A stretch of DNA of 64,000 nt from an uncultured Polaribacter sp. (lineage in GTDB: Bacteria > Bacteroidota > Bacteroidia > Flavobacteriales > Flavobacteriaceae). This document shows positions 1 to 64,000 of the stretch, in pieces. Made by a program: the position numbers and the translations under genes. A model generated the notes under the pieces. That model was not told the DNA's origin and did not search any database. It worked only from the letters and a program-made list of their open reading frames with translations. How positions within the stretch are numbered: position 1 is the stretch's first letter; every line of letters begins with the position of its first letter. The DNA is taken from positions 1-64,000 of the forward strand of contig CALKEB010000022.1 in NCBI GenBank assembly GCA_938084845.1, in the 5' to 3' direction.

Positions 1-1229
1 ATAATGGAACCATTATAGGCACAACAGCAGCAAATACACCTAATACATTTTTGTGTACAAATAAGAATTATACAGATTTTATTTTAGAACTAGATTTTAA
101 AGTAGATCCTGTAATGAATTCAGGTATTCAAATCCGTAGTAATTCGCTTCCTTATTATAGAGACGGAATGGTACATGGTTATCAGGTAGAAATAGACCCA
201 TCTAAACGTGCTTGGAGTGGTGGAATCTATGACGAAAAAAGAAGATTATGGTTAAATCCGTTAAAAGATAATACAGAAGCTCAAAAAGCGTTTAAACAAA
301 ACGAATGGAATCATTATAGAATAGAGGCTATTGGAGATACTATTAAAACTTGGATTAATGGAGTTCCAGCAGCTCATTTAATAGATGACAAAACTTCGGA
401 AGGTTTTATTGGATTACAAGTACACGGAATTGGGAAGCATAAAGATAGATTAGGAAAACAAACCATGTGGAAAAATATAAAAATTTTAACTACAGATTTT
501 GAGAAATATTCTAAAAAGTCTCCCTTAAAACCAATCATCACTAAAAATAAGCTAACTTATCAAGAAAAAAGATCGGGTTGGAAAATGCTTTGGGATGGAA
601 AAACAACAAATGGTTGGAGAGGAGCAAAACTAGATAAGTTCCCAGAAAAAGGATGGTCTATTGAAAATGGAGAATTAATAGTAGCTGATACTGGTGGTGC
701 AGAATCTACTGCAGGTGGAGATATCGTAACCACAAAAGAATACAGCAATTTTGAATTATTAGTAGATTTTAAATTAACTGATGGTGCAAATAGCGGAATT
801 AAATATTATGTTGATACAGAATTAAATAAAGGACCTGGTTCTTCTATCGGTTTAGAATACCAAATTTTAGATGATTCCTTACATGAAGATGCCAAAAGAG
901 GTTCTCATGAAGGAAGTAGAACTGTTTGTTCTTTGTACGATTTAATTAAAGCAGATCCTATAAAGCCATTAAACCTAATTGGAGAATGGAATACAGCCTA
1001 TATTAAATCAGTAAATAATAAAGTAGAACATTGGGTTAATGATGTTAAAGTTTTAGAATATGAACGTGGAAGTGATGAATTCTTAAAACTAGTTTCTGAA
1101 AGTAAATATGCAAAATGGCCAAATTTTGGATTGTTAGAAAAGGGTCAAATTTTATTACAAGATCATGGTGATAAAGTGTCTTTTAGAAATATAAAAATTA
1201 AAGTTCCTAAAACTAAAAAGAAAAAATAA
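1..1229 (+). CDS. Tandem DUF1080 (3-keto-disaccharide hydrolase-like) protein, 5' end cut by window edge
   Basis: The reading frame is open from base 3, so the gene starts outside the window; a TTG at 51 is internal and not the start. The visible ~409 residues contain two copies of the DUF1080 (PF06439) jelly-roll fold: the first over about residues 1-160 (motif NSGIQIRS), the second over about 190-400 (motifs [11 protein letters not shown] and NSGIKYYV). DUF1080 proteins resemble LamG/concanavalin-type beta-sandwiches, and members act on 3-keto-glycosides made by Gfo/Idh/MocA oxidoreductases. Two such oxidoreductases follow, the first with its ATG overlapping this stop by one base, so the three probably form one operon. 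The signal peptide and full length cannot be seen. Family assignment is firm; substrate is unknown. Confidence 0.85.
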
Positions 1230-2572
1230 TGAATACATCTAGAAGAAATTTTATAAAAAAAACGGCTACTGCAGCTGCAGGAATTGGTTTAGTAGGCACT
1301 GCAAACGCAATGTCTGCAAAAAGCTACAGAAACATCATTGGTGCAAATGACAGAATAAATATTGCAATTCAAGGATTAGGGAGAAGGTATTCTGGATTTA
1401 TTGATGGTATTGCTACAAAAGAAAATAATGTTCATCTCCAGTATTTGTGTGATGTAATGCCAAGTCAATTAGAAAAAGCTCAACTAAAAGTTGGAGAAAA
1501 GATTGACTATAAAATTAAATCTGAAGCGGATATTCGAAATATTATTGATGATAAAAAGATAGATGCCATTTTTATGGCAACTCCAGATCATTGGCACACA
1601 CCAGGAGCAATTATGGCAATGCAAGCAGGGAAACACGTTTATTTAGAAAAACCTTGTAGCCATAATCCTTTTGAAAATGAATTGGTAGTTGCCGCTCAAA
1701 AAAAGTACAAAAAAGTTGTACAAATGGGGAATCAGCAAAGATCATCATTAGAAAGTCAAGAGATTATTTCAGATATTCACAAAGGAATAATTGGAGATGT
1801 TTATAAAGCTGTAGCCTTTTACACAAATCGTAGAGGAAAAGTGCCAGTACCAGTTAAAGCTACACCTCCTAAAGGATTGGATTGGGATCTTTTTCAAGGT
1901 CCATCACCAAGAAAAGAATACACACACGATACTTGGAACTACAATTGGCATTGGTATGGTTGGGATTTTGGCACTGCAGAAATGGGTAATAATGCAACTC
2001 ACGAATTAGACATTGCACGTTGGGCTTTAGATGTAAAATATCCTGAATATGTAGATGTTATTGCAGGAAAAAGACAATTTAAAAACGATGGCTGGGAGAT
2101 GTATGACCAAATGGAAGCTACTTTTACATTTGCAGATAACAGAGTGATTCAATGGGATGGAGATAGCAGAAATGCTTATAAAAAATATGGACGTGGAAGA
2201 GGTACTATAATCTATGGATCTAAAGGTTTGGTTTTTGTAGATAGAGGTGGTTATGAATTGTATGATTTAAAAGGAAAATTAATTAAAGAAAATAAATCTC
2301 GAGGAAAAGAAGGTGGACTTGCTTTAGGTGGTGGTGGAAATTTAACTACTAGACACGTTACTAATTTCTTTGATGCGATTAGAGGTAAAGAAAAATTAAC
2401 TTCATCTATAGAAGTAGGTGCAGTTTCTCAAATGCTAACCCATTATGCCAATATTTCATACAGAATTAACAAAGGTTTTAATGTTGATGAAAATTCTGGT
2501 AAAATATTTGATAGAGATGCAATGAAACTTTGGTCTAGAACATACGAACCTGGTTGGGAACCTAAAATCTAA
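1229..2572 (+). CDS. Exported Gfo/Idh/MocA family oxidoreductase
   Basis: A 447-aa NAD(P)-dependent sugar oxidoreductase. The N-terminus (SRRNFIKKTATAAAGIG) is a Tat-like signal, so it probably folds in the cytoplasm with its cofactor and acts in the periplasm. The Rossmann motif is INIAIQGLGRR near residue 42, and the family's EKP motif is seen in GKHVYLEKPCSHN near residue 140. A C-terminal alpha/beta substrate domain follows (HELDIARWALDV, GRGTIIYGSKG). The start overlaps the stop of the preceding DUF1080 gene (taATG), a sign of translational coupling. Oxidation of a sugar C3 hydroxyl followed by DUF1080-mediated cleavage is known for this gene pairing; that it acts on an ulvan fragment here is inference. 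Confidence 0.88.
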   Translation: MNTSRRNFIKKTATAAAGIGLVGTANAMSAKSYRNIIGANDRINIAIQGLGRRYSGFIDGIATKENNVHLQYLCDVMPSQLEKAQLKVGEKIDYKIKSEADIRNIIDDKKIDAIFMATPDHWHTPGAIMAMQAGKHVYLEKPCSHNPFENELVVAAQKKYKKVVQMGNQQRSSLESQEIISDIHKGIIGDVYKAVAFYTNRRGKVPVPVKATPPKGLDWDLFQGPSPRKEYTHDTWNYNWHWYGWDFGTAEMGNNATHELDIARWALDVKYPEYVDVIAGKRQFKNDGWEMYDQMEATFTFADNRVIQWDGDSRNAYKKYGRGRGTIIYGSKGLVFVDRGGYELYDLKGKLIKENKSRGKEGGLALGGGGNLTTRHVTNFFDAIRGKEKLTSSIEVGAVSQMLTHYANISYRINKGFNVDENSGKIFDRDAMKLWSRTYEPGWEPKI

Positions 2573-2575
2573 AAT

Positions 2576-3769
2576 TTGAAAAGACGAACCTTTATTAAAA
2601 AATCAGGAATTGCTACAGCTGGAATACTTACAACTAACTCAGTATTTGGAAATCTATCTCATCTAAAATCTAGTTCTAGTGACTCTGTTAATATTGGTGT
2701 TATAGGAACTGGACAAAGGGGTACTGGATTAACCTCTATAATTAATAAAATTGATGGATTAAGAGTTGTTGCTACAGCTGATGTAATACCTTTTCGATTA
2801 CAAAATGGGCTGAAAAAAGCAAATTCGAATCCAAAAGGATATGGTAATTATAAAGCACTTTTAGAGAATAAAGATGTAGATGCTGTTATTATAGCTACTC
2901 CATTTAACACGCATTCTAAAATAGCAATTGATGCAATTGATGCTGGTAAACATATCTTTTGTGAAAAAACGTTAGCCAAAGGCTATCATGGTATTCAACA
3001 ATTGATCAATAAAACTAAAGAATCTAAAACTATTTTTCAAACAGGACATCAATATCACAGTTCTAGGTTGTACACTTATGTTTTCGATTTAATTCGTCAA
3101 GGAAAAGTTGGAAATATTTCTGCTTTTGAATGTCAATGGAATAGACACGGAAACTGGAGAAGAAACGTACCAAACCCAAGTTTGGAGAAAGCCATAAACT
3201 GGAGAATGTACAGAGAGTTTTCTGGTGGATTAACTGCAGAATTGTGCTCACATCAAATTGATTTTGTAAACTGGGTTTTAGGGGAAACTCCTGAGCAAGT
3301 TATGGGAGTTGGAGGTATTGATTATTGGAAAGACGGAAGAGAAACTTATGATAATGTGCACTTAACCTATTCTTATGCAAATGGTGTTAAAGCAAAATTT
3401 TCTTGTTTAACTAGCAATGCAAAAGATGGCTATCAAATAAAAGTTTTAGGAGACAAAGGAACTATTATTATAGATACTAAAAATGCTTGGTTTTATCCTG
3501 AAGGAAAGAAAAACAAAGTAATGGGTGAAGTGGATGGTGTTAGTGGTGCAACTGCACAATGGGATAAAGCAAAAGGTTACAATATTAACATAGAGCATTT
3601 AGACCCAAGTAAGCAGGCTTTATTAGATTTTAAAAATGCAATTATAGACAATAAAACGCCTTTATCTAATATTACTTCTGGTGCTAAAACTGCGGTTTGT
3701 GTACAAATGGCTTTAGACGCTATGTATGATAATAAAATTGTAAAATGGAATGATAATATTGTATTTTAG
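2576..3769 (+). CDS. Second exported Gfo/Idh/MocA family oxidoreductase (TTG start)
   Basis: A 397-aa paralogue of the preceding gene. It begins with a Tat-like signal (KRRTFIKKSGIATAGILTT). The Rossmann motif is VNIGVIGTGQRG near residue 39. Where most family members have EKP this one has EKT (GKHIFCEKTLAKG), a change at the position that normally contacts the nicotinamide. The gene begins with TTG one codon after the upstream stop and in the same frame (TAA AAT TTG); no ATG is available before the signal peptide. It converges on the 411-aa lyase-like gene with only 22 bases between them. The two oxidoreductases could act in sequence, for example oxidation and re-reduction around cleavage, which is inference. 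Confidence 0.86.
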   Translation: MKRRTFIKKSGIATAGILTTNSVFGNLSHLKSSSSDSVNIGVIGTGQRGTGLTSIINKIDGLRVVATADVIPFRLQNGLKKANSNPKGYGNYKALLENKDVDAVIIATPFNTHSKIAIDAIDAGKHIFCEKTLAKGYHGIQQLINKTKESKTIFQTGHQYHSSRLYTYVFDLIRQGKVGNISAFECQWNRHGNWRRNVPNPSLEKAINWRMYREFSGGLTAELCSHQIDFVNWVLGETPEQVMGVGGIDYWKDGRETYDNVHLTYSYANGVKAKFSCLTSNAKDGYQIKVLGDKGTIIIDTKNAWFYPEGKKNKVMGEVDGVSGATAQWDKAKGYNINIEHLDPSKQALLDFKNAIIDNKTPLSNITSGAKTAVCVQMALDAMYDNKIVKWNDNIVF

Positions 3770-3791
3770 TTTTTAATAATCGTTCCAATAT

Positions 3792-5027
3792 TTAATCATT
3801 TAAGAAATTCAAAGGAGGATATTGTAAGACCTCAAGTGCTGTTAAATACTGATGAAATTTAGAGTTATCATCTATTAATTGCTTTTTTAAAAGGGTGGAT
3901 GCTTTTGAAAACATAGGTTTCATTTCTGTGTTCATTGTATGTAAAACACCACCATAAGAAATTTCTTTGTAAGGCCATTTTTCTGGTTGATTAACATATT
4001 TGTTCAGATAAAAAAACGCTTGCCTTAATGAACGCTTATCTTCTGTTTCAAAACTCCATAAGTCTACTCCTAACTTCTTTCCAATAAATGTTAATTCTGA
4101 TAATGACCAAAGATTTAAAGATGAGTAATGTACAGATCTAGTTCTACCCATTTCTTTAGGCTGTCTTCCATCTGGTAAAATTTGAGTTGCTATTCTATTA
4201 TACTTGGCATTTTCAATAATTTGTTTCGCTTCTTTTGTGCGATTTAAGTAAATTAATAAACCAACAACTTGATGATTAAAGTGGTTTGCATGATTTTGTC
4301 CTGTGTTACCTGCTTCAATAGCCATTTCATTAGTGAGTAGCCAGTTTAAATATTGTTCAAACCAATTTTTCATTTCACTTTTTATATCATCGGTAAGCAT
4401 ATTAGCATTTTCGAAAATTTGTAGTGCAGTTATTATATGATACTGATTTAACCACTCTTGCACACCAGCTTTTCTTCCTTCTGCTGCTCCAGGAACAGCT
4501 TGTCCAAAATTTATATTTGGATTTACTTTGGTGTCTTCTTTGATGTACCAAATTCTAATTAACTCAATTGCCTTATTTGCATATTTTTCTTCATCTGAAT
4601 AATAAAAAACCCATCCCAAAATTTCAATAGTTTTAAAAAATTCTGAAGTTCGTTTAAAATCGGTATCATATCCTTGAGAAATAGGATTAATAATACCATC
4701 TCTAGTTAACCAAGGCAACCCATTTATTTTTGTAGGATCAGGCCATTTGTAAGGCGCATAACTTAAGTAGTCGTGTTTATTTTTACTTGCAGGAATTCTA
4801 GTTTTGTTGACAACAGAATTTGCCTTAAAACCTAAAGTTTCATCTGCTTTTTTTTGTAGAATTTGATATTTACTAAAAAAGTAAGGATGTTTTTCCTTTA
4901 TTTTCTCTTTAACTTGAGCATTTAATGATGCATCAAAATATATTAATGATAACTTTTTCTTATCGTGTTTTTCACAACTTTGAAAAAGTAGTAACGTGAA
5001 AAAAAGAGTAAATGATTTTAGTTTCAT
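3792..5027 (-). CDS. Alginate_lyase-domain (PF05426) lipoprotein, possible PL38/PL5-like uronan lyase
   Basis: A 411-aa lipoprotein with signal peptide and lipobox (LLFQSCEKHD). The body is the alpha/alpha-toroid alginate_lyase fold, recognisable by YLSYAPYKWPDPTKING and DGIINP near residues 88-115 and by GQNHANHFNHQVVG near residue 240, which carries the Asn/His residues typical of the catalytic cleft. Its length of about 400 residues fits stand-alone families with this fold such as PL38, which cleave alginate or glucuronan. In this locus a glucuronate-containing substrate is more likely than alginate. It lies 18 bases downstream of the 637-aa gene, so both probably share the operator-linked promoter at about 6.98-7.02 kb. 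Fold assignment is good, CAZy family uncertain. Confidence 0.72.
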   Translation of the reverse strand: MKLKSFTLFFTLLLFQSCEKHDKKKLSLIYFDASLNAQVKEKIKEKHPYFFSKYQILQKKADETLGFKANSVVNKTRIPASKNKHDYLSYAPYKWPDPTKINGLPWLTRDGIINPISQGYDTDFKRTSEFFKTIEILGWVFYYSDEEKYANKAIELIRIWYIKEDTKVNPNINFGQAVPGAAEGRKAGVQEWLNQYHIITALQIFENANMLTDDIKSEMKNWFEQYLNWLLTNEMAIEAGNTGQNHANHFNHQVVGLLIYLNRTKEAKQIIENAKYNRIATQILPDGRQPKEMGRTRSVHYSSLNLWSLSELTFIGKKLGVDLWSFETEDKRSLRQAFFYLNKYVNQPEKWPYKEISYGGVLHTMNTEMKPMFSKASTLLKKQLIDDNSKFHQYLTALEVLQYPPLNFLND

Positions 5028-5045
5028 TATTAAAAATTACTCTCT

Positions 5046-6959
5046 TTAACTTACAGAAATTGTAATTCTTAATTCATCATTATTTACAAAAGATACTTCT
5101 AATGGCAAAGCCTCAACACCTGGTACCATATTAAAGGTTCTTTTCCCTGAAATTTCTTTGGTTTTAATTGGTGCATTTGCCTTAATAGTTACTAATCCTT
5201 CAGGTTTTTTAATGGTAATTTCAGTATCGCTAATAGCAGTCACAACTTCGCTTGTAGGAGATACAATTGGTAGCACAAAAGCAGTTTTTTCAATAATATC
5301 CTGTATTGAATTTACTTTAATTTCTGTTTCATTAAAAGAACAATTATAAACAATATCAAACTCAGAAGCAGTACCCGTAATTTCTTTTCTGTCTACATTT
5401 TTTAACTTCGTATTTGCTACCAATTTAATAGTGCCATTTTCATCACTAGAAGCAACAGTTGCTGGCAAATCGTATAAGTTTGTGTACCAAACATTATCCT
5501 TAAAGACCTCAACTCTTGGAGTTAAACAAATGTCTTTCCCTGGTTGTGGTTGTTGATTATTTTTTTCAACCAAATGATATTCTGCCATACTTGCAGCACA
5601 TAGAAGTCCTACTTTGTTATGATACAAAACTCCTAATGCACCACCAGAAGCTTGACGATAATCTTCTTTATAATGATATTCTGCATCGTAGGCACTTACA
5701 GTACCTCGCCAATCTCCTCTTGCAAAAAGATACACGTCTAAATCTTTAAAGTGTTTTACACCATCTGTAGTTGCTCTAGGTAAACTTGCATTTGCATTTA
5801 TTTCTGGTAAATGATCCCAATGATCTAATAAGGCTGCTAATGGTTTTGCGTGTGTAAACGTATGATGCACGCAAGGTGGAATACCTGCTTCTATAAAACC
5901 AGGACCTCCATGAATTAAGCCATCTGCTGTGCATCTTTGTAATAATTCTGTGTTTTTTATTGCTGCTGTTCCAAATGCTGGATTGATATTGGCCATCATA
6001 CCAAATGCTGGCTGACTACCATCACAAGTTCTACTTCCCCAATAACTCCATTTGTACATTCTGTTACCCCAACTATTATCCCAACCACCATCAGGTAACA
6101 TAAATTCTAAATGACTGTTTAATGACTTTGTTAAAATTTGTAGAAGCTCTTCGTCTTTTTTCTTTAAAGCATACATTACCAAACTATTTAAAGTTTCCTC
6201 TACATTATATCCTAAATCAACACCATGTAATCCTTTTTCACTTAATTTACTTGAGCTCTTTTTACATTCACCAAACAACAAACCTTCGTTAGGCGTAAAA
6301 TACGCTTTTACTTGTTGCGCTAATTCTTTACTCTTGGCTTTAAATTCTTCTCTATTTACAACTCCTCCTATTAAATCCAACCCATAAACTGCAGTTCCAG
6401 GATAATTGATGTTGGTAAAGTCTATGGTAAAGGTGTCATAAATATATTGTCCTGCTTTTTCTAAACGAATTATCCATGCTTTACGAGTTTCTTCGTCTAA
6501 AACATGCCCATGATAATGTAACGCTTCTGCTAGAGCAATTGCTCCAAAAATGGTAATTCCTTTCCAAGATTTTGGATTTTTAATCACTGTCCAAGCTCCA
6601 TTTTCTTGAGAAACATTATTTTCTGCCCAAAGCATGACTAATTTAGCACCTTCTATATATTTTTCATCGCCAGTTTTATCTGCCATATATAAAAAAGGAT
6701 ACACAGCATCCATACATCTTCCATGAATATGCGAGCAAGAAGGGCAACCCAAAGCACCGTGAACCTCTAAATTAGATGGCTTATTGATTTGTACATTTAG
6801 CATTCCATCACTCCAATCTTTTAATAAACCTGAAATTAAGTTTTTAAATTCCAAAGAATGTTCTGGATGATCTGCACAAGACTGAAATAAACCTGACATT
6901 GGCAATGACAAACCAACACCAGCTAATGTAGAAAGTTGTAAAAAGTTACGTCTTTTCAT
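5046..6959 (-). CDS. Exported protein of unassigned family, probable alpha/alpha-toroid polysaccharide-active enzyme
   Basis: A 637-aa protein. Its N-terminus combines a Tat-like start (MKRRNFLQLSTLAGVG) with a possible lipobox (SGLFQSC), so it is exported and perhaps lipid-anchored. Residues about 50-420 look helical, with a conserved-looking Cys/His motif (CPSCSHIHGRC near residue 73), a Trp-rich stretch (GGWDNSWGNRMYKWSYWG) and HHTFTHAK near residue 365. The last 200 residues look like beta-sandwich. This layout recalls heparinase-type lyases, but I do not recognise a named family. Ulvan loci are known to hold lyases of this general shape and an oligosaccharide dehydratase, so either role is possible. 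It is the first gene of a two-gene unit with its own CAGGA operator. Confidence 0.55.
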   Translation of the reverse strand: MKRRNFLQLSTLAGVGLSLPMSGLFQSCADHPEHSLEFKNLISGLLKDWSDGMLNVQINKPSNLEVHGALGCPSCSHIHGRCMDAVYPFLYMADKTGDEKYIEGAKLVMLWAENNVSQENGAWTVIKNPKSWKGITIFGAIALAEALHYHGHVLDEETRKAWIIRLEKAGQYIYDTFTIDFTNINYPGTAVYGLDLIGGVVNREEFKAKSKELAQQVKAYFTPNEGLLFGECKKSSSKLSEKGLHGVDLGYNVEETLNSLVMYALKKKDEELLQILTKSLNSHLEFMLPDGGWDNSWGNRMYKWSYWGSRTCDGSQPAFGMMANINPAFGTAAIKNTELLQRCTADGLIHGGPGFIEAGIPPCVHHTFTHAKPLAALLDHWDHLPEINANASLPRATTDGVKHFKDLDVYLFARGDWRGTVSAYDAEYHYKEDYRQASGGALGVLYHNKVGLLCAASMAEYHLVEKNNQQPQPGKDICLTPRVEVFKDNVWYTNLYDLPATVASSDENGTIKLVANTKLKNVDRKEITGTASEFDIVYNCSFNETEIKVNSIQDIIEKTAFVLPIVSPTSEVVTAISDTEITIKKPEGLVTIKANAPIKTKEISGKRTFNMVPGVEALPLEVSFVNNDELRITISVS

Positions 6960-7008
6960 TTGGAAGTATTTTAAGTAAGGAAATTAAACAGATACTATGT
7001 AAAACCTA

Positions 7009-7023
7009 TCCTGTTTTATCCTG
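7009..7023 (-). promoter_or_regulatory. CAGGA-N5-CAGGA operator upstream of the 637-aa gene
   Basis: Read on the - strand, two CAGGA half-sites begin exactly 10 bases apart (CAGGATAAAACAGGA). The site ends 50 bases before the start codon. A weak -7-like element TTAATTTC follows after 21 bases, at 6980-6987. The same arrangement occurs at four other promoters of this locus. Direct repeats spaced one helical turn apart are typical of AraC-type or response-regulator activators; the regulator is not in the window. Confidence 0.75.
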
Positions 7024-7090
7024 TTTTATATAATCAAAAAGTCCAAAAAAAAATTTTCTTTTAGACTAGTAAAGATATTTTTATTTCGGT

Positions 7091-9529
7091 TTATTGAATT
7101 ACTAATTTTGTATGATATACTTTATTAGTTTCTTTTGATACTACTTTTACCATGTAAACTCCTGTTTCAAATCTCTTTTGGTTTTTTATTTCTATAAATT
7201 CAGTATTAACTTTTTCTGAATGAACAATTTTACCTAAAAGGTTATATATCAAAATAGTTGCACTATTGATATTATTAAGTTTTAACATAAAGTTACCATT
7301 AGATGGATTTGGATAAATTTTTATTGATGAATGAATAGTATTATTAAGATTTTCAAGACTTAAGGTTGTTGATTCAGGAATCCATTTACTTCTATCATCT
7401 GTATTTGATGAATGTGTCATTGATCCATCAGATTCATGATATAAAAATCTGTCACTAGTTCTTGTGGCAAAACTAAAACTACCATCGTTGTTTGCAATTA
7501 CTCTCCAAATTTTATCCACATTAGTATTTGGTGATCCAAAATTAGTACTTACTAATCCTGGATTGGAAGCACCTCCTGTAAATCTGATTATCCCTCTAAC
7601 CTCGCTATCAATATTATAATAATCAAATCCAGGAACCTCTGCCTTAACAAATTGCCATTCTTTATCTGAGCCTTCATCTGAATCACTCGCTATTATAGAA
7701 GATCCTGAAGATGTTAAATATTTACCTGTGGCTACATTTTTTAATCTGTAAATATCGCCAGATAAATCATTAGCATTTCGTCTAAAAACTTCTATATTAA
7801 TTTCTTGAGATGATACTGTTGCATTGTTTTCATCATAAGCAATTGCTTTTATAGTATATGTTCCTTCTATATCTGGTGTGTAATTTACAGTATATGGGCT
7901 TGTAGTATCTTCTTCAAAAATTTGGTTGTTAATAATAAATTCTACTTTAGAAACACTTCCATTATTATTAAATGCTTCAGCTGAAATTTCTAACGGTTTA
8001 TCTACTTCATAACTTTCATTGTTTATAGGAGAAATTAGAGATACTTGAAACGGACTATTATCTATACCTAAATCTATTATGTGTAAATACAATGGTCTTT
8101 GATCTCCAGTAGATTGTTCCATCATATAATAATAGAGCTTACCATTACTTACATAGGCTCTACCATGACTAAATTGTTTCCCTGAGGTTGCTTCATAAAC
8201 TTTCCTAAAATTATTAGTACCTCCCAAAGATTGTTCTATATAAATTCTACCTGAATTTAACCTAATCATATAAATATTGTTTCCAGAGGTAAATAAACGA
8301 TTTCCTCCTATAAAATCAGTAGAGGTGGTAAATTCTGAATCTCCAGCCTTTTGAAAAGTATGTACATTTTTAGTAATATTATTTTCATCATCTCTAACCC
8401 TACCTATAATATGTACATCACCTCTTTCTGTAATTGTCCAGTCAAAATTACCAACCATATATACTTGGTCTTTTTGGGTAGTTGTGACCAAATCTCCTGG
8501 TTCGTAAACCAATATTTTATCTGCATTTCTTAAAGGTGTAGTAAAACTTTCTCCTTTATAGTTTTTCCAACCAGTTTGTCCACTTTGGTCATCTGAATAT
8601 GCAAAATAAAACCCATTTTGATACAAGTATCTATCATTGGTATTTGATGACCTTTTTTGAAAACCAATTGCTATTTTCCCTCCAACAAATTGCAATCTAC
8701 CATACATTCCCCAGTTATATGGTTCACCAAAATTTTTTGCGTTTTTATCTGCAAATTTTATAAAATTTGACCAAGTTGATGTATTCGCATCATATTTTGC
8801 AAAATGATAACCTCCATTAGGACTAGATCCTTTTCTCATAGAAAAAAACAAATCTCCTTGAGTATTTAAAAAAAACTGAGGATATGTAAATTCTGAAAAA
8901 GCGTTATAATCTATCGCTCCATTTAAACTTAGATGTGTATAATCTCCTGCTCCACTATCTTCTACAAATTGGTCTATTGTAAACTCTTCATCAGGCAGAT
9001 CTGCAACATTTTTTTTAGAATAAGAATATCTAAAATAATCATTTGCCAAACTACCATTTGTTGGTCTTGTTCTTGAGTATGCATGCATATCAAAAAGTAA
9101 ATGTATGGTACCATCTAAAGGGCTAACACCTATACCAATTGTATTGTGAGATTCTCCTATATACCATACATTTCTAAAACCTGTATGTTTATGAGGAAAC
9201 TCGATTGTTTTTTGAGTTCCTGTTTCTGTATTATAACGTGTTAACATCATATTACGATTTTCTTTACCTCCTTTGTACCAAGTCATAAACACATAATTCT
9301 TGTATGTAAATATACAATCGCCATGGGCAGAAATTTGAGGTCCAAATGCATAATCGTATCCTGTGGTTGAGTTTGGTGCTGTGTCAGAAGTAACTTTATT
9401 ACCATCAAAATGTAAGGCTATGTCTGTAATTTTAATTTCTTTCTCAAATGTAACTTGCGCCTTCAATGAAAGATTAAAGAAAAGTATGAGTAGAATACTT
9501 TTTAAAAAAATATATAGATTATTATTCAT
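7091..9529 (-). CDS. T9SS-secreted BNR_4 beta-propeller ulvan lyase-like protein (PL24/PL25 type)
   Basis: About 812 aa from the ATG at 9529, which begins a good signal peptide (MNNNLYIFLKSILLILFFN, cleaved after KAQ); an ATG six codons earlier would place charged residues before it. Residues about 20-480 form a BNR_4 propeller with the family signature GESHNTIGIGVSPLDGTIH and FDMHAY, the region that carries the catalytic His in PL24/PL25 ulvan lyases. An Ig-like domain follows (about 490-580), then a trefoil-like module (IYRLKNVATGKYL, about 585-720), and last a T9SS sorting domain (IKIYPNPSNGNF to the end). It probably cleaves ulvan at the cell surface or in the medium. PL24 and PL25 cannot be told apart by eye. 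Confidence 0.8.
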   Translation of the reverse strand: MNNNLYIFLKSILLILFFNLSLKAQVTFEKEIKITDIALHFDGNKVTSDTAPNSTTGYDYAFGPQISAHGDCIFTYKNYVFMTWYKGGKENRNMMLTRYNTETGTQKTIEFPHKHTGFRNVWYIGESHNTIGIGVSPLDGTIHLLFDMHAYSRTRPTNGSLANDYFRYSYSKKNVADLPDEEFTIDQFVEDSGAGDYTHLSLNGAIDYNAFSEFTYPQFFLNTQGDLFFSMRKGSSPNGGYHFAKYDANTSTWSNFIKFADKNAKNFGEPYNWGMYGRLQFVGGKIAIGFQKRSSNTNDRYLYQNGFYFAYSDDQSGQTGWKNYKGESFTTPLRNADKILVYEPGDLVTTTQKDQVYMVGNFDWTITERGDVHIIGRVRDDENNITKNVHTFQKAGDSEFTTSTDFIGGNRLFTSGNNIYMIRLNSGRIYIEQSLGGTNNFRKVYEATSGKQFSHGRAYVSNGKLYYYMMEQSTGDQRPLYLHIIDLGIDNSPFQVSLISPINNESYEVDKPLEISAEAFNNNGSVSKVEFIINNQIFEEDTTSPYTVNYTPDIEGTYTIKAIAYDENNATVSSQEINIEVFRRNANDLSGDIYRLKNVATGKYLTSSGSSIIASDSDEGSDKEWQFVKAEVPGFDYYNIDSEVRGIIRFTGGASNPGLVSTNFGSPNTNVDKIWRVIANNDGSFSFATRTSDRFLYHESDGSMTHSSNTDDRSKWIPESTTLSLENLNNTIHSSIKIYPNPSNGNFMLKLNNINSATILIYNLLGKIVHSEKVNTEFIEIKNQKRFETGVYMVKVVSKETNKVYHTKLVIQ

Positions 9530-9592
9530 GCTAATTTTTTTAAACAAACTCAGTCAATTAAATTAAAAATGACTAAGATTGTATTACGATTG

Positions 9593-9600
9593 CAAACTAT
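9593..9600 (-). promoter_or_regulatory. -7-like element of the BNR ulvan-lyase gene
   Basis: ATAGTTTG on the - strand matches TAnnTTTG at seven of eight positions. It starts 21 bases after the CAGGA operator at 9622-9636, the same spacing as at the + strand PL28 lipoprotein gene. No clear -33 element is present; the operator occupies that region, which suggests dependence on an activator. Confidence 0.5.
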
Positions 9601-9621
9601 GGCATTTTAATCATAAGCATA

Positions 9622-9636
9622 TCCTGAAGTGTCCTG
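9622..9636 (-). promoter_or_regulatory. CAGGA-N5-CAGGA operator upstream of the BNR ulvan-lyase gene
   Basis: Read on the - strand: CAGGACACTTCAGGA, half-sites 10 bases apart. The leader to the chosen ATG is longer (about 93 bases) than at the other four genes, but the distance to the -7-like element is the same. Confidence 0.78.
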
Positions 9637-9674
9637 ATATTAAATTTTTAGTAATGAATAGTTTTTAAAAAAAA

Positions 9675-9698
9675 AGTCAATACTTAATTGTACTGACT
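9675..9698 (-). terminator. Rho-independent terminator after the modular PL28 gene
   Basis: A 9-bp stem (9675-9683 with 9690-9698) closes a 6-base loop. The single mismatch on the + strand is a G-U pair when transcribed on the - strand, where the hairpin is followed by a long T run. It therefore serves the upstream - strand PL28 gene that stops at 9759. Confidence 0.75.
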
Positions 9699-9758
9699 TT
9701 TACTTATTGTAAGAATGTTATTCTTTAACTTTTTTTGATAAAAAACAGAATTTTAATT

Positions 9759-11765
9759 TTATCTTATTATCAATTTAGTATGATATACTTTACTATCTCC
9801 TGATATTGCTTTTATTAAATATATGCCTGGAGTTAAGTTGTTATTATTATCAAATTTAATATCTCCTGTATTAGTTTTTTCTTTGTAAACTACTTTTCCA
9901 AATGTATTATAAATAATGACATCAGCTTCAGAAATATTACTCAAAGCAATAGTAAAAATATTCTTTGCAGGATTAGGGTAAACCTTTAAACTAGCATTAT
10001 CTAATAAATTATCTGATACACTTAAAGATTGACTTGTTGGTATAGCCTCCCATTTACTTCTATCATCATCTGCAGAAGCAATAGAATGCGTTACAGAACC
10101 ATCTGCATTATGATATAAAAATCTTCCTGCAGTTCTTGATTCAAACCTATACGTATCTTCAGATTGATTATGATAAATAGTCCATGTTTTATCTGTATCA
10201 CTTGCTGGCGGGGCTTTTGTAGTACTAACTATAACATAAGCGCCTCCTGGACCTCCTGAACCTGGAGCTCTTAAAATACCACCAACTTGACTATCAATAT
10301 TAAAGTAAGATCCACTCTCAACAAAAGTCCAATGTGTATTTGTTGGCTCTCCTGAATTTGTCATACTAACAGCAGTTGCACTTGAACCTGCATCAGTTAA
10401 GAATTGTCCAGTAGCGACATTTCTCAATCTAAAAACATCATCAGATGGTGTAAAAGTATCACCAGTATCTTCAACTTCCACTTTCTGATAAGTAGTATTT
10501 GCCCATCTAAATTGAGCTCTTCCACCTCTTACTCTATAAGCTCCATATCTAATACCAGATTCTAAACCTCTTTCTGGTTCAGGAATATTATAATTAAAGG
10601 CTTCTCCTCCAATTATGGCATCACAATAATGGATTTTTTTTGAAATATCATTAGGATCTTGTCTAAAACCTACCTCTAAAACAAAATCAACTTCCTCATT
10701 CTTATTTACTCTTTTTAAGAAAACAGTTTCTCTACCACTACCTTCTCCTCCTCTTTCTAAAATTCTTTCTGCGTAAATATCAAAAGCTACTTGCTTACCA
10801 GCATTTACTCCATCTCCATAAACAGGATGAGCTCTATATAAAAGAATTGCAGGATCACTGGAACCACCACCACCTGAATGTTTTCCTTTTGCCTGTGTTA
10901 AATAACTTCCACTTGAACTAAAAGAACCAGTATCCCCAACCTCTAATATTCTAAATGTTCCTGTAAATCTTGCATAACTACCAACACCTGTTTCTCCAGA
11001 CCTAGGTAAAGAACGCTCTATTCTTGGTTGTAATGTAGCTCCATCCCAATGGTTTGAACCTGCAGTAATATTATAAACACCCCAAGTTTTACCGTTAACA
11101 CTACTTTCTGAATAGTCTGAATAACAACTTCTATCATCAACAGTACCAACATTCACTGAATTTGGTATATCCACATTTCTGGTATTATCGTTTTGAAATT
11201 CACCAGAAGATAGACAATTTAAATCTGTACTGGTATCTTCATCTGGAGCTACCACTACTGGAGTTTGCACATAAGGAATGAGCTTCCAGTTACTTCTATC
11301 ATCTATATCTGCCACTACTGAATGTGTAACTGTACCATTTTCTTCATGATACATAAACCTACCTGTAGTTCTAGATCCAAATCTATAAGTATCATTAGTA
11401 TCATTATGATATATTGTCCAAGTTTTATCTGTATCACTCGCTGGTGATGACTTAGTTGTACTAACTACAACATAAGGGCCTCCTGGACCACTAGCTCCAG
11501 GTGCACGTAAAATACCAAGAGTTTCACTATCGATATTGTAATATGAGCCACTTTGAACAAATTTAAAATGAGTATTAGGGGAATCACCTGTATCTGACAT
11601 AGTTACAGCTGTTGCACTTGAGCCTGCATCAGTTAAAAATTTTCCTGTAGCTACATTTTGTAATCTAAAAACACCATCAGATGGTGGTGTATCTTGTGCT
11701 TTAATACTATATGAACATAATGTTAACGCGAAGAATATTAATAATTTAAAAATACTTTTTTTCAT
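9759..11765 (-). CDS. T9SS-secreted PL28-like ulvan lyase with two trefoil-like modules
   Basis: A 668-aa protein: signal peptide to residue 24 (SYSIKAQ), trefoil-like module 1 ([13 protein letters not shown], about 30-165), catalytic domain (about 190-425), module 2 ([13 protein letters not shown], about 438-575) and a T9SS sorting domain ([12 protein letters not shown], 588-668). The catalytic part matches what I know of PL28 ulvan lyases: [47 protein letters not shown] and [16 protein letters not shown]. The Lys and Tyr in the last two motifs are candidates for the catalytic pair proposed in that family (inference). The modules are near copies of each other and related to the one in the BNR protein; they probably bind the polysaccharide. 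It has its own operator and terminator, so it is probably monocistronic. Confidence 0.83.
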
Positions 11766-11820
11766 GACTCAATATATTATAAAACTCTAGTAAAATTCAA
11801 ATTTATAGTCAGATAAAGTA

Positions 11821-11835
11821 TCCTGACCTGTCCTG
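11821..11835 (-). promoter_or_regulatory. CAGGA-N5-CAGGA operator upstream of the modular PL28 gene
   Basis: Read on the - strand: CAGGACAGGTCAGGA, both half-sites perfect, 10 bases apart, ending 56 bases before the start codon. A -7-like TGAATTTT (11792-11799) follows after 21 bases; a perfect TAAATTTG also lies at 11798-11805 with a 15-base gap, so which one is used is open. Confidence 0.78.
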
Positions 11836-11933
11836 AGCTACTTTATTTTAAAGGTATTTTAACATTTAATTTGATTGTTTTTACTAGGAATTCAATCTTA
11901 AATAATTTGATGACAAATTCTTTTTATGAAATA

Positions 11934-14900
11934 CTAATCAACTATATTTATAACTACTGGGCCAATTAAGCCAGATTTTTCCAATTCAGTTTCATTATTT
12001 TTTGGACGAGCTGTTGTCCAAGTTTTCTTAGAATTCTTTGGTCTTTCATTATCAAAAATTAATTGATTACGCCAAGTGTTTGTAACTTTTATTTCTAGTT
12101 TGTTATTCCCAATTTGAATTTTATCAGTAATATCAAATACAAATGGTGGAGCCCATTTTACACCAACTTTTTTACCATTACACCATAACTCTGCAATGTT
12201 GGCAACTTCTCCTAAATCGATAGTTTTAGATTTCCCTAATTCATTTATTTCAAAAGTTTTAGTGTAAGTTATAGTTCCTGAATAATGTTGAACAGCTTCG
12301 TTTTCTAATTCTGTTAACGATTTTAATTTATTAATTTCTATAAATTTTGGAGTATCCCATCCTTTGTCAAAAGACAATTTCCAATTGTTTTGTAACAATA
12401 TTTTTTTAACTTTAATTGACTTTACAACTTCTTTTCCTGTTTGATGAAAGGTGTAATCTCCAGACTTTGATGCTTTAACATCGTCTTTATCCCAAGATAT
12501 TTTTGAGTAATCATTTGTTTTATGAATTTGATACCACTCTGTTTTGGCATCTAAAATAGTTTGGTTATTAGAGGTTATTTTTGATGCAAGTGGTTTTGCA
12601 TCACTTTTAGAAAACACAATAATTGTACTTCCATTTTCGGGTAAAGAAACAGCAACATTTGTTCTACCATTTGTGGTTTTCCAAACTTTAGCATCTTGTT
12701 GAATTCCTGTAAACGCATCCCAAATTTGTGGACTTAAATTTTGTATTCTAAAACTTAATGACACGTCAACTGGATGTTCTTCTTTAGAAGCCATAAAATA
12801 GATATGAGCATCTTTTGTTTCTCTGTGAATCCAATTGATATCTAGATCTTCAGAGACAATTACGTCTTTGGCTATTTTTTCTTCTTGTAAAACATTCTCA
12901 ATCGTTTGTCCCCAATAAACTCGACCTTTTCCAAATTGTCTTACGCCGATTTTGGTGTTACCCCATAATTCATCAGTAATTGATTTTAATTCTTCCAAAT
13001 CATTTTCATCATCCATTAAACTTGGCGAATCTTTAGGTTTATCACCCAAAATAACAGCTCCATTTGTAACCAATTCTTTTAGTTTTTTTGCTGTAGATAA
13101 TAATATGCTTTCTGAATCTCTTAGTTTGATAATTCGATAATCGCCTCCATTTTCTACGTGAATTTTATCCTCTTTAATACTGATTTTTTCTTGTAATATT
13201 TCTGCATTTAAATAATCAAATCTGTATCCTTTTGGGAATTCATCTAAATCAAATGGTGGACGTTCAAAATGATCTCCATAATACCACAACACATCTGCCA
13301 CATATTCTCCTTGTTGCAAAACATATTGATTTCTAGACAAATACTCAATCCAATCTGGCATGTATTGCCACCAAGTTTGCTGACGAACAAAAGGAAAACC
13401 AATATTCCCACCAAAACTAGAACCTGGATTTACATCTGTTTGTGGTGTATGAGAAAACGTGTGAAATACCAAGTGATTGACTCCTTTTGCAAAATTATAA
13501 TCGATTAAATATTTTACGGAAAAAGGATGCTCATTCCACTTTACACCAACTTGTGTACAAGCTTCTGCAGCCAATTTTGGTTTATTGTATAAATGTGTTG
13601 CTGAAGCTGCATTGTAAATTGGTTTTGCATATTCATTTTGATCTGATGGTGCTTTTGGATACCAAAATTCTGTCATCGGAATGTCACTTACACCATAATA
13701 TCGCATGGGATCTATAGGTAACACCTCTCCGCCAGCACCTTCTGTATAAACTTCTGCGCCCATTTCGTGTGCAACTGTTGCAAAATGCTTGAAGAAATTA
13801 TCAATAAAAACCTCATCCATTGTTTGGCGTAAATCTCTTAAAAACTTGGTTGTGGTTGCTGTGCTTTCTACAATATAACCCATTGTAGCCGGGAGATATT
13901 TTTTTAAACTATACCCTCTTCTTTGTTCAAACTCTTTGAACATATCTTCGGAATTGATTGTCCAAGTTGGCACGTGACTTTCCCAACTATCAATTAATAA
14001 GCCCTGTAATTTTCCATCTCCAATTGGACCTCCATCTTTTATTAAATTTCCAATCATTCCTTTTTTTAAATGATTTTCTATGGCAACTTTATCGAGTTTA
14101 GAAGATTCCCAACCTGTTGCTTCTGGCACTGCTGGCTTATTTGTCAAACGCATATTGATGTGTCCAAAACGTACAATTGTCCAATTTCCTTCTGGTACAT
14201 TCCAAGTTAGTTTTCCATCAGCAGATAATTTATCTGTTAAGTTGATGATTGTCTCAGGCTTTATGATAGTATTTTCTGCATAATTATACAGTACTTCTTT
14301 CTTTAAACGTCTTAATACTTTTGCTGCTTTTGCTTCATGATTGTGCAATTTGGGTTTAGCACTTAATCTTATGGATTCTGGAGCAATAGCGTGTTTTCCT
14401 AAAAAAGTAAATTTAAAATCTTTAGCTGTTGTTTCTGGAACGGCTAAGGTCAGGTATTTGCGTCTGTCATTCCAATTGGCATCTGGTATTTTTAAAGTTG
14501 TTATTTCTTGTAACTTATTATTGATAAGTGCCTCTACTTTAATGGCAACTTCCACTCTTGGATAATTTGTACCTGTTATAATATGACGTAATTGAGGGAA
14601 AACAATTGATCTTAAAGTGATTTCTTTATCAAACGAGGTTTTTACCCAAGTTTCTTGGTTCTGTACTTTTGAAATCCCTAATTCTCTATACTCTTTTAAA
14701 GGTTTGTCTAAACGTGTTGTTTTTCTTGTTACAATTAATTTTGAATTTGGACTAAAAATATCTTGCCAAGGAACTAGCCTATTGTTTGTTTCAATTTTAG
14801 ATGGATTGTATGGTTTTAAATCATCGCCTGATAAAGTTGGAAAAGCAAGCAACTGAATATCTTTATAATCGTAATCTACAATGTGATATAGGGAATCTAT

Positions 14901-15392
14901 CTGCAAATTTTCTTGAAACTGTTTACCTCCTGAAATATGATACGTAGTTTCAACCACCTCACGTTGCGCCTCATTTGCAGGAACCCAAGGACCACCAGTC
15001 ATAGACCAACCAGGACAATTTTGCATAGTAAATTTTAATCCTAAACGTTTGCATTCATCAGCAGCAAAACGAATCATTTCCTCCCATTCTTGGGATAAAA
15101 TTTTAATAGGTTTTACATTAGGGAAAGTACGACCTGCTTTATTAAATAAATGAATTCCCTGTAAACCAGCATCTTTAATAGCTTGTAAATCTAACTTTAA
15201 TCCTTCTTTACTAATGTTGTTTCCATTCAAATGAAACCAGGTTTCTGGATGATATTTTTTTGATGGAGATTTGAAGTTTTGTGATAATTTTTCTAAACCT
15301 ATTTCAGATATTACCTCTGTAGTTTCAGATATTTTTGGCTGACAACTTAAAAATGAAACTAGAATAAAGTAGTTTAAAAATTTAATTTTCAT
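11934..15392 (-). CDS. GH106-like alpha-L-rhamnosidase, lipoprotein
   Basis: A 1152-aa protein with lipoprotein signal (ILVSFLSCQP). The N-terminal and central parts match the GH106 family (PF17132): WFHLNGNNISKEGLKLDL near residue 50, FTMQNCPGWSMTGGPWV near 130, LLIDSWESHVPTW near 475 and PFVRQQTWWQYMPDW near 675. The Glu in DSWE is a likely active-site residue, by analogy. The last ~150 residues form a GH2-type sugar-binding sandwich (AELWCNGKKVGVKWAPPF). Rhamnose is the main sugar of ulvan, so this enzyme fits a role in removing rhamnose from lyase-released oligosaccharides. It is anchored facing the periplasm or outside. It has its own CAGGA operator 52 bases upstream and no partner in its transcription unit. 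Confidence 0.84.
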   Translation of the reverse strand: MKIKFLNYFILVSFLSCQPKISETTEVISEIGLEKLSQNFKSPSKKYHPETWFHLNGNNISKEGLKLDLQAIKDAGLQGIHLFNKAGRTFPNVKPIKILSQEWEEMIRFAADECKRLGLKFTMQNCPGWSMTGGPWVPANEAQREVVETTYHISGGKQFQENLQIDSLYHIVDYDYKDIQLLAFPTLSGDDLKPYNPSKIETNNRLVPWQDIFSPNSKLIVTRKTTRLDKPLKEYRELGISKVQNQETWVKTSFDKEITLRSIVFPQLRHIITGTNYPRVEVAIKVEALINNKLQEITTLKIPDANWNDRRKYLTLAVPETTAKDFKFTFLGKHAIAPESIRLSAKPKLHNHEAKAAKVLRRLKKEVLYNYAENTIIKPETIINLTDKLSADGKLTWNVPEGNWTIVRFGHINMRLTNKPAVPEATGWESSKLDKVAIENHLKKGMIGNLIKDGGPIGDGKLQGLLIDSWESHVPTWTINSEDMFKEFEQRRGYSLKKYLPATMGYIVESTATTTKFLRDLRQTMDEVFIDNFFKHFATVAHEMGAEVYTEGAGGEVLPIDPMRYYGVSDIPMTEFWYPKAPSDQNEYAKPIYNAASATHLYNKPKLAAEACTQVGVKWNEHPFSVKYLIDYNFAKGVNHLVFHTFSHTPQTDVNPGSSFGGNIGFPFVRQQTWWQYMPDWIEYLSRNQYVLQQGEYVADVLWYYGDHFERPPFDLDEFPKGYRFDYLNAEILQEKISIKEDKIHVENGGDYRIIKLRDSESILLSTAKKLKELVTNGAVILGDKPKDSPSLMDDENDLEELKSITDELWGNTKIGVRQFGKGRVYWGQTIENVLQEEKIAKDVIVSEDLDINWIHRETKDAHIYFMASKEEHPVDVSLSFRIQNLSPQIWDAFTGIQQDAKVWKTTNGRTNVAVSLPENGSTIIVFSKSDAKPLASKITSNNQTILDAKTEWYQIHKTNDYSKISWDKDDVKASKSGDYTFHQTGKEVVKSIKVKKILLQNNWKLSFDKGWDTPKFIEINKLKSLTELENEAVQHYSGTITYTKTFEINELGKSKTIDLGEVANIAELWCNGKKVGVKWAPPFVFDITDKIQIGNNKLEIKVTNTWRNQLIFDNERPKNSKKTWTTARPKNNETELEKSGLIGPVVINIVD

Positions 15393-15443
15393 ATTATAGA
15401 TTTTTTTAAAATTTAAAGAAACTGCTTTGGATTATTAAACACA

Positions 15444-15458
15444 TCCTGCTGACTCCTG
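15444..15458 (-). promoter_or_regulatory. CAGGA-N5-CAGGA operator upstream of the GH106-like gene
   Basis: Read on the - strand: CAGGAGTCAGCAGGA, half-sites 10 bases apart, ending 52 bases before the start. A T-rich -7-like element (TTTCTTTA, 15414-15421) follows after 22 bases. It is divergent from the operator of the PL28 lipoprotein gene about 100 bases away. Confidence 0.75.
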
Positions 15459-15560
15459 AAAATGATGTTTTTTTTCCTAATTTTCAAATAGGGCAGACTT
15501 CTTTTAAATTTTTTTTGTTAACTAAACACATGATCTTGTTATGATAAAATCATCATCTAT

Positions 15561-15575
15561 CAGGACACCTCAGAA
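15561..15575 (+). promoter_or_regulatory. CAGGA-N5-CAGAA operator upstream of the PL28 lipoprotein gene
   Basis: On the + strand: CAGGACACCTCAGAA. The first half-site is perfect, the second has one change, and the 10-base spacing is kept. It ends 50 bases before the ATG at 15625. This is the only + strand copy and always points towards its gene, so the site is directional. Confidence 0.75.
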
Positions 15576-15596
15576 CAGTTAAGTTATAGTAAACCT

Positions 15597-15604
15597 TACC
15601 TTTG
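15597..15604 (+). promoter_or_regulatory. -7 promoter element of the PL28 lipoprotein gene
   Basis: TACCTTTG is a perfect match to the Bacteroidota -7 consensus TAnnTTTG. It begins 21 bases after the operator at 15561-15575 and lies 20 bases before the ATG. The operator covers where a -33 element would be. Confidence 0.75.
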
Positions 15605-15624
15605 ATTTAAATATTTATTAGTTT

Positions 15625-16584
15625 ATGAAAAAATTAAAATCCAATTTCAAACTTATTTTAACACTAGTATTAATAGTTTTTATTTCCTTCTCTTCTTGTA
15701 CAAGAGATGGTCTTGAGCTCTACTCTGAAGACTTCTTAATTCATGACACATCAGATTCTGACCCAGATCCTGACCCAGATTCTGACTCAGATTCAAATGC
15801 TGCAGCTGAAGCTGAAGATGAAGACACAGGTTCTTACACAACATGTAACCCAGAAGGTGAAAACGCTACTAGAACATCAAATGATTTACCAAACCCTGTA
15901 AATGTCGGTACTATTGATGACAGGACTTGTTATGCTAACTACAAAGAAAGTACAATTGATGGTCTTACATGGGGTATATACAATATTACTGCAGGTTCTA
16001 ACAATCAAGATGCACCAAATACCTTACAACCTAGAATGGAACGTTCATTACCTATAGCGAATGTGAACATAGGCTCATTTGTGAAATTTAATGGAGATTT
16101 TAGAATCCTTGAAGTTGCAGATAATGGCGTTTTTGGTCAAAGTGGGACTTACATTGCACAAGCCAAAGGACAACACACAGGTGGAGGTGGTTCTCCAGAT
16201 CCTGCAATTTGTTTATATCGAGCACATCCCGTATACGGTACAGGTGTTAATGCTGATAAGCAAGTAGCCTTCGATATTTATGCAGAGCGTATTTTAGAAC
16301 GTGGTGGTTCTGGTAGCGGTAGAGAAGTTGTTTTTCTAAAGCAAGTTGATAAGAATGAAATAGTTTCATTTGAAATGAAAGTAGGTGTTAAAGAAGATCC
16401 TAATGATGCAACAAAAAAAATACATTATTGTAATGCTATAATTGGAGGAGAAGCATTTAATTGGGATATTCCAGAAGCAGAAAGAGGTACACAATCTAAA
16501 ATTAGGTATGGTGCATATCGCGTTAGAGGTGGGAGAGCACAAATAAGATGGGCGAATACCACACATGAAAGAGTTCAAAAATAG
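15625..16584 (+). CDS. PL28-like ulvan lyase, surface lipoprotein
   Basis: A 319-aa lipoprotein with signal peptide and lipobox (FISFSSCTRDG). After the cysteine comes an acidic linker of Asp/Pro/Ser (about residues 43-70), similar in composition to the acidic export signals of Bacteroidota surface lipoproteins though further from the Cys. The rest (about 90-319) is a single PL28-like domain with the same motifs as the modular paralogue: [54 protein letters not shown] and [16 protein letters not shown]. It lacks the trefoil modules and T9SS tail. The pair suggests one enzyme released and one tethered, dividing initial attack and trimming of ulvan. It has its own operator and promoter and is divergent from the GH106-like gene. 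Confidence 0.83.
   Translation: MKKLKSNFKLILTLVLIVFISFSSCTRDGLELYSEDFLIHDTSDSDPDPDPDSDSDSNAAAEAEDEDTGSYTTCNPEGENATRTSNDLPNPVNVGTIDDRTCYANYKESTIDGLTWGIYNITAGSNNQDAPNTLQPRMERSLPIANVNIGSFVKFNGDFRILEVADNGVFGQSGTYIAQAKGQHTGGGGSPDPAICLYRAHPVYGTGVNADKQVAFDIYAERILERGGSGSGREVVFLKQVDKNEIVSFEMKVGVKEDPNDATKKIHYCNAIIGGEAFNWDIPEAERGTQSKIRYGAYRVRGGRAQIRWANTTHERVQK
15751..15798 (+). repeat. 12-bp tandem repeat coding for an Asp/Pro/Ser linker
   Basis: Four imperfect 12-base units (first TCAGATTCTGAC) lie inside the PL28 lipoprotein gene and encode an SDSDPDPDPDSDSDS-like linker. The unit length keeps the frame, so slippage would change the linker length only. Confidence 0.8.
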
Positions 16585-16919
16585 ATTAAATTTCTTTGAA
16601 GTAAAATATTATTAATCTTCTAAGTCATAGATACTTTTAATACTAATTAATATTAAGACTTTGCAACCAAAAATTTATCATTAAAAAAAATAGGAGAGGT
16701 GACATTAAAAAACAAGTAATGTACCTTTCTTATTATAAACTAATGAATTTTGGAGAGGCTACTTCTAAAGATGAAGAAAATGTTTTTCTGTTAGATTTTT
16801 CTTCATTAGAAAACTCTTTTTCTGATGAGTTGCAGTCCATTAATATGTAAATTGCTTAATAAAACAGAATTTTAGGAAACTTCATTTTGTTTAATTTAAA
16901 ACTGATTTTAGAATATAAT
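16585..16919. other. Gene-poor, probably decayed stretch with one 43-codon open frame
   Basis: These 335 bases lie between the PL28 lipoprotein gene and a truncated secreted-protein gene. The only open frame worth noting is on the + strand, 16719-16850, from an ATG to TAA. It gives 43 residues including EENVFLLDFSSLENSF, without signal peptide or any motif I know. No good promoter precedes it. I see no hairpin terminator. It may be a gene remnant. Confidence 0.4.
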
Positions 16920-17402
16920 TCAATCAGGATAGTATTCCCATTTCCCAACTCTGTGATAATAGAAATGACTAGTTTCTTTAGTGCCATCTTTACCAACTAT
17001 TCCAAAACGACTTGCATAGGTAGAATTAGTTCCAAATGAGGAACTTGAAAAACTATTACCAATAAAAACACTAAAAGTAGGATTCTGTGTGTCTGATTGA
17101 TAATTACTTAATTCAAAATCAAATTTGAATTGCACCAAAGTCGGCTTTTCTGTTAAATCAAAATTTCTATAGGCATATATGGTAGCTGCATCTGTTCTCT
17201 CAAATTGAAGCGCTTCATCATTTATACTTGCTATTAGATTGGTTTTACTTTCAGTTATTCCATTAAATTTTCCATAATCTGGAACTGTACTTGCATAATC
17301 TGAAACAGCAGTTGATGCACTAAAATCTTGATTGAATAGTTGTGCTTTTATTGAACTTGAAAAAATTAAAAATACAATGGTAAAAAGTAGCTTTTTTATC
17401 AT
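16920..17402 (-). pseudogene. Secreted protein, probably 3'-truncated remnant
   Basis: A 160-aa frame with a clear signal peptide (KKLLFTIVFLIFSSSIKAQ) followed by LFNQDFSASTAVSDY and a beta-rich body. The N-terminal pattern resembles flavobacterial T9SS-sorted proteins of roughly twice this length, but here the frame stops at 16920 right after KWEYYPD, and stop codons in all frames follow without a sorting domain. No catalytic motif is seen. It sits just downstream (- strand) of an orphan T9SS domain, so the area has probably suffered deletions. It could still be a short intact secreted protein. Confidence 0.5.
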
Positions 17403-17453
17403 TTTAAATTGTACAAATTTTTATTTATTTAGTGTTGAATAACGCTATATATT

Positions 17454-17699
17454 TTATTCAACAATTAGTTTAGATAAATAAGTATCTTGATTATTATCAA
17501 TTACCTTTACAAGATATATACCTTTAGAAAAACCATTGATATTTATTTCTGAGTTATCTACTATATTTTTTTTATCGAAAACTAATTTCCCTAAATAATT
17601 ATAAATTTTAACAGAAACTTTATCAATGTTGTTTAACTTTAAACTGAAGCTTTCTCTTGCTGGATTTGGGAATATTTTTATTGATGATCTGTTTAAATT
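17454..17699 (-). pseudogene. Orphan T9SS C-terminal sorting domain (headless gene remnant)
   Basis: About 82 residues of a Por-secretion/T9SS type A sorting domain: SIKIFPNPARESFSLKLNN, VKIYNYLGKLVF, KGIYLVKVID, ending LSKLIVE. There is no signal peptide or passenger domain; going upstream the frame runs straight into the terminator and the gene of tRNA-Gln, which cannot be coding. It closely resembles the tails of the BNR and PL28 proteins of this locus. The likely reading is that a deletion removed the body of a secreted enzyme and joined its tail to the tRNA. Confidence 0.75.
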
Positions 17700-17710
17700 T
17701 TCTTTTTGAA

Positions 17711-17747
17711 ATAAAAATACCCTTAAAATCAAATGATTATAAGGGTA
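17711..17747 (-). terminator. Terminator of tRNA-Gln
   Basis: An 8-bp stem (17718-17725 with 17740-17747) continues, after one mismatch, into a 4-bp stem and a 4-base loop. On the - strand it is followed by TTTTTAT. It lies directly after the tRNA 3' end. Confidence 0.8.
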
Positions 17748-17753
17748 CTTTTG

Positions 17754-17825
17754 TTGGCCTACAAGGACTCGAACCTTGAATGTCGGTACCAAAAACCGGT
17801 GTGTTACCAATTACACCATAGGCCA
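17754..17825 (-). tRNA. tRNA-Gln (anticodon TTG)
   Basis: On the - strand the sequence starts TGGCCTATGGTGTAATTGG. It folds into a full cloverleaf: acceptor TGGCCTA/TAGGCCA, D-arm GTGT/ACAC-like, anticodon loop TTTTGGT (anticodon TTG, reads CAA), and T-arm CAAGG-TTCGAGT-CCTTG. The outermost anticodon-stem pair (C-A) is mismatched. CCA is not encoded. Confidence 0.93.
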
Positions 17826-17995
17826 ATAATTTATTGAGGGTGCAAATTTAAAGTAAAGTTTCAAATTCACAAACATTTTTTTAAATATTTTACTTTTAAC
17901 AAACATTTAATAGCAAAATGTGTTTTAGAAAGTTGTTCAAAGCCTTCTTTTTTCATATTTATTAGTACATTCGCTAAGATATTATTACTTGAAGA

Positions 17996-20900
17996 ATGAC
18001 AATAGAAAATTATAATAAATGGAACATTATTTTAGGGTGGACTGCATTTGCAATTGCCTTAATTACCTATAGCTTAACATTAGAACCAACGGTTAGTGCT
18101 TGGGATGTTGGAGAATATATTGCTACCTCTGTAAAATTAGAAGTAGGGCATCCTCCAGGAGCACCGCTTTTTCAAATGTTAGGAGCGTTTTTTGCTATGT
18201 TTACAACAGATGCATCTCAAATAGCAAAAATGGTGAATTTCATGTCTGCCTTAGCCAGTGCTTTTACTATTTTGTTTATGTTTTGGACCATTAGTAATTT
18301 GGCTTTAAAACTATCCGCTAAAACAGGCAATATTTCTAAAGGAAAAAGAATTGCTGTTTTAGGAAGTAGTTTGGTTGGTTCTTTAACCTATACCTTTTCA
18401 GATAGTTTTTGGTTTAGTGCAGTTGAAGGTGAAGTATATGCAATGTCTTCTTTTTTAATGGCTCTTTTATTTTGGCTAGGCTTAAAGTGGGAAAGTGAAC
18501 TAGATACACCTAGAGGAAATAAATGGTTGGTACTAATTAGTTTTGTAACAGGGTTATCATTTGGGGTACACATACTTTCTTTATTAGTTATACCTGCAAT
18601 AGTAATGTTATACTTTTTTAAAACTTCAAAAAACACTAATCTTAAAACCTCTTCTATAGCAACTATCTTTTCTGTATTTGTTTTAATTTTAGTTTTTAAA
18701 TTTATTTTCCCTTTTACGTTAAAGTTTTTTAGTGCTTCAGAGTTATTTTTTATTAACACGGTTGGGCTGCCCTTTAATTCTGGAAGTATCATTGCTGGTC
18801 TTATTTTAATATCCTTATTCTATGTTGGATTAAATTACACTAGAAAGAAAGAAGATAAATTAACTGCAAATACTTTAATACTATCCTTGTTATTTATTAT
18901 GATTGGTTTTTCTTCTTGGATGATGTTGCCAATCAGAGCAAATGCAAATACAACTATTAACGAAAATAATCCGTCGAGTGCTAGAGAGTTATTAGCCTAT
19001 TATGAAAGGGAACAGTATGGAGATGCCAATGTTTTTTACGACACCTACTACTCTAATAAATATAGCGATGAGAGAGATCTAAAAAATCCAACAAGAGACG
19101 ACAAACCTAAATATGAAAAAAAGGTTGTTAACGGAAAAGATCGTTACGTTATTGTAAATGTTTATAAAGATGTACTTCCAAATTACTCAGATAAACACAA
19201 AGGCTTTATTCCAAGAATGGTAAACCCTGCTTCTGAGGATATGTATAAGGCAATTGCAGGAATACCCGAAAACAGTCAAAGAAGACCAACTTTTGCAGAA
19301 AACATAAAGTTTATGATTAGCTATCAATTTGGCTATATGTATGGGCGTTATTTTATGTGGAATTTTGTGGGACGTCAAAACGATATTCAAGGAAGATTAG
19401 ATATTTTTAATGGAAACTGGTTAAGTGGAATTAAATTTATAGATGAGGCTAGACTTGGATCTCAAGAAACGTTGCCTTGGCAATCTCTTTTAAACAAAGG
19501 AAGAAATACGTATTATTTTTTACCTTTTTTACTAGGTCTTATCGGTTTAGTATTTCAAATTAAGTGGGATAAGAAAAACTTTTTCACCTTATTCTTATTT
19601 TTTGCTTTTACAGGTTTTGCAATTATTTTCTACACAAATCCTAAACCTTTTGAACCAAGAGAAAGAGATTACGCTGTAGTTGGAAGCTTTTATATTTTTG
19701 CAATATGGGTCGGTTTTGGTGTACTAGCATTGTATGAATATTTAAAAGAATTTGCAACACGTAAAAAAGTAGCAATTGCTGTTTCTGTAATTTCATTACT
19801 AGCGGTACCAACATTAATGGCCTATCAAAATTGGGACGATCACGATAGATCTAACAGATATACAACTCGCTTAAATGCACAAGCGTATCTAGAAAGTACA
19901 GATCCTAATGCAATAATGTTTACCATCGGTGATAACGATACATTCCCTCTCTGGTATATGCAAGAAGTAGAAGGTATTAGAACTGATGTAAAATTAATAA
20001 ACACAAGTCTTTTTCAGACAGATTGGTATATAGATCAGATGAAAAGAAGGACTTATAAAGCTGCTCCAATCCCATCACAACTTACTCACGATGAATACAA
20101 GTATGGAACTTTAGATGTCGCTTACTACTTTCAAGAATTATTTCCACAACTTAAAGATTCAGTTCTAGAGTTAGATAATTTTATGAAATGGATTAGAAGT
20201 AACAGTAAGCGAACTTTTTATGATCTAGACGATGATGGAAATCCTGAAAAAATATTACCAACCAATAAAATTCGTATTCCAGTTCATAAAGAAAACGTTT
20301 TAAAATATGGAATTGTAGCTCAAAAAGATGCGGATAAAATTCTACCCTATATAGACATTACTATTGATAGGGCTATTGCTAAGAATACAATTCTAATGTT
20401 AGATATTTTAAATAACTTTAATTGGGAAAAAGCAATCTACTTTACAGGCGGGTCTAATACTGATAGTGAATATATTTGGCTTAAAGATTATTTACAATTA
20501 GATGGAGTTGCTTTTAAATTAGTACCTATAAAAACACCTACCAAAGTACTTAATGAGAAAGGGCAAGTGGTAAGAGAATTAACCCTTTTTGATATTGGAA
20601 GAATAGATCCCGAAAAAATGTATGCCAACGTGAAAAAATGGGATTGGCGAAATATTAATGACGGAAAAATTTATCTAGACGAGCAAACTAAAAGAAATGC
20701 AATAACTTTAAGAAACAGCTTACTTCGTCTTTCTGCTGCTTTTGCAAAAGAGGGAGATACACTTAAAGCTATTGAAATTTTAGATTTGTCTCAGGATAAA
20801 ATGCCTATTGAAGACTTTGACCATTATAGCCTATCTATGGACTACCCAGAAATGTACTATAAATTAAGAGAGGTAAAAAAAGCTAGACTTGCTGCAGAAA

Positions 20901-21130
20901 ATCTAATACGTCTATTTAAGGAAAAACTTGTCTGGTTTAGCACCTTTTCCTCGGATGATTTTGATATTATTTTTGAAGAATTTGATGTGACCTTTAGGTA
21001 TCTTTATAGAGGTGTTATTGACCAGGTTTCAAAGTATGATAGTGATCAAGCGTTTATAAAAGATCTTCAAGATGAGTTTAATGAAACTTTAAATCTTTTT
21101 CAGCATATTATGCCCGAAGATCCGGAATAA
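17996..21130 (+). CDS. DUF2723 (GT117) multi-pass membrane protein, protein O-mannosyltransferase-like
   Basis: A 1044-aa protein. The N-terminal half has about ten membrane helices and the DUF2723 signature WDVGEYIATSVKLEVGHPPG near residue 35, with an acidic residue early in the first periplasmic loop, as in GT-C glycosyltransferases. A soluble region (about 600-1044) contains TIGDNDTFPLWYMQEVEGI and a helical C-terminus. The family is present in most Bacteroidota, and is classed as GT117 with a proposed role in protein O-glycosylation; the acceptor is not known. It is divergent from tRNA-Gln and ends at a strong bidirectional terminator. It is probably monocistronic. Confidence 0.87.
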   Translation: MTIENYNKWNIILGWTAFAIALITYSLTLEPTVSAWDVGEYIATSVKLEVGHPPGAPLFQMLGAFFAMFTTDASQIAKMVNFMSALASAFTILFMFWTISNLALKLSAKTGNISKGKRIAVLGSSLVGSLTYTFSDSFWFSAVEGEVYAMSSFLMALLFWLGLKWESELDTPRGNKWLVLISFVTGLSFGVHILSLLVIPAIVMLYFFKTSKNTNLKTSSIATIFSVFVLILVFKFIFPFTLKFFSASELFFINTVGLPFNSGSIIAGLILISLFYVGLNYTRKKEDKLTANTLILSLLFIMIGFSSWMMLPIRANANTTINENNPSSARELLAYYEREQYGDANVFYDTYYSNKYSDERDLKNPTRDDKPKYEKKVVNGKDRYVIVNVYKDVLPNYSDKHKGFIPRMVNPASEDMYKAIAGIPENSQRRPTFAENIKFMISYQFGYMYGRYFMWNFVGRQNDIQGRLDIFNGNWLSGIKFIDEARLGSQETLPWQSLLNKGRNTYYFLPFLLGLIGLVFQIKWDKKNFFTLFLFFAFTGFAIIFYTNPKPFEPRERDYAVVGSFYIFAIWVGFGVLALYEYLKEFATRKKVAIAVSVISLLAVPTLMAYQNWDDHDRSNRYTTRLNAQAYLESTDPNAIMFTIGDNDTFPLWYMQEVEGIRTDVKLINTSLFQTDWYIDQMKRRTYKAAPIPSQLTHDEYKYGTLDVAYYFQELFPQLKDSVLELDNFMKWIRSNSKRTFYDLDDDGNPEKILPTNKIRIPVHKENVLKYGIVAQKDADKILPYIDITIDRAIAKNTILMLDILNNFNWEKAIYFTGGSNTDSEYIWLKDYLQLDGVAFKLVPIKTPTKVLNEKGQVVRELTLFDIGRIDPEKMYANVKKWDWRNINDGKIYLDEQTKRNAITLRNSLLRLSAAFAKEGDTLKAIEILDLSQDKMPIEDFDHYSLSMDYPEMYYKLREVKKARLAAENLIRLFKEKLVWFSTFSSDDFDIIFEEFDVTFRYLYRGVIDQVSKYDSDQAFIKDLQDEFNETLNLFQHIMPEDPE

Positions 21131-21136
21131 AAAAAA

Positions 21137-21162
21137 CGCGAACAACTTGTTCGCGTTTTTTT
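21137..21162. terminator. Bidirectional terminator between convergent genes
   Basis: CGCGAACAA at 21137-21145 pairs with TTGTTCGCG at 21147-21155. It has an A run before and a T run after, so it can end the DUF2723 gene on + and the thioredoxin-like gene on -. Confidence 0.88.
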
Positions 21163-21164
21163 AT

Positions 21165-21458
21165 TTAAAGATATTTTTGAACCAGACCAATAAGTGTATT
21201 TGCGTCTTGGTAACCCGTTTGGCGCCATTTCATTTCGCCGCTTTTATAGATCATAAAAGTAGGATTCCCTTTTACTCTAAGTGCATCTGCTAAAGTTTCA
21301 TTATTCTTAATATCAATCTTTATTACTTTAGCTCTATCTCCTAAAGCAGCAGCAACATCTCTTAAAGTATCTACCGAATTGTCAACATCTTCCCAGTCTG
21401 TATAGAAGTCTATTAATACTGGTTTATCAACACTAATTAGTTCTCCAAATTTTGTCAT
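21165..21458 (-). CDS. Thioredoxin-fold protein without the CxxC active site
   Basis: A 97-aa protein with a thioredoxin fold: PVLIDFYTDW near residue 13, AKVIKIDIKNN near 43, and the cis-proline loop GNPTFMIY near 65. Where thioredoxins have WCGPC this one has DWEDVDNS, and the whole protein contains no cysteine, so it cannot be a disulfide reductase. Similar cysteine-free members are, as far as I know, widespread in Flavobacteriaceae. A chaperone-like or scaffold role is possible but unknown. It precedes no other gene in its unit and is close to the metallophosphoesterase gene upstream. Confidence 0.85.
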   Translation of the reverse strand: MTKFGELISVDKPVLIDFYTDWEDVDNSVDTLRDVAAALGDRAKVIKIDIKNNETLADALRVKGNPTFMIYKSGEMKWRQTGYQDANTLIGLVQKYL

Positions 21459-21544
21459 AACACTATTTTTTATAATAAAAAAAGTATGATTTATTTTATA
21501 TTTACAAGTACAAAGATAGCAAATCTATTTAAATTCACTGATTG

Positions 21545-22828
21545 TCAGGCCTTTTTCAATTCAATAACTGTAATTTCTGGCCAAATACCAACTCTTCCAG
21601 GAAACGCATGATATCCAAAACCTCTATTAACATTTATATATCTTCCAAATTCTTGATATAAGCCAGCCCATTGTTTGTAAACATATTGAGAAGGACTCCA
21701 TTTTAAAAACCCAGGTATTTCAATCCCCATTTGCAAACCATGAGTATGACCACTTAGGGTTAATTGATAATTAAAATTGTCTTTTTTTACTTTTTCTTGC
21801 CAATGGCTAGGATCATGACTCATTAAAATTTTAAAATCGTCTTTTTTAATTCCTGATGATGCTTTTTGCAAATCACCTGCTTGATTAAATCCTTTTCCCC
21901 AATTTTCTACTCCTAATAAAGCTATTTTTTGACCTTCTTTTTCTATATAACGATGTTCATCCAAAAGTAAATCAAACCCAATTTTTTGATGGATTTGTTT
22001 CACTTTTTCAAAATTATCGATTTTATCTTGTGGAGTTTCCCAATCCATGTAGTCTCCATAATCATGGTTCCCTAAAATTGCATATTTGCCTTCTTTTGCC
22101 TCTAACTTATCAAAAACAACTATCCAATCATCCATTTCATCAGCCTTGTTATTTACAATATCACCTGTAAATAATAATAAATCTGATTGCTGCTCATTAA
22201 TTAAATCTACCCCATATTGAATTTTTTCTCTATTGGTAAAACTACCTGAATGAATGTCTGAAATTTGAGTAATCGTGTAACCATCAAATGCAGGGGGCAA
22301 ATCATCAAAAGATAATTGATATTTGATAACCTTAAAGTTGTATTTACCTTGTACTATTCCGTAAATAAAAGACACAAATGGTATTGCTGCAATACCTAAT
22401 GCCAATTGAGATATAAATTTTCTTCTACTTGGCATGGATTCGGTTTCTCCATTAGAAACAATAGAAATTAATTTAATAACCCACCTATAAATATCTTCCC
22501 CAAATAAAAATAAAATAATTACTAATTTAGGAATTGAAAAAGTAATTAGAATTCCCATTGCCGTTTGAAACTGCGGCGTTTGTCCGTTTGATCTATCATA
22601 GGAAAAAACCGTGATTAAAAATTGGATATAAACAATAGCGCTTATTGCTAAATAAGAAAAACGAACCCATTTATTCTTTGAAATTGTTTTAAAAGCTTGA
22701 AACGTATAAAACTCTACTGTAACAACAATTATGAATACTAAAATTAACGGAATAACCCAACGTGGCATATAAGATATTTTAAAGTATTCAAAGATAACTG
22801 TTAAAAAATGATTGATTTTTAACAACAT
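21545..22828 (-). CDS. Membrane-anchored metallophosphoesterase
   Basis: A 427-aa protein. About four membrane helices span residues 15-160. A calcineurin-type phosphoesterase domain follows, with all metal-binding blocks: ISDIHSGS, FTGDIVNN, LGNHDYGDY, MSHDPSHW and SGHTHGLQMG. It belongs to the YaeI-like group acting on phosphodiester or pyrophosphate bonds, often of lipids or cell-wall precursors; the substrate is unknown. The catalytic domain follows a twin-arginine-like RRKFISQ, so it probably faces outward. Divergent from the sterol-desaturase-family gene by about 40 bases, with both promoters in that gap. Confidence 0.88.
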   Translation of the reverse strand: MLLKINHFLTVIFEYFKISYMPRWVIPLILVFIIVVTVEFYTFQAFKTISKNKWVRFSYLAISAIVYIQFLITVFSYDRSNGQTPQFQTAMGILITFSIPKLVIILFLFGEDIYRWVIKLISIVSNGETESMPSRRKFISQLALGIAAIPFVSFIYGIVQGKYNFKVIKYQLSFDDLPPAFDGYTITQISDIHSGSFTNREKIQYGVDLINEQQSDLLLFTGDIVNNKADEMDDWIVVFDKLEAKEGKYAILGNHDYGDYMDWETPQDKIDNFEKVKQIHQKIGFDLLLDEHRYIEKEGQKIALLGVENWGKGFNQAGDLQKASSGIKKDDFKILMSHDPSHWQEKVKKDNFNYQLTLSGHTHGLQMGIEIPGFLKWSPSQYVYKQWAGLYQEFGRYINVNRGFGYHAFPGRVGIWPEITVIELKKA

Positions 22829-22869
22829 GTTAAAGTTTTTCTTAGATTTATAGCATTACTTTTTGCGCT

Positions 22870-23697
22870 ATGGATACAATTGTAACTTTTTTTGAAAATT
22901 TAAGTAGTGTACAAAAGCTTGTATGGATTTTAGGTTGTCTAGCAACTTTTTGGATTTTAGAAGGTATTTACCCTTTAAAAAAACACAAATACAAAAAATG
23001 GAAACATGCAAAAACAAACTTAATATTATTAAGCTCTACAATTTTAATAAATGTTGTTTTTGGGCTTTTAACTGCAGGTATTTTTCTTTGGTTGGATACC
23101 AATAATTTTGGCTTGTTAAATTTAGTTGATTTTCCTGTTTGGGTAGAAGTTATTTTAGCCATAATGATATTAGACTTTATGTCTCAATATGTGGTGCACT
23201 TTATGTTACATAAAATACCTGTAATGTGGCGTTTTCATACAGTACATCATAGTGATAGACACGTAGATGTTACTTCAGGGACTAGACACCACCCAATAGA
23301 TTTTATTTTTAGAGAAACGTTTGCGCTTATAGGAATTATTATAGCAGGCCTCCCCTTAGCTTACTATTTAATTTACAGAATCCTAACAGTCCTTTTTACC
23401 TATTTTTCTCATGCAGATATTCAATTACCTCTTTGGCTAGACAAAACAATTAGCTATGTTTTTATATCTCCAAATACACATAAATTTCATCATCATCATG
23501 TGATGCCATGGACAGATACAAACTTTGGAAATATTTTTTCTTTTTGGGACAGAATATTTGGCACATTTATCTATAAAGACACAAATGACATTGTTTATGG
23601 AATAGATGTTTTGGATGGAGATAAATCAAATGATATTCTTTATCAATTAAAAGCGCCTTTTCAAAAAGACCTAAAATCAGCCGAATATAAAGGGTAA
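22870..23697 (+). CDS. Sterol desaturase / fatty acid hydroxylase family membrane protein
   Basis: A 275-aa protein with four to five membrane helices and the eight-histidine di-iron pattern of PF04116: HFMLHKIPVMWRFHTVHH, TSGTRHHP and HKFHHHHVMPWTD. Such proteins hydroxylate or desaturate lipids, including sphingolipid-like and carotenoid substrates in Bacteroidota. The promoter lies very close: a TTTTTG stretch ends five bases before the ATG. The next gene, polA, starts 47 bases downstream with its own -7-like TATCTTTT, so co-transcription is uncertain. Confidence 0.88.
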   Translation: MDTIVTFFENLSSVQKLVWILGCLATFWILEGIYPLKKHKYKKWKHAKTNLILLSSTILINVVFGLLTAGIFLWLDTNNFGLLNLVDFPVWVEVILAIMILDFMSQYVVHFMLHKIPVMWRFHTVHHSDRHVDVTSGTRHHPIDFIFRETFALIGIIIAGLPLAYYLIYRILTVLFTYFSHADIQLPLWLDKTISYVFISPNTHKFHHHHVMPWTDTNFGNIFSFWDRIFGTFIYKDTNDIVYGIDVLDGDKSNDILYQLKAPFQKDLKSAEYKG

Positions 23698-23744
23698 TTT
23701 ATTACAGATTTTTGTAGTTTTATCTTTTTAGAAATTCAGATAAA

Positions 23745-26582
23745 ATGGCAGATCAAAAAAGACTTTTTTTAATTGATGCATATGCACTAATTTTTCGAGG
23801 ATATTATGCATTTATAAAAAACCCAAGAATAAACTCTAAAGGTTTAGACACCTCTGCTATTATGGGTTTTATGAATTCACTTCTTGATGTTATTAAAAGA
23901 GAGAGACCAGACCATTTAGCAGTTTGTTTTGATAAAGGAGGAAGCTCGGACAGAGTAGAACTATTTCAAGAATACAAAGCCAATAGAGATGCGACTCCAG
24001 AACCAATAACCCAAGCAATTCCTTACATTTTTGAGATTTTAAAGGCCATGCATATTCCTATTATGGTAAAAGAAGGATTTGAAGCAGATGATGTTATAGG
24101 GACACTTTCAAAGCAGGCTGAAAAAGAAGGGTTTAAAACTTTTATGGTTACACCAGATAAAGATTTTGCTCAACTAGTTTCTGAAAATATTTTTATGTAT
24201 AAACCTCGTTTTGGAGGAGGTTATGATATTTGGGGTGTACCAGAAGTACTAGAAAAATTTGAAATTACAGATCCTTTACAGGTCATAGATTTCTTAGGTA
24301 TGATGGGAGATTCTGCAGATAATATTCCAGGCCTACCTGGTGTAGGAGAAAAGACAGCCAAAAAGTTTTTAGCACAGTTTGGCTCTATGGAAGCTTTATT
24401 AGCCAATACAGACCAGCTAAAGGGAAAAATGAGAGAAAAAGTGGAAGAAAATGGTGAACTTGGTTTACTTTCAAAAAAACTTGCCACGATTATGTTAGAT
24501 GTTCCTGTTTCTTTTAATGCAACAGACTTTACACTTGATCAACCAGATGTAGAAAAGGTAAGCGAAATTTTTAATGAATTAGAATTCAGACAACTTCTAA
24601 CTAATTTTTTAAAAACGTTTGCCACAGAAACCTCCACTAAAACAACTGAGACAGATGCTAAAAGTGATAGTAATACTAAAAAACCAGCAACAAATTCAGA
24701 AGGTCAGTTTGATTTATTTGCAGCTCCAGGTGCTGGAAGTGTTTCCCAAGAAGAAAGCTTATCTGGCTTTAAAACCATAGAAAACACAAATCATTTTTAT
24801 CAACATATAAATAGCGAGCTTTCCCGTAAATTATTAATAAAAAAATTAATGCAACAAGCCTCTGTTTGTTTTGATACTGAAACTACAGGTTTAAAAGCAT
24901 TAGAGGTTGAGTTAATTGGTATTGCTTTTTCTTACGAAAATGGAAAAGGATACTACGTTTCTTTTCCTGAAAACCAAGAAGAAACCAAAGCTATTTTAGA
25001 AGAGTTTAGGCCTTTTTTTGAATCTGAAACCATAGAAAAAGTTGGTCATAACTTAAAATACGACTGTAAAGTGTTGTCGAATTACAACATGCCTGTAAAC
25101 GGAAAATTATTTGACACTATGATTGCTCATTATTTGATAAATCCAGATATGAGACATAATATGGATGTTTTAGCGCAAACGTATTTAAACTATCAACCCA
25201 TTTCTATTACAGATTTAATTGGTAAAAAAGGAAAAAACCAACTTTCTATGCGAGTTGTTCCAATTAAAGATCAAACAGAGTATGCTGTAGAAGATGCAGA
25301 CATTACCTATCAATTAAAACAACATTTTACAAAAGAACTAGAAAGTGGTAATGTTACTGAGCTGTTCAATAAAGTAGAATTGCCTTTGGTATCTGTTTTA
25401 ACAGCAATGGAAATTGAAGGAATTAACGTAAATACAGACTTTTTAAATCAGCTTTCAACCGTTTTAACTGATGATATTAATAGACTAGAAAGAGAAATTT
25501 ACGAACAAGCAGGAGAAGAGTTTAATATAGCCTCTCCAAAACAATTGGGAATTGTTTTGTTCGAGAATATGAAGTTGGTCGATAAACCCAAGAAAACAAA
25601 AACGGGTCAGTATAAAACAGGAGAAGATATTTTATCATTCTTAGCAAAAGATCATAAAATAATTAGAGACATTCAAGAATACAGGCAATACAAAAAATTA
25701 CAAAGTACCTATGTAGATGCTTTACCTAATGAAATTAATAAAAAAACCGGTAGAATACACACCCAATACATGCAAGCTGTTGCAGCAACAGGTAGATTAA
25801 GTTCTAATAACCCAAATCTACAAAACATACCCATAAGAACAGAAAGAGGGCGCGAAGTTCGTAAAGCTTTTGTGCCTAGAGATGAAAATTATGTTTTATT
25901 AGCGGCAGATTATTCTCAAATTGAATTGCGAATTATAGCCGCTTTAAGTGACGAAGAAAACATGATACATGCCTTTAAGAATGGCGAAGATATTCATGCC
26001 TCTACTGCTGCCAAAGTATTTGGTGTTGCTATAGATGATGTAACTCGAGAGCAAAGAAGTAATGCTAAAACCGTAAACTTTGGGATTGTTTATGGAGTTT
26101 CTGCCTTTGGTTTAAGCAACCAAACAGATTTAAGTAGAAGTGAAGCCAAAGAATTGATCGATACGTACTATGAAACCTACCCTAAACTAAAGGAATATAT
26201 GTCTAAACAGGTAGATTTTGCAAGAGAGCATGGTTATGTAGAAACAGTTTTAAACAGACGTCGCTATTTAAAAGATATTAATTCTAGAAATGGAATGGTT
26301 AGAAGTGGAGCAGAACGTAATGCTGTAAATGCTCCAATTCAAGGGTCGGCTGCCGATATTATAAAGTTAGCTATGATAAACATTCATAAACGTTTTTTAC
26401 TAGAAGGTTTTAAATCAAAAATGTTATTACAAGTTCATGATGAGTTGGTTTTTGATGCACATAAAGACGAATTAGAAATTATAAGACCTATTATTAAAGA
26501 TGAAATGGAGAATGCATTTAAAATGAAAGTGCCTTTAGATGTAGAAATTGGTATTGGTCAAAACTGGTTAGAGGCTCATTAA
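23745..26582 (+). CDS. polA: DNA polymerase I
   Basis: A 945-aa enzyme with the three classical domains: 5'-3' exonuclease (residues 1-290, LIDAYALIFRGYYAF and GDSADNIPGLPGVGEKTA), 3'-5' exonuclease (about 355-540) and family A polymerase (about 560-945, LLAADYSQIELRIIAAL, NFGIVYGVSAFGL, LLQVHDELVF). The exonuclease keeps its catalytic acids (FDTETTGL, YDCKVL, AVEDADITYQ), so proofreading is probably active. It removes RNA primers and fills gaps in replication and repair. The linker between the first two domains (about 295-345) is low-complexity. Full length and intact. Confidence 0.97.
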   Translation: MADQKRLFLIDAYALIFRGYYAFIKNPRINSKGLDTSAIMGFMNSLLDVIKRERPDHLAVCFDKGGSSDRVELFQEYKANRDATPEPITQAIPYIFEILKAMHIPIMVKEGFEADDVIGTLSKQAEKEGFKTFMVTPDKDFAQLVSENIFMYKPRFGGGYDIWGVPEVLEKFEITDPLQVIDFLGMMGDSADNIPGLPGVGEKTAKKFLAQFGSMEALLANTDQLKGKMREKVEENGELGLLSKKLATIMLDVPVSFNATDFTLDQPDVEKVSEIFNELEFRQLLTNFLKTFATETSTKTTETDAKSDSNTKKPATNSEGQFDLFAAPGAGSVSQEESLSGFKTIENTNHFYQHINSELSRKLLIKKLMQQASVCFDTETTGLKALEVELIGIAFSYENGKGYYVSFPENQEETKAILEEFRPFFESETIEKVGHNLKYDCKVLSNYNMPVNGKLFDTMIAHYLINPDMRHNMDVLAQTYLNYQPISITDLIGKKGKNQLSMRVVPIKDQTEYAVEDADITYQLKQHFTKELESGNVTELFNKVELPLVSVLTAMEIEGINVNTDFLNQLSTVLTDDINRLEREIYEQAGEEFNIASPKQLGIVLFENMKLVDKPKKTKTGQYKTGEDILSFLAKDHKIIRDIQEYRQYKKLQSTYVDALPNEINKKTGRIHTQYMQAVAATGRLSSNNPNLQNIPIRTERGREVRKAFVPRDENYVLLAADYSQIELRIIAALSDEENMIHAFKNGEDIHASTAAKVFGVAIDDVTREQRSNAKTVNFGIVYGVSAFGLSNQTDLSRSEAKELIDTYYETYPKLKEYMSKQVDFAREHGYVETVLNRRRYLKDINSRNGMVRSGAERNAVNAPIQGSAADIIKLAMINIHKRFLLEGFKSKMLLQVHDELVFDAHKDELEIIRPIIKDEMENAFKMKVPLDVEIGIGQNWLEAH

Positions 26583-26626
26583 CAAAAACGCAGATAGCGT
26601 CTGATGGTAAAACATCCAAACAATTT

Positions 26627-28309
26627 ATGTACAATAAACCAAAACATTTTCAAGAATTTAAAACTGCAGTATCATCTGTAAAACTTCCCAAAAAATTTAC
26701 ATTTCCTTTTTACTATGAAGCGCATCCGTTAGCAAAAATTGCAACAGACGAAGTACAAACTTATTTATTAAACCAAAAAGATTTTAAACATAATTTTGGA
26801 TTAAATGATGAAAGTTTATGTGATGCTATTGGGAAAATGTTTGGTGTTTTGGTTGTTAAAAATCCAGCAAACAAAATTGGGTATTTAGCTGCATTTTCTG
26901 GAAAACTACAAGATAAAAGTTTACCTGATTTTTTTGTACCCCCTGTATTTAATATGAGAAAAGAAGGGAGTTTTTATATAAAAGGAGAAAAAGAAATAGA
27001 TGCCATTAATTTAAGAATAAGTACAATTATTAATGATAAAAAATATCAAAAACTTAGTAGTGATTTAGATAAACTTAAAGAAAGTATAGCCGAAGATTTG
27101 GCAAAACAAAGAAAAAAATTAAACACTGAAAAATCTTTACGAAAAGAGAAAAAGAAAATTGGTTTACAAAAATTAGATAAAAAAAAGTTTGATGAATTAT
27201 CAGAAAAATTAAAGCAAGAAAGTTACAACCAACAATTTTTTTACAAAGAATTAACCGCTTACTATCAACAAAAATTAGAGATTATAGAAAATAAACTGAG
27301 TACTTATAAAAAGAGTCTAGAGACCTTAAAAATTGAACGAAAAGAAAAATCAAACTACTTGCAGCAAACGTTATTTTCTAAATATTCTTTTTTGAATAAA
27401 GAAAAAAAAACAAGAAACTTATTAGATATTTTTAATGACCCAGACATACAACCACCTGCAGGTTCTGGAGAATGTGCTGCACCTAAACTATTACAGTATG
27501 CTTTTCAACATAATCTAGAACCTATTTGTATGGCAGAATTTTGGTGGGGGGTTTCACCAAATACTGCAATTAGAAAACATAAAAACTTTTACCCATCTTG
27601 CCAAAGTAGATGCAAACCAATTTTGACCCATATGCTTCAAGGTATTGAAACAGATGCCAATTTGCTCTTAAAAAATTTAGCATCAAAAAAGAGTTTAAAA
27701 ATCATTTTTGAAGATGATGCTTTACTTGTCATAAATAAGCCAACTGAATTCTTAACTGTTCCTGGAAAGACTGTAAAAGACGCTGTTTATACAAGAATTA
27801 AAGAGCAATATCCAGAAGCTACTGGACCGTTAATTGTGCATCGATTAGACATGTCTACTTCAGGACTTTTAGTGGTTACCAAAACCAAAGAAGCCAATAA
27901 AGAGGTGCAACGCCAATTCATAAATAAAACAGTACAAAAAAGATACGTTGCTTTATTAGATGGAGTATTGCCTAAAAAAAACGGCACAATTAAATTGCCT
28001 TTACGTGTAGATTTAAATGACAGACCCAGACAGCTTGTAGATTTTATACATGGTAAAAATTCAGAAACTAAATGGAAAGTTATTGCTGTAAAGGATCAAA
28101 AAACAAGAGTCCATTTTTACCCAATAACAGGTAGAACTCACCAACTTAGAGTTCATGCAGCTCATAAAGATGGACTAAATACCCCTATCACAGGAGATGA
28201 TTTATATGGTAAAAAAGCAGATAGATTGCATTTACATGCAGAATATATTAGTTTTTTACACCCAACTACTAAAGAAAAAATGAGATTTAAAGTTGATGCA
28301 GATTTTTAA
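26627..28309 (+). CDS. RluA family pseudouridine synthase with long N-terminal extension
   Basis: A 560-aa protein. The C-terminal 210 residues are an RluA-type catalytic domain: IIFEDDALLVINKP, the catalytic Asp in VHRLDMSTSGLLV, and PITGRTHQLRVH. The first 350 residues contain a helical, charged coiled coil (about 135-240) and a Cys-containing block (SGECAAPKLLQYAF, YPSCQSRCKP) known from large Bacteroidota RluA proteins. It modifies uridines in rRNA or tRNA; the position cannot be read from sequence. It lies 44 bases after polA, possibly in the same transcript. Confidence 0.9.
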   Translation: MYNKPKHFQEFKTAVSSVKLPKKFTFPFYYEAHPLAKIATDEVQTYLLNQKDFKHNFGLNDESLCDAIGKMFGVLVVKNPANKIGYLAAFSGKLQDKSLPDFFVPPVFNMRKEGSFYIKGEKEIDAINLRISTIINDKKYQKLSSDLDKLKESIAEDLAKQRKKLNTEKSLRKEKKKIGLQKLDKKKFDELSEKLKQESYNQQFFYKELTAYYQQKLEIIENKLSTYKKSLETLKIERKEKSNYLQQTLFSKYSFLNKEKKTRNLLDIFNDPDIQPPAGSGECAAPKLLQYAFQHNLEPICMAEFWWGVSPNTAIRKHKNFYPSCQSRCKPILTHMLQGIETDANLLLKNLASKKSLKIIFEDDALLVINKPTEFLTVPGKTVKDAVYTRIKEQYPEATGPLIVHRLDMSTSGLLVVTKTKEANKEVQRQFINKTVQKRYVALLDGVLPKKNGTIKLPLRVDLNDRPRQLVDFIHGKNSETKWKVIAVKDQKTRVHFYPITGRTHQLRVHAAHKDGLNTPITGDDLYGKKADRLHLHAEYISFLHPTTKEKMRFKVDADF

Positions 28310-28330
28310 AGCTACCATTTTTTTTATGTG

Positions 28331-28338
28331 TAATTTTG
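28331..28338 (+). promoter_or_regulatory. -7 promoter element seven bases before the TsaC/Sua5 start
   Basis: TAATTTTG matches TAnnTTTG exactly. Only seven bases separate it from the ATG at 28346, so transcription would start at or next to the start codon. Confidence 0.6.
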
Positions 28339-28345
28339 TCTTACT

Positions 28346-29302
28346 ATGAGTATTATTTCTTCAGACATACAAAAAGCAAAAGCAATTCTAGAAAATGAAG
28401 AATTGGTTGCCATACCAACAGAAACTGTATATGGACTGGCTGGTAATATCTTTAGTGAAAAAGCAATAAAATCTATATTTAACACCAAGCAAAGACCTTT
28501 ATTTAACCCATTAATAGTTCATATTTCTAGTGTTACTGAATTGCCTAATATTGTAAAGGAAATTCCTAAAAAGGCAGCGTTATTAGCGCATAAATTTTGG
28601 CCTGGATCTTTGACACTAGTATTAGAGAAAAATAAAAATATTCCCGATTTAATTACAGCTGGTAAAAATACGGTTGCAGTAAGAATTCCAAATCATAAAA
28701 CAACATTGGCATTATTAGCACAACTTTCATTTCCTCTTGCTGCCCCAAGTGCAAACCCCTTTAATCGAATAAGTCCAACAAAAGCATCACATGTAGCGCA
28801 CTATTTTAAAGATCAAATTCAAATGGTTTTAGAGGGGGGACAGTGTAAAAATGGAATTGAATCTACAATTATTGGTTTCGAAAATGATGAGCCTGTTATT
28901 TATAGACTGGGTGCGATTGCAATTGAAGAAATTGAAAAAGTAGTAGGGAAAGTGATTGTGAAAAACCTAGCAGAAAGTAACCCGAACGCTCCAGGTATGT
29001 TAAAAAAGCATTATGCTCCTAGAACAAAAACTATTTTAACATCTACTTTGGAGCAAGAGATTTCAAAATATGCTTCAAAAAAAATTGGAGTACTTTCATT
29101 TCATACCTCCAATCAATCCCATAAAGTTGATTTTGAAATTGTTTTATCACCAAAACAAGATCTTAAAGAAGCTGCAGGTAAATTATATGATGCCATGCAT
29201 CAATTAGATCTATTGGAATTGGATATCATTATAATAGAAAAACTTCCAAATATTGGGTTGGGCAAATCTATGAATGATCGTTTACAAAGAGCTTCATTTT
29301 AA
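28346..29302 (+). CDS. L-threonylcarbamoyladenylate synthase (Sua5/YrdC family)
   Basis: A 318-aa protein that makes threonylcarbamoyl-AMP for the t6A37 modification of ANN-reading tRNAs. The YrdC/TsaC domain covers residues 1-200 (IPTETVYGLAG, KQRPLFNPLIVH, FWPGSLTLVL, AAPSANPFNRISPT). The extra C-terminal Sua5 domain (about 220-318) makes it the longer Sua5 form. The PGMLKKHYAPRT linker motif is present. It ends in a nine-base convergent overlap with aat. The promoter is almost adjacent to the start. Confidence 0.94.
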   Translation: MSIISSDIQKAKAILENEELVAIPTETVYGLAGNIFSEKAIKSIFNTKQRPLFNPLIVHISSVTELPNIVKEIPKKAALLAHKFWPGSLTLVLEKNKNIPDLITAGKNTVAVRIPNHKTTLALLAQLSFPLAAPSANPFNRISPTKASHVAHYFKDQIQMVLEGGQCKNGIESTIIGFENDEPVIYRLGAIAIEEIEKVVGKVIVKNLAESNPNAPGMLKKHYAPRTKTILTSTLEQEISKYASKKIGVLSFHTSNQSHKVDFEIVLSPKQDLKEAAGKLYDAMHQLDLLELDIIIIEKLPNIGLGKSMNDRLQRASF

Positions 29303-29956
29303 AGAATGTGATTGGTCTTTTAGTATTTTTAAAAATTTAGACCTTTCAATTTCATTTGCGCCCAAACTTGCGAGATGTGGATTATAAACTTGGCAATCTA
29401 TAAGTTGATATTTGTTAGATTGAGCTAAATGAATAAATGCGATTTTTGAAGCATTAGCCACCTTACTAAACATACTTTCTCCGCAAAAGACACCATTAAT
29501 TTCTATCCCATACAACCCGCCTACCAACTCTTGGTTTTGGCTATTATTAGAATATTGCCAAACTTCAATAGATTTCGCGACACCTCTTTTATGTAATTTT
29601 ATGTAAGCATGTTCCATATCATCTGTAATCCAAGTGCCTAAACCATCTTTTCGATCAATATTTTTACAATTAGAAATCACTTTTTCAAAACAGGTATTTT
29701 CTGTAATTATAAAAGTAGAACTACGAAGTATTTTTCGCATTGATTTAGAAACTTTAATTTCACTAGGATACAAAACCATTCTTTGCGTTGGACAATACCA
29801 AACAATGGGCTCTCCTTCTGAATACCAAGGAAAAATACCATTCTTATAAGCATGCAATAAGCGTTCTTCAGAAAGATCGCCCCCTAACGCAAGAATACCT
29901 TCTGGAGAGGCAAAAGAATAATCAGGGAATTGTATGTTGTCGGTTAGCCAAATCAT
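29294..29956 (-). CDS. aat: Leucyl/phenylalanyl-tRNA--protein transferase
   Basis: A 220-aa enzyme that adds Leu or Phe from tRNA to N-terminal Lys/Arg of proteins, marking them for ClpS/ClpAP degradation (N-end rule). Diagnostic motifs are PEGILALGGDLSEERLLHAY, GIFPWYSEGEPIVWY, GLGTWITDDM and GGLYGIEINGVFCGESMF. Its 3' end overlaps the Sua5 gene by nine bases on the opposite strand. Full length. Confidence 0.95.
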   Translation of the reverse strand: MIWLTDNIQFPDYSFASPEGILALGGDLSEERLLHAYKNGIFPWYSEGEPIVWYCPTQRMVLYPSEIKVSKSMRKILRSSTFIITENTCFEKVISNCKNIDRKDGLGTWITDDMEHAYIKLHKRGVAKSIEVWQYSNNSQNQELVGGLYGIEINGVFCGESMFSKVANASKIAFIHLAQSNKYQLIDCQVYNPHLASLGANEIERSKFLKILKDQSHSLK

Positions 29957-30034
29957 TTAAAAAAACTACAAATTTAAGCACTACAAAGAAATACTTTAAT
30001 TTCTATTTAACAGAACTTTTAGAGATTTATACTT

Positions 30035-30042
30035 TATTTTTG
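30035..30042 (+). promoter_or_regulatory. -7 promoter element before the DedA-like gene
   Basis: TATTTTTG is an exact TAnnTTTG match. A TTG codon in frame lies nine bases after it (30052) and an ATG 30 bases after it (30073); transcript mapping would decide which is the start. Confidence 0.55.
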
Positions 30043-30072
30043 TAGGCTATTTTGAACATAGAGAATAGGTGC

Positions 30073-30699
30073 ATGATTAAGAGAAAAAAAAAAGTAAAAT
30101 CAAATCGAAAAAGATTTCAATTAGTTCATAAATATTATGAAAGAACTGGATTATATTCTTTTGTAGGTAAAAATTTAAAAAACTCAATACTTCCTATTTT
30201 AGGAACTGTTTTAGTAATTTATATTTTTAACAAATATGTGTATAATATTAATGATGGATTGCGTCATTTTACAGAAACATTCTCAAAAACTAGTATTTTA
30301 GCTATATTTTTTATTTCTGAATCTATTTTGGGGCTAGTTCCTCCAGAAATTTTTATCGCTTGGGCAAAAAAAACAGAAGCGCCTATTCTAAACCTATCCA
30401 TACTTGCATTACTCTCTTACTCTGGTGGTTTAGTTTCTTATTCTTTAGGTAAATTTATTTCTAAATTAGAAAAAGTAAGAATGTACCTTGAAGTAAAAAT
30501 GGCTAAAAGTTTAAACAACACAAAAAAATGGGGTGGTATTTTAATCTTAGTAGGTGCTCTTTTACCCTTACCATTCGCAATAGCCTGTTTAGCAGCAGGT
30601 ATGATAAAATATCCCTTTAAAAATGTGTTCTTTTTTGGACTATTTAGGTTGGTTAGATTTGCCATTTATGGTTGGGCAATTTTTAAAGTAGTTCATTAA
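30073..30699 (+). CDS. DedA/SNARE-associated (VTT) family-like membrane protein
   Basis: About 208 aa from the ATG at 30073. A basic N-terminus (KRKKKVKSNRKRF) is followed by about five membrane helices. The region FISESILGLVPPEIFIAW and the later GALLPLPFAIACLAAG resemble the two re-entrant segments of VTT-domain proteins, which are lipid scramblase/flippase-like. An in-frame TTG at 30052 would add seven residues; the ATG is preferred because nothing in the extension looks conserved. The DUF1456 gene follows after 17 bases but has its own -7-like element. Family assignment is moderate. Confidence 0.68.
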   Translation: MIKRKKKVKSNRKRFQLVHKYYERTGLYSFVGKNLKNSILPILGTVLVIYIFNKYVYNINDGLRHFTETFSKTSILAIFFISESILGLVPPEIFIAWAKKTEAPILNLSILALLSYSGGLVSYSLGKFISKLEKVRMYLEVKMAKSLNNTKKWGGILILVGALLPLPFAIACLAAGMIKYPFKNVFFFGLFRLVRFAIYGWAIFKVVH

Positions 30700-30704
30700 A
30701 AGCC

Positions 30705-30712
30705 TATCTTTA
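30705..30712 (+). promoter_or_regulatory. -7-like element four bases before the DUF1456 start
   Basis: TATCTTTA differs from TAnnTTTG only at the last base and lies four bases before the ATG at 30717, another possible leaderless start. Confidence 0.45.
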
Positions 30713-30716
30713 CAGC

Positions 30717-30962
30717 ATGGGATTAACAAACAACGATATTTTTAAAAAATTAAGAGTAGCTCATAAATTAAGAGATACAGATATTATTGATATTTGTGCT
30801 TTGGTAGATTTTAAAGTTACTAAAGGAGAACTAGGGGCTATCTTTAGAAAAGAAGATCACCCTAAATATATAGAATGTGGAGATCAATTTTTACGCAACT
30901 TTTTAAATGGGTTAATTATTCACCTAAGAGGACCAATGCCAAAAAAAGAAGAGAAACAATAA
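30717..30962 (+). CDS. DUF1456 (YehS-like) protein, single-repeat form
   Basis: An 81-aa protein with one copy of the DUF1456 unit (NNDIFKKLRVAHKLRDTDII, then GELGAIFRKEDHPKYIECGD). Enterobacterial YehS has about 156 residues with two such units, so this is a half-size form. Its role is unknown. It ends before a bidirectional hairpin shared with the convergent DUF3127 gene. Confidence 0.85.
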   Translation: MGLTNNDIFKKLRVAHKLRDTDIIDICALVDFKVTKGELGAIFRKEDHPKYIECGDQFLRNFLNGLIIHLRGPMPKKEEKQ

Positions 30963-31020
30963 ATTCTAAGTAAGAATTTATTTTTGCACTCAGGTAAAAG
31001 AATAAAGACTATAAATAAAA

Positions 31021-31052
31021 AGAGAGAATCCATTAAATGAATTCTCTCTTTT
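31021..31052. terminator. Bidirectional terminator between DUF1456 and DUF3127 genes
   Basis: AGAGAGAAT at 31021-31029 pairs with ATTCTCTCT at 31041-31049, flanked by an A run before and a short T run after. Confidence 0.8.
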
Positions 31053-31077
31053 CTATTTTATCAAAAAATCTAATGAA

Positions 31078-31446
31078 CTAGAAAGGTAAATCGTCTGGCT
31101 CATCTTCAGAAACCTTACTTGCAGGCTCAAACTGATCTACTGGAGGTAGGTTATTAGCTTGTGGTGCAGAAGATAGATTCTCTATTCTCCAACCTTGAAT
31201 TGAATTAAAATACTTTGCTTCACCCTGTGGATTAATCCACTCTCTTCCTCTTAAGTTTATAGATACTTTAACATCTTGTCCAACACTATAATTGTTTAAC
31301 AAATCTGTTTTATCCTGTACAAATTCTACCATTATCATTTGTGGGTACTGCTCATCTGTAGTTACTACAAGCTCTCTCTTTCTAAACCCATTAGAACCAA
31401 AGGTTTGTACATCTCCTATTAACTTTATTTTTCCAATTACTTCCAT
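31078..31446 (-). CDS. DUF3127 protein
   Basis: About 122 aa from the ATG at 31446 (MEVIGKIKLIGDVQTFG); an upstream ATG at 31476 would overlap the preceding gene and add unconserved residues. The body matches the DUF3127 family (PF11325), a small OB-fold-like protein of Bacteroidota (KRELVVTTDEQYPQMIMVEF, SINLRGREWINPQGEAKYF). The C-terminus ends in acidic DEPDDLPF, which is strikingly like the acidic tails of single-stranded DNA-binding proteins. A role in DNA or RNA binding is inference. It follows the flavin reductase gene after five bases, so they are co-transcribed. Confidence 0.85.
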   Translation of the reverse strand: MEVIGKIKLIGDVQTFGSNGFRKRELVVTTDEQYPQMIMVEFVQDKTDLLNNYSVGQDVKVSINLRGREWINPQGEAKYFNSIQGWRIENLSSAPQANNLPPVDQFEPASKVSEDEPDDLPF

Positions 31447-31451
31447 AATAC

Positions 31452-32312
31452 TTATTTTAATAAAAGTACTTTCCAAGCACTTTCTACATCATTTTTACTT
31501 AAATATTGTTGAGCAAATGTATGTTTTTTTACAATTTCTAACCCTATAAATTCTGGATGTTCTTTGCTAAAGTTATCAACAGCTATAGCATCTGGCAATT
31601 GTTCTACATTACCTAACATCCCTAAATTATTACCTGTTAACACAGTGCTGTTTCTTATTTCACTAGGTATTGCATCTACGCCAATACCAAGTTTGGCAAC
31701 AGGCTTTGGGATTTCAAAAAAACCCTCTTTAGCTCTTGTATAATAACTACCTCCTGCTCTTGCTACCAAATCAATTTTATGTTGATCTATACTACCATCT
31801 TCTGCCAAAACATCTTCTGAAACATGCATTTTTACGACTTCACAAATAATCAGATTACCAGCCCCACCCTCATCACCAGTAACTATAACATCTTTTACCT
31901 GACACTCAAATTGTACTGGAGACTCTGCTACTCTATAAGGGTTAACCTCATCAGAGGCTAACATGTTAAAACCTGCTTTTTCAAACTCATTTACCCCTTT
32001 TGGAAACTCAGAGCTACTTAAAGACATTTGGTGTACCATATCATAATTTACAACATTTATAACCACCTCTTTTGTTTCTAATGCATTGTCTAAAGTATGT
32101 TTTACAGTATTGTCTCTTACTCTTCTTGCTGGAGAAAAAATTAAGATTGGTGGATTGGAACTAAACACGTTAAAAAAACTGTAAGGAGATAAATTTGGAT
32201 TTCCGTCGGCATCAACAGTACTAGCAAAAGCTATTGGTCTTGGCGCAATTGCTCCTAGTAAATATCTGTGTAATTTACCTGTCGAAATTTCGTTGGGATT
32301 TATTGTAAGCAT
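31452..32312 (-). CDS. Flavin reductase family protein (FMN-binding split barrel)
   Basis: A 286-aa protein with the flavin-reductase-like fold: PRPIAFASTVDADGNPNLSP, FNVFSSNPPILIFSPARR, ETKEVVINVVNYDMV and GVNEFEKAGF. Such proteins reduce or bind FMN, often to feed a monooxygenase; the partner is unknown. It is longer than the minimal 170-aa form and belongs to the ~290-aa group common in Bacteroidota. First gene of a two-gene unit with the DUF3127 gene; divergent from the histidine kinase gene. Confidence 0.9.
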   Translation of the reverse strand: MLTINPNEISTGKLHRYLLGAIAPRPIAFASTVDADGNPNLSPYSFFNVFSSNPPILIFSPARRVRDNTVKHTLDNALETKEVVINVVNYDMVHQMSLSSSEFPKGVNEFEKAGFNMLASDEVNPYRVAESPVQFECQVKDVIVTGDEGGAGNLIICEVVKMHVSEDVLAEDGSIDQHKIDLVARAGGSYYTRAKEGFFEIPKPVAKLGIGVDAIPSEIRNSTVLTGNNLGMLGNVEQLPDAIAVDNFSKEHPEFIGLEIVKKHTFAQQYLSKNDVESAWKVLLLK

Positions 32313-32374
32313 ACTGTTTTTTTTGATTGTAAAGATACTATCTATACTTGAAATGAGTTATATGCTAGAAACCT

Positions 32375-32382
32375 TATCTTTG
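32375..32382 (+). promoter_or_regulatory. -7 promoter element before the histidine kinase gene
   Basis: TATCTTTG is an exact TAnnTTTG match, six bases before an ATG at 32389. If used, it excludes the earlier possible starts at 32293, 32353 and 32362 and makes the mRNA nearly leaderless. Confidence 0.55.
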
Positions 32383-32388
32383 TTTTTA

Positions 32389-33546
32389 ATGAATTTTTTC
32401 TCAAATACATTATTGTTTAAACGAATCATCGTGTTTGTTTCATTTGTCATTGTAACCTTAATACTTTGGAATACCTATACCTTTTTTCAAAAGTTTAAGC
32501 AAGCAGAAAGAGGTAAAATGGAAATTCATGGGGAAGCTATAAAAGAATTAAATACAGAAAGTTTAGCAGAATTAGACGAAAGTATTTCTAATTTACCGTT
32601 AAGTATTATCAGCAAAACTAAAGACATTCCCTTTATTTTAGTTGGAGATGATGGTAAAATTAAAGGATCAAATAATTTAAATCCAAAAAAGGAAAACGAT
32701 CCAAAATATTTACAAGCGCAATTAGAAATTATGAAAAGTCAAAATCAACCCATTAAGGTTGATTATTTAGGGAAAACAGACTATATCTATTATCGCGATT
32801 CTGATTTATTGAGAAAACTAACCTATTATCCACTTGCTCTTTTACTTATTTTAATTCTATTTTTAACGATCATATATTTATTTTATAAAACAAATAAAGC
32901 TTCTGAAACCAATAAATTATGGACAGGAATGGCAAAAGAGACCGCACATCAAATAGGTACACCTTTGTCTTCTTTATTAGGTTGGATTTCTATATTAAAA
33001 ATGGAAAAGGCAGATGAAACTTATGTAAAAGAAATTGAAAAAGATGTACATCGATTAAACACCATTGCCAACCGATTTTCTAAAATTGGCTCTAGGCCAA
33101 CATTAAAAAAAGAAAATGTTGTCATGATTACCAGACAGGCATTCGATTATTTAGAATCTAGAAGTTCTAAACAAATAAAATATTCTTTTTTTAGTGCTAA
33201 CGATAAAATTTTTACCGATATAAATGCAGAGCTTTTTGGTTGGGTTATCGAAAATTTAATAAAAAATGCTATTGATGCAATGTTAGGAAAAGGAATTTTA
33301 AGTCTCTCAATAACAGAAAAAGGGAAATTTATAGAAATTTTAGTTTCCGATAACGGAAAAGGTATTCCAAAAAAAAGTTACAAACAGATTTTCAAACCAG
33401 GATTTACTACAAAAAAAAGAGGATGGGGTTTAGGTTTATCTTTATCTAAACGAATTGTAGAAGATTATCTTAAAGGAAAAATTAGCGTAAAAAAATCAGT
33501 AATTAATGAGGGTACTACTTTTCAGATTATTTTAAATAAAAGCTAA
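32389..33546 (+). CDS. Membrane sensor histidine kinase
   Basis: About 385 aa from the ATG at 32389. One membrane helix lies near the N-terminus (RIIVFVSFVIVTLILW) and another near residue 155 (YPLALLLILILFLTIIYLF), enclosing a small extracytoplasmic sensor region. The dimerisation/phosphoacceptor segment is AKETAHQIGTPLSSLLGWI with the phospho-His, followed by HATPase motifs ENLIKNAIDAM, VSDNGKGIP and GWGLGLSLSKRIV. All key residues are present, so it should be active. No response regulator is adjacent, so it is an orphan kinase here. The start is chosen because the promoter-like TATCTTTG lies just before it. Confidence 0.88.
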   Translation: MNFFSNTLLFKRIIVFVSFVIVTLILWNTYTFFQKFKQAERGKMEIHGEAIKELNTESLAELDESISNLPLSIISKTKDIPFILVGDDGKIKGSNNLNPKKENDPKYLQAQLEIMKSQNQPIKVDYLGKTDYIYYRDSDLLRKLTYYPLALLLILILFLTIIYLFYKTNKASETNKLWTGMAKETAHQIGTPLSSLLGWISILKMEKADETYVKEIEKDVHRLNTIANRFSKIGSRPTLKKENVVMITRQAFDYLESRSSKQIKYSFFSANDKIFTDINAELFGWVIENLIKNAIDAMLGKGILSLSITEKGKFIEILVSDNGKGIPKKSYKQIFKPGFTTKKRGWGLGLSLSKRIVEDYLKGKISVKKSVINEGTTFQIILNKS

Positions 33547-33572
33547 TTTAACCTCTATAAAACAGCTTGTAA

Positions 33573-33962
33573 TTATTTAAAATTACTAGCAATTTTTTTT
33601 GAAAGCGAAATGAACTCATCATGAGTTAAGCTCACTTTATGAGTAAATTGCATATCTGACATAACATTTGTAGGAACTAAGTGCACATGAACATGTGGTA
33701 CTTCTAACCCAATTACGCTCATTCCAATTCGTTTACAAGAGATTGTTTCTTCTAAAGCTTTAGCAACTCGATATGAAAAACGCATCAATTTACTATATGC
33801 CTCCTCAGAAAGATCAAATATTTTATTTTCTTCTTTTTTAGGTACAACCAGTGTATGTCCTTTTGCATTTGGATTTATGTCTAAGAATGCAATAAAATCT
33901 TTATCTTCTGCCACTTTATAACTTGGTAATTCTCCTGTTATTATTTTTGTAAATATGCTCAT
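33573..33962 (-). CDS. HIT family nucleotide-binding protein
   Basis: A 129-aa histidine triad hydrolase. Motifs are FTKIITGELPSYKV at the start, LDINPNAKGHTLVVPKK, and the triad VPHVHVHLVP near residue 92. It hydrolyses purine nucleotide phosphoramidates or similar adducts. It lies downstream of greA in the same direction but behind a strong terminator, so it is probably expressed separately or by readthrough. Confidence 0.95.
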   Translation of the reverse strand: MSIFTKIITGELPSYKVAEDKDFIAFLDINPNAKGHTLVVPKKEENKIFDLSEEAYSKLMRFSYRVAKALEETISCKRIGMSVIGLEVPHVHVHLVPTNVMSDMQFTHKVSLTHDEFISLSKKIASNFK

Positions 33963-34013
33963 CTAATTTACTTTGAATTCTTATTTTTTTTGTCTGAAGT
34001 AAATATAAAAAAG

Positions 34014-34046
34014 AATTCGGGTTTTGACGCTGTCAAAACCCGAATT
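34014..34046 (-). terminator. Strong terminator after greA
   Basis: A perfect 15-bp stem (34014-34028 with 34032-34046) with a 3-base loop. On the - strand it is followed by TCTTTTTTAT. It lies 22 bases after the greA stop. Confidence 0.93.
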
Positions 34047-34068
34047 TATGAAGTAATCTAGATGTTAA

Positions 34069-34542
34069 TTACCTTGAAATTTCAATTATTTCGAACTTCA
34101 TAATTCCACTAGGCACTTGAATTTCTGCAATTTCACCAACTTTTTTTCCTAAAAGTCCTTTTCCTATTGGAGAGTTTACAGAAAGTTTACCATTTCTTAC
34201 ATCGGTCTCAGAATCTGCAACTAATCTGTAAGAAAATTCCATAGCATTTGTAGTGTTTTTAATTTTTACATTAGAATGAATTAGAATTTTAGAAGTATCT
34301 AATTGGCTTTCGTCTAAAATACGAGCATTAGCAACAACGTTTTTAAGCTTCGCAATTTTAGTTTCTAAATGAGACTGCTCTTCTTTTGCAGCATGATACT
34401 CTGCATTTTCACTTAAATCTCCTTTATCTCTTGCATCTGCAATTTCTTGTGTGACTCTTGGTCTTTCTACTTGCTCTAATTGATGTAATTCATCTTTTAA
34501 TTTTTTTAATCCTTCAGGGGAATAATAGGAAATATCACTCAT
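34069..34542 (-). CDS. greA: Transcription elongation factor GreA
   Basis: A 157-aa factor that rescues backtracked RNA polymerase by stimulating transcript cleavage. The N-terminal coiled coil (residues 8-75) bears the acidic tip (DKGDLSENAEYHAAKEEQ), and the C-terminal FKBP-like domain has SPIGKGLLGKKVGE. Standard length. A perfect hairpin terminator follows. Confidence 0.97.
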   Translation of the reverse strand: MSDISYYSPEGLKKLKDELHQLEQVERPRVTQEIADARDKGDLSENAEYHAAKEEQSHLETKIAKLKNVVANARILDESQLDTSKILIHSNVKIKNTTNAMEFSYRLVADSETDVRNGKLSVNSPIGKGLLGKKVGEIAEIQVPSGIMKFEIIEISR

Positions 34543-34727
34543 TTTTATTTGTTTTAGATTTTATCGAATTCTTTTTCAGGCATCTTCCATTAGAATCGAA
34601 TTTGTTTTATAAAAACCTTTTTAGGTAAATTTAAAAAATCTCATTGCCTTTGCAGGAATGAGATTAGATAACAAATGTACAAAATATTTGTAACTTGTCA
34701 TCGTTTTAAATAAAACACCTATTTATA

Positions 34728-35144
34728 ATGATCAAGAAAATAATTTGTTTATTTCTTTTTTGTGGGTTCATAAACTGCTCTGAAACAACTAATTTAAATA
34801 ATTGTATTCGATCTTTTAGTATTAGTGTTGTCACCGATTTAAACAATCCCAGTTTGATTAATGCTCAAATACCTGGTGGTTTTGCAGAACTTTCTGGAGG
34901 GAATAAAGGCTTGCTTTTGTTTAATAAAAATGGGACTGATTTTGTAGCTTTTGATAGACTTTGTCCTAATAGTGATTGCGCTACACCTATGACTTTTGAA
35001 AATAGATTATTAATGTGCACTTGTGATGGAGGTACTTACAGTGTTGATTTTGGAGGTGCTCCTCAAAAAGAAGGCTTCGATTGCCCAGCAATAGAATATA
35101 GCGTTACAAAAAATGGTTCCTCAATTCGAATCAGTAATTTTTAG
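34728..35144 (+). CDS. Rieske-like lipoprotein with altered cluster-ligand motif
   Basis: A 138-aa lipoprotein (lipobox CGFINCSE). The last 90 residues have the layout of a Rieske domain: FVAFDRLCPNSDCATPM, then LLMCTCDGGTYSV and a final beta strand. A Rieske [2Fe-2S] site needs CxH and CxxH; here both histidines are absent (CPN and CTCDGG), though four cysteines remain. It therefore either binds no cluster, uses disulfides instead, or holds a different, all-Cys site. Probably conserved in flavobacteria. It is monocistronic, between greA (divergent) and purK. Confidence 0.72.
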   Translation: MIKKIICLFLFCGFINCSETTNLNNCIRSFSISVVTDLNNPSLINAQIPGGFAELSGGNKGLLLFNKNGTDFVAFDRLCPNSDCATPMTFENRLLMCTCDGGTYSVDFGGAPQKEGFDCPAIEYSVTKNGSSIRISNF

Positions 35145-35167
35145 TAGTTTCTTATATTTTAGATGTG

Positions 35168-35175
35168 TATTTTTG
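35168..35175 (+). promoter_or_regulatory. -7 promoter element of purK-purE
   Basis: TATTTTTG is an exact TAnnTTTG match 22 bases before the GTG start of purK. Confidence 0.55.
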
Positions 35176-35197
35176 CAAGTAAACAAGATATAGTATC

Positions 35198-36355
35198 GTG
35201 AAAAATTATTTTTCTTCAGATTTTAAATTAGGAATTTTAGGCGGAGGGCAACTAGGAAGAATGTTACTTGCCGATACTCAAAAATTCGATATTCATACTT
35301 CTATTTTAGATGGTAATGCGTCTGCGCCTTGTGCAGAAATTTGTAATACGTTTGTGGTTGGAGATTTATTAGACTTTGAAGCAGTATATCATTTTGGTAA
35401 AACTGTAGATTTACTAACCATAGAAATCGAAAACGTTAATTTAGATGCTTTAGATAAATTAGAAGAAGAAGGTCTTACCATTTATCCAAAACCTAAAGAT
35501 TTAAGAATTATTCAAAGTAAAGCACGTCAAAAAAATTTTTATCTAGACCATCAAATCCCTACAGCAGAATTCTCTCACTATGCGTATTTACAAGAGTTAA
35601 TTCATTCTTATGAAAATAACATTATTAATTTCCCTTTTGTATGGAAAGCTGCTCGCTTTGGTTATGATGGAAATGGTGTGAAAATTGTAAGAAATATTGA
35701 AGATTTACAAAGTTTACCAAAAGTAGAATGTATTACAGAAAAATTAATTCCATTTAAAAATGAACTGGCAGTAATCGTAGCTAGAAATGCTGCTGGAGAA
35801 ACTACTACATATCCTGTTGTAGAAATGGAATTTCATCCAGAAGCAAATCAGGTAGAATATGTAATTTGTCCAGCTAGAATAGATTTTAACGTAGCAGAAA
35901 AAGCTAGAGAGATCGCTTTAGACGTGGTGAGTAAATTGGACTTTGTAGGTTTATTAGCTGTGGAAATGTTTCAAACAGTAGACGATAAAATTTTAGTTAA
36001 TGAAGTTGCACCAAGGCCTCATAATTCTGGCCATTACTCTATAGAAGCTAGTTATACCAGTCAATTTGAGCAACATTTACGATCAATTTTAAATTTACCT
36101 TTAGGAAATACCGAAAGCAAGGTAGCAGGAATTATGGTTAACTTAGTGGGTGAAGAAGGGTTTTCTGGAGAGGTACACTATGAAAACTTAAACGATATTT
36201 TAAAAATTGATGGAGTTACACCACATATTTATGGTAAAAAAGAAACGCGTCCTTTTCGCAAAATGGGGCATGTAACTATCATAAATTCAGATATTGATAA
36301 AGCAAGAGCAATAGCACAACAAGTAAAAGAAACAATAAGAGTGATTAGCAAATAA
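35198..36355 (+). CDS. purK: N5-carboxyaminoimidazole ribonucleotide synthase
   Basis: A 385-aa ATP-grasp enzyme of purine synthesis that converts AIR, ATP and bicarbonate to N5-CAIR. Motifs: KLGILGGGQLGRMLLADT at the N-terminus, FPFVWKAARFGYDGNGV in the ATP-grasp fold and VNEVAPRPHNSGHYSIEA near the active site. The start is GTG at 35198; no ATG lies before the conserved N-terminus. purE begins two bases after the stop, so the two are translated from one mRNA and act in sequence. Confidence 0.96.
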   Translation: MKNYFSSDFKLGILGGGQLGRMLLADTQKFDIHTSILDGNASAPCAEICNTFVVGDLLDFEAVYHFGKTVDLLTIEIENVNLDALDKLEEEGLTIYPKPKDLRIIQSKARQKNFYLDHQIPTAEFSHYAYLQELIHSYENNIINFPFVWKAARFGYDGNGVKIVRNIEDLQSLPKVECITEKLIPFKNELAVIVARNAAGETTTYPVVEMEFHPEANQVEYVICPARIDFNVAEKAREIALDVVSKLDFVGLLAVEMFQTVDDKILVNEVAPRPHNSGHYSIEASYTSQFEQHLRSILNLPLGNTESKVAGIMVNLVGEEGFSGEVHYENLNDILKIDGVTPHIYGKKETRPFRKMGHVTIINSDIDKARAIAQQVKETIRVISK

Positions 36356-36357
36356 TT

Positions 36358-36837
36358 ATGGTAGGAATTATAATGGGAAGTGATTCGGATCTTCCAATAA
36401 TGCAAGAAGCAATAGACATTTTAGAAAGTTTTGATATTCAAATAGAGGTAGATATTGTTTCTGCACATAGAACACCAGAAAAGCTTTTTGATTATTCTAA
36501 AAACGCACACAAAAGAGGTATAAAAGCAATTATTGCTGGTGCTGGAGGTGCTGCTCACTTACCAGGAATGATTGCTAGCATGAGTCCTTTACCCGTAATT
36601 GGAGTTCCTGTAAAAAGTAGAAATTCTATTGACGGTTGGGATTCTATTTTATCTATTTTACAAATGCCTGGGGGTGTACCTGTTGCAACCGTAGCTTTAG
36701 ACGGTGCAAAAAATGCAGGGATTTTAGCAGCTCAAATAATTGGGGCATCCGATAAATGTGTGTTAGATAAAATTATAGCCTATAAAGAAGGGTTAAAACT
36801 TAAAGTTGAAAGAGCTTCTGAAAGCGTAAAAAAATAA
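36358..36837 (+). CDS. purE: N5-carboxyaminoimidazole ribonucleotide mutase
   Basis: A 159-aa class I PurE that converts N5-CAIR to CAIR. The motifs IIMGSDSDLPIMQEA and VDIVSAHRTPEKLFDY carry the catalytic Ser and His, and AGAGGAAHLPGM is conserved. It follows purK by two bases and is ended by a hairpin terminator. Confidence 0.97.
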   Translation: MVGIIMGSDSDLPIMQEAIDILESFDIQIEVDIVSAHRTPEKLFDYSKNAHKRGIKAIIAGAGGAAHLPGMIASMSPLPVIGVPVKSRNSIDGWDSILSILQMPGGVPVATVALDGAKNAGILAAQIIGASDKCVLDKIIAYKEGLKLKVERASESVKK

Positions 36838-36857
36838 AAGAATACAACTAATAATAG

Positions 36858-36891
36858 GCCCTTCAAGTATATTCGTATTTGAAGGGCTTTT
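36858..36891 (+). terminator. Terminator of purK-purE
   Basis: GCCCTTCAA (36858-36866) pairs with TTGAAGGGC (36879-36887), followed by TTTT. Confidence 0.88.
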
Positions 36892-36904
36892 AAATTATAA
36901 TAAC

Positions 36905-38920
36905 ATGAATCCACTTTTACAAGATTATAATACAGCTCCGTTTACAAAAATAGCTTCAGAAGATTATAAACCAGCTATTAAGAAAGGGATAGAAATTGCA
37001 AAAGCAGAAATTGATGCTATTGTAAATACTAAAGAAGCTCCAACTTTTAAAAACACTACCGAAGCTTTAGATTATACAGGAGAAAAGTTAAATAGAATTA
37101 CTTCTATTTTCTTTAATTTAAATTCTGCTGAAACGAATGATGATATTCAAAGAATAGCACAAGAAGTTTCTCCTTGGTTAAGTGAATTTAGAAATGACAT
37201 CACGTTAAATGAAGCACTCTTTGCACGAGTTAAATCAGTTTTTGATGATAGAAAAAACTTGAACTTAAATGCAGAACAAAAAATGCTATTAGAAAAGCAA
37301 TACAAAGGTTTTGCTAGAAATGGCGCTAATTTAAATAATGAGAAAAAATCTCAGTTAAGAGAAATTGACACCAAACTTTCGAAATTATCTCTGAAATTTG
37401 GCGAAAATGTATTGGCAGAAACCAATGCTTTTGAAATGCATTTAAACAATGAAGATGATCTTGCTGGATTACCAGAATCTGTAAAAGAAGCTGCCCAACA
37501 ATTGGCTAAAGAGCAAAATAAAGAAGGGTATATTTTTACATTACAATACCCAAGTTACATCCCGTTTTTAACCTATGCAGATAATAGAGAACTGCGTAAA
37601 AAAATGGCAATTGCTGCCGGAAAAAAAGCCTTTCAAAACAATAAATTTAATAATGAAAAAATTGTTTTAGAAATTGTAAAATTACGTCAAGAAAGAGCAA
37701 ACTTATTAGGCTATAAAACACATGCCCATTTTGTTTTAGAAGAGAGAATGGCAGAAACGCCAGAAAAAGTAATAGAATTTTCGAATAACTTATTAGCCAA
37801 AGCAAAACCTGCTGCTAAAAAAGAATTCGAAAATTTAGAAAAATATGCGAAAAAATTAGATGGTATTAATCAACTTCAAAAATGGGATGGTGCCTATTAT
37901 TCAGAGAAGTTAAAGAAAGAATTATTCGATTTAGATCAAGAAATTTTAAAGCCATATTTTAAATTAGAAAACGTAATTGATGGTGTTTTTGAAATTGCAA
38001 ACCGTTTGTATGATTTAAATTTCGAAGAAGTAGATACCATAGAAAAATATCATCCAGAGGTAAAAACATATAAAGTTACAGATAATGATGGTAATTTTAT
38101 TGCTGTTTTTTATGCAGATTATCATCCTAGAAAAGGAAAAAGAAATGGTGCTTGGATGACGAGCTATAAATCTCAACAAATTAAAAATGGAATTAATGAG
38201 AGGCCACACGTTTCTATAGTTTGTAATTTCACCAAACCTACAGCAACAAAACCTTCTTTATTAACTTTTAATGAGGTTACAACCTTGTTTCATGAATTTG
38301 GTCATGCGTTGCATGGAATGTTAGCAAACACAACTTACAATAGTTTGTCTGGCACTTCTGTTTCTTGGGATTTTGTAGAGTTACCAAGTCAGGTTTTAGA
38401 AAATTGGTGTTATGAAAAAGAGGCTTTAGAATTGTTTGCAAAACACTACGAAACCGGTAAAGTTATACCTATGAAATATGTGGAAAAGATTAAAGAATCT
38501 GCTAGTTTTCATGATGGAATGCAAACATTACGTCAACTAAGTTTTGGACTTTTAGACATGAAATGGCATTCTGAAAATCCATCTGAAATTACCTCTATTA
38601 AAGATTTTGAAAAGGAAGCTTTTGCAGCAACTAGCTTGTATCCTGATGTTGCAGAAAACTGCATGAGTACTGCATTTTCTCATATTTTTCAAGGTGGATA
38701 TTCTGCTGGTTATTATTCTTACAAATGGGCAGAAGTATTAGATGCAGATGCTTTTGAGTATTTCTTAGAAAAAGGTATTTTTAATAAAGAAGTAGCTACT
38801 AAATTTAAAGATACTGTGCTTTCTAAAGGAGGTACAGTAAAACCAATGGAATTGTATAAACGTTTTAGAGGACAAGAACCAAAGCCCGATGCTTTATTGA
38901 AAAGAGCAGGTTTGCTTTAA
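36905..38920 (+). CDS. M3 family metallopeptidase (Dcp/oligopeptidase A type)
   Basis: A 671-aa zinc peptidase with the HExxH motif in LFHEFGHALHGML near residue 462 and the downstream Glu region (SWDFVELPSQVLENW). Other family blocks: YADYHPRKGKRNGAW and HIFQGGYSAGYYSYKWAEV. It has no signal peptide, so it is cytoplasmic and probably degrades short peptides. The length fits Dcp-type enzymes. It sits just after the purE terminator and is probably transcribed alone. Confidence 0.94.
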   Translation: MNPLLQDYNTAPFTKIASEDYKPAIKKGIEIAKAEIDAIVNTKEAPTFKNTTEALDYTGEKLNRITSIFFNLNSAETNDDIQRIAQEVSPWLSEFRNDITLNEALFARVKSVFDDRKNLNLNAEQKMLLEKQYKGFARNGANLNNEKKSQLREIDTKLSKLSLKFGENVLAETNAFEMHLNNEDDLAGLPESVKEAAQQLAKEQNKEGYIFTLQYPSYIPFLTYADNRELRKKMAIAAGKKAFQNNKFNNEKIVLEIVKLRQERANLLGYKTHAHFVLEERMAETPEKVIEFSNNLLAKAKPAAKKEFENLEKYAKKLDGINQLQKWDGAYYSEKLKKELFDLDQEILKPYFKLENVIDGVFEIANRLYDLNFEEVDTIEKYHPEVKTYKVTDNDGNFIAVFYADYHPRKGKRNGAWMTSYKSQQIKNGINERPHVSIVCNFTKPTATKPSLLTFNEVTTLFHEFGHALHGMLANTTYNSLSGTSVSWDFVELPSQVLENWCYEKEALELFAKHYETGKVIPMKYVEKIKESASFHDGMQTLRQLSFGLLDMKWHSENPSEITSIKDFEKEAFAATSLYPDVAENCMSTAFSHIFQGGYSAGYYSYKWAEVLDADAFEYFLEKGIFNKEVATKFKDTVLSKGGTVKPMELYKRFRGQEPKPDALLKRAGLL

Positions 38921-39043
38921 ATAAATAGATAATAACAATTAGTTTTATAAAACCGATTTTTAAATTTTTACTTTTAGTTTAGGAAAAATTTGCGGACCAG
39001 CTTCCTTTAGACTGTGTTCCTAATGTTAAACTAAGGTAGATTG

Positions 39044-40282
39044 CTATTTATTTTTAGCTTCAATCCACTTGCTCATGTACTTTGTGGCTTGTAATGTTTG
39101 GTGTTGTAACAAGCTCCCTAAAAAATTCTGAGTCCTGTGTGTTTCTAAATGCTGTTGAATTGTTTTTATTTGTTTGATAAATGGTTGACTCAATGTTTCC
39201 CTATCGTAAATCTGATTAATAATTTCAGTTCCATTTTTTTGTGATGAACTCCACATTTTTTCGTCAGTGTAAAGAGTAATTGCTTTTAGAGCGAATTCTT
39301 TAAAATCATTTTTAACAAAACCATTCCAAGGCAAATTATCATGCATCCCTTCTGCTCCTATTTTTGTAGTGATACTTGGTGTACCACAAAGCATAGCTTC
39401 TGTTAACTTCCCTTTAATTCCTGCTCCAAAACGTAAAGGAGCCAATACAACTCTTGCATTTTCAACAACTTTTTGAGCATTCTCTGCAAAACCTTTAATA
39501 ATAAATCCTTCTTTTTTAGCATGTAAATCTTGAATTTGCTGATTTACGTAAGCTCCATAAATATGAATTTCAGCCTCAGGTAGTGCTGTTCTTATTATTG
39601 GCCAAATTTCTTTTTTTAAGGTAACAACAGCATCTATATTTGGTTTATGAAAGAAATTACCAATAAAAACAAAATGTTTTCTTTCCTTAAAAGTCTTCCA
39701 TTTTTCTTCATGATTTTTATCAATTCTATGATATAAAAATGGCAAGTGATATAGGATTTTATCATCAATTTTAAAGACTGACTCTAGTAAATCCATTTCA
39801 TAAGTAGAAATAATTAAAGACAAATCACATCTTAAAATAGCCGCAATTTCTCTTTTTGTATAATCGGCTTTTAATAAAGTGTCGTTATTAAATTCTTCAC
39901 CCTTTTTTAATTGTTGATGTCTTACTTTGCGTAAAAAATGTAAATCTTCGGTATCTAAAATTCGTAATGCTTTTGGGCAATTTTCTGCAACTCTCCAACC
40001 AAATTGTTCTTCTATCATAAAGCGATCAAAAACTACAATTGAAGGCTGTAATTTTTTTATAAAATCATCAAACGAAGAACTGTTGAGTTCAATATTTACC
40101 TCGTCAATATCAAATTGAGATAAGTCTATAGCATTCTCGTTTTTTTGAGAAGTTGCTGCAAAAACAAGCGTATAATTTTCTTTTAAAAACAACTCTATCA
40201 ATTGCATCATTCTGCTGCCTGCAGCTGAGGAGTTTGGCTCTACCCAAACTGCACCTATGATTAAAATTGTTTCTTTTGTCAA
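39044..40282 (-). CDS. Glycosyltransferase, GT4-like GT-B fold
   Basis: A 412-aa protein. The N-terminal domain begins ETILIIGAVWVEPNSSAAGSRM, and the C-terminal donor-binding domain has FVFIGNFFHKPNIDAV, ENARVVLAPLRFGAGIKGKL and the acidic EAMLCGTPSITTKIGAEGM, typical of GT4/GT1-type enzymes. Donor and acceptor are unknown. It begins right after the stop of the heme-binding protein gene with no gap, so they form an operon, though no functional link is obvious. Confidence 0.86.
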   Translation of the reverse strand: MTKETILIIGAVWVEPNSSAAGSRMMQLIELFLKENYTLVFAATSQKNENAIDLSQFDIDEVNIELNSSSFDDFIKKLQPSIVVFDRFMIEEQFGWRVAENCPKALRILDTEDLHFLRKVRHQQLKKGEEFNNDTLLKADYTKREIAAILRCDLSLIISTYEMDLLESVFKIDDKILYHLPFLYHRIDKNHEEKWKTFKERKHFVFIGNFFHKPNIDAVVTLKKEIWPIIRTALPEAEIHIYGAYVNQQIQDLHAKKEGFIIKGFAENAQKVVENARVVLAPLRFGAGIKGKLTEAMLCGTPSITTKIGAEGMHDNLPWNGFVKNDFKEFALKAITLYTDEKMWSSSQKNGTEIINQIYDRETLSQPFIKQIKTIQQHLETHRTQNFLGSLLQHQTLQATKYMSKWIEAKNK

Positions 40283-40756
40283 TTATTTTTCAATCATTTG
40301 TTGCTTGTAATCTGCTTGTACTTTTTTACCCCAGGTAACAACAGCTGCAATTTGATCTTTAGTAAGGTTTGCTTCTGGATGAGTCCACGTGTAGGATTTT
40401 AAAGGCATTTCGTGCTCTTCTACCTCTTCATACAGCTCGTCCATTTTATGTTCTTTTCTTTTTAATGAATAAGTGTCCCATTCCGAAAAATTCAAGTGCT
40501 TTTTTCCATCTTTAATGTGCGCATTTAACCAATAATTAACTGGTGTAATTGCGTTGTACCAAGGATAGTCGGTTTTAGATGAATGACAATCAAAACAAGT
40601 GGTTTTTAGAATTTGATGTACCTCTTTAGGTGGATTTGTTTCAGCAATAAAAGCATCAACTGATGCTAAATCACCATCGTTTTTTTTAGGTCCAAAAAAT
40701 TGAGAAAGTATCAATAATAAAAGGAAAGTAAGGCCTATTTTTTGCTGTATTTTCAT
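40283..40756 (-). CDS. Heme-binding domain protein (mono-heme c-type, PF14376-like)
   Basis: A 157-aa protein with one N-terminal membrane helix or uncleaved signal (GLTFLLLLILSQFFG) and a periplasmic domain with the c-type heme site CFDCHSSKTDYPWYN near residue 54. The WYNAITPVNYWLNAHIKDGK block is typical of the Haem_bd family. Probably an electron carrier or redox sensor. First gene of a two-gene unit with the glycosyltransferase; divergent from lpdA. Confidence 0.9.
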   Translation of the reverse strand: MKIQQKIGLTFLLLLILSQFFGPKKNDGDLASVDAFIAETNPPKEVHQILKTTCFDCHSSKTDYPWYNAITPVNYWLNAHIKDGKKHLNFSEWDTYSLKRKEHKMDELYEEVEEHEMPLKSYTWTHPEANLTKDQIAAVVTWGKKVQADYKQQMIEK

Positions 40757-40825
40757 TGTATGGAACTTTAAATTTCTAGAATTGTAAATCTACAAATTTT
40801 GAATAGTATTCTCTAAAAATATATG

Positions 40826-40833
40826 TATTTTTG
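40826..40833 (+). promoter_or_regulatory. -7 promoter element of lpdA
   Basis: TATTTTTG is an exact TAnnTTTG match 24 bases before the ATG at 40858. Confidence 0.55.
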
Positions 40834-40857
40834 TTTTAAATTATCATTAAAATTATC

Positions 40858-42258
40858 ATGAAATACGACATTATAGTGATTGGTTCTGGACCTGGAGGAT
40901 ACATTTCTGCAATTAGATCTTCTCAATTAGGTAAAAAGGTAGCAATCATAGAAAAATATAGCACATTAGGAGGAACTTGTTTAAACGTAGGTTGTATTCC
41001 TTCTAAAGCTTTATTAGATTCCTCGCATCATTTTTATGATGCAGTGCACCATTTTGAAGAGCATGGAATTTCAGTTGAAAAGCCAAGCTTCGATTTTTCT
41101 AAAATGGTAGCACGTAAAGCTAAAGTCGTAGAAACAACTACAGGTGGTATTACCTATTTAATGGATAAAAACAATATTGATATTTATGAAGGTCTTGGTT
41201 CTTTTGAAGATGCTACTCATGTAAAAGTCTCTAAAAATGATGGTTCTTCAGAAATCATAGAAGGCACAAATATTATCATAGCTACTGGTTCAAAACCATC
41301 GAGTTTGCCTTTCATCAATATTGATAAAGATAGAATTATTACCTCTACAGAAGCCTTAAAATTGAAAGAAGTGCCAAAACATCTTTTAGTTATTGGTGGT
41401 GGAGTTATTGGTTTAGAGTTAGGTTCTGTTTACAAACGTTTGGGTGCAGAGGTTACTGTAATTGAATATATGGACAAAATTGTTCCTGGTATGGATGCAG
41501 ATGTGTCTAAAGAATTACAAAAAGTGTTTAAAAAACAAGGTATTAAATTCGCTACTAGCCATAAAGTAAACGCTGTTGAAAGAAACGGGGACCATATTGT
41601 TGTAAAAGCAACTGATAAAAAAGATAGAGAGATTGAATTTTCTGGAGATTATTGTCTGGTTTCTGTGGGTAGAAAAGCCTACACAGAAGGCTTAAGTTTA
41701 GAAAAAGTTGGTGTTGAAGTAAACGAACGTGGGCAGGTTAATGTTAACGACCATTTACAAACCAATATTAAAAATGTTTATGCCATTGGTGATGTTGTTA
41801 AAGGCGCCATGTTAGCTCATAAAGCAGAAGAAGAAGGTGTCGTAGTCGCAGAATTTTTAGCGGGTGAAAAACCACATATTAATTATAATTTAATACCAGG
41901 TATTGTATACACATGGCCAGAAGCTGCTGCTGTAGGTAAAACAGAACAAGAGTTAAAAGAGGCTAAAATTGAGTATAAAGCTGGTAAATTTTCTATGAGA
42001 GCTTTAGGAAGATCTAGAGCTAGTGGAGATCTTGATGGATTTGTAAAAGTATTAGCAGATAAAAAGACAGATGAAATACTAGGTGTTCATATGGTAGGTG
42101 CTAGAGTAGCCGACTTAATTATGGAGGCTGCAGTAGCTATGGAGTATAGAGCCTCTGCTGAAGATTTGGCAAGAATTTGTCATGGTCATCCAACCTACTC
42201 TGAAGCAGTAAAAGAAGCAGCAAAAGCTGCTTGGGACGGAAAAGCTTTAAATGCATAA
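40858..42258 (+). CDS. lpdA: Dihydrolipoyl dehydrogenase
   Basis: A 466-aa flavoprotein, the E3 component of 2-oxoacid dehydrogenase complexes. It has the FAD motif IIVIGSGPGGYISAIR, the redox disulfide GGTCLNVGCIPSKALL near residue 42, the NAD motif LLVIGGGVIGLELGSVYKRL and the C-terminal HGHPTYSEAVKEA with the catalytic His-Glu pair. Intact and full length. It stands alone with its own terminator; the E1 and E2 genes are not nearby. Confidence 0.97.
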   Translation: MKYDIIVIGSGPGGYISAIRSSQLGKKVAIIEKYSTLGGTCLNVGCIPSKALLDSSHHFYDAVHHFEEHGISVEKPSFDFSKMVARKAKVVETTTGGITYLMDKNNIDIYEGLGSFEDATHVKVSKNDGSSEIIEGTNIIIATGSKPSSLPFINIDKDRIITSTEALKLKEVPKHLLVIGGGVIGLELGSVYKRLGAEVTVIEYMDKIVPGMDADVSKELQKVFKKQGIKFATSHKVNAVERNGDHIVVKATDKKDREIEFSGDYCLVSVGRKAYTEGLSLEKVGVEVNERGQVNVNDHLQTNIKNVYAIGDVVKGAMLAHKAEEEGVVVAEFLAGEKPHINYNLIPGIVYTWPEAAAVGKTEQELKEAKIEYKAGKFSMRALGRSRASGDLDGFVKVLADKKTDEILGVHMVGARVADLIMEAAVAMEYRASAEDLARICHGHPTYSEAVKEAAKAAWDGKALNA

Positions 42259-42281
42259 TTAAAAATACTATTATTTAATTT

Positions 42282-42317
42282 GACCTGACACGTTTCTAGA
42301 ATCTGTCAGGTCTTTTT
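42282..42317 (+). terminator. Terminator of lpdA
   Basis: GACCTGACA (42282-42290) pairs with TGTCAGGTC (42304-42312), followed by TTTTT. The next gene starts at 42327. Confidence 0.9.
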
Positions 42318-42326
42318 GTTTAAAAA

Positions 42327-43637
42327 ATGCAAAGAACTATCAAAACATTATCTATTGAAAATAACCCTAATTGCAAGGAAAACTTGTTAATTTGGGCGCA
42401 ACAATTTGATACTGCTATATGGCTAGATTCTAATAATTACAAACAACAATATACAAGTTTTCAAGCAGCACTTGCCGTAGATGAATTTACAGCAATAAAA
42501 ACTGACTTTACAAATGCATTCGATAAATTAAAAGAATACCAAAGCGTTACAAAAGACTATATTTTTGGATATCTTTCTTATGATCTAAAAAATGATGTAG
42601 AACAACTATCTTCCTCTAATTTTGACGGGTTAAGATTTGCTGATTTGTATTTTTTTCAGCCTCAAAAACTTATTTTTATTAAAAATAAAACTATTGAATT
42701 TCATTACCTCCCTCTTGTAGATGATGAAATTGAAAAAGATTTTAATGCTATCATACACAATGTAAACTCAAGTAAAAGCAACAATTTAGCGTTAGAAAAT
42801 AGCTTAGACATTAAAGCGAGAATCTCTAAAAAAGAATATCTACAAAAAATAAATAAAATGCTTGATCATATCAAAAGAGGGGATATTTATGAAGCCAACT
42901 TTTGTCAAGAATTTTATGTAGAAAACACAGAAATAGATCCATTAACTATTTATAATAATCTAAACGCTATTTCTGAACCCCCTTTTGCTGTTTTCTTAAA
43001 AATAGAGCACCAATACCTTCTATCTGCTTCGCCAGAAAGGTATTTAAGAAAACAAGGAGGTAAAATTATTTCTCAACCTATTAAAGGAACTGCAAAGCGA
43101 TTGCCTAATACAAATGAAGATCTAAAAAGTGCTTTACGATTAGAAAGAGATATTAAAGAGCAATCAGAAAATGTGATGATCGTAGATTTGGTTAGAAATG
43201 ACTTGTCTAAATCTGCAAAAAAAGGAAGTGTTCGTGTAGAAGAGCTTTGTAAAATTTATTCATTTAAACAGGTGCATCAAATGATTTCTACTGTAGTTTC
43301 AGACATTAAAGAAGAAACACACGCAATAACTGTTTTAAAAGATACTTTTCCAATGGGAAGTATGACTGGGGCACCAAAAGTTTCTGCAATGAATATTATT
43401 GAAAGTTTAGAGGAAACAAAACGCGGTTTATACTCTGGAGCCGTTGGGTATTTTACACCTAATGGAGATTTTGATTTTAATGTAGTTATACGAAGTATTC
43501 TTTATAATCAAAAGCAACACTATACTTCCTATTCTGTTGGTAGTGCAATTACTTCGAAGTCAATACCAGAAAATGAATATCAAGAATGTTTATTAAAAGC
43601 AGCAGCCATGCGATATGTCTTATCAAACGCTAAGTAA
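42327..43637 (+). CDS. pabB: Aminodeoxychorismate synthase component I / anthranilate synthase component I family
   Basis: A 436-aa chorismate-binding enzyme. The C-terminal part has the family's signature blocks: [48 protein letters not shown] and [19 protein letters not shown]. The PIKGT(A) motif with Lys is typical of PabB rather than TrpE, so folate (p-aminobenzoate) synthesis is more likely. It opens a chain of closely spaced genes (unknown small protein, alpha/beta hydrolase, tilS, dsbD-like) that look like one transcript. Confidence 0.9.
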
Positions 43638-43639
43638 TT

Positions 43640-43894
43640 ATGATCGAAGAAAAAGATGCAAAGTTCAGAAAAATAGCAGATACCATTAAAGAAAACCTTA
43701 ATGAAATTAATATGTTTGGTGGTTTTTTAAAATTATATCCTGATGAGTGGAAACAACTAAAAATTAATTTTAGTAAATTTAATAGAAGTAAACAATTTGG
43801 GAAAACAATACCATTACCTAAACCTGAACAAAGTCTTAAAAAAGAGATTAGAATCTGGCTAAAAAAACAAAGAAATGACAAGAACAGCGTTTAA
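43640..43894 (+). CDS. Small protein of unknown function between pabB and the hydrolase gene
   Basis: An 84-aa, basic, soluble protein (NMFGGFLKLYPDEWKQLKIN). I do not recognise a family. It starts two bases after the pabB stop and overlaps the start of the alpha/beta hydrolase by 20 bases, the spacing expected for a translated member of this operon. A frame on the opposite strand also exists but has no promoter or coherent context. Confidence 0.65.
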   Translation: MIEEKDAKFRKIADTIKENLNEINMFGGFLKLYPDEWKQLKINFSKFNRSKQFGKTIPLPKPEQSLKKEIRIWLKKQRNDKNSV

Positions 43895-44696
43895 CTTTAC
43901 CCTTCACAACACTAATTTTTATGGACAATACTGGCAAGGTAAAGAGACAAAAGCAGTTATTGTATTAGTTCATGGTTTAGGAGAACACTCTGGACGTTAT
44001 CAACATGTAGCAAAAGAATTGACAAATCATAACTTTTCAGTTGTTGCTTTTGATCATTTTGGTCACGGAAAAACAAGTGGTAAAAGGGGGCATAATCCAA
44101 ACTTTGAAGCTGTTTTAAGTAGTGTTGAGAAAGGAATCGATATTGCAAACCGCATCTTTCCTGAAAAACCGATTTTTCTTTACGGCCATTCTATGGGAGG
44201 GAATGCAATTATTAATTATGTATTAAGAAAAAAACATAAACTAAAAGGGGCAATAGCAACAAGCCCGTTTCTAAAATTAGGGTTTCAACCTCCAGTGATA
44301 AAATTAGCTTTTGGTAAATTAATGCAGCACATTATTCCATCGATAACATTAAAAAATAAACTAGAGGTAAGTGCTATTTCTAGAGATCATCAAGAGATTA
44401 AAAAATATCTAGAAGACCCTTTAATTCATTCTAAGGTTAGTCCAAATTACTCGATTAAATTTATGAAAACAGGAAAGTGGGCTATAGAAAATGCAACACA
44501 ATTAAATATTCCAATGTTATTGCTTCATGGAACAGAGGATGGTGTTATTGATTATAAGGGCACAGAAGCTTTTGCGAAAAAAAGTAAAAATGCTAAACTT
44601 AAATTGTATAAAGGAGGGTATCATGAATTGCATAATGACCTTTGTAAAAAGGAAATGTTACAAGATGTTTTAGACTGGTTACATCATCAACTTTAA
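43875..44696 (+). CDS. Alpha/beta hydrolase, monoacylglycerol lipase-like
   Basis: A 273-aa serine hydrolase. VLVHGLGEHSGRYQHVA near residue 32 is the oxyanion-hole block, FLYGHSMGGNAIIN holds the nucleophile Ser, GTEDGVIDYKG the acid and GGYHELHND the catalytic His. The pattern fits the Hydrolase_4/monoacylglycerol lipase group. Cytoplasmic, no signal peptide. The substrate is unknown. It is in an operon-like series; tilS follows after 22 bases. Confidence 0.92.
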   Translation: MTRTAFNFTLHNTNFYGQYWQGKETKAVIVLVHGLGEHSGRYQHVAKELTNHNFSVVAFDHFGHGKTSGKRGHNPNFEAVLSSVEKGIDIANRIFPEKPIFLYGHSMGGNAIINYVLRKKHKLKGAIATSPFLKLGFQPPVIKLAFGKLMQHIIPSITLKNKLEVSAISRDHQEIKKYLEDPLIHSKVSPNYSIKFMKTGKWAIENATQLNIPMLLLHGTEDGVIDYKGTEAFAKKSKNAKLKLYKGGYHELHNDLCKKEMLQDVLDWLHHQL

Positions 44697-44718
44697 AAGT
44701 TGTATTTTTAAAAGTAGA

Positions 44719-46032
44719 ATGCAAAAAAAATTTAAAGAACATATCAATACTCATTTTCCTTTTTTAAAGGATAAAAATTTATTGGTTGCTGTTTCAGGTG
44801 GCTTGGATTCTATTGTTTTGGCTCATTTATTAAACTCAATTAAAATTGCAACAATTTCTCTTGCACATTGCAATTTTAAGCTTAGAGGTAAAGACAGTGA
44901 TTTGGATGAAGAATTTGTAAAAACCTTTGCAGAAAAAAATAGAAATTTAATTTTTACAACATCTTTTGAAACATCTAAAGAAGCGGTAAAACAAAAAACC
45001 TCTACTCAAATTGTAGCAAGAACCTTACGATACCAATGGTTTCAAAAATTATTAACAAGCAATAATTTAGATTATATTTTAACAGCCCACCATGCAGATG
45101 ATAATTTAGAGACGTTTCTAATCAACTTAACAAGAGGGTCAGGCTTAGAGGGATTTACTGGTATACCAGCAATTAATGGCAATATTATAAGAACACTTTT
45201 ACCTTTTAGTAGAACAGAGATTTTGAATTTTGCAGAGACGCATAAGATTAATTGGAGAGAAGATACTAGTAATGCATCTACCAAATATGTACGAAATAAA
45301 ATTAGGCACAAAATAATTCCTGTTCTAAAAGAAATTAATCCTAGCGTATTAACAACCTTTGCAAATTCTATAAATCATTTAAAAGAAGTTGAAGAAATTG
45401 TACATGATAAAATAGCTGATATTGCTAAAGCATCTGTTTCTAAAGAAAATGAAAATTTAAAAATAGACATCCAAAAAATTAAAGAATTGGCGAATTCAAA
45501 AGCCTATTTATATCAATTGCTAAAAGAGTATCATTTTACACAATGGCATGATGTTTATGATTTACTAAATGCACAATCAGGTAAACAGGTGTTCTCTAAA
45601 ACTCATCGTTTATTAAAAGACAGAAAGTATTTATTACTTTCTAAAATAGAAAATAAACCAACTACAGAAACCATTGCAATAAAAGCAAAACAAACAGTTA
45701 TTACACAGCCCTTAAATTTAAGTTTTCAGGAAGTTAAAGAAATAAGAGCACACGATAAACAAACGATTTACGTTGATAAAGATTTGTTAAAATACCCTCT
45801 TTTTTTAAGAAAAAAACAAATTGGAGACTATATTTATCCCCTAGGGTTACAAGGAAAAAAGAAGCTAAGCAAGTATTTTAAGGATAAAAAGTTTTCGCTT
45901 ATTGATAAAGAAAATACATGGTTGCTTTGCAATGCAGATAATGCTATTATATGGGCCATTGGTCATCGACAAGATCGAAGATTCATGGTAAAAACATCAA
46001 CGAAGAGTTATTTAAAAATCACCAAATTATAA
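44719..46032 (+). CDS. tilS: tRNA(Ile)-lysidine synthase
   Basis: A 437-aa enzyme that converts C34 of tRNA-Ile2 to lysidine so that it reads AUA. The PP-loop ATPase motif AVSGGLDSIVLAHLL is near residue 24, followed by AHCNFKLRGKDSD and TAHHADDNLET. The TilS C-terminal domain (LRKKQIGDYIYPLGLQGKK) is present. Its stop overlaps the start of the dsbD-like gene (taATG). Confidence 0.96.
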   Translation: MQKKFKEHINTHFPFLKDKNLLVAVSGGLDSIVLAHLLNSIKIATISLAHCNFKLRGKDSDLDEEFVKTFAEKNRNLIFTTSFETSKEAVKQKTSTQIVARTLRYQWFQKLLTSNNLDYILTAHHADDNLETFLINLTRGSGLEGFTGIPAINGNIIRTLLPFSRTEILNFAETHKINWREDTSNASTKYVRNKIRHKIIPVLKEINPSVLTTFANSINHLKEVEEIVHDKIADIAKASVSKENENLKIDIQKIKELANSKAYLYQLLKEYHFTQWHDVYDLLNAQSGKQVFSKTHRLLKDRKYLLLSKIENKPTTETIAIKAKQTVITQPLNLSFQEVKEIRAHDKQTIYVDKDLLKYPLFLRKKQIGDYIYPLGLQGKKKLSKYFKDKKFSLIDKENTWLLCNADNAIIWAIGHRQDRRFMVKTSTKSYLKITKL

Positions 46033-47996
46033 TGAAGAAATTCATCACCCTTTTTATCTTTTTAACAGTCTTTTTTACAAAGGCACAAACAGAGAGTAAC
46101 CCCATAAAAATTGAAACCTCTGTTAATAAAATCTCAGAAACAGCATATGATATAATTTTTAATATCAAGCTTTATGAAGGATGGTATTTGTACTCTCAAT
46201 ACAATCCTGAAAATGCCTCTTTACCTTTAGAAATTTCTATTCCAGAAGATGCAACAGGTTACAAATTAATAGGAAATCCTAAAGAAGAAGAAACTTTTAA
46301 AAAATATTCTGATGTTTGGGAAGTAGAGGAAGTTGTTTTTAAAGATAAAGCAAAAATTACCCAACGAATTCATTTAACGAACAAAGATATAACCCAAATT
46401 AAAATTAACTTTTTTGGGCAAGTTTGTGAAACGGCATGCATAAATATTGATGAGAATTTCATCATTTCTTTATCTGGAGCAACAATTACAGAAAACAATA
46501 TAGTAGATAAAAAAAGCAAATTACTTACTCAAAAATTAAAATTAGATTTAAAAAATAACGAACTTTTAAAAAGTGATGCAGAAGTTCGTTCAACCTCTTC
46601 AAATGGATTGTCTAGTATTTTTTTACTAGGTTTTGTTGGAGGATTGTTGGCTTTATTAACACCATGTGTTTTCCCTATGATTCCACTAACAGTGTCCTTT
46701 TTTACAAAACAAACCCATAACAAAAGAAAAGGAATTTTTAGAGCTGTTCTTTATGGATTCTTTATCGTAATTATCTATGTTTTATTAAGTTTACCATTTC
46801 ATTTCTTAGACAATTTAGACCCAGAAATTTTAAATACCATTTCTACCAATGTTTGGTTAAATGTCTTCTTTTTTAGTGTCTTAGTGTTTTTTGCATTTTC
46901 TTTTTTTGGTTTTTACGAAATAACATTACCAAGTTCTTGGGGTAATAAAATGGATTCTGCATCATCTGTTGGTGGCGTTTTAGGAATCTTTTTTATGGCA
47001 TTAACCCTAGCCATTGTATCTTTTTCATGTACAGGACCAATATTGGGTTCTTTATTAGCAAGTTCATTAACTGCAGATGGTGGTGCTACGCAATTAACTG
47101 CTGGTATGACAGGATTTGGTTTAGCATTAGCGTTGCCTTTTGCGCTATTTGCTTTGTTTCCTAATTGGTTAAATGCACTACCAAAATCTGGCGGATGGAT
47201 GAATACAACAAAGGTTGTACTTGGATTCTTAGAGTTAGCCTTAGCCTTTAAGTTTTTATCAAACGCCGATTTAGTTGCCCATTGGGATTTATTAAAACGT
47301 GAGGTTTTTATAGCTATATGGATTCTTATTTCTATAGGACTAGCCTTGTATTTGTTCGCTAAAATTAAATTTCCACATGATACTCCAATAAAAAAGCTTT
47401 CTTTCTCTAGAATCTCTTTTGGGGTTTTAGTGATTGCATTTAGCATCTATTTAATACCAGGAGTTTTGAAAAATCAAACTTGGAATTTAAGTTTGGTTAG
47501 TGGTTTTCCTCCTCCTCAATTTTATAGTATTTACGAACAAGAAACAGATTGCCCTTTAGGATTAGATTGCTATACAAATTTTGATGAAGGTTTGGCAAAA
47601 GCAAAAGCTGTAAACAAACCAATTTTATTAGATTTTACAGGTTGGGCTTGTGTAAATTGCAGAAAAATGGAAGAAAATGTGTGGAGCGAATTAGATATTT
47701 TTGAAATGCTTAAAAACGACTATATTTTAATTTCTTTGTACGTAGATGACAATAAAAAAGAGTTACCAAAGAATCAACAGTTTGATTTTTTAAAAGAAAA
47801 TGGTAAATTGAAAAAAATTAAAACTGTTGGCGATAAATGGTCTACATTTCAATCGATAAATTTTAAAAATGCATCTCAACCTTATTATGTATTATTAAGT
47901 CCAGAGTTAGAAGTTTTAAACACTACTCAACAATATACAGATAAAGAAACGTATTATGCATGGTTAAAAAAAGGGGTAACTAATTTTAAAAAATAA
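46032..47996 (+). CDS. DsbD-like thiol:disulfide interchange protein
   Basis: A 654-aa protein starting at the ATG that overlaps the tilS stop; this start gives a proper signal peptide (MKKFITLFIFLTVFFTKAQ), whereas an earlier in-frame ATG inside tilS does not. It has a periplasmic N-terminal domain (20-190, with Cys pair CETAC), an eight-helix DsbD/CcdA transporter domain (about 205-480, LALLTPCVFPMIPL and SFSCTGPILGSLLASS carrying the two membrane cysteines) and a C-terminal thioredoxin domain (TGWACVNCRKMEE near 540). It transfers electrons from cytoplasmic thioredoxin to periplasmic proteins. All three redox cysteine pairs are present. Confidence 0.92.
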   Translation: MKKFITLFIFLTVFFTKAQTESNPIKIETSVNKISETAYDIIFNIKLYEGWYLYSQYNPENASLPLEISIPEDATGYKLIGNPKEEETFKKYSDVWEVEEVVFKDKAKITQRIHLTNKDITQIKINFFGQVCETACINIDENFIISLSGATITENNIVDKKSKLLTQKLKLDLKNNELLKSDAEVRSTSSNGLSSIFLLGFVGGLLALLTPCVFPMIPLTVSFFTKQTHNKRKGIFRAVLYGFFIVIIYVLLSLPFHFLDNLDPEILNTISTNVWLNVFFFSVLVFFAFSFFGFYEITLPSSWGNKMDSASSVGGVLGIFFMALTLAIVSFSCTGPILGSLLASSLTADGGATQLTAGMTGFGLALALPFALFALFPNWLNALPKSGGWMNTTKVVLGFLELALAFKFLSNADLVAHWDLLKREVFIAIWILISIGLALYLFAKIKFPHDTPIKKLSFSRISFGVLVIAFSIYLIPGVLKNQTWNLSLVSGFPPPQFYSIYEQETDCPLGLDCYTNFDEGLAKAKAVNKPILLDFTGWACVNCRKMEENVWSELDIFEMLKNDYILISLYVDDNKKELPKNQQFDFLKENGKLKKIKTVGDKWSTFQSINFKNASQPYYVLLSPELEVLNTTQQYTDKETYYAWLKKGVTNFKK

Positions 47997-48002
47997 ATAA
48001 TT

Positions 48003-48413
48003 ATGATTTATAATTCAACTGAGAATTCTTTTTTAGAAAAAATTAGTTTAAGTATTCTTTGTACATTTTTAGTTATTGTTGTTGGTTTCTCACAACAAAA
48101 TGTAAAAACACCTAAAAGTATCTATACGTATTCATCAATCCCTCTAAAAAACAGTTTTTACGCTTTAAACAAAAAGCTTAATTTAAGAGACTTTACCTTT
48201 GTATATGTAGATTTATTGGCCCTAGATGTCAACCAGTTTTTAAGGTTAAAAAACAACTTTGGTAAAACACCCTCCTCGCTAATTTATGATGATTTTAAAG
48301 CGTATAGAGATGAATATTTATTAAAAGGGTTTCGATTAGAGAATGATCCAACATATTGGAACTTGCAATGCCCTAGTCCACTTTCTGTACAACCCAAAGT
48401 TTCCAAAAATTAA
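48003..48413 (+). CDS. Small protein of unknown function with N-terminal membrane segment
   Basis: A 136-aa protein. A hydrophobic stretch at residues 14-33 (ISLSILCTFLVIVVGFSQQ) is a signal peptide or anchor. The rest is soluble and mixed, with two Tyr/Asp-rich blocks (FVYVDLLALDVNQFL, YDDFKAYRDEYLLKGF). I recognise no domain. It starts six bases after the dsbD-like gene, so it is probably the last gene of that operon. A 149-base gap without a clear hairpin separates it from ppc. Confidence 0.65.
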   Translation: MIYNSTENSFLEKISLSILCTFLVIVVGFSQQNVKTPKSIYTYSSIPLKNSFYALNKKLNLRDFTFVYVDLLALDVNQFLRLKNNFGKTPSSLIYDDFKAYRDEYLLKGFRLENDPTYWNLQCPSPLSVQPKVSKN

Positions 48414-48562
48414 AAATAGAACACTTTTTTATCAGTTTTTACATATTTCATATTTATTGAAACTTATTTATGTATTATTCTTAGTAAATATAGGTATTAT
48501 TCACAAATAGCTAATATCTTTATTTTAAGTTTTTAGTAATTTTACAATGTAAATTACAGCCT

Positions 48563-51142
48563 ATGTCTACCTTAACAAAACTTACTAAATTTAATGACAA
48601 TGTATTGTCTAAGTATCAAATCTATAATAGTATTTTTATTACGTTACCTTTTGATAATATTAACAATACAGGCGTATTATTACCTCTTTTTCATAAAGTC
48701 TGTGAAAAAGGATTTAAGAACGGAAAAAATCCTACAGAGATTGTAGAAAAATTCTTTAAAAAGTACCAAGATACGCCCTCTGAAGAAGATAAGAAAAATT
48801 TATTATTTCAATTCATACAATACATAGAACGTCAAGTTGTATTATTTGATGCTATTGAAGATGCTGCTTTCCCTGTGGTAAATAATATGGACGGTTTTGG
48901 AACCCTTAGAAACTCTAAAGAATCTGCAACATTAAGTGGTAAAGATGAAGCTTTAAAAAAATATTTGGAAGATTTTAAAGTTCGTGTAGTTTTAACAGCA
49001 CATCCAACTCAATTTTACCCAGGTTCTGTTTTAGGTATCATTACAGATTTAGATAAAGCCATTCAGAATGATGACTTATTATTGATAAAAAAACTACTAG
49101 CCCAATTAGGTAAAACTCCATTTTATAAAAAATCGAAGCCTACTCCTTATGATGAAGCTGTAAGCCTAATTTGGTATTTAGAGAATGTTTTTTACCATTC
49201 TGTGAGTAAAATTCATAACTATATTCAGCAACATGTGTATGATGGAAAACCTATAGAAAATGAAATTATTGATTTAGGGTTTTGGCCTGGTGGAGACAGA
49301 GATGGTAATCCGTTTGTTACTACTCAAATCACATTAGATGTTGCAGAAAGATTGCGTCAATCTATTTTAAGAAATTATTATAGAGATGTAAGACGATTAA
49401 AAAGGCGCTTTACCTTTCATGGTGTTCAAGAAATATTATCTAGAGTAGAAAAGCGCTTATACAAACATGTTGTAAGAAGTTATACAAAAGTAAATTTCTC
49501 TAAAGAAATACTATTAGAGGAGCTAGAGAATGCTAGAGAAATTGTCATTAAGAATCATGGTTCTTTATTTATAGATGAACTTAATGATGTAATTAATAAA
49601 GTAAGAATATTTGGCTTTCACTTTGCAACTTTAGACATAAGACAAGATAGTAGAGTGCATCACAATGCGTTTACTCAAATTGTAGACGATTTGTTGGCAA
49701 ATGGAGATACTACGTTCCCAAAAAATTATCAAAAATTATCCGCTGAAGAACAAGTAGACGTTTTAGCTCTAGTAAAAGGCAATATAGATCCTTCTATGTT
49801 ATCAGATGAAATGTCTATAAAAACGATAGAATCTATTTATGCATTAAAAACCATACAACAAAGAAATGGTGAAAGTGGTGCAAATAGATACATTATTAGT
49901 AACAACCAAACTGCATTAAACGTAATGCAAACCTTTGCTATGCTTAACTTATGTGGTTTTGAGAATGAATTACCAGTAGATGTAATTCCGCTTTTTGAAA
50001 CTGTAGAAGATTTAGAAAACGCAAGTGATGTAATGAGAACGCTTTACTCCAATAAAGCTTACAGATATCACTTAGCTAAAAGAAAAGACAAACAAACTAT
50101 TATGTTAGGCTTCTCTGATGGAACTAAAGATGGTGGTTATTTAATGGCAAACTGGGGTATTTTTAAAGCAAAAGAAGCACTTACCAAAGTATCTAGAGAG
50201 TTTGATATAGAGGTTATTTTCTTTGATGGTAGAGGTGGACCACCAGCAAGAGGTGGAGGAAAAACACATCAATTCTATGCATCTTTAGGCCCTACTATAG
50301 AAGATAAAGAAATACAATTAACTATTCAAGGTCAAACCATTAGCTCTAACTTTGGCACCTTAGATTCTTCACAATTTAATTTAGAACAATTAATAAGTTC
50401 TGGTATTAAAAATGAGGTTTTTACGAAAGACCAAATTAACGATACCAATAGAGAAATTATAAATGACTTGGCTACTACAAGTTATAAAACGTATGTAGAT
50501 TTCAAAAATCACCCACAATTTTTATCGTATTTAGAAAAAATGAGTACGTTAAAATATTATGCAAAAACAAATATTGGTAGTAGACCAAGTAAAAGATCTA
50601 ACTCAGATACTTTAGACTTTTCTGCTTTAAGGGCCATACCTTTTGTAGGTAGTTGGAGCCAATTAAAACAAAATGTACCTGGATTTTTTGGTGTAGGAAC
50701 TGCACTTAAAAAATACGAAGATGCAGGAAGTTTTGATGAAATTGTAGCCTTTTATAATGCTTCAGACTTCTTTAAAACTTTACTAGAAAATAGTATGATG
50801 AGTTTAACCAAATCTTTCTTTGGTTTAACAGCATATATGGCTGATGATCCTGTTTATGGTGAATTCTGGAAATTAATTTATGAGGAGTATAAAACAACAA
50901 AAAGATTGTTGCTAAAACTTACAGGCCATAAAGAATTAATGGAGAATTACCCTGAAGGTAAAGCTTCTATAGCAATGAGAGAGAGCATTGTTTTACCTCT
51001 ATTAACGATACAGCAATTTGCGTTAAAGAAAATTCAAGATTTACAACAATCTGAAGGTAATGAAGCAGAGATTGAAGTCTATGAAAAAATGGTAATGCGT
51101 TCTCTATTTGGTAATATTAACGCGAGTAGAAACTCTGCTTAA
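48563..51142 (+). CDS. ppc: Phosphoenolpyruvate carboxylase
   Basis: An 859-aa anaplerotic enzyme that forms oxaloacetate from PEP and bicarbonate. The catalytic His is in VVLTAHPTQFYPG near residue 148; further motifs are FWPGGDRDGNPFVT, LGFSDGTKDGGYLMANW and the glycine loop FFDGRGGPPARGGGKT, and the C-terminus ends NASRNSA-like as in the family. The protein is slightly shorter than the ~880-aa enterobacterial form. A strong hairpin follows. Confidence 0.96.
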   Translation: MSTLTKLTKFNDNVLSKYQIYNSIFITLPFDNINNTGVLLPLFHKVCEKGFKNGKNPTEIVEKFFKKYQDTPSEEDKKNLLFQFIQYIERQVVLFDAIEDAAFPVVNNMDGFGTLRNSKESATLSGKDEALKKYLEDFKVRVVLTAHPTQFYPGSVLGIITDLDKAIQNDDLLLIKKLLAQLGKTPFYKKSKPTPYDEAVSLIWYLENVFYHSVSKIHNYIQQHVYDGKPIENEIIDLGFWPGGDRDGNPFVTTQITLDVAERLRQSILRNYYRDVRRLKRRFTFHGVQEILSRVEKRLYKHVVRSYTKVNFSKEILLEELENAREIVIKNHGSLFIDELNDVINKVRIFGFHFATLDIRQDSRVHHNAFTQIVDDLLANGDTTFPKNYQKLSAEEQVDVLALVKGNIDPSMLSDEMSIKTIESIYALKTIQQRNGESGANRYIISNNQTALNVMQTFAMLNLCGFENELPVDVIPLFETVEDLENASDVMRTLYSNKAYRYHLAKRKDKQTIMLGFSDGTKDGGYLMANWGIFKAKEALTKVSREFDIEVIFFDGRGGPPARGGGKTHQFYASLGPTIEDKEIQLTIQGQTISSNFGTLDSSQFNLEQLISSGIKNEVFTKDQINDTNREIINDLATTSYKTYVDFKNHPQFLSYLEKMSTLKYYAKTNIGSRPSKRSNSDTLDFSALRAIPFVGSWSQLKQNVPGFFGVGTALKKYEDAGSFDEIVAFYNASDFFKTLLENSMMSLTKSFFGLTAYMADDPVYGEFWKLIYEEYKTTKRLLLKLTGHKELMENYPEGKASIAMRESIVLPLLTIQQFALKKIQDLQQSEGNEAEIEVYEKMVMRSLFGNINASRNSA

Positions 51143-51163
51143 ATTCAGAATTATATAGATAAT

Positions 51164-51196
51164 AATGCAATCAAGTTTTTGATTGCATTTTTTTTA
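51164..51196 (+). terminator. Terminator of ppc
   Basis: AATGCAATCAA (51164-51174) pairs with TTGATTGCATT (51179-51189) around a GTTT loop and is followed by an eight-base T run. Confidence 0.93.
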
Positions 51197-51230
51197 TGCT
51201 ATAATTTTCTTTACATTTAAAGAAAAAAGA

Positions 51231-52766
51231 ATGCTAGTTAAAGTTTTTGGCTCTGCCGTTTTTGGTATAGAGGCTACTACAATTACTGTAGAAGTGAATA
51301 TAGATAAAGGGATAGGGTATCATTTAGTAGGTTTACCAGATAAAGCTGTAAGTGAAAGCTCCTATAGGATTTCTGCAGCTTTAGATAACAATAGCTTTAA
51401 ACTTCCTGGTAAAAAAATTATCATAAATATGGCACCTGCAGATATTAGAAAGGAAGGTGCTGCTTATGATTTAACGCTAGCAATGGGTATTTTAGCAGCT
51501 TCAAATCAAATTAAATCGCCCAATATTGACAATTACATTATGATGGGTGAATTGTCTCTAGATGGAAGTTTACAACCCATAAAAGGGGTGTTGCCAATGG
51601 CAATAAAGGCAAGAGAAGAAGGGTTCAAATATTTTATACTCCCAAAAGAAAACGCTAAAGAAGCAGCTATTGTTAATGATTTAGAAGTTTTAGGAGTAGA
51701 CAATATTTTAGAAGTTATTAATCATTTTAATGATACTAAAACTATTGAGCCTACAATTGTAGATACAAGAGCAGAGTTTTATAAAAATATCGATTTCCCA
51801 GAGTTTGATTTTTCTGATGTTAAAGGACAAGAATCTATAAAAAGATGTATGGAAATAGCAGCTGCAGGAGGCCATAATATTATCCTTATAGGACCTCCAG
51901 GATCTGGTAAAACTATGTTGGCTAAAAGGCTACCTAGTATTTTACCCCCTATGACATTGCATGAAGCGTTAGAAACTACCAAAATTCATTCTGTAGTTGG
52001 TAAAACAAAAGAGAATGGTTTAATGGTTCAACGTCCTTTTAGAAGTCCACATCACACCATTTCTGATGTTGCTCTAGTTGGTGGTGGGCAATACCCGAAG
52101 CCAGGAGAAATATCACTCTCTCATAATGGGGTGCTGTTTTTAGATGAATTACCAGAATTTAAACGTACTGTTTTAGAAGTAATGCGTCAACCATTAGAAG
52201 ATCGAGAAGTAACCATATCTAGGGCAAGGTTCACAGTAACCTACCCTAGTAGTTTTATGTTAGTAGCAAGTATGAACCCTAGTCCCTCTGGGTTTTTTAA
52301 TGATCCAAACTCCCTAATGACTTCATCTCCTCAAGAAATGAAGCGTTATCTTAGTAAAATATCTGGCCCTCTATTGGATCGAATTGATATTCATATCGAA
52401 GTTACGCCTGTCCCTTTCGAAAAATTATCTGAAGAAAGAAAAGGAGAATCATCAATTGACATTAGAAAAAGAGTAACTGCAGCAAGGGAATTACAATCTG
52501 AACGATTTAAAGATTTAGAAAATTTACATTATAATGCTCAAATGAATGTAAAACAAATTCGAGCGTTTTGTAAATTATCAGAAGAAAGTTTACTGCTAAT
52601 TAAAACAGCTATGGAAAAATTAAACCTTTCTGCAAGAGCTTATGACCGAATTTTAAAAGTAGCTAGAACAATTTCAGATTTGGCCAACTCTAAGAATATT
52701 ACTCCCGATCATATTGCTGAAGCTATACAGTATAGAAGCTTGGATAGAGAGGGTTGGCTGGGGTAA
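51231..52766 (+). CDS. YifB/ComM family Mg-chelatase-like AAA+ ATPase
   Basis: About 511 aa from the ATG at 51231 (MLVKVFGSAVFGIEA); an earlier in-frame ATG at 51183 falls inside the ppc terminator and is rejected. An N-terminal Lon-protease-like S5 fold (1-165, GYHLVGLPDKAVSES) precedes an AAA+ domain with Walker A GPPGSGKTMLAKRLPS near residue 230 and Walker B GVLFLDELPEFKR. A C-terminal Mg_chelatase_C domain follows (NLSARAYDRILKVARTI). ComM-type helicases help integrate incoming DNA in natural transformation. Intact. Confidence 0.94.
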   Translation: MLVKVFGSAVFGIEATTITVEVNIDKGIGYHLVGLPDKAVSESSYRISAALDNNSFKLPGKKIIINMAPADIRKEGAAYDLTLAMGILAASNQIKSPNIDNYIMMGELSLDGSLQPIKGVLPMAIKAREEGFKYFILPKENAKEAAIVNDLEVLGVDNILEVINHFNDTKTIEPTIVDTRAEFYKNIDFPEFDFSDVKGQESIKRCMEIAAAGGHNIILIGPPGSGKTMLAKRLPSILPPMTLHEALETTKIHSVVGKTKENGLMVQRPFRSPHHTISDVALVGGGQYPKPGEISLSHNGVLFLDELPEFKRTVLEVMRQPLEDREVTISRARFTVTYPSSFMLVASMNPSPSGFFNDPNSLMTSSPQEMKRYLSKISGPLLDRIDIHIEVTPVPFEKLSEERKGESSIDIRKRVTAARELQSERFKDLENLHYNAQMNVKQIRAFCKLSEESLLLIKTAMEKLNLSARAYDRILKVARTISDLANSKNITPDHIAEAIQYRSLDREGWLG

Positions 52767-52927
52767 AAAAATCTCATTATAAAAATCTGATAGATTTCTA
52801 ACACTTATTATGAATCGTTTACTAGATGATCTCTTATAATAATTAATGATATTATTTAGTATGATTTAAATGGGCTTTTTGTAACTCAGATTTACTTGTT
52901 TTAAGGTTATTTGTAAAACATATTTTA

Positions 52928-52961
52928 TAAAAAAACTGGCTTCATTTTCATGAAGCCAGTT
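52928..52961 (-). terminator. Terminator of the susC-susD operon
   Basis: AACTGGCTTCA (52934-52944) pairs with TGAAGCCAGTT (52951-52961). On the - strand a T run follows (52928-52933). It lies 31 bases after the susD stop. Confidence 0.92.
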
Positions 52962-52991
52962 AATTACATTTAAAAAATTTAACAATAAAAA

Positions 52992-54314
52992 CTAGTAACC
53001 AGCATTTTGTGTTATTACACCACCAGTTGCTAATATTTCAGAAATTGGAATTGGGAATAAGTAATAGTTACTATTTACTGTTGTTCCCATTTCTGCATTT
53101 ACAGAATTAGTTCTTACTAAATCATCCCATCTATGCCCTTCAAAAGCTAACTCTAATCTTCTTTCATTTAAAATAGCTGTTTTAACTGCTGCTTGTGAAG
53201 TAGCAGTGGTGTTTGCTAAACCAGCTCTGTTTCTAATTTTATTTAATTGTGTTATAGCACCTGAAGTATTTCCAGTCTCATTTAGCGCTTCTGCATATAA
53301 TAAAATTACATCTGCTAATCTAATTTCAATCCAATCATGTTCTCCACCATTTCCACCATCTTTAGGAAATTTAATTGCTGTTGTACCTGCAGCACTTAAA
53401 GTAACAGCTCTTCTTAAGTCTGCAGCACCAGTTGCATCACTTGCATCAAAAGCAGCTACTAAATCTGAATCAACAGGAAAATCTGACTTTGAATCATCTC
53501 CTACAAACCAGTTCCAAAAATCAGAACCAAAACCATATTCATCTACAATAGAGCTAGAGATTTGAGTAGCAAAAATAATTTCTGAATTTCCTTCATTATC
53601 AAATCCAAAAACATCACTGAAGTTTGCTTGTAAACTAATACCAGCAGCTGCAGCTCCATTTACAACAGCTCCTAAATTAGAGGCCGCACTCGCATAATCA
53701 CCCATTGCAGCATATACTTTACCTAATAGCGCTTGAGCAGCGTATTTAGACGCTCTTCCATTAGAGATAGTTGCAGATAATGAAGAAATTGCATCATTTA
53801 GATCTGGAATAACCACATTATTGTAAACGTCCATTGCTGGAACTCTAGCTAAAATTGATGTATCTGTTAAACTTGGAGATGCTTCTAAGTTAACTGTTAC
53901 TGCACCAAAAGATTTAACTAATTTGTAATAAGACAATGCTCTTAAAAACTTAGCTTCTGCTATCTCTGTAGCATCTACAGAATTCTCAATTACATTGTTA
54001 GCACTTAAAATAGACTTATACATTGCTGTATATAGTGGCCCAAAGAATTGATCTTCCATGGTTGTTAAATTTGCTGTAAAAACATCAAACTCTGTATATG
54101 GAGCTTCGTCCATAACTGCATTGTCTGATCTAAATTCTCCCATCACAGCTAGAGGCGTTACACTTCCTAGCTGATAATAATAAGCAGCATTTAATACTCC
54201 TTCAAAATCTGTTAACGAGTCTGCACTTGCTAAATTAGCTGGAGACTGATCTAAATCTGAATCACAAGCTGTTGCTATAAAAAGCGCAGCTAATAATATA
54301 TATATTTTTTTCAT
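52992..54314 (-). CDS. RagB/SusD family glycan-binding lipoprotein (alginate locus)
   Basis: A 440-aa surface lipoprotein (LFIATACDSDLDQSPA). The helical SusD fold has a tetratricopeptide-like scaffold: AKFLRALSYYKLVKSFG near residue 115, RASKYAAQALLGKVYAAMG near 195, and the closing blocks IRLADVILLYAEALNETG and RRLELAFEGHRWDDLVRTN. It captures alginate oligosaccharides over the pore of the SusC partner encoded 11 bases upstream. The length is at the short end for SusD proteins (often 480-550). Substrate is inferred from the neighbouring PL17, KdgF and PL7 genes. Confidence 0.92.
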   Translation of the reverse strand: MKKIYILLAALFIATACDSDLDQSPANLASADSLTDFEGVLNAAYYYQLGSVTPLAVMGEFRSDNAVMDEAPYTEFDVFTANLTTMEDQFFGPLYTAMYKSILSANNVIENSVDATEIAEAKFLRALSYYKLVKSFGAVTVNLEASPSLTDTSILARVPAMDVYNNVVIPDLNDAISSLSATISNGRASKYAAQALLGKVYAAMGDYASAASNLGAVVNGAAAAGISLQANFSDVFGFDNEGNSEIIFATQISSSIVDEYGFGSDFWNWFVGDDSKSDFPVDSDLVAAFDASDATGAADLRRAVTLSAAGTTAIKFPKDGGNGGEHDWIEIRLADVILLYAEALNETGNTSGAITQLNKIRNRAGLANTTATSQAAVKTAILNERRLELAFEGHRWDDLVRTNSVNAEMGTTVNSNYYLFPIPISEILATGGVITQNAGY

Positions 54315-54325
54315 TTTAATAATTT

Positions 54326-57300
54326 TTAAAATTTAACATTTAAACCTATCGTAAAACTTCTTACTACTGGGCTAGCACCAACCTGAGCACCATAAACTGT
54401 AGGGTCTGTTCCTTTTACACCCTCTGGATTGTAAGAAGTATAATTATCTGCCATGATGTATAATAAATTTGTTGCTGCTCCATAAAGTCTAACAGAACTT
54501 AAACCAGCTTTACTAGCAATAGAATCGTCTAAAGAGTACCCAATAGTTAAGTTTCTTAACGCTATGTAAGAAGCATCTTGAATCATTGCATCAGTTTGAT
54601 TTCTGTTTCTTTCATAATATTCACCATTATGATCTGCTTTACCATCACCATTAGCATCTAAACGAGCATAATCTAATCTACCTCCCCATTGAGAACCATA
54701 ATAAAGTGGATCTATGTTATATACTTCAGCTCCATGAGATCCTTGTAACTGGAATGACATATCAAACTTCTTATATCTAAAGTTATGTGTCATACCCCAA
54801 TAAAAGTCTGGTGTATTTTGACCAATTTTTACTAAATCACCACCATCTTCCACAGTTCTAGTTCTATCGATAACACCGTCTCCGTTTTGATCTACTACAT
54901 ACGATTCACCAGTTTGGTTGTTTGGATGTCTACTTCCATCTGCTAAGTATTCCATTTCAACTTCTCCGATAGTTTCTAGTCCCCACATTTCTCCAATACC
55001 ACCACCTACATAGTTTCTAAAAACGGCACCTCTACCACTTTGTCCAAATATTTGTTGTGGCAATTCGTCTAAACCTCCTAGGTCTGTAATTTCGGTATTT
55101 ACTGTTGATAGGTTAGCACTAGTACTCCAAGAAAAATCCGCATCACTTATTAGACTTCCTGAAAATTCAAATTCAAAACCAGAACTTCTTACATCACCAA
55201 CATTTAAAATTGAAGTTGGATTTCCTAACACTTCTGATTGTGCTTGATTAATTAAAATGTCTTCGATATCAGACGTATAATAATCTAAACCAACTGTAAA
55301 TCTATTATTTAAAAATCCTAAGTCTACACCAAAGTTTGTTTCTGTATTTGTTTGCCATGTTAAATCTGGGTTTGCAGAGTTAGATGGTATTAAATATCCT
55401 GTTCCAAATATAGTATTTGAAGGATCTAACAAACTTAGAGAATCGTAAGACCCTAAGAAAGAAGTTGTCCCTAAAGATCCTGTACTAAATCTTAATTTTA
55501 ATCTGCTTAAAGTTTCACTATCTTGTAAGAAAGATTCCTTATGTAAATTCCAACCTACAGATACTGCAGGGAACGTTTCATATCTATTATTAGCTCCAAA
55601 ACGAGAATCACCATCTCTTCTTAAAGAAGCAGTTAATAAGAAACGATCATCGTAAGAATAGTTTACTCTACCAAAAACACTTTCTCTTGATCTTGTTTCA
55701 TCTCTTTCTGTTACTGTAATATTTGCTGGATCGAATAAGTTATAGTTTAAAACAGCTTCATCTGGAACGTTTGCACCATCTAAACGTGTACCAACAAATC
55801 TAGTATTTTGGAATTCTAAACCAACTACTGCAGAGATATCATGCTTTCCTATTGTTTTCGCAAAATTTAAAGTAGATTCACTTAAAACTGTAGTAACTTT
55901 AAGATCTGCTTGATCCATAAAAGTTTGAGAATCTCTTGCTCTAGAATCGTATCCTAACAATCTGTGTGCATAAGTTTGCGTATCTCTCATATCACCACCT
56001 AGAACAGTTTTGATATTTAAATCTTCAGATATATTATACTGTAAATACGTATTTACATTTCCAAAAAATGTTTTTTCCCAACTTTCTACATTGTCTAACT
56101 TCGCAGCAGGACCAGCATCTCCAGAACCACCAATACCATTGTTAGCTCTACCATAATGCCAATCTTGAGCTGCCATTCCTGGCTCTAAATTATAAATACT
56201 ATTTGCTTCGTAACCAGAGCCTCTATAACCATTGTCAAAAGCAGATAATCCTAAAGCTTGTGCTTGTTGATCTAGTTGTTGTACAAAAGCAATAGATTCT
56301 TCTGTATGATAAACAGAATGAACACCATAAGATCTTAACAAGTCTCTCATGTCATGTCCTAAAATATCTCTTCTTGAAGAAAATCCATTAAAACTTATTC
56401 CTGCTTTTAATTTATCTCCAAGATTTGCATCTACATTTAAACGAGCATTCAATCTTTCAAATCCTTGGGTTAAAACTACACCTTCTGCATTCTGATAACC
56501 AACCGATGCAAAGTATTTAGTATTTTCATTTCCTCCACTCATACTAAAGTCATGATTGGTAGTTGAACCTGATTGAAACAACCAATCTTCTGGACTAATT
56601 GCTCCAGGTGAATTTTCATAAGCACTTAATCTATACTCTAAAAAAGCTGGATCTACTAAGTTTACTGTACTTGTCCAATTACCTGCTGCAATTTGAGCTC
56701 TTGAATGTGCAGCCCATTCTGGACCAGACATTAAAATATTTTCTCTATACTTATTAGATGTACTTACATAAGTATTATAATTAAAGGTTGTTTCACCAGA
56801 AGTTCCTTTTTTAGTTGTTACTAAGACAACTCCATTTGCACCCCTAGATCCATAAATTGCTGCTGAAGCTGCATCTTTTAAAATCTCTAAACTTTGTATA
56901 TCGTTTGGATTTACAGTCTCTAAACCTCCAGAAATAGGATATCCATCTACTACGATTAAAGGGTTTGAAGCTCCTGAAATAGATGATGCAGCTCTAATTT
57001 GAATTTTTGGCGCAGCTCCTGGAGAACCATCTTGATTCTGAATTAAAACCCCCGCCAATTTTCCTGCTAAAGCGTCATCTACACGAACTGCTTGAACAGC
57101 TGCAACTTCACCACCACCAATCTTAGCGACAGCACCGGTAATTTGAGACCTTTTTCTACTACCATAACCAACTACCACAACCTCATCTAAAGAACTTGCA
57201 TCTTCAGCTAAAGTTACATTTAATGTTTTTTGGTTAGAAATAGTTATGTTTTTAGTTACATAACCTAAATAAGAAAATGATAATACATCACCTTCTTTAA

Positions 57301-57496
57301 CTTTGATAGAATAATTACCATCAAAATCAGTTTCTGTTCCTACTGCGCTTCCTTGAACAACAATAGAAACACCTGGTAAAATCTCATTATCTACTTGAGT
57401 TGTTACTTTACCTTTAAGAGTGTAAGCTTCTTGTGCATAATTGCAAAAGCTTACCAACATTACTAACAGTAATGTTAAATTAAGTTTTAGTTTCAT
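54326..57496 (-). CDS. SusC/RagA family TonB-dependent outer-membrane transporter (alginate locus)
   Basis: About 1056 aa from the ATG at 57496 (MKLKLNLTLLLVMLVSF, cleaved after NYAQ); an in-frame ATG 11 codons earlier would spoil the signal peptide. A carboxypeptidase-like regulatory domain (about 22-100, LPGVSIVVQGSAVGTETDF), the SusC signature LDEVVVVGYGSRKRSQITGA, the plug (ISGASNPLIVVDGYPISGG, IYGSRGANGVVLVTTKKG) and a large beta-barrel ending in SFTIGLNVKF are all present. With SusD it imports alginate oligomers using TonB energy. Three palindromic operator sites lie about 160 bases upstream. Confidence 0.94.
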   Translation of the reverse strand: MKLKLNLTLLLVMLVSFCNYAQEAYTLKGKVTTQVDNEILPGVSIVVQGSAVGTETDFDGNYSIKVKEGDVLSFSYLGYVTKNITISNQKTLNVTLAEDASSLDEVVVVGYGSRKRSQITGAVAKIGGGEVAAVQAVRVDDALAGKLAGVLIQNQDGSPGAAPKIQIRAASSISGASNPLIVVDGYPISGGLETVNPNDIQSLEILKDAASAAIYGSRGANGVVLVTTKKGTSGETTFNYNTYVSTSNKYRENILMSGPEWAAHSRAQIAAGNWTSTVNLVDPAFLEYRLSAYENSPGAISPEDWLFQSGSTTNHDFSMSGGNENTKYFASVGYQNAEGVVLTQGFERLNARLNVDANLGDKLKAGISFNGFSSRRDILGHDMRDLLRSYGVHSVYHTEESIAFVQQLDQQAQALGLSAFDNGYRGSGYEANSIYNLEPGMAAQDWHYGRANNGIGGSGDAGPAAKLDNVESWEKTFFGNVNTYLQYNISEDLNIKTVLGGDMRDTQTYAHRLLGYDSRARDSQTFMDQADLKVTTVLSESTLNFAKTIGKHDISAVVGLEFQNTRFVGTRLDGANVPDEAVLNYNLFDPANITVTERDETRSRESVFGRVNYSYDDRFLLTASLRRDGDSRFGANNRYETFPAVSVGWNLHKESFLQDSETLSRLKLRFSTGSLGTTSFLGSYDSLSLLDPSNTIFGTGYLIPSNSANPDLTWQTNTETNFGVDLGFLNNRFTVGLDYYTSDIEDILINQAQSEVLGNPTSILNVGDVRSSGFEFEFSGSLISDADFSWSTSANLSTVNTEITDLGGLDELPQQIFGQSGRGAVFRNYVGGGIGEMWGLETIGEVEMEYLADGSRHPNNQTGESYVVDQNGDGVIDRTRTVEDGGDLVKIGQNTPDFYWGMTHNFRYKKFDMSFQLQGSHGAEVYNIDPLYYGSQWGGRLDYARLDANGDGKADHNGEYYERNRNQTDAMIQDASYIALRNLTIGYSLDDSIASKAGLSSVRLYGAATNLLYIMADNYTSYNPEGVKGTDPTVYGAQVGASPVVRSFTIGLNVKF

Positions 57497-57654
57497 AATA
57501 GTGTTAATATTTAATTTATAATTCATCACTTGTGTGACCTTGTTAATACTTATTTATAATTAAATTGTAAAAAAAGGGTAGATGATTACTACCCCTCTAA
57601 TCACAATTAATTCAAATTCAATACCCAATAGAATATTATATTTTTACCCGAAAA

Positions 57655-57692
57655 TTGGTTTTCCAAATTGGTAAACCACATTGGTTTTCCAA
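57655..57692. promoter_or_regulatory. Triple TTGGTnnACCAA operator array upstream of susC
   Basis: Three palindrome copies start at 57655 (TTGGTTTTCCAA), 57668 (TTGGTAAACCAC) and 57681 (TTGGTTTTCCAA), each 13 bases after the previous. The core TTGGTnnACCAA is that of UxuR/ExuR-type GntR regulators of uronate metabolism. It lies in the 400-base gap 57530-57933, which otherwise holds only the SDR terminator and AT-rich DNA. A -7-like TGAATTTG lies downstream at 57613-57620. Confidence 0.8.
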
Positions 57693-57880
57693 ATATATGA
57701 ATTTTTTTATATAATGCAACTTTAATGTTAATTTTTTATTAAAGTAATTAACTTAAAGAAACTTTTGATTAGCAATATTTCATTCACTATAATTATACTT
57801 TTTCATAAAAAACACTAAATAAATCATAAATCCATAAATTACTTATTTTATTTTTTTTGAAAATTTAAAAAATTAATACA

Positions 57881-57909
57881 AAAAAAAAGCACTCTTAAAT
57901 TAAGAGCGC
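57881..57909 (-). terminator. Terminator after the MFS-SDR operon
   Basis: GCACTCTTA (57889-57897) pairs with TAAGAGCGC (57901-57909) with one mismatch that becomes a G-U pair on the - strand, where an eight-base T run follows. Confidence 0.82.
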
Positions 57910-57933
57910 TTTTAATAATTTAATTTTAATAAA

Positions 57934-58698
57934 TTATATACCTAAAGCTTGACCACCACCAACTTGAATAGTTTCTGCAGTAATGAAAGCTGCATCTTTA
58001 CTTGCTAAAAACGCAACTACGCCAGCAACATCTTCTGGCTGACCTAACCTGCCTAACATAATGTTGTTTGCCCAAGATTTAAATACCTCTGGTTTTGTAG
58101 ATTTTATTTGTTTGTGAAAATCTGTATCAATTGTTCCAGGAGATACCGCATTTACTCTAATTTGATATTCTGCTAAATCTTTTGCTAAAGCTCTTGTAAT
58201 TGCATGAACTGCAGCTTTAGATGTCCCATAAATACCTGCACCTGGACCACCTGCATTCCAACCAGCATTGGACGTGTAATTTATAATAGATGGATTATTA
58301 CTTTTCTTTAAAAAAGGAATTGCTGCTCTAGAAGCAAAAAAAGTAGAATCTAAATTCAATGCCATTACAAATCTATAAAAATCTGTAGTCATTTCTTCAA
58401 AACGAGATCTACCTCCTAATCCACCAGCATTATTGACTAAAACATCAATCTTACCGTATTTCTCACCTATTTGTGTGATATTTGATGTTACTGCATCTTC
58501 GTCAGTTACATCAAATCCATAATACTCAGCTTCAATACCATCAGCTTTAAGTTCTTTTAATCTTTCTACACCTGCTTCGTCATCTATGCCGTTTAAAATA
58601 ACTGTATACCCTTCTTTTCCTAATCTTTTTGCAACTGCAAAACCTATACCTCCTGTGGCTCCAGTTACTATTGCTAATCCTTCTTGTACTTTACTCAT
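57934..58698 (-). CDS. SDR family oxidoreductase (candidate DEH reductase)
   Basis: A 254-aa short-chain dehydrogenase. The cofactor loop VTGATGGIGFAVAKRLG, NNAGG near residue 90 and the catalytic Ser plus YxxxK (GIYGTSKAAVHAITRALAKD) are intact. It follows the MFS gene by 24 bases in one operon. In alginate loci an SDR reduces 4-deoxy-L-erythro-5-hexoseulose uronate (DEH) to 2-keto-3-deoxygluconate; this gene or the SDR at 63.0 kb should do that. It is not possible to tell which from sequence alone. Confidence 0.86.
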   Translation of the reverse strand: MSKVQEGLAIVTGATGGIGFAVAKRLGKEGYTVILNGIDDEAGVERLKELKADGIEAEYYGFDVTDEDAVTSNITQIGEKYGKIDVLVNNAGGLGGRSRFEEMTTDFYRFVMALNLDSTFFASRAAIPFLKKSNNPSIINYTSNAGWNAGGPGAGIYGTSKAAVHAITRALAKDLAEYQIRVNAVSPGTIDTDFHKQIKSTKPEVFKSWANNIMLGRLGQPEDVAGVVAFLASKDAAFITAETIQVGGGQALGI

Positions 58699-58722
58699 TT
58701 TTTATTATTTAATTCTTTTTTA

Positions 58723-60006
58723 TTATTGTATTGTAACTTTTTCTATTGGTTCTATTTTTCTTATGAATACAAAAATTGATAATACTCCTAATACTACTGA
58801 AACACATATCGCGATAAATGCTGGCGCATAAGAGTTTGTTGTTATTTGACCTACAAACCAATTCATTATCATTGGAGACACTGCTGCAACTGTACCTGCT
58901 AATCCTGCTAAGGTTCCTACTGATGTTCCTTTAAGTAGATCACTTGAAATTGTTTGTATATTACCAATAGCGAATTGAAAACCAAACAAAGCAACACCAG
59001 AAAAGTAAATGAAATACATAAAATCATCTTCTTTTACTAAGGTGATTATACAAATAAATGCAATTAATATAAGCAACCCTCCAGTAGTTATTGAAATTTT
59101 TCGTGATATATCTACAGATAACCTATTCATCAATTTACCTGTAAACACCCCGCCTAAAATACTACCAGCAGCAGCCATTAAATAAGAAATCCACATTGTA
59201 TTTGCAATTTGCTCAATGCTTAAATTAAATTTATCATTTAAATAAATAGGCATCCATCCTGCAAAGAACCACCAAATTGGTTCTATAAAAAAGCGACAAA
59301 GTAATAAACCCCAGGGCTGTTTAAAACTAAGAATTTTTAGTACTGATAAACTTTTTCCTTTTTTATCTGCAGTGCTTTTCTTATCAATTTTGTCTGAAAT
59401 AATTAAATCTCTTTCCTCTTGTGTAACCCAAGGGTGTTTTTCTGGTGTAGATTTATTTAAAAACAACCACGGTATTACCCATAACATACCCACAACACCT
59501 AAAATTATATAGGTAGTTTCCCAACCAAAACTAGAATATAAAAACACAATAACAAAAGGTGCAATTACATTACCTATAGAAGCTCCTGCATTAAATATAC
59601 CTTGTGCTGTTGCGCGCTCCTTAATAGGAAACCACTCTCCATTACTTTTTACAGCTCCAGGCCAATTACCTGCTTCTCCAACACCAAGTAAACCTCTAAA
59701 AATAGATAAGGAAATGATACCACGTGCAAAAGCATGAAAAGCCGATGCTAAAGACCAAATAATTATAGACACTGTAAATCCTAGTCTAGTTCCTATTTTG
59801 TCATACAATTTTCCAGAAGCAAATTTACCAATAGCATAGCATGCCATAAAAACATTAAGCATAATAGCATAATCTGCTTTATCCATGCCTAAATCTTTAC
59901 CCATCTCTGGCCAAAGCAGTGCAAAAGCAGTTCTATCTATGTAATTTATTATTGTTGCTATGAATATTAGTGTTATTATCCACCAACGCAATCCTTTTAT
60001 CTTCAT
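58723..60006 (-). CDS. MFS transporter (hexuronate/ExuT-like), probable unsaturated-uronate importer
   Basis: A 427-aa inner-membrane transporter with 12 predicted helices. The first helix and loop (NYIDRTAFALLWPEMGKDLG) and FRGLLGVGEAGNWPGAVKS are typical of the anion:cation symporter group that includes ExuT and sugar-acid permeases; GNWPGAVK is highly characteristic. It probably imports DEH or unsaturated mono-uronates from the periplasm. First gene of an operon with the SDR. Two palindromic operator sites lie just upstream of its probable -7 element. Confidence 0.92.
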   Translation of the reverse strand: MKIKGLRWWIITLIFIATIINYIDRTAFALLWPEMGKDLGMDKADYAIMLNVFMACYAIGKFASGKLYDKIGTRLGFTVSIIIWSLASAFHAFARGIISLSIFRGLLGVGEAGNWPGAVKSNGEWFPIKERATAQGIFNAGASIGNVIAPFVIVFLYSSFGWETTYIILGVVGMLWVIPWLFLNKSTPEKHPWVTQEERDLIISDKIDKKSTADKKGKSLSVLKILSFKQPWGLLLCRFFIEPIWWFFAGWMPIYLNDKFNLSIEQIANTMWISYLMAAAGSILGGVFTGKLMNRLSVDISRKISITTGGLLILIAFICIITLVKEDDFMYFIYFSGVALFGFQFAIGNIQTISSDLLKGTSVGTLAGLAGTVAAVSPMIMNWFVGQITTNSYAPAFIAICVSVVLGVLSIFVFIRKIEPIEKVTIQ

Positions 60007-60056
60007 TTTAAGTTATTTAACTACTGTAAGAATACTGATAAAACAAATTAATTAAA

Positions 60057-60081
60057 TTGGTTTACCAAACTGGTTTACCAA
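60057..60081. promoter_or_regulatory. Double TTGGTnnACCAA operator upstream of the MFS transporter gene
   Basis: Two copies, TTGGTTTACCAA at 60057 (a near-perfect palindrome) and CTGGTTTACCAA at 60070, 13 bases apart. On the - strand a -7-like TTAATTTG (60044-60051) starts five bases after the operator, so a bound protein would cover the spacer between the -33 and -7 regions, as expected for a repressor. Confidence 0.82.
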
Positions 60082-60177
60082 ATGTACATATTTTTTATTA
60101 ATTTACAACTCATTTCTTTAAAATGTTGCTAAAATTAGCATTATTCCCTATTATTTAAAAAAAGGGATTATTGCTTT

Positions 60178-60555
60178 TTATTCTTTTTTATCTCCAAAAT
60201 AAGATGGGCCATCTCCTGTTAGAAAGTCTTCTCTAACTGGGCTAAATGTGTCTATCAATTGCCCCTCTTCTAAACAGATTGCACTGTGTAATAAATTTGG
60301 CTCTATATAAACACCATCGCCTGCCTCTACAATTTGCTTAACACCATCAATTTCAAATTCGAACTTACCTGACACACAATAGGTTGCTTGAGTATGAAAG
60401 TGTTGATGAGGAGCACCTAAAGCTCCTTTTTCAAACTTTACACTAACCATCATTATTTGATTGTCATAGCCTAAAAATTTTCTTGATACACCTCCACCAA
60501 GTTCTTCCCATTCTAATTTATTGGCTATGATATACTTGTCACTAAATCTTTTCAT
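60178..60555 (-). CDS. kdgF: KdgF-type cupin, unsaturated uronate linearising enzyme
   Basis: A 125-aa single-domain cupin. The metal site is HQHFHTQATYCVSGKFEFE near residue 47 (His, His, Gln) with the later His in YIEPNLLHSAIC. KdgF catalyses ring opening of 4,5-unsaturated mono-uronate to DEH, linking lyase products to the KDG route. It starts 15 bases after the PL17 gene, so both are made together. The VREDFLTGDG tail is also typical. Confidence 0.92.
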   Translation of the reverse strand: MKRFSDKYIIANKLEWEELGGGVSRKFLGYDNQIMMVSVKFEKGALGAPHQHFHTQATYCVSGKFEFEIDGVKQIVEAGDGVYIEPNLLHSAICLEEGQLIDTFSPVREDFLTGDGPSYFGDKKE

Positions 60556-60570
60556 TTTATTATTGTTTAA

Positions 60571-62832
60571 TTATTTATAATAGTAAACGCCTTTCCAGTT
60601 TACGGTTTTATCTTTTAGTTTAAAATTATGTTCTGTATTTGGGTTGCTATCTTTATTGGCTAAAATTAAAAGTTTCTCCTCTTCCTTTTTAAATAACAAT
60701 TTTATGGCTGTGTAATCTTCATCACTAGAAATTACTTCTATTTTTGAAAAACTACTATATGCATTTGCAGCCACTTCTTTTACTGGATTGTACGTTCCAT
60801 GAGATTCTATAATAGAAGCAAATGTTGTGTTTTGTGTATTATTTCTTCTAATGATAACAGAAGGATCTTTTCTTAAGTTAAATTTAGGATCATTAGCACC
60901 CACTCTTGCAAAAATGATTTCATCGCTTTTACTTGTGGCAGAAGTTAAGGTGTAAAACCTTCTATTATTTAACCAAGTAAATTGAATACTTTCTGCATTT
61001 GCAATTCCACTACCTTCATTCCAAATATGATTGTAACCATACTTATCTCCTAACGTGGTTAACGATTTTGGCACAGAATAATCAAAGCTTGTGGCTATAA
61101 TTTGTCCAAAATAATGAAATGGTAAATCGTACTGATTTTTTGAATTTGATTGCAGATTAAAAACATCAACTATAAAAGGTTTCCCTAATGCATCATCTTT
61201 AATCATAATTAAAGTTCTATGCATTTCTGTACCTGGATATGCATTACTTTCTTTTGCGCTTGCAATTTGAAAGTTAACATCAGAGGCGTCAAAAACAAAT
61301 TGCTCTGGATGATTTTTACTCCCGGTTTCAAAATCATATTTGTAATGAGAAACACCATTTTGAACAACTGTATTATGTGCAATTGTGTGTTTGGCATACG
61401 TTTTATTTTCTTTTAAATAACCGCCACCATTTTTCTGCTCAACATTTACAAAGCGCGATAAACCATAGTCTTGTAAAACCTCATCTCCATTTTCATACAA
61501 AGAGAAAGATAATTTATCATAATGACCATGACTTAAACCTTGGGCAGCATATTTATAAACCAAAGCCATTGTATCATCTTGACTGTTATAACGTAAAATA
61601 CCTATACCTCCTTCATCTCCTTTAGAACCATCTGATAACATCATAGATTGTTTTACAAAAGGTGCTTCTTTACCCGCTTTTAAATCTTGTGCCACCTTTA
61701 AACCTGTAGCATCTAATTGTACAGTACCTTGCTTTTTAGCCACAGACAATAATCTTGTGTCTTGATTACCATAATAGTACGCAATGTCTACTGCAGATAC
61801 TAAAGATGATGTGTAATAAGACATTCCTTTTTGCCCATCATTTAAGGGGAAAAATTCGCCATCTGCATCTGTAAGATTTAATAAAGCATCTACTGCTTTT
61901 ATTAAAACACCTTCTTTATAATCGAATATTTTTAAATCTGGTTTTTTGTTTTGTAGTGCTTCTGCAAAAATTAAAAAAGGATACATCGCATATCTTTGAT
62001 AATAGGGACCTTCTGTGTAAAATCCGTCAGGTGAAAATGGCGAATCTACATTGGCTAAAAAGCCTGCTTTACCTTCTTTATCATAAATAAAGCCTCCATC
62101 ATTATCTTTTTCGTTCAAGTCTACATTTCCTTTTTCTAAACCATATAAAGATCTATTGATAAGCTCCTCGTCATCCATTACTAAACCAATCATACCAACT
62201 GCTACATTACCCCAAGTTGAATGGTTATGCACTCTGTTGAAATACTTTGGATTTTTAACAGATAGAAAATCTGCATAAGGTCTAAACAGGTTTTTGTTTA
62301 AATACGCTGTTTGATCTTTTGGTAACCAATCATAAATACAATCATAAGCTTGACTTGTATATACCAACCAATTAGAATCATTTAAACATTGCCAGAAAAA
62401 TTTACCTGTTGCATAACTTCTAGGTTCTGGATGTGTATCAAAAGTTGGAAAAATTTTTGCGTACTCTAGGAGCATATCTCTAACAAATACAGCATATTTT
62501 TTATCTCCTAGAAGTTGAAATAATACACCAGCTTTTTGCATGTGAGCATAGTTTAATTTATGTTGTGTATGTGTGTACCCACCAGCCATATCTTTAGGCA
62601 TTGGTACAGCTATTCCTTTTTCTATTGCTTCATCAACTTCTTCTTTTGCCAAAGCAAGAGTTTCATCAAAAATAGGAATAGCACCTAATTGTGTCTTGAT
62701 TTCTGAAACCGCTGATTTTGTTAATATTAGATTTGGATGATTCCCTTCTGAATCTTCTACTAGTACTTTGTTATCATTAGAACACGAATATATAAGTATT
62801 GAAAGTAGTAAAAGTCTTGCAATTTTTTGCAT
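60571..62832 (-). CDS. PL17 oligoalginate lyase, lipoprotein
   Basis: A 753-aa exo-acting lyase that releases unsaturated uronate from alginate oligosaccharides. Signal peptide with lipobox (LLLSILIYSCSND). The N-terminal alpha/alpha toroid (about 30-390) has HNHSTWGNVAVGMIGLVM near residue 205 with the Asn-His of the catalytic site, and DGFYTEGPYYQRYAMYPF near 270 with the Tyr residues. The C-terminal heparinase II/III sandwich (about 410-750) has GLSHGHYDKLSFSLYENG. This two-domain layout and length fit PL17. It leads an operon with kdgF and is preceded by a triple operator. Confidence 0.93.
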   Translation of the reverse strand: MQKIARLLLLSILIYSCSNDNKVLVEDSEGNHPNLILTKSAVSEIKTQLGAIPIFDETLALAKEEVDEAIEKGIAVPMPKDMAGGYTHTQHKLNYAHMQKAGVLFQLLGDKKYAVFVRDMLLEYAKIFPTFDTHPEPRSYATGKFFWQCLNDSNWLVYTSQAYDCIYDWLPKDQTAYLNKNLFRPYADFLSVKNPKYFNRVHNHSTWGNVAVGMIGLVMDDEELINRSLYGLEKGNVDLNEKDNDGGFIYDKEGKAGFLANVDSPFSPDGFYTEGPYYQRYAMYPFLIFAEALQNKKPDLKIFDYKEGVLIKAVDALLNLTDADGEFFPLNDGQKGMSYYTSSLVSAVDIAYYYGNQDTRLLSVAKKQGTVQLDATGLKVAQDLKAGKEAPFVKQSMMLSDGSKGDEGGIGILRYNSQDDTMALVYKYAAQGLSHGHYDKLSFSLYENGDEVLQDYGLSRFVNVEQKNGGGYLKENKTYAKHTIAHNTVVQNGVSHYKYDFETGSKNHPEQFVFDASDVNFQIASAKESNAYPGTEMHRTLIMIKDDALGKPFIVDVFNLQSNSKNQYDLPFHYFGQIIATSFDYSVPKSLTTLGDKYGYNHIWNEGSGIANAESIQFTWLNNRRFYTLTSATSKSDEIIFARVGANDPKFNLRKDPSVIIRRNNTQNTTFASIIESHGTYNPVKEVAANAYSSFSKIEVISSDEDYTAIKLLFKKEEEKLLILANKDSNPNTEHNFKLKDKTVNWKGVYYYK

Positions 62833-62899
62833 TTTAAAATTTTATTATTATTACATTAAAGAACCTTCACATTTTTTAATATTGAAGCGCTATTACTTA

Positions 62900-62937
62900 T
62901 TGGTTCACCAAATTGGTTTACCAAACTGGTTTTCAAA
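62900..62937. promoter_or_regulatory. Triple TTGGTnnACCAA operator array upstream of the PL17-kdgF operon
   Basis: Copies start at 62900 (TTGGTTCACCAA), 62913 (TTGGTTTACCAA) and 62926 (CTGGTTTTCAAA), again exactly 13 bases apart; the last copy is degenerate. They lie 68-105 bases before the start codon. I see no clear TAnnTTTG here. Confidence 0.82.
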
Positions 62938-63007
62938 AATACAAATAAAATTTCACTTTAATTTAGTTTAAAAAACTGATTAATACTAAATTAAAACAAT
63001 ATACTCT

Positions 63008-63772
63008 CTACATATTATAAACACCTCCATTAATGTCTAAAGTAGCCCCTGTAATAAAACCATCAAATTCTGAAGCTAAATACAATACAGCTCTTGCAAC
63101 ATCATCTGGATTTCCTGCTCTTTCAATAGGAATTCCTGATATAGTTTTTGTTGCAGATTCCTTAGTAGTATGAGTATCATGAAATAGTGTGCCTAAGATT
63201 AATCCTGGTGCAACAGCATTTACTCTAATCCCTTTTGATCCAAATTCAGTAGCCAAAGCTCTTGTAAATGTTAAAATAGCACCTTTACTAGTTGCATACG
63301 CTAATGAACCTGGATGCCCACCTTTTCTTCCTGCTAAAGAAGCCAAATTTACAATACTACTATTTTCATTTTTAGACAAATAGGGCTCTGCTGCTCTTGT
63401 AACCAACATCATAGATGTTAGATTAATATCCATCACCTTATGCCAAAAATCGGTTTGCATATCTTCTAATAAATTTCTTGCTACCAATGAGCCAGCATTG
63501 TTTATTAAAATATCTAACCCACCCAGAGCAGTAATGGTTTCTTTTACGGCATTATTTGCATCCGCATCTTTTGTTAAATCACCTTTAATAGCAACAGCTT
63601 TTACCTTTTTGCTTTTTGCTAATTGCACCAATTCATTGGCTGTATCTGCACTAGAGAAATAGTGGATGGCAACATTAGCTCCTTGCGCTATAAAATGTTT
63701 TGTAATTGCTTCTCCAATACCTTGTGCACCTGCTGTAATCAATACATTTTTGCCTTTTAATTTTGTATTCAT
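63008..63772 (-). CDS. SDR family oxidoreductase (second candidate DEH reductase)
   Basis: A 254-aa short-chain dehydrogenase. It has the cofactor loop ITAGAQGIGEAITKHF, NNAGS near residue 92, and the active-site Ser with YxxxK (SLAYATSKGAILTFTRAL). It follows the PL7 gene with a 13-base gap and so belongs to an operon that begins outside the window. Its sequence is clearly different from the SDR at 57.9 kb, so the two may differ in cofactor (NADH or NADPH) or act on different uronate products. Confidence 0.86.
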   Translation of the reverse strand: MNTKLKGKNVLITAGAQGIGEAITKHFIAQGANVAIHYFSSADTANELVQLAKSKKVKAVAIKGDLTKDADANNAVKETITALGGLDILINNAGSLVARNLLEDMQTDFWHKVMDINLTSMMLVTRAAEPYLSKNENSSIVNLASLAGRKGGHPGSLAYATSKGAILTFTRALATEFGSKGIRVNAVAPGLILGTLFHDTHTTKESATKTISGIPIERAGNPDDVARAVLYLASEFDGFITGATLDINGGVYNM

Positions 63773-63785
63773 GTGTTGTTTAAGT

Positions 63786-64000
63786 TTATTTTACTTTATC
63801 ATTTTTAGAAAAATAGCCTTCATTAGAAACTACCTTATCACTTATTTTTAAACTACCAGATTTAAACCAAACCTCTACATAATTTCCAGTTTCATATTGT
63901 TTTTTTACATCACCATTAAAAGTTTCTGCTCCTGAACACCAATTTCTATTTACTTCTGGCGATTTCCCATTGGTTTGATTATAAGCACCTAGTTTAAAAA
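63786..64000 (-). CDS. PL7-like alginate lyase, C-terminal end only
   Basis: The last 71 codons of a gene that runs out of the window, ending at TAA 63786-63788. The first visible residues, FKLGAYNQTNG, match the strongly conserved YFKAGxYNQ strand near the end of PL7 (alginate_lyase2) enzymes. After it come about 55 residues (ETGNYVEVWFKSGSLKISD) that I cannot assign. Context supports alginate: SDR, PL17 and kdgF follow in the same direction. The signal peptide and catalytic His/Arg are outside the window. Confidence 0.7.
   Translation of the reverse strand, partial: FKLGAYNQTNGKSPEVNRNWCSGAETFNGDVKKQYETGNYVEVWFKSGSLKISDKVVSNEGYFSKNDKVK

What the first reader, a model, noticed from the sequence alone, without database searches (positions are those of the whole stretch)
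7009..15575. A shared CAGGA-N5-CAGGA operator defines an ulvan regulon inside the locus
Five promoters (7009-7023, 9622-9636, 11821-11835, 15444-15458 on -, 15561-15575 on +) each carry two CAGGA half-sites exactly 10 bp apart and pointing to the gene. Nine of ten half-sites are perfect. A -7-like element follows after 21 or 22 bp in every case, so the site sits where a -33 element would be. A tandem site one helical turn apart in place of -33 is what an activator needs. No regulator gene is in the window, so the signal defines a regulon whose master protein is elsewhere.
Basis: seen in the sequence. Interest (0 to 1): 0.85.

Follow-up and report, generated by a model that had tools for sequence, protein, structure and literature searches.

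The report
Rhamnose-linked operator controlling ulvan genes
A short repeated DNA switch sits in front of genes with which this marine bacterium digests green-seaweed ulvan, and the same switch stands in front of rhamnose-sugar genes in related bacteria, pointing to one sugar-sensing protein that probably controls the whole programme.

Summary
In detail: four exact CAGGA-N5-CAGGA sites in the window (0.03 expected) plus one with a single mismatch, all intergenic and facing ulvan-locus genes. The proposed genome scan supports a regulon: six exact sites genome-wide, none inside an ORF, reversed control zero. Relatives sharpen the operator to two 8-bp units CAG(G/T)AYA(G/C), head to tail, 10 bp apart. 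In 102 of 142 sites a TAnnTTTG -7 box lies exactly 22 bp after the core; all 98 sites between co-directional genes face the gene start. The regulon is wider than ulvan: the L-rhamnose operon carries the operator in most relatives examined, with ulvan lyases, rhamnosidases, sulfatases, SusC genes and glucuronate catabolism. The best candidate is a GntR protein with a LacI-type sugar-binding domain, usually divergent from the rhamnose operon: 155 refined sites fall in 42 genomes with it, 16 in 157 without; all 28 genomes with three or more sites have it. The related HTCS clade is missing from three motif-rich ulvan-lyase genomes; DeoR genes were not found in the window's genome. That this GntR protein binds the repeat, and that it activates, is inferred.

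The parts
7006..7023 (-). operator A, CAGGATAAAA-CAGGATAG, upstream of the 637-aa gene 5046-6959
   Evidence: exact CAGGA-N5-CAGGA; 6 of 6 homologous genes compared have a site within 1 mismatch (those loci had been fetched around sites)
9619..9636 (-). operator B, upstream of the BNR/PLH30 ulvan lyase gene
   Evidence: exact match; 7 of 8 homologous genes have a site (loci fetched around sites)
11818..11835 (-). operator C, upstream of the PL28 ulvan lyase gene with trefoil domains
   Evidence: exact match; PL28 genes fetched without reference to the motif: 21 of 22 with a site within 1 mismatch of a degenerate consensus
15441..15458 (-). operator D, upstream of the GH106 rhamnosidase gene
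   Evidence: exact match; only 1 of 4 GH106 homologues compared has a site directly upstream
15561..15578 (+). operator E (one mismatch), upstream of PL28 gene 15625-16584, divergent from D
   Evidence: PL28 set
15597..15604 (+). -7 box TACCTTTG (6/6) of promoter E, 21 bp after the 15-mer
6979..6986 (-). weak -7-like box (4/6) of promoter A at +22
   Evidence: position supported by 102 of 142 sites
9592..9599 (-). -7-like box TAGTTTGC (4/6 of TAnnTTTG) of promoter B at +22
   Evidence: fits the TAnnTTGY variant
11791..11798 (-). weak -7-like box (4/6) of promoter C at +22; a 6/6 match lies at +15
15414..15421 (-). weak -7-like box (4/6) of promoter D at +22
5046..6959 (-). 637-aa protein, no Pfam, NCBIfam or PDB-sequence match; first gene behind operator A
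3792..5027 (-). PF05426 Alginate_lyase-family protein, second gene behind operator A
7091..9547 (-). ulvan lyase (BNR_4, PLH30 beta-trefoil, T9SS tail); best PDB matches 'Short ulvan lyase' 6byp and Uly1 7drq/7czh
9759..11765 (-). PL28 ulvan lyase with PLH30 trefoil domains and T9SS tail
11934..15392 (-). GH106 alpha-L-rhamnosidase
15625..16584 (+). PL28 ulvan lyase (PDB 6d2c, 6d3u)

Best explanation
The CAGGA pairs are operators of an L-rhamnose-centred regulon. The operator is 18 bp: two 8-bp units CAG(G/T)AYA(G/C), head to tail, 10 bp (about one helical turn) apart, at about -49 to -32 of a sigma-A promoter whose -7 box TAnnTTTG starts 22 bp after the CAGGA-N5-CAGGA core. The most likely binder is a GntR-type winged-helix regulator with a LacI-like sugar-binding C-domain, encoded divergently from the rhamnose operon (contig C19, with a paralogue on C69 beside ulvan-type genes). 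Proposed working: ulvan lyases and rhamnosidases free L-rhamnose; a permease takes it in; the sugar or an early catabolite binds the regulator; the regulator occupies the tandem units and contacts RNA polymerase at the class II position, turning on ulvan lyases, rhamnosidases, sulfatases, SusC/D, glucuronate genes and the rhamnose operon together. Shown here: operator, spacing, orientation, regulon content, co-occurrence with the regulator gene. Inferred: that this protein binds the operator, what the effector is, and activation rather than repression.
For: Own genome: 6 exact sites, reversed control 0; refined pattern with up to 2 mismatches 18 against 1. Targets there: sulfatase, GH3, GH78, SusC/D, a UxuA/KduI operon, BNR ulvan lyase, rhamnose operon. 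Refined pattern in 199 family genomes (198 genera): 155 sites in 42 genomes with the GntR clade, 16 in 157 without; 28 of 28 genomes with 3 or more sites have it. All 47 genomes with the bifunctional rhamnulose-1-P aldolase/dehydrogenase gene have a GntR relative, 42 close (best copy 46% identity or more to the C69 protein), 5 diverged (38-42%). A rhamnose-type site lies upstream of that gene within 2 mismatches in 37 of 48 copies; 4 of the 5 diverged-GntR genomes have none within 4 mismatches. In 80 loci found with GntR as query, 74 have an intergenic site and 133 of 140 sites are intergenic. Direction: 98 of 98 co-directional intergenic sites face the gene. Spacing: 102 of 142 at exactly +22; 40 of 40 aldolase promoters with a site. 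Sensor: LacI-type fold by model and Foldseek.
Against: GntR regulators are generally thought to bind palindromes (recalled); the operator is a direct repeat (unselected positions 6-8 against 16-18 correlate 0.78, 0.87, 0.98; best inverted axis 0.34). GntR-family AusR of Zobellia is a repressor (seen in citing papers). The aldolase gene and a GntR relative always go together in the sample, so co-occurrence cannot separate GntR from another rhamnose-linked factor; looser GntR relatives (E 1e-40 or better) occur in 81 of 199 genomes. Four clade-positive genomes (G075, G121, G154, G173) lack the strict pattern; their rhamnose-promoter matches have 4, 1, 3 and 3 mismatches. G127 has the clade and six sites but none at its diverged aldolase gene. 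In 80 GntR loci, 67 of 744 upstream windows of other ORFs also score within 2 mismatches, though these windows include other regulon genes. Of the 133 intergenic sites only 85 have a -7 box of 5/6 or better at the expected spacing. An HTCS gene lies beside one GntR copy on C69. The window's -7 boxes are weak. No expression or binding data.
Confidence: 0.68

Rival explanations
1. The same GntR regulator binds the operator but represses: it blocks RNA polymerase over the -33 region and lets go when rhamnose or a catabolite appears.
For: GntR-family FucR is listed as a sugar regulator of Bacteroides (PMC3878776, passage) and AusR of Zobellia is a GntR-family repressor (PMC8286568 and PMC8073546, passages); the operator would cover the -33 region.
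Against: One exact spacing to the -7 box in 102 of 142 sites and one orientation in 98 of 98 are more than a blocking protein needs; most window -7 boxes are weak.
Confidence: 0.3
2. The hybrid two-component system on contig C69 (1348 aa, AraC-type output), or another HTCS, is the master and senses ulvan oligosaccharides, as HTCS proteins do in other polysaccharide loci.
For: It is the only HTCS-sized gene among 3 HTH_18 genes found in the window's genome and shares a contig with a motif-bearing ulvan lyase operon; its clade occurs in 10 of 13 PL28 genomes and itself co-occurs with the motif (Fisher p 1e-10 for two or more sites).
Against: Clade absent from G045, G070, G132 although they have PL28 and 4-8 refined sites, and from 15 of 28 genomes with 3 or more sites; the site also fronts rhamnose operons in Flavobacterium; HTCS motifs seen in print are direct repeats of 14-16-bp sites with 5-6-bp spacers (PMC3878776, passages). 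Caveat: only the 3 best candidates per genome were scored, and HTCS proteins of other clades exist in those genomes.
Confidence: 0.06
3. An unlinked regulator of another family that happens to track the rhamnose operon binds the site.
For: Operator geometry fits winged-helix proteins other than GntR; DeoR-type RhaR sites are direct repeats with 10-11-bp period (PMC3870299, passage).
Against: HTH_DeoR not found in G000, G070, G132, G145, G163, all with the motif, though found in 11 of the 17 genomes searched. Among the 22 most widely shared gene clusters of the 80 GntR loci no second regulator was recognised: 10 were scanned with Pfam (one unmatched 150-aa protein), the others judged by N-terminus or earlier scans. 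Those loci were chosen by GntR.
Confidence: 0.15
4. The sites are a chance or composition artefact.
For: At 2 mismatches the window count equals chance; 17 of 33 one-mismatch hits in the genome are inside ORFs, about the total of the reversed control, 15.
Against: Exact sites 4 against 0.03 expected; conservation and positional constraints across genera.
Confidence: 0.01

Closest known systems
DeoR-family RhaR rhamnose regulators (e.g. Chloroflexus aurantiacus RhaR; PMC3870299, passages)
   Same: Control rhamnose catabolism; direct-repeat operators with 10-11-bp period, in Chloroflexus four tandem units
   Different: Different protein family; HTH_DeoR not found in the window's genome and four other motif-bearing genomes; the Chloroflexus protein is a repressor
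Bacteroides RhaR (BT3768, AraC family; PMC3870299 and PMC3878776, passages)
   Same: Rhamnose operon regulator in the same phylum; direct repeat; activator
   Different: AraC family, 21-bp period, a single target operon; here 10-bp period, GntR candidate, many targets including ulvan genes
AusR of Zobellia galactanivorans, GntR repressor of alginate genes (original paper not held; passages in citing papers)
   Same: GntR-family regulator of an algal polysaccharide system in a marine flavobacterium
   Different: Alginate, repressor; its operator and domain architecture were not seen here
AraR-type GntR regulators (GntR wHTH plus LacI-like sensor; recalled; PDB entry 4egy matches the DNA-binding domain)
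   Same: Domain architecture
   Different: AraR operators are palindromic and AraR represses (recalled); here a direct repeat at a fixed promoter position
PhoB-type class II activation on tandem 11-bp repeats (recalled)
   Same: Head-to-tail repeats one turn apart, in place of the upstream promoter element, fixed spacing
   Different: No receiver-domain protein implicated; different sequence

Membership tests
GntR-family regulator with LacI-type sensor (the candidate protein) | N-terminal GntR winged helix | tested here: met
   PF00392 above cut-off in the C69, C19 and L165 proteins
GntR-family regulator with LacI-type sensor (the candidate protein) | C-terminal periplasmic-binding-protein/LacI sensor fold | tested here: met
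   Foldseek top hits are LacI-family and ribose-binding proteins, TM-scores about 0.5-0.7 (model of the L298 protein, mean pLDDT 85, pTM 0.66); Peripla_BP_3 above cut-off in 2 of 3 copies scanned
GntR-family regulator with LacI-type sensor (the candidate protein) | Palindromic operator (usual for the family; recalled) | tested here: not met
   Operator is a 10-bp direct repeat; that this operator belongs to the protein is itself inferred
HTCS-controlled polysaccharide utilisation locus | The HTCS present wherever the operator regulon is | tested here: not met
   Clade missing in G045, G070, G132 and in 15 of 28 genomes with 3 or more sites; HTCS proteins of other clades were not tested
HTCS-controlled polysaccharide utilisation locus | Direct repeat of 14-16-bp sites with 5-6-bp spacer | tested here: not met
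   Period is 10 bp; no conserved block one or two turns outside the 18-bp site apart from the -7 box; published examples
DeoR-type RhaR regulon | DeoR-family regulator gene | tested here: not met
   No HTH_DeoR match in G000, G070, G132, G145, G163; G000 is 83% complete
L-rhamnose regulon | Operator at rhamnose catabolic genes | tested here: met
   NCBIfam names rhamnulose-1-P aldolase/dehydrogenase and L-rhamnose mutarotase above cut-off, L-rhamnose isomerase below cut-off; RhaT among target genes and in 31 of 80 GntR loci; sites upstream
Class II activator promoter | Operator near -41 at fixed spacing and one orientation | tested here: met
   -7 box at -12 to -5 taken from F. psychrophilum (PMC9723704, passages)
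Class II activator promoter | Activation shown by transcription | not testable with these tools
   no expression data at hand

The most novel reading that the evidence does not exclude
A GntR/LacI-sensor protein that reads head-to-tail 10-bp units and acts as a PhoB-like class II activator: one cytoplasmic monosaccharide sensor runs the whole path from secreted ulvan lyases through SusC/D uptake to rhamnose and glucuronate catabolism, so that in these ulvan degraders an oligosaccharide-sensing HTCS is not the master switch.
Probability: 0.4. Interest if true: 0.75.

Novelty: new variant of a known kind. Interest (0 to 1): 0.62.

Why it matters
Ulvan loci of marine Bacteroidota have well-described enzymes, but the listings and passages seen here showed no described operator or master regulator for them. 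A concrete operator, a named candidate protein and a predicted inducer make ulvan induction testable at once, and would link a monosaccharide regulator to a whole polysaccharide programme. A GntR protein on direct repeats at a class II position would extend what that family is known to do, and the operator offers a candidate inducible promoter for flavobacteria.

Tried and rejected
HTCS as master: disfavoured on co-occurrence. DeoR-type RhaR: disfavoured on absence. Stand-alone AraC regulators: the two in the own genome have no recognisable carbohydrate gene in the ORF lists around them, judged by reading N-termini, not pursued further. A palindromic reading of the operator: best inverted axis 0.34 against 0.95 for the direct repeat, the latter inflated by the selected CAGGA letters. 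Loss of a -33 element in regulon promoters: inconclusive, because 98 non-regulon TAnnTTTG promoters showed no clear TTG peak either. Separating clades by the GntR recognition helix: uninformative, the SRDTV-type motif is largely shared. Long arrays as the rule: rejected, exact triple units in 4 of 397 genomes; eight looser arrays of 3-6 units in the fetched loci. An RNA element was considered and set aside, since the site lies upstream of the predicted start.

Limits of the counts: the loci were mostly fetched because they hold sites or GntR genes, so site numbers there are not unbiased; intergenic share, spacing and direction are less affected, though relatives are not independent. The PL28 set was fetched without the motif; of 25 PL28 hits, two are the window's own and one (L050) had too little upstream DNA, leaving 22; one of the 21 positives (L045) is a poor match overlapping the gene start, and the one miss (L066) is a fragment. 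Homologues of polA and one other control gene were not among the loci, so that call has no control. Own-genome one-mismatch hits, recounted: 16 of 33 outside ORFs (one of them reaching into an ORF start, L030), 17 inside. Of the 15 clear upstream sites, 12 front a recognised carbohydrate gene or operon; the others front the 637-aa gene, an unassigned 296-aa ORF divergent from a sulfatase (C7:7918) and a small unassigned ORF (C26:782). The GntR clade was drawn at a gap (genome best copies 46% identity or more, next 42% or less, bit scores 339 against 254), the HTCS clade likewise (979 bits against 751). Genes behind sites: 85 of the 131 listed were scanned; own-genome genes (scanned elsewhere), most aldolase genes and a few others were left out.
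Full report
WHAT WAS CLAIMED AND WHAT IS THERE. The window carries four exact CAGGA-N5-CAGGA sites (7009-7023, 9622-9636, 11821-11835, 15444-15458, all on the minus strand) and one with a single mismatch (15561-15575, plus strand). Exact matches expected in shuffles: 0.03; none of 100 shuffles had four. All five lie between genes and face the next one. The genes behind them are a 637-aa protein of no recognised family followed by a PF05426 protein, a BNR-type ulvan lyase, two PL28 ulvan lyases and a GH106 rhamnosidase. At two mismatches the count is chance level (25 against 25.1), so only near-perfect sites carry the signal.

GENOME SCAN. The genome (2.06 Mb in 70 contigs, 83% complete) has six exact sites, reversed control zero: four in the window, one before a sulfatase, one before a GH3 gene. 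With one mismatch there are 33 hits against 15 for the control: 17 inside ORFs of 100 aa or more and 16 outside, one of these reaching into an ORF start. Of the 15 clear upstream sites, 12 front a recognised carbohydrate gene or operon: four window genes, a sulfatase, a GH3 gene, two GH78 genes, a SusC/D array, an operon with UxuA and KduI followed by TRAP-transport genes, a 3-keto-disaccharide hydrolase and a BNR ulvan lyase. The other three front the 637-aa window gene, an unassigned ORF divergent from a sulfatase, and a small unassigned ORF. The refined pattern CAGKAYAGNRCAGGATR with up to two mismatches gives 18 hits against 1, adding among others the rhamnose operon on C19 and a GH43 gene on C50, but also a hit inside polA (25608).

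SHAPE OF THE OPERATOR. From fetched loci (1.217 Mb, 91.5% coding) 164 distinct sites within one mismatch were found, 145 intergenic and 19 in ORFs; 142 were used for a profile. Beyond the selected CAGGA letters, conservation appears at positions 6-8 and 16-18, so the unit is CAG(G/T)AYA(G/C)NN repeated once with a 10-bp period. Unselected positions 6-8 against 16-18 correlate 0.78, 0.87, 0.98; the best inverted-repeat axis gives 0.34. A TAnnTTTG box with at least 5 of 6 letters starts exactly 22 bp after the 15-mer in 102 of 142 sites; other offsets have five or fewer, except 12 at offset zero. In the window this box is weak: 4/6 at +22 for A-D, 6/6 at +21 for E. In F. psychrophilum the box lies at -12 to -5 (PMC9723704, passages), which puts the 18-bp operator at about -49 to -32. 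With a 17-letter consensus (up to one mismatch) over a wider set of loci, 190 sites are outside ORFs and 5 inside; 98 lie between co-directional genes and all 98 face the gene start, 88 lie between divergent genes, 4 had no neighbour on one side. Eight arrays of 3-6 units occur; exact triples are rare, 4 of 397 genomes.

WHAT THE REGULON IS. PL28 genes, fetched by Pfam search without reference to the motif, were found in 13 of 199 family genomes. Of 22 usable PL28 genes outside the window's genome, 21 have a site within one mismatch of the degenerate consensus CAGKANNNNNCAGGAYR, one of the 21 poor; none of 34 window ORFs beyond 17 kb has one within two mismatches. Among 85 of the 131 first genes behind sites (43 and 42 scanned) are 11 GH78-type rhamnosidases, 9 PL28 domains, 14 PLH30 trefoil proteins, 10 sulfatases, 10 TonB-receptor plugs, at least 4 GH106 and one RhaT rhamnose symporter (the family tables are cut at 25). 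The most widespread member is the rhamnose operon, headed in most of these genomes by a bifunctional rhamnulose-1-phosphate aldolase/dehydrogenase gene (NCBIfam). That gene occurs in 47 of 199 family genomes. Upstream of its 48 copies, a rhamnose-type site lies within 2 mismatches in 37 and within 4 in 42; the six others are one contig edge (G002), G127, and four genomes with a diverged GntR (G020, G024, G037, G108). In nine of the ten loci looked at in detail, eight of them Flavobacterium by title, a site lies some 300-1000 bp before GntR on the other strand, at the head of a divergent gene; the tenth (L312) has none. The window's congener G131 has no PL28, no exact or refined site, no GntR of the clade and no aldolase gene.

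WHICH PROTEIN. On contig C69, which also carries a motif-bearing lyase operon, lie an HTCS (1348 aa) and a GntR protein (346 aa); a second GntR of the clade lies on C19, divergent from the rhamnose operon. The HTCS clade (41% identity or more) is in 16 of 199 genomes and missing from G045, G070 and G132, ulvan-lyase genomes with 5, 8 and 4 refined sites. The GntR clade is in 42 genomes, including all 13 with PL28. Refined sites (CAGKAYRNNRCAGGATR): 155 in those 42, 16 in the other 157; reversed-pattern control 8 in all 199; 28 of 28 genomes with three or more sites are GntR-positive, 13 of 28 HTCS-positive; Fisher p for two or more sites 7e-26 for GntR, 1e-10 for HTCS, treating genomes as independent. 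HTH_DeoR was not found in five motif-bearing genomes including the window's. A search of named genomes with the GntR alignment gave 80 loci: 71 have the aldolase gene within 9 kb, 69 of them on the opposite strand to GntR; 40 of the 71 have a site within 3 mismatches upstream of it, and in 40 of 40 the -7 box is at the expected spacing, while 67 of 744 upstream windows of other ORFs in these loci score within 2 mismatches; 74 of 80 have a site outside ORFs within 2 mismatches, 133 of 140 sites are outside ORFs, and 85 of the 133 have a -7 box of 5/6 or better at the expected place. The gene families most shared by these loci besides GntR are the sugar kinase (71 of 80), isomerase (70) and aldolase (70), then lactate-utilisation genes and RhaT. 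The predicted structure joins a winged helix to a LacI-type sugar-binding domain.

HOW IT PROBABLY WORKS. Fixed spacing, fixed direction and a centre near -40 are what an activator touching RNA polymerase needs; I put activation ahead of repression, but not by much, because GntR-family AusR is a repressor. Rhamnose or an early catabolite is the likely signal, by the company the gene keeps. Binding of this protein to this operator was not tested and would be unusual for the family, whose operators are, from recall, palindromes. The tight linkage of GntR with the rhamnose operon means co-occurrence cannot exclude another rhamnose-linked factor.

KNOWN WORK. Bacteroides RhaR is an AraC activator with a 21-bp-period motif and a single target operon; DeoR-type RhaR regulators use 10-11-bp direct repeats (PMC3870299, PMC3878776; passages). 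HTCS motifs seen in print are direct repeats of 14-16-bp sites with 5-6-bp spacers (PMC3878776, passages). Paper searches on ulvan with GntR, rhamnose or regulon gave listings in which I saw no description of this operator or of a GntR rhamnose regulator in flavobacteria; I opened only passages of PMC3870299, PMC3878776, PMC12125979, PMC8511951, PMC12323373, PMC9296495, PMC9723704, PMC8286568 and PMC8073546. The library lacks most subscription papers, and the AusR paper itself was not held.

VERDICT. The operator and the regulon are real. The regulon is a rhamnose regulon that includes ulvan genes. The likely master is a GntR/LacI-sensor protein outside the window, not an HTCS. Novelty: a new variant of a known kind.

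Noticed in passing
L098:5965-11191 (own contig C69): An HTCS and a second GntR/LacI-sensor gene lie side by side next to sulfatase, GH2, PF05426 and GH106 genes; a two-mismatch site lies before the GH2 gene. The same HTCS-GntR pair occurs in L178.
   Followed up: partly
L187:7523-8644 (G044); G070:C8:127469-128584: A more distant GntR paralogue (33-34% identity) is followed directly by a triple-unit array in two ulvan-lyase genomes; in G163 a similar paralogue (C5:171433-172404) has a site upstream of its own start (C5:172551). It may be a second sugar regulator within the regulon.
   Followed up: no
L162, L164, L165, L166, L167: The rhamnose GntR gene is present as two tandem copies (59-78% identical to the own C19 protein), which could form heterodimers and might explain an asymmetric, direct-repeat operator.
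   Followed up: no
L176:6916-6975 and L301:2818-2877: Six-unit arrays of the 10-bp repeat; in L176 the array lies about 60 bp before a gene start. The number of units may tune promoter strength.
   Followed up: no
57934-63772: Right end of the window: two short-chain dehydrogenases and a cupin next to 427-aa and 753-aa ORFs, perhaps another uronate or alginate-type cluster; no CAGGA pair within two mismatches there.
   Followed up: no
51-3769: A 3-keto-disaccharide hydrolase gene followed by two GFO/IDH/MocA oxidoreductases just beside the ulvan genes, without a CAGGA pair within two mismatches.
   Followed up: no
5046-6959: 637-aa protein with no Pfam, NCBIfam or PDB-sequence match; homologues 79-86% identical stand behind an operator in all 6 relatives compared (loci fetched around sites). 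It could be an undescribed ulvan enzyme.
   Followed up: partly
17454-17810: Short ORF (118 aa) that is mostly a type IX secretion sorting domain, possibly the remnant of a secreted enzyme.
   Followed up: no
   Followed up: no
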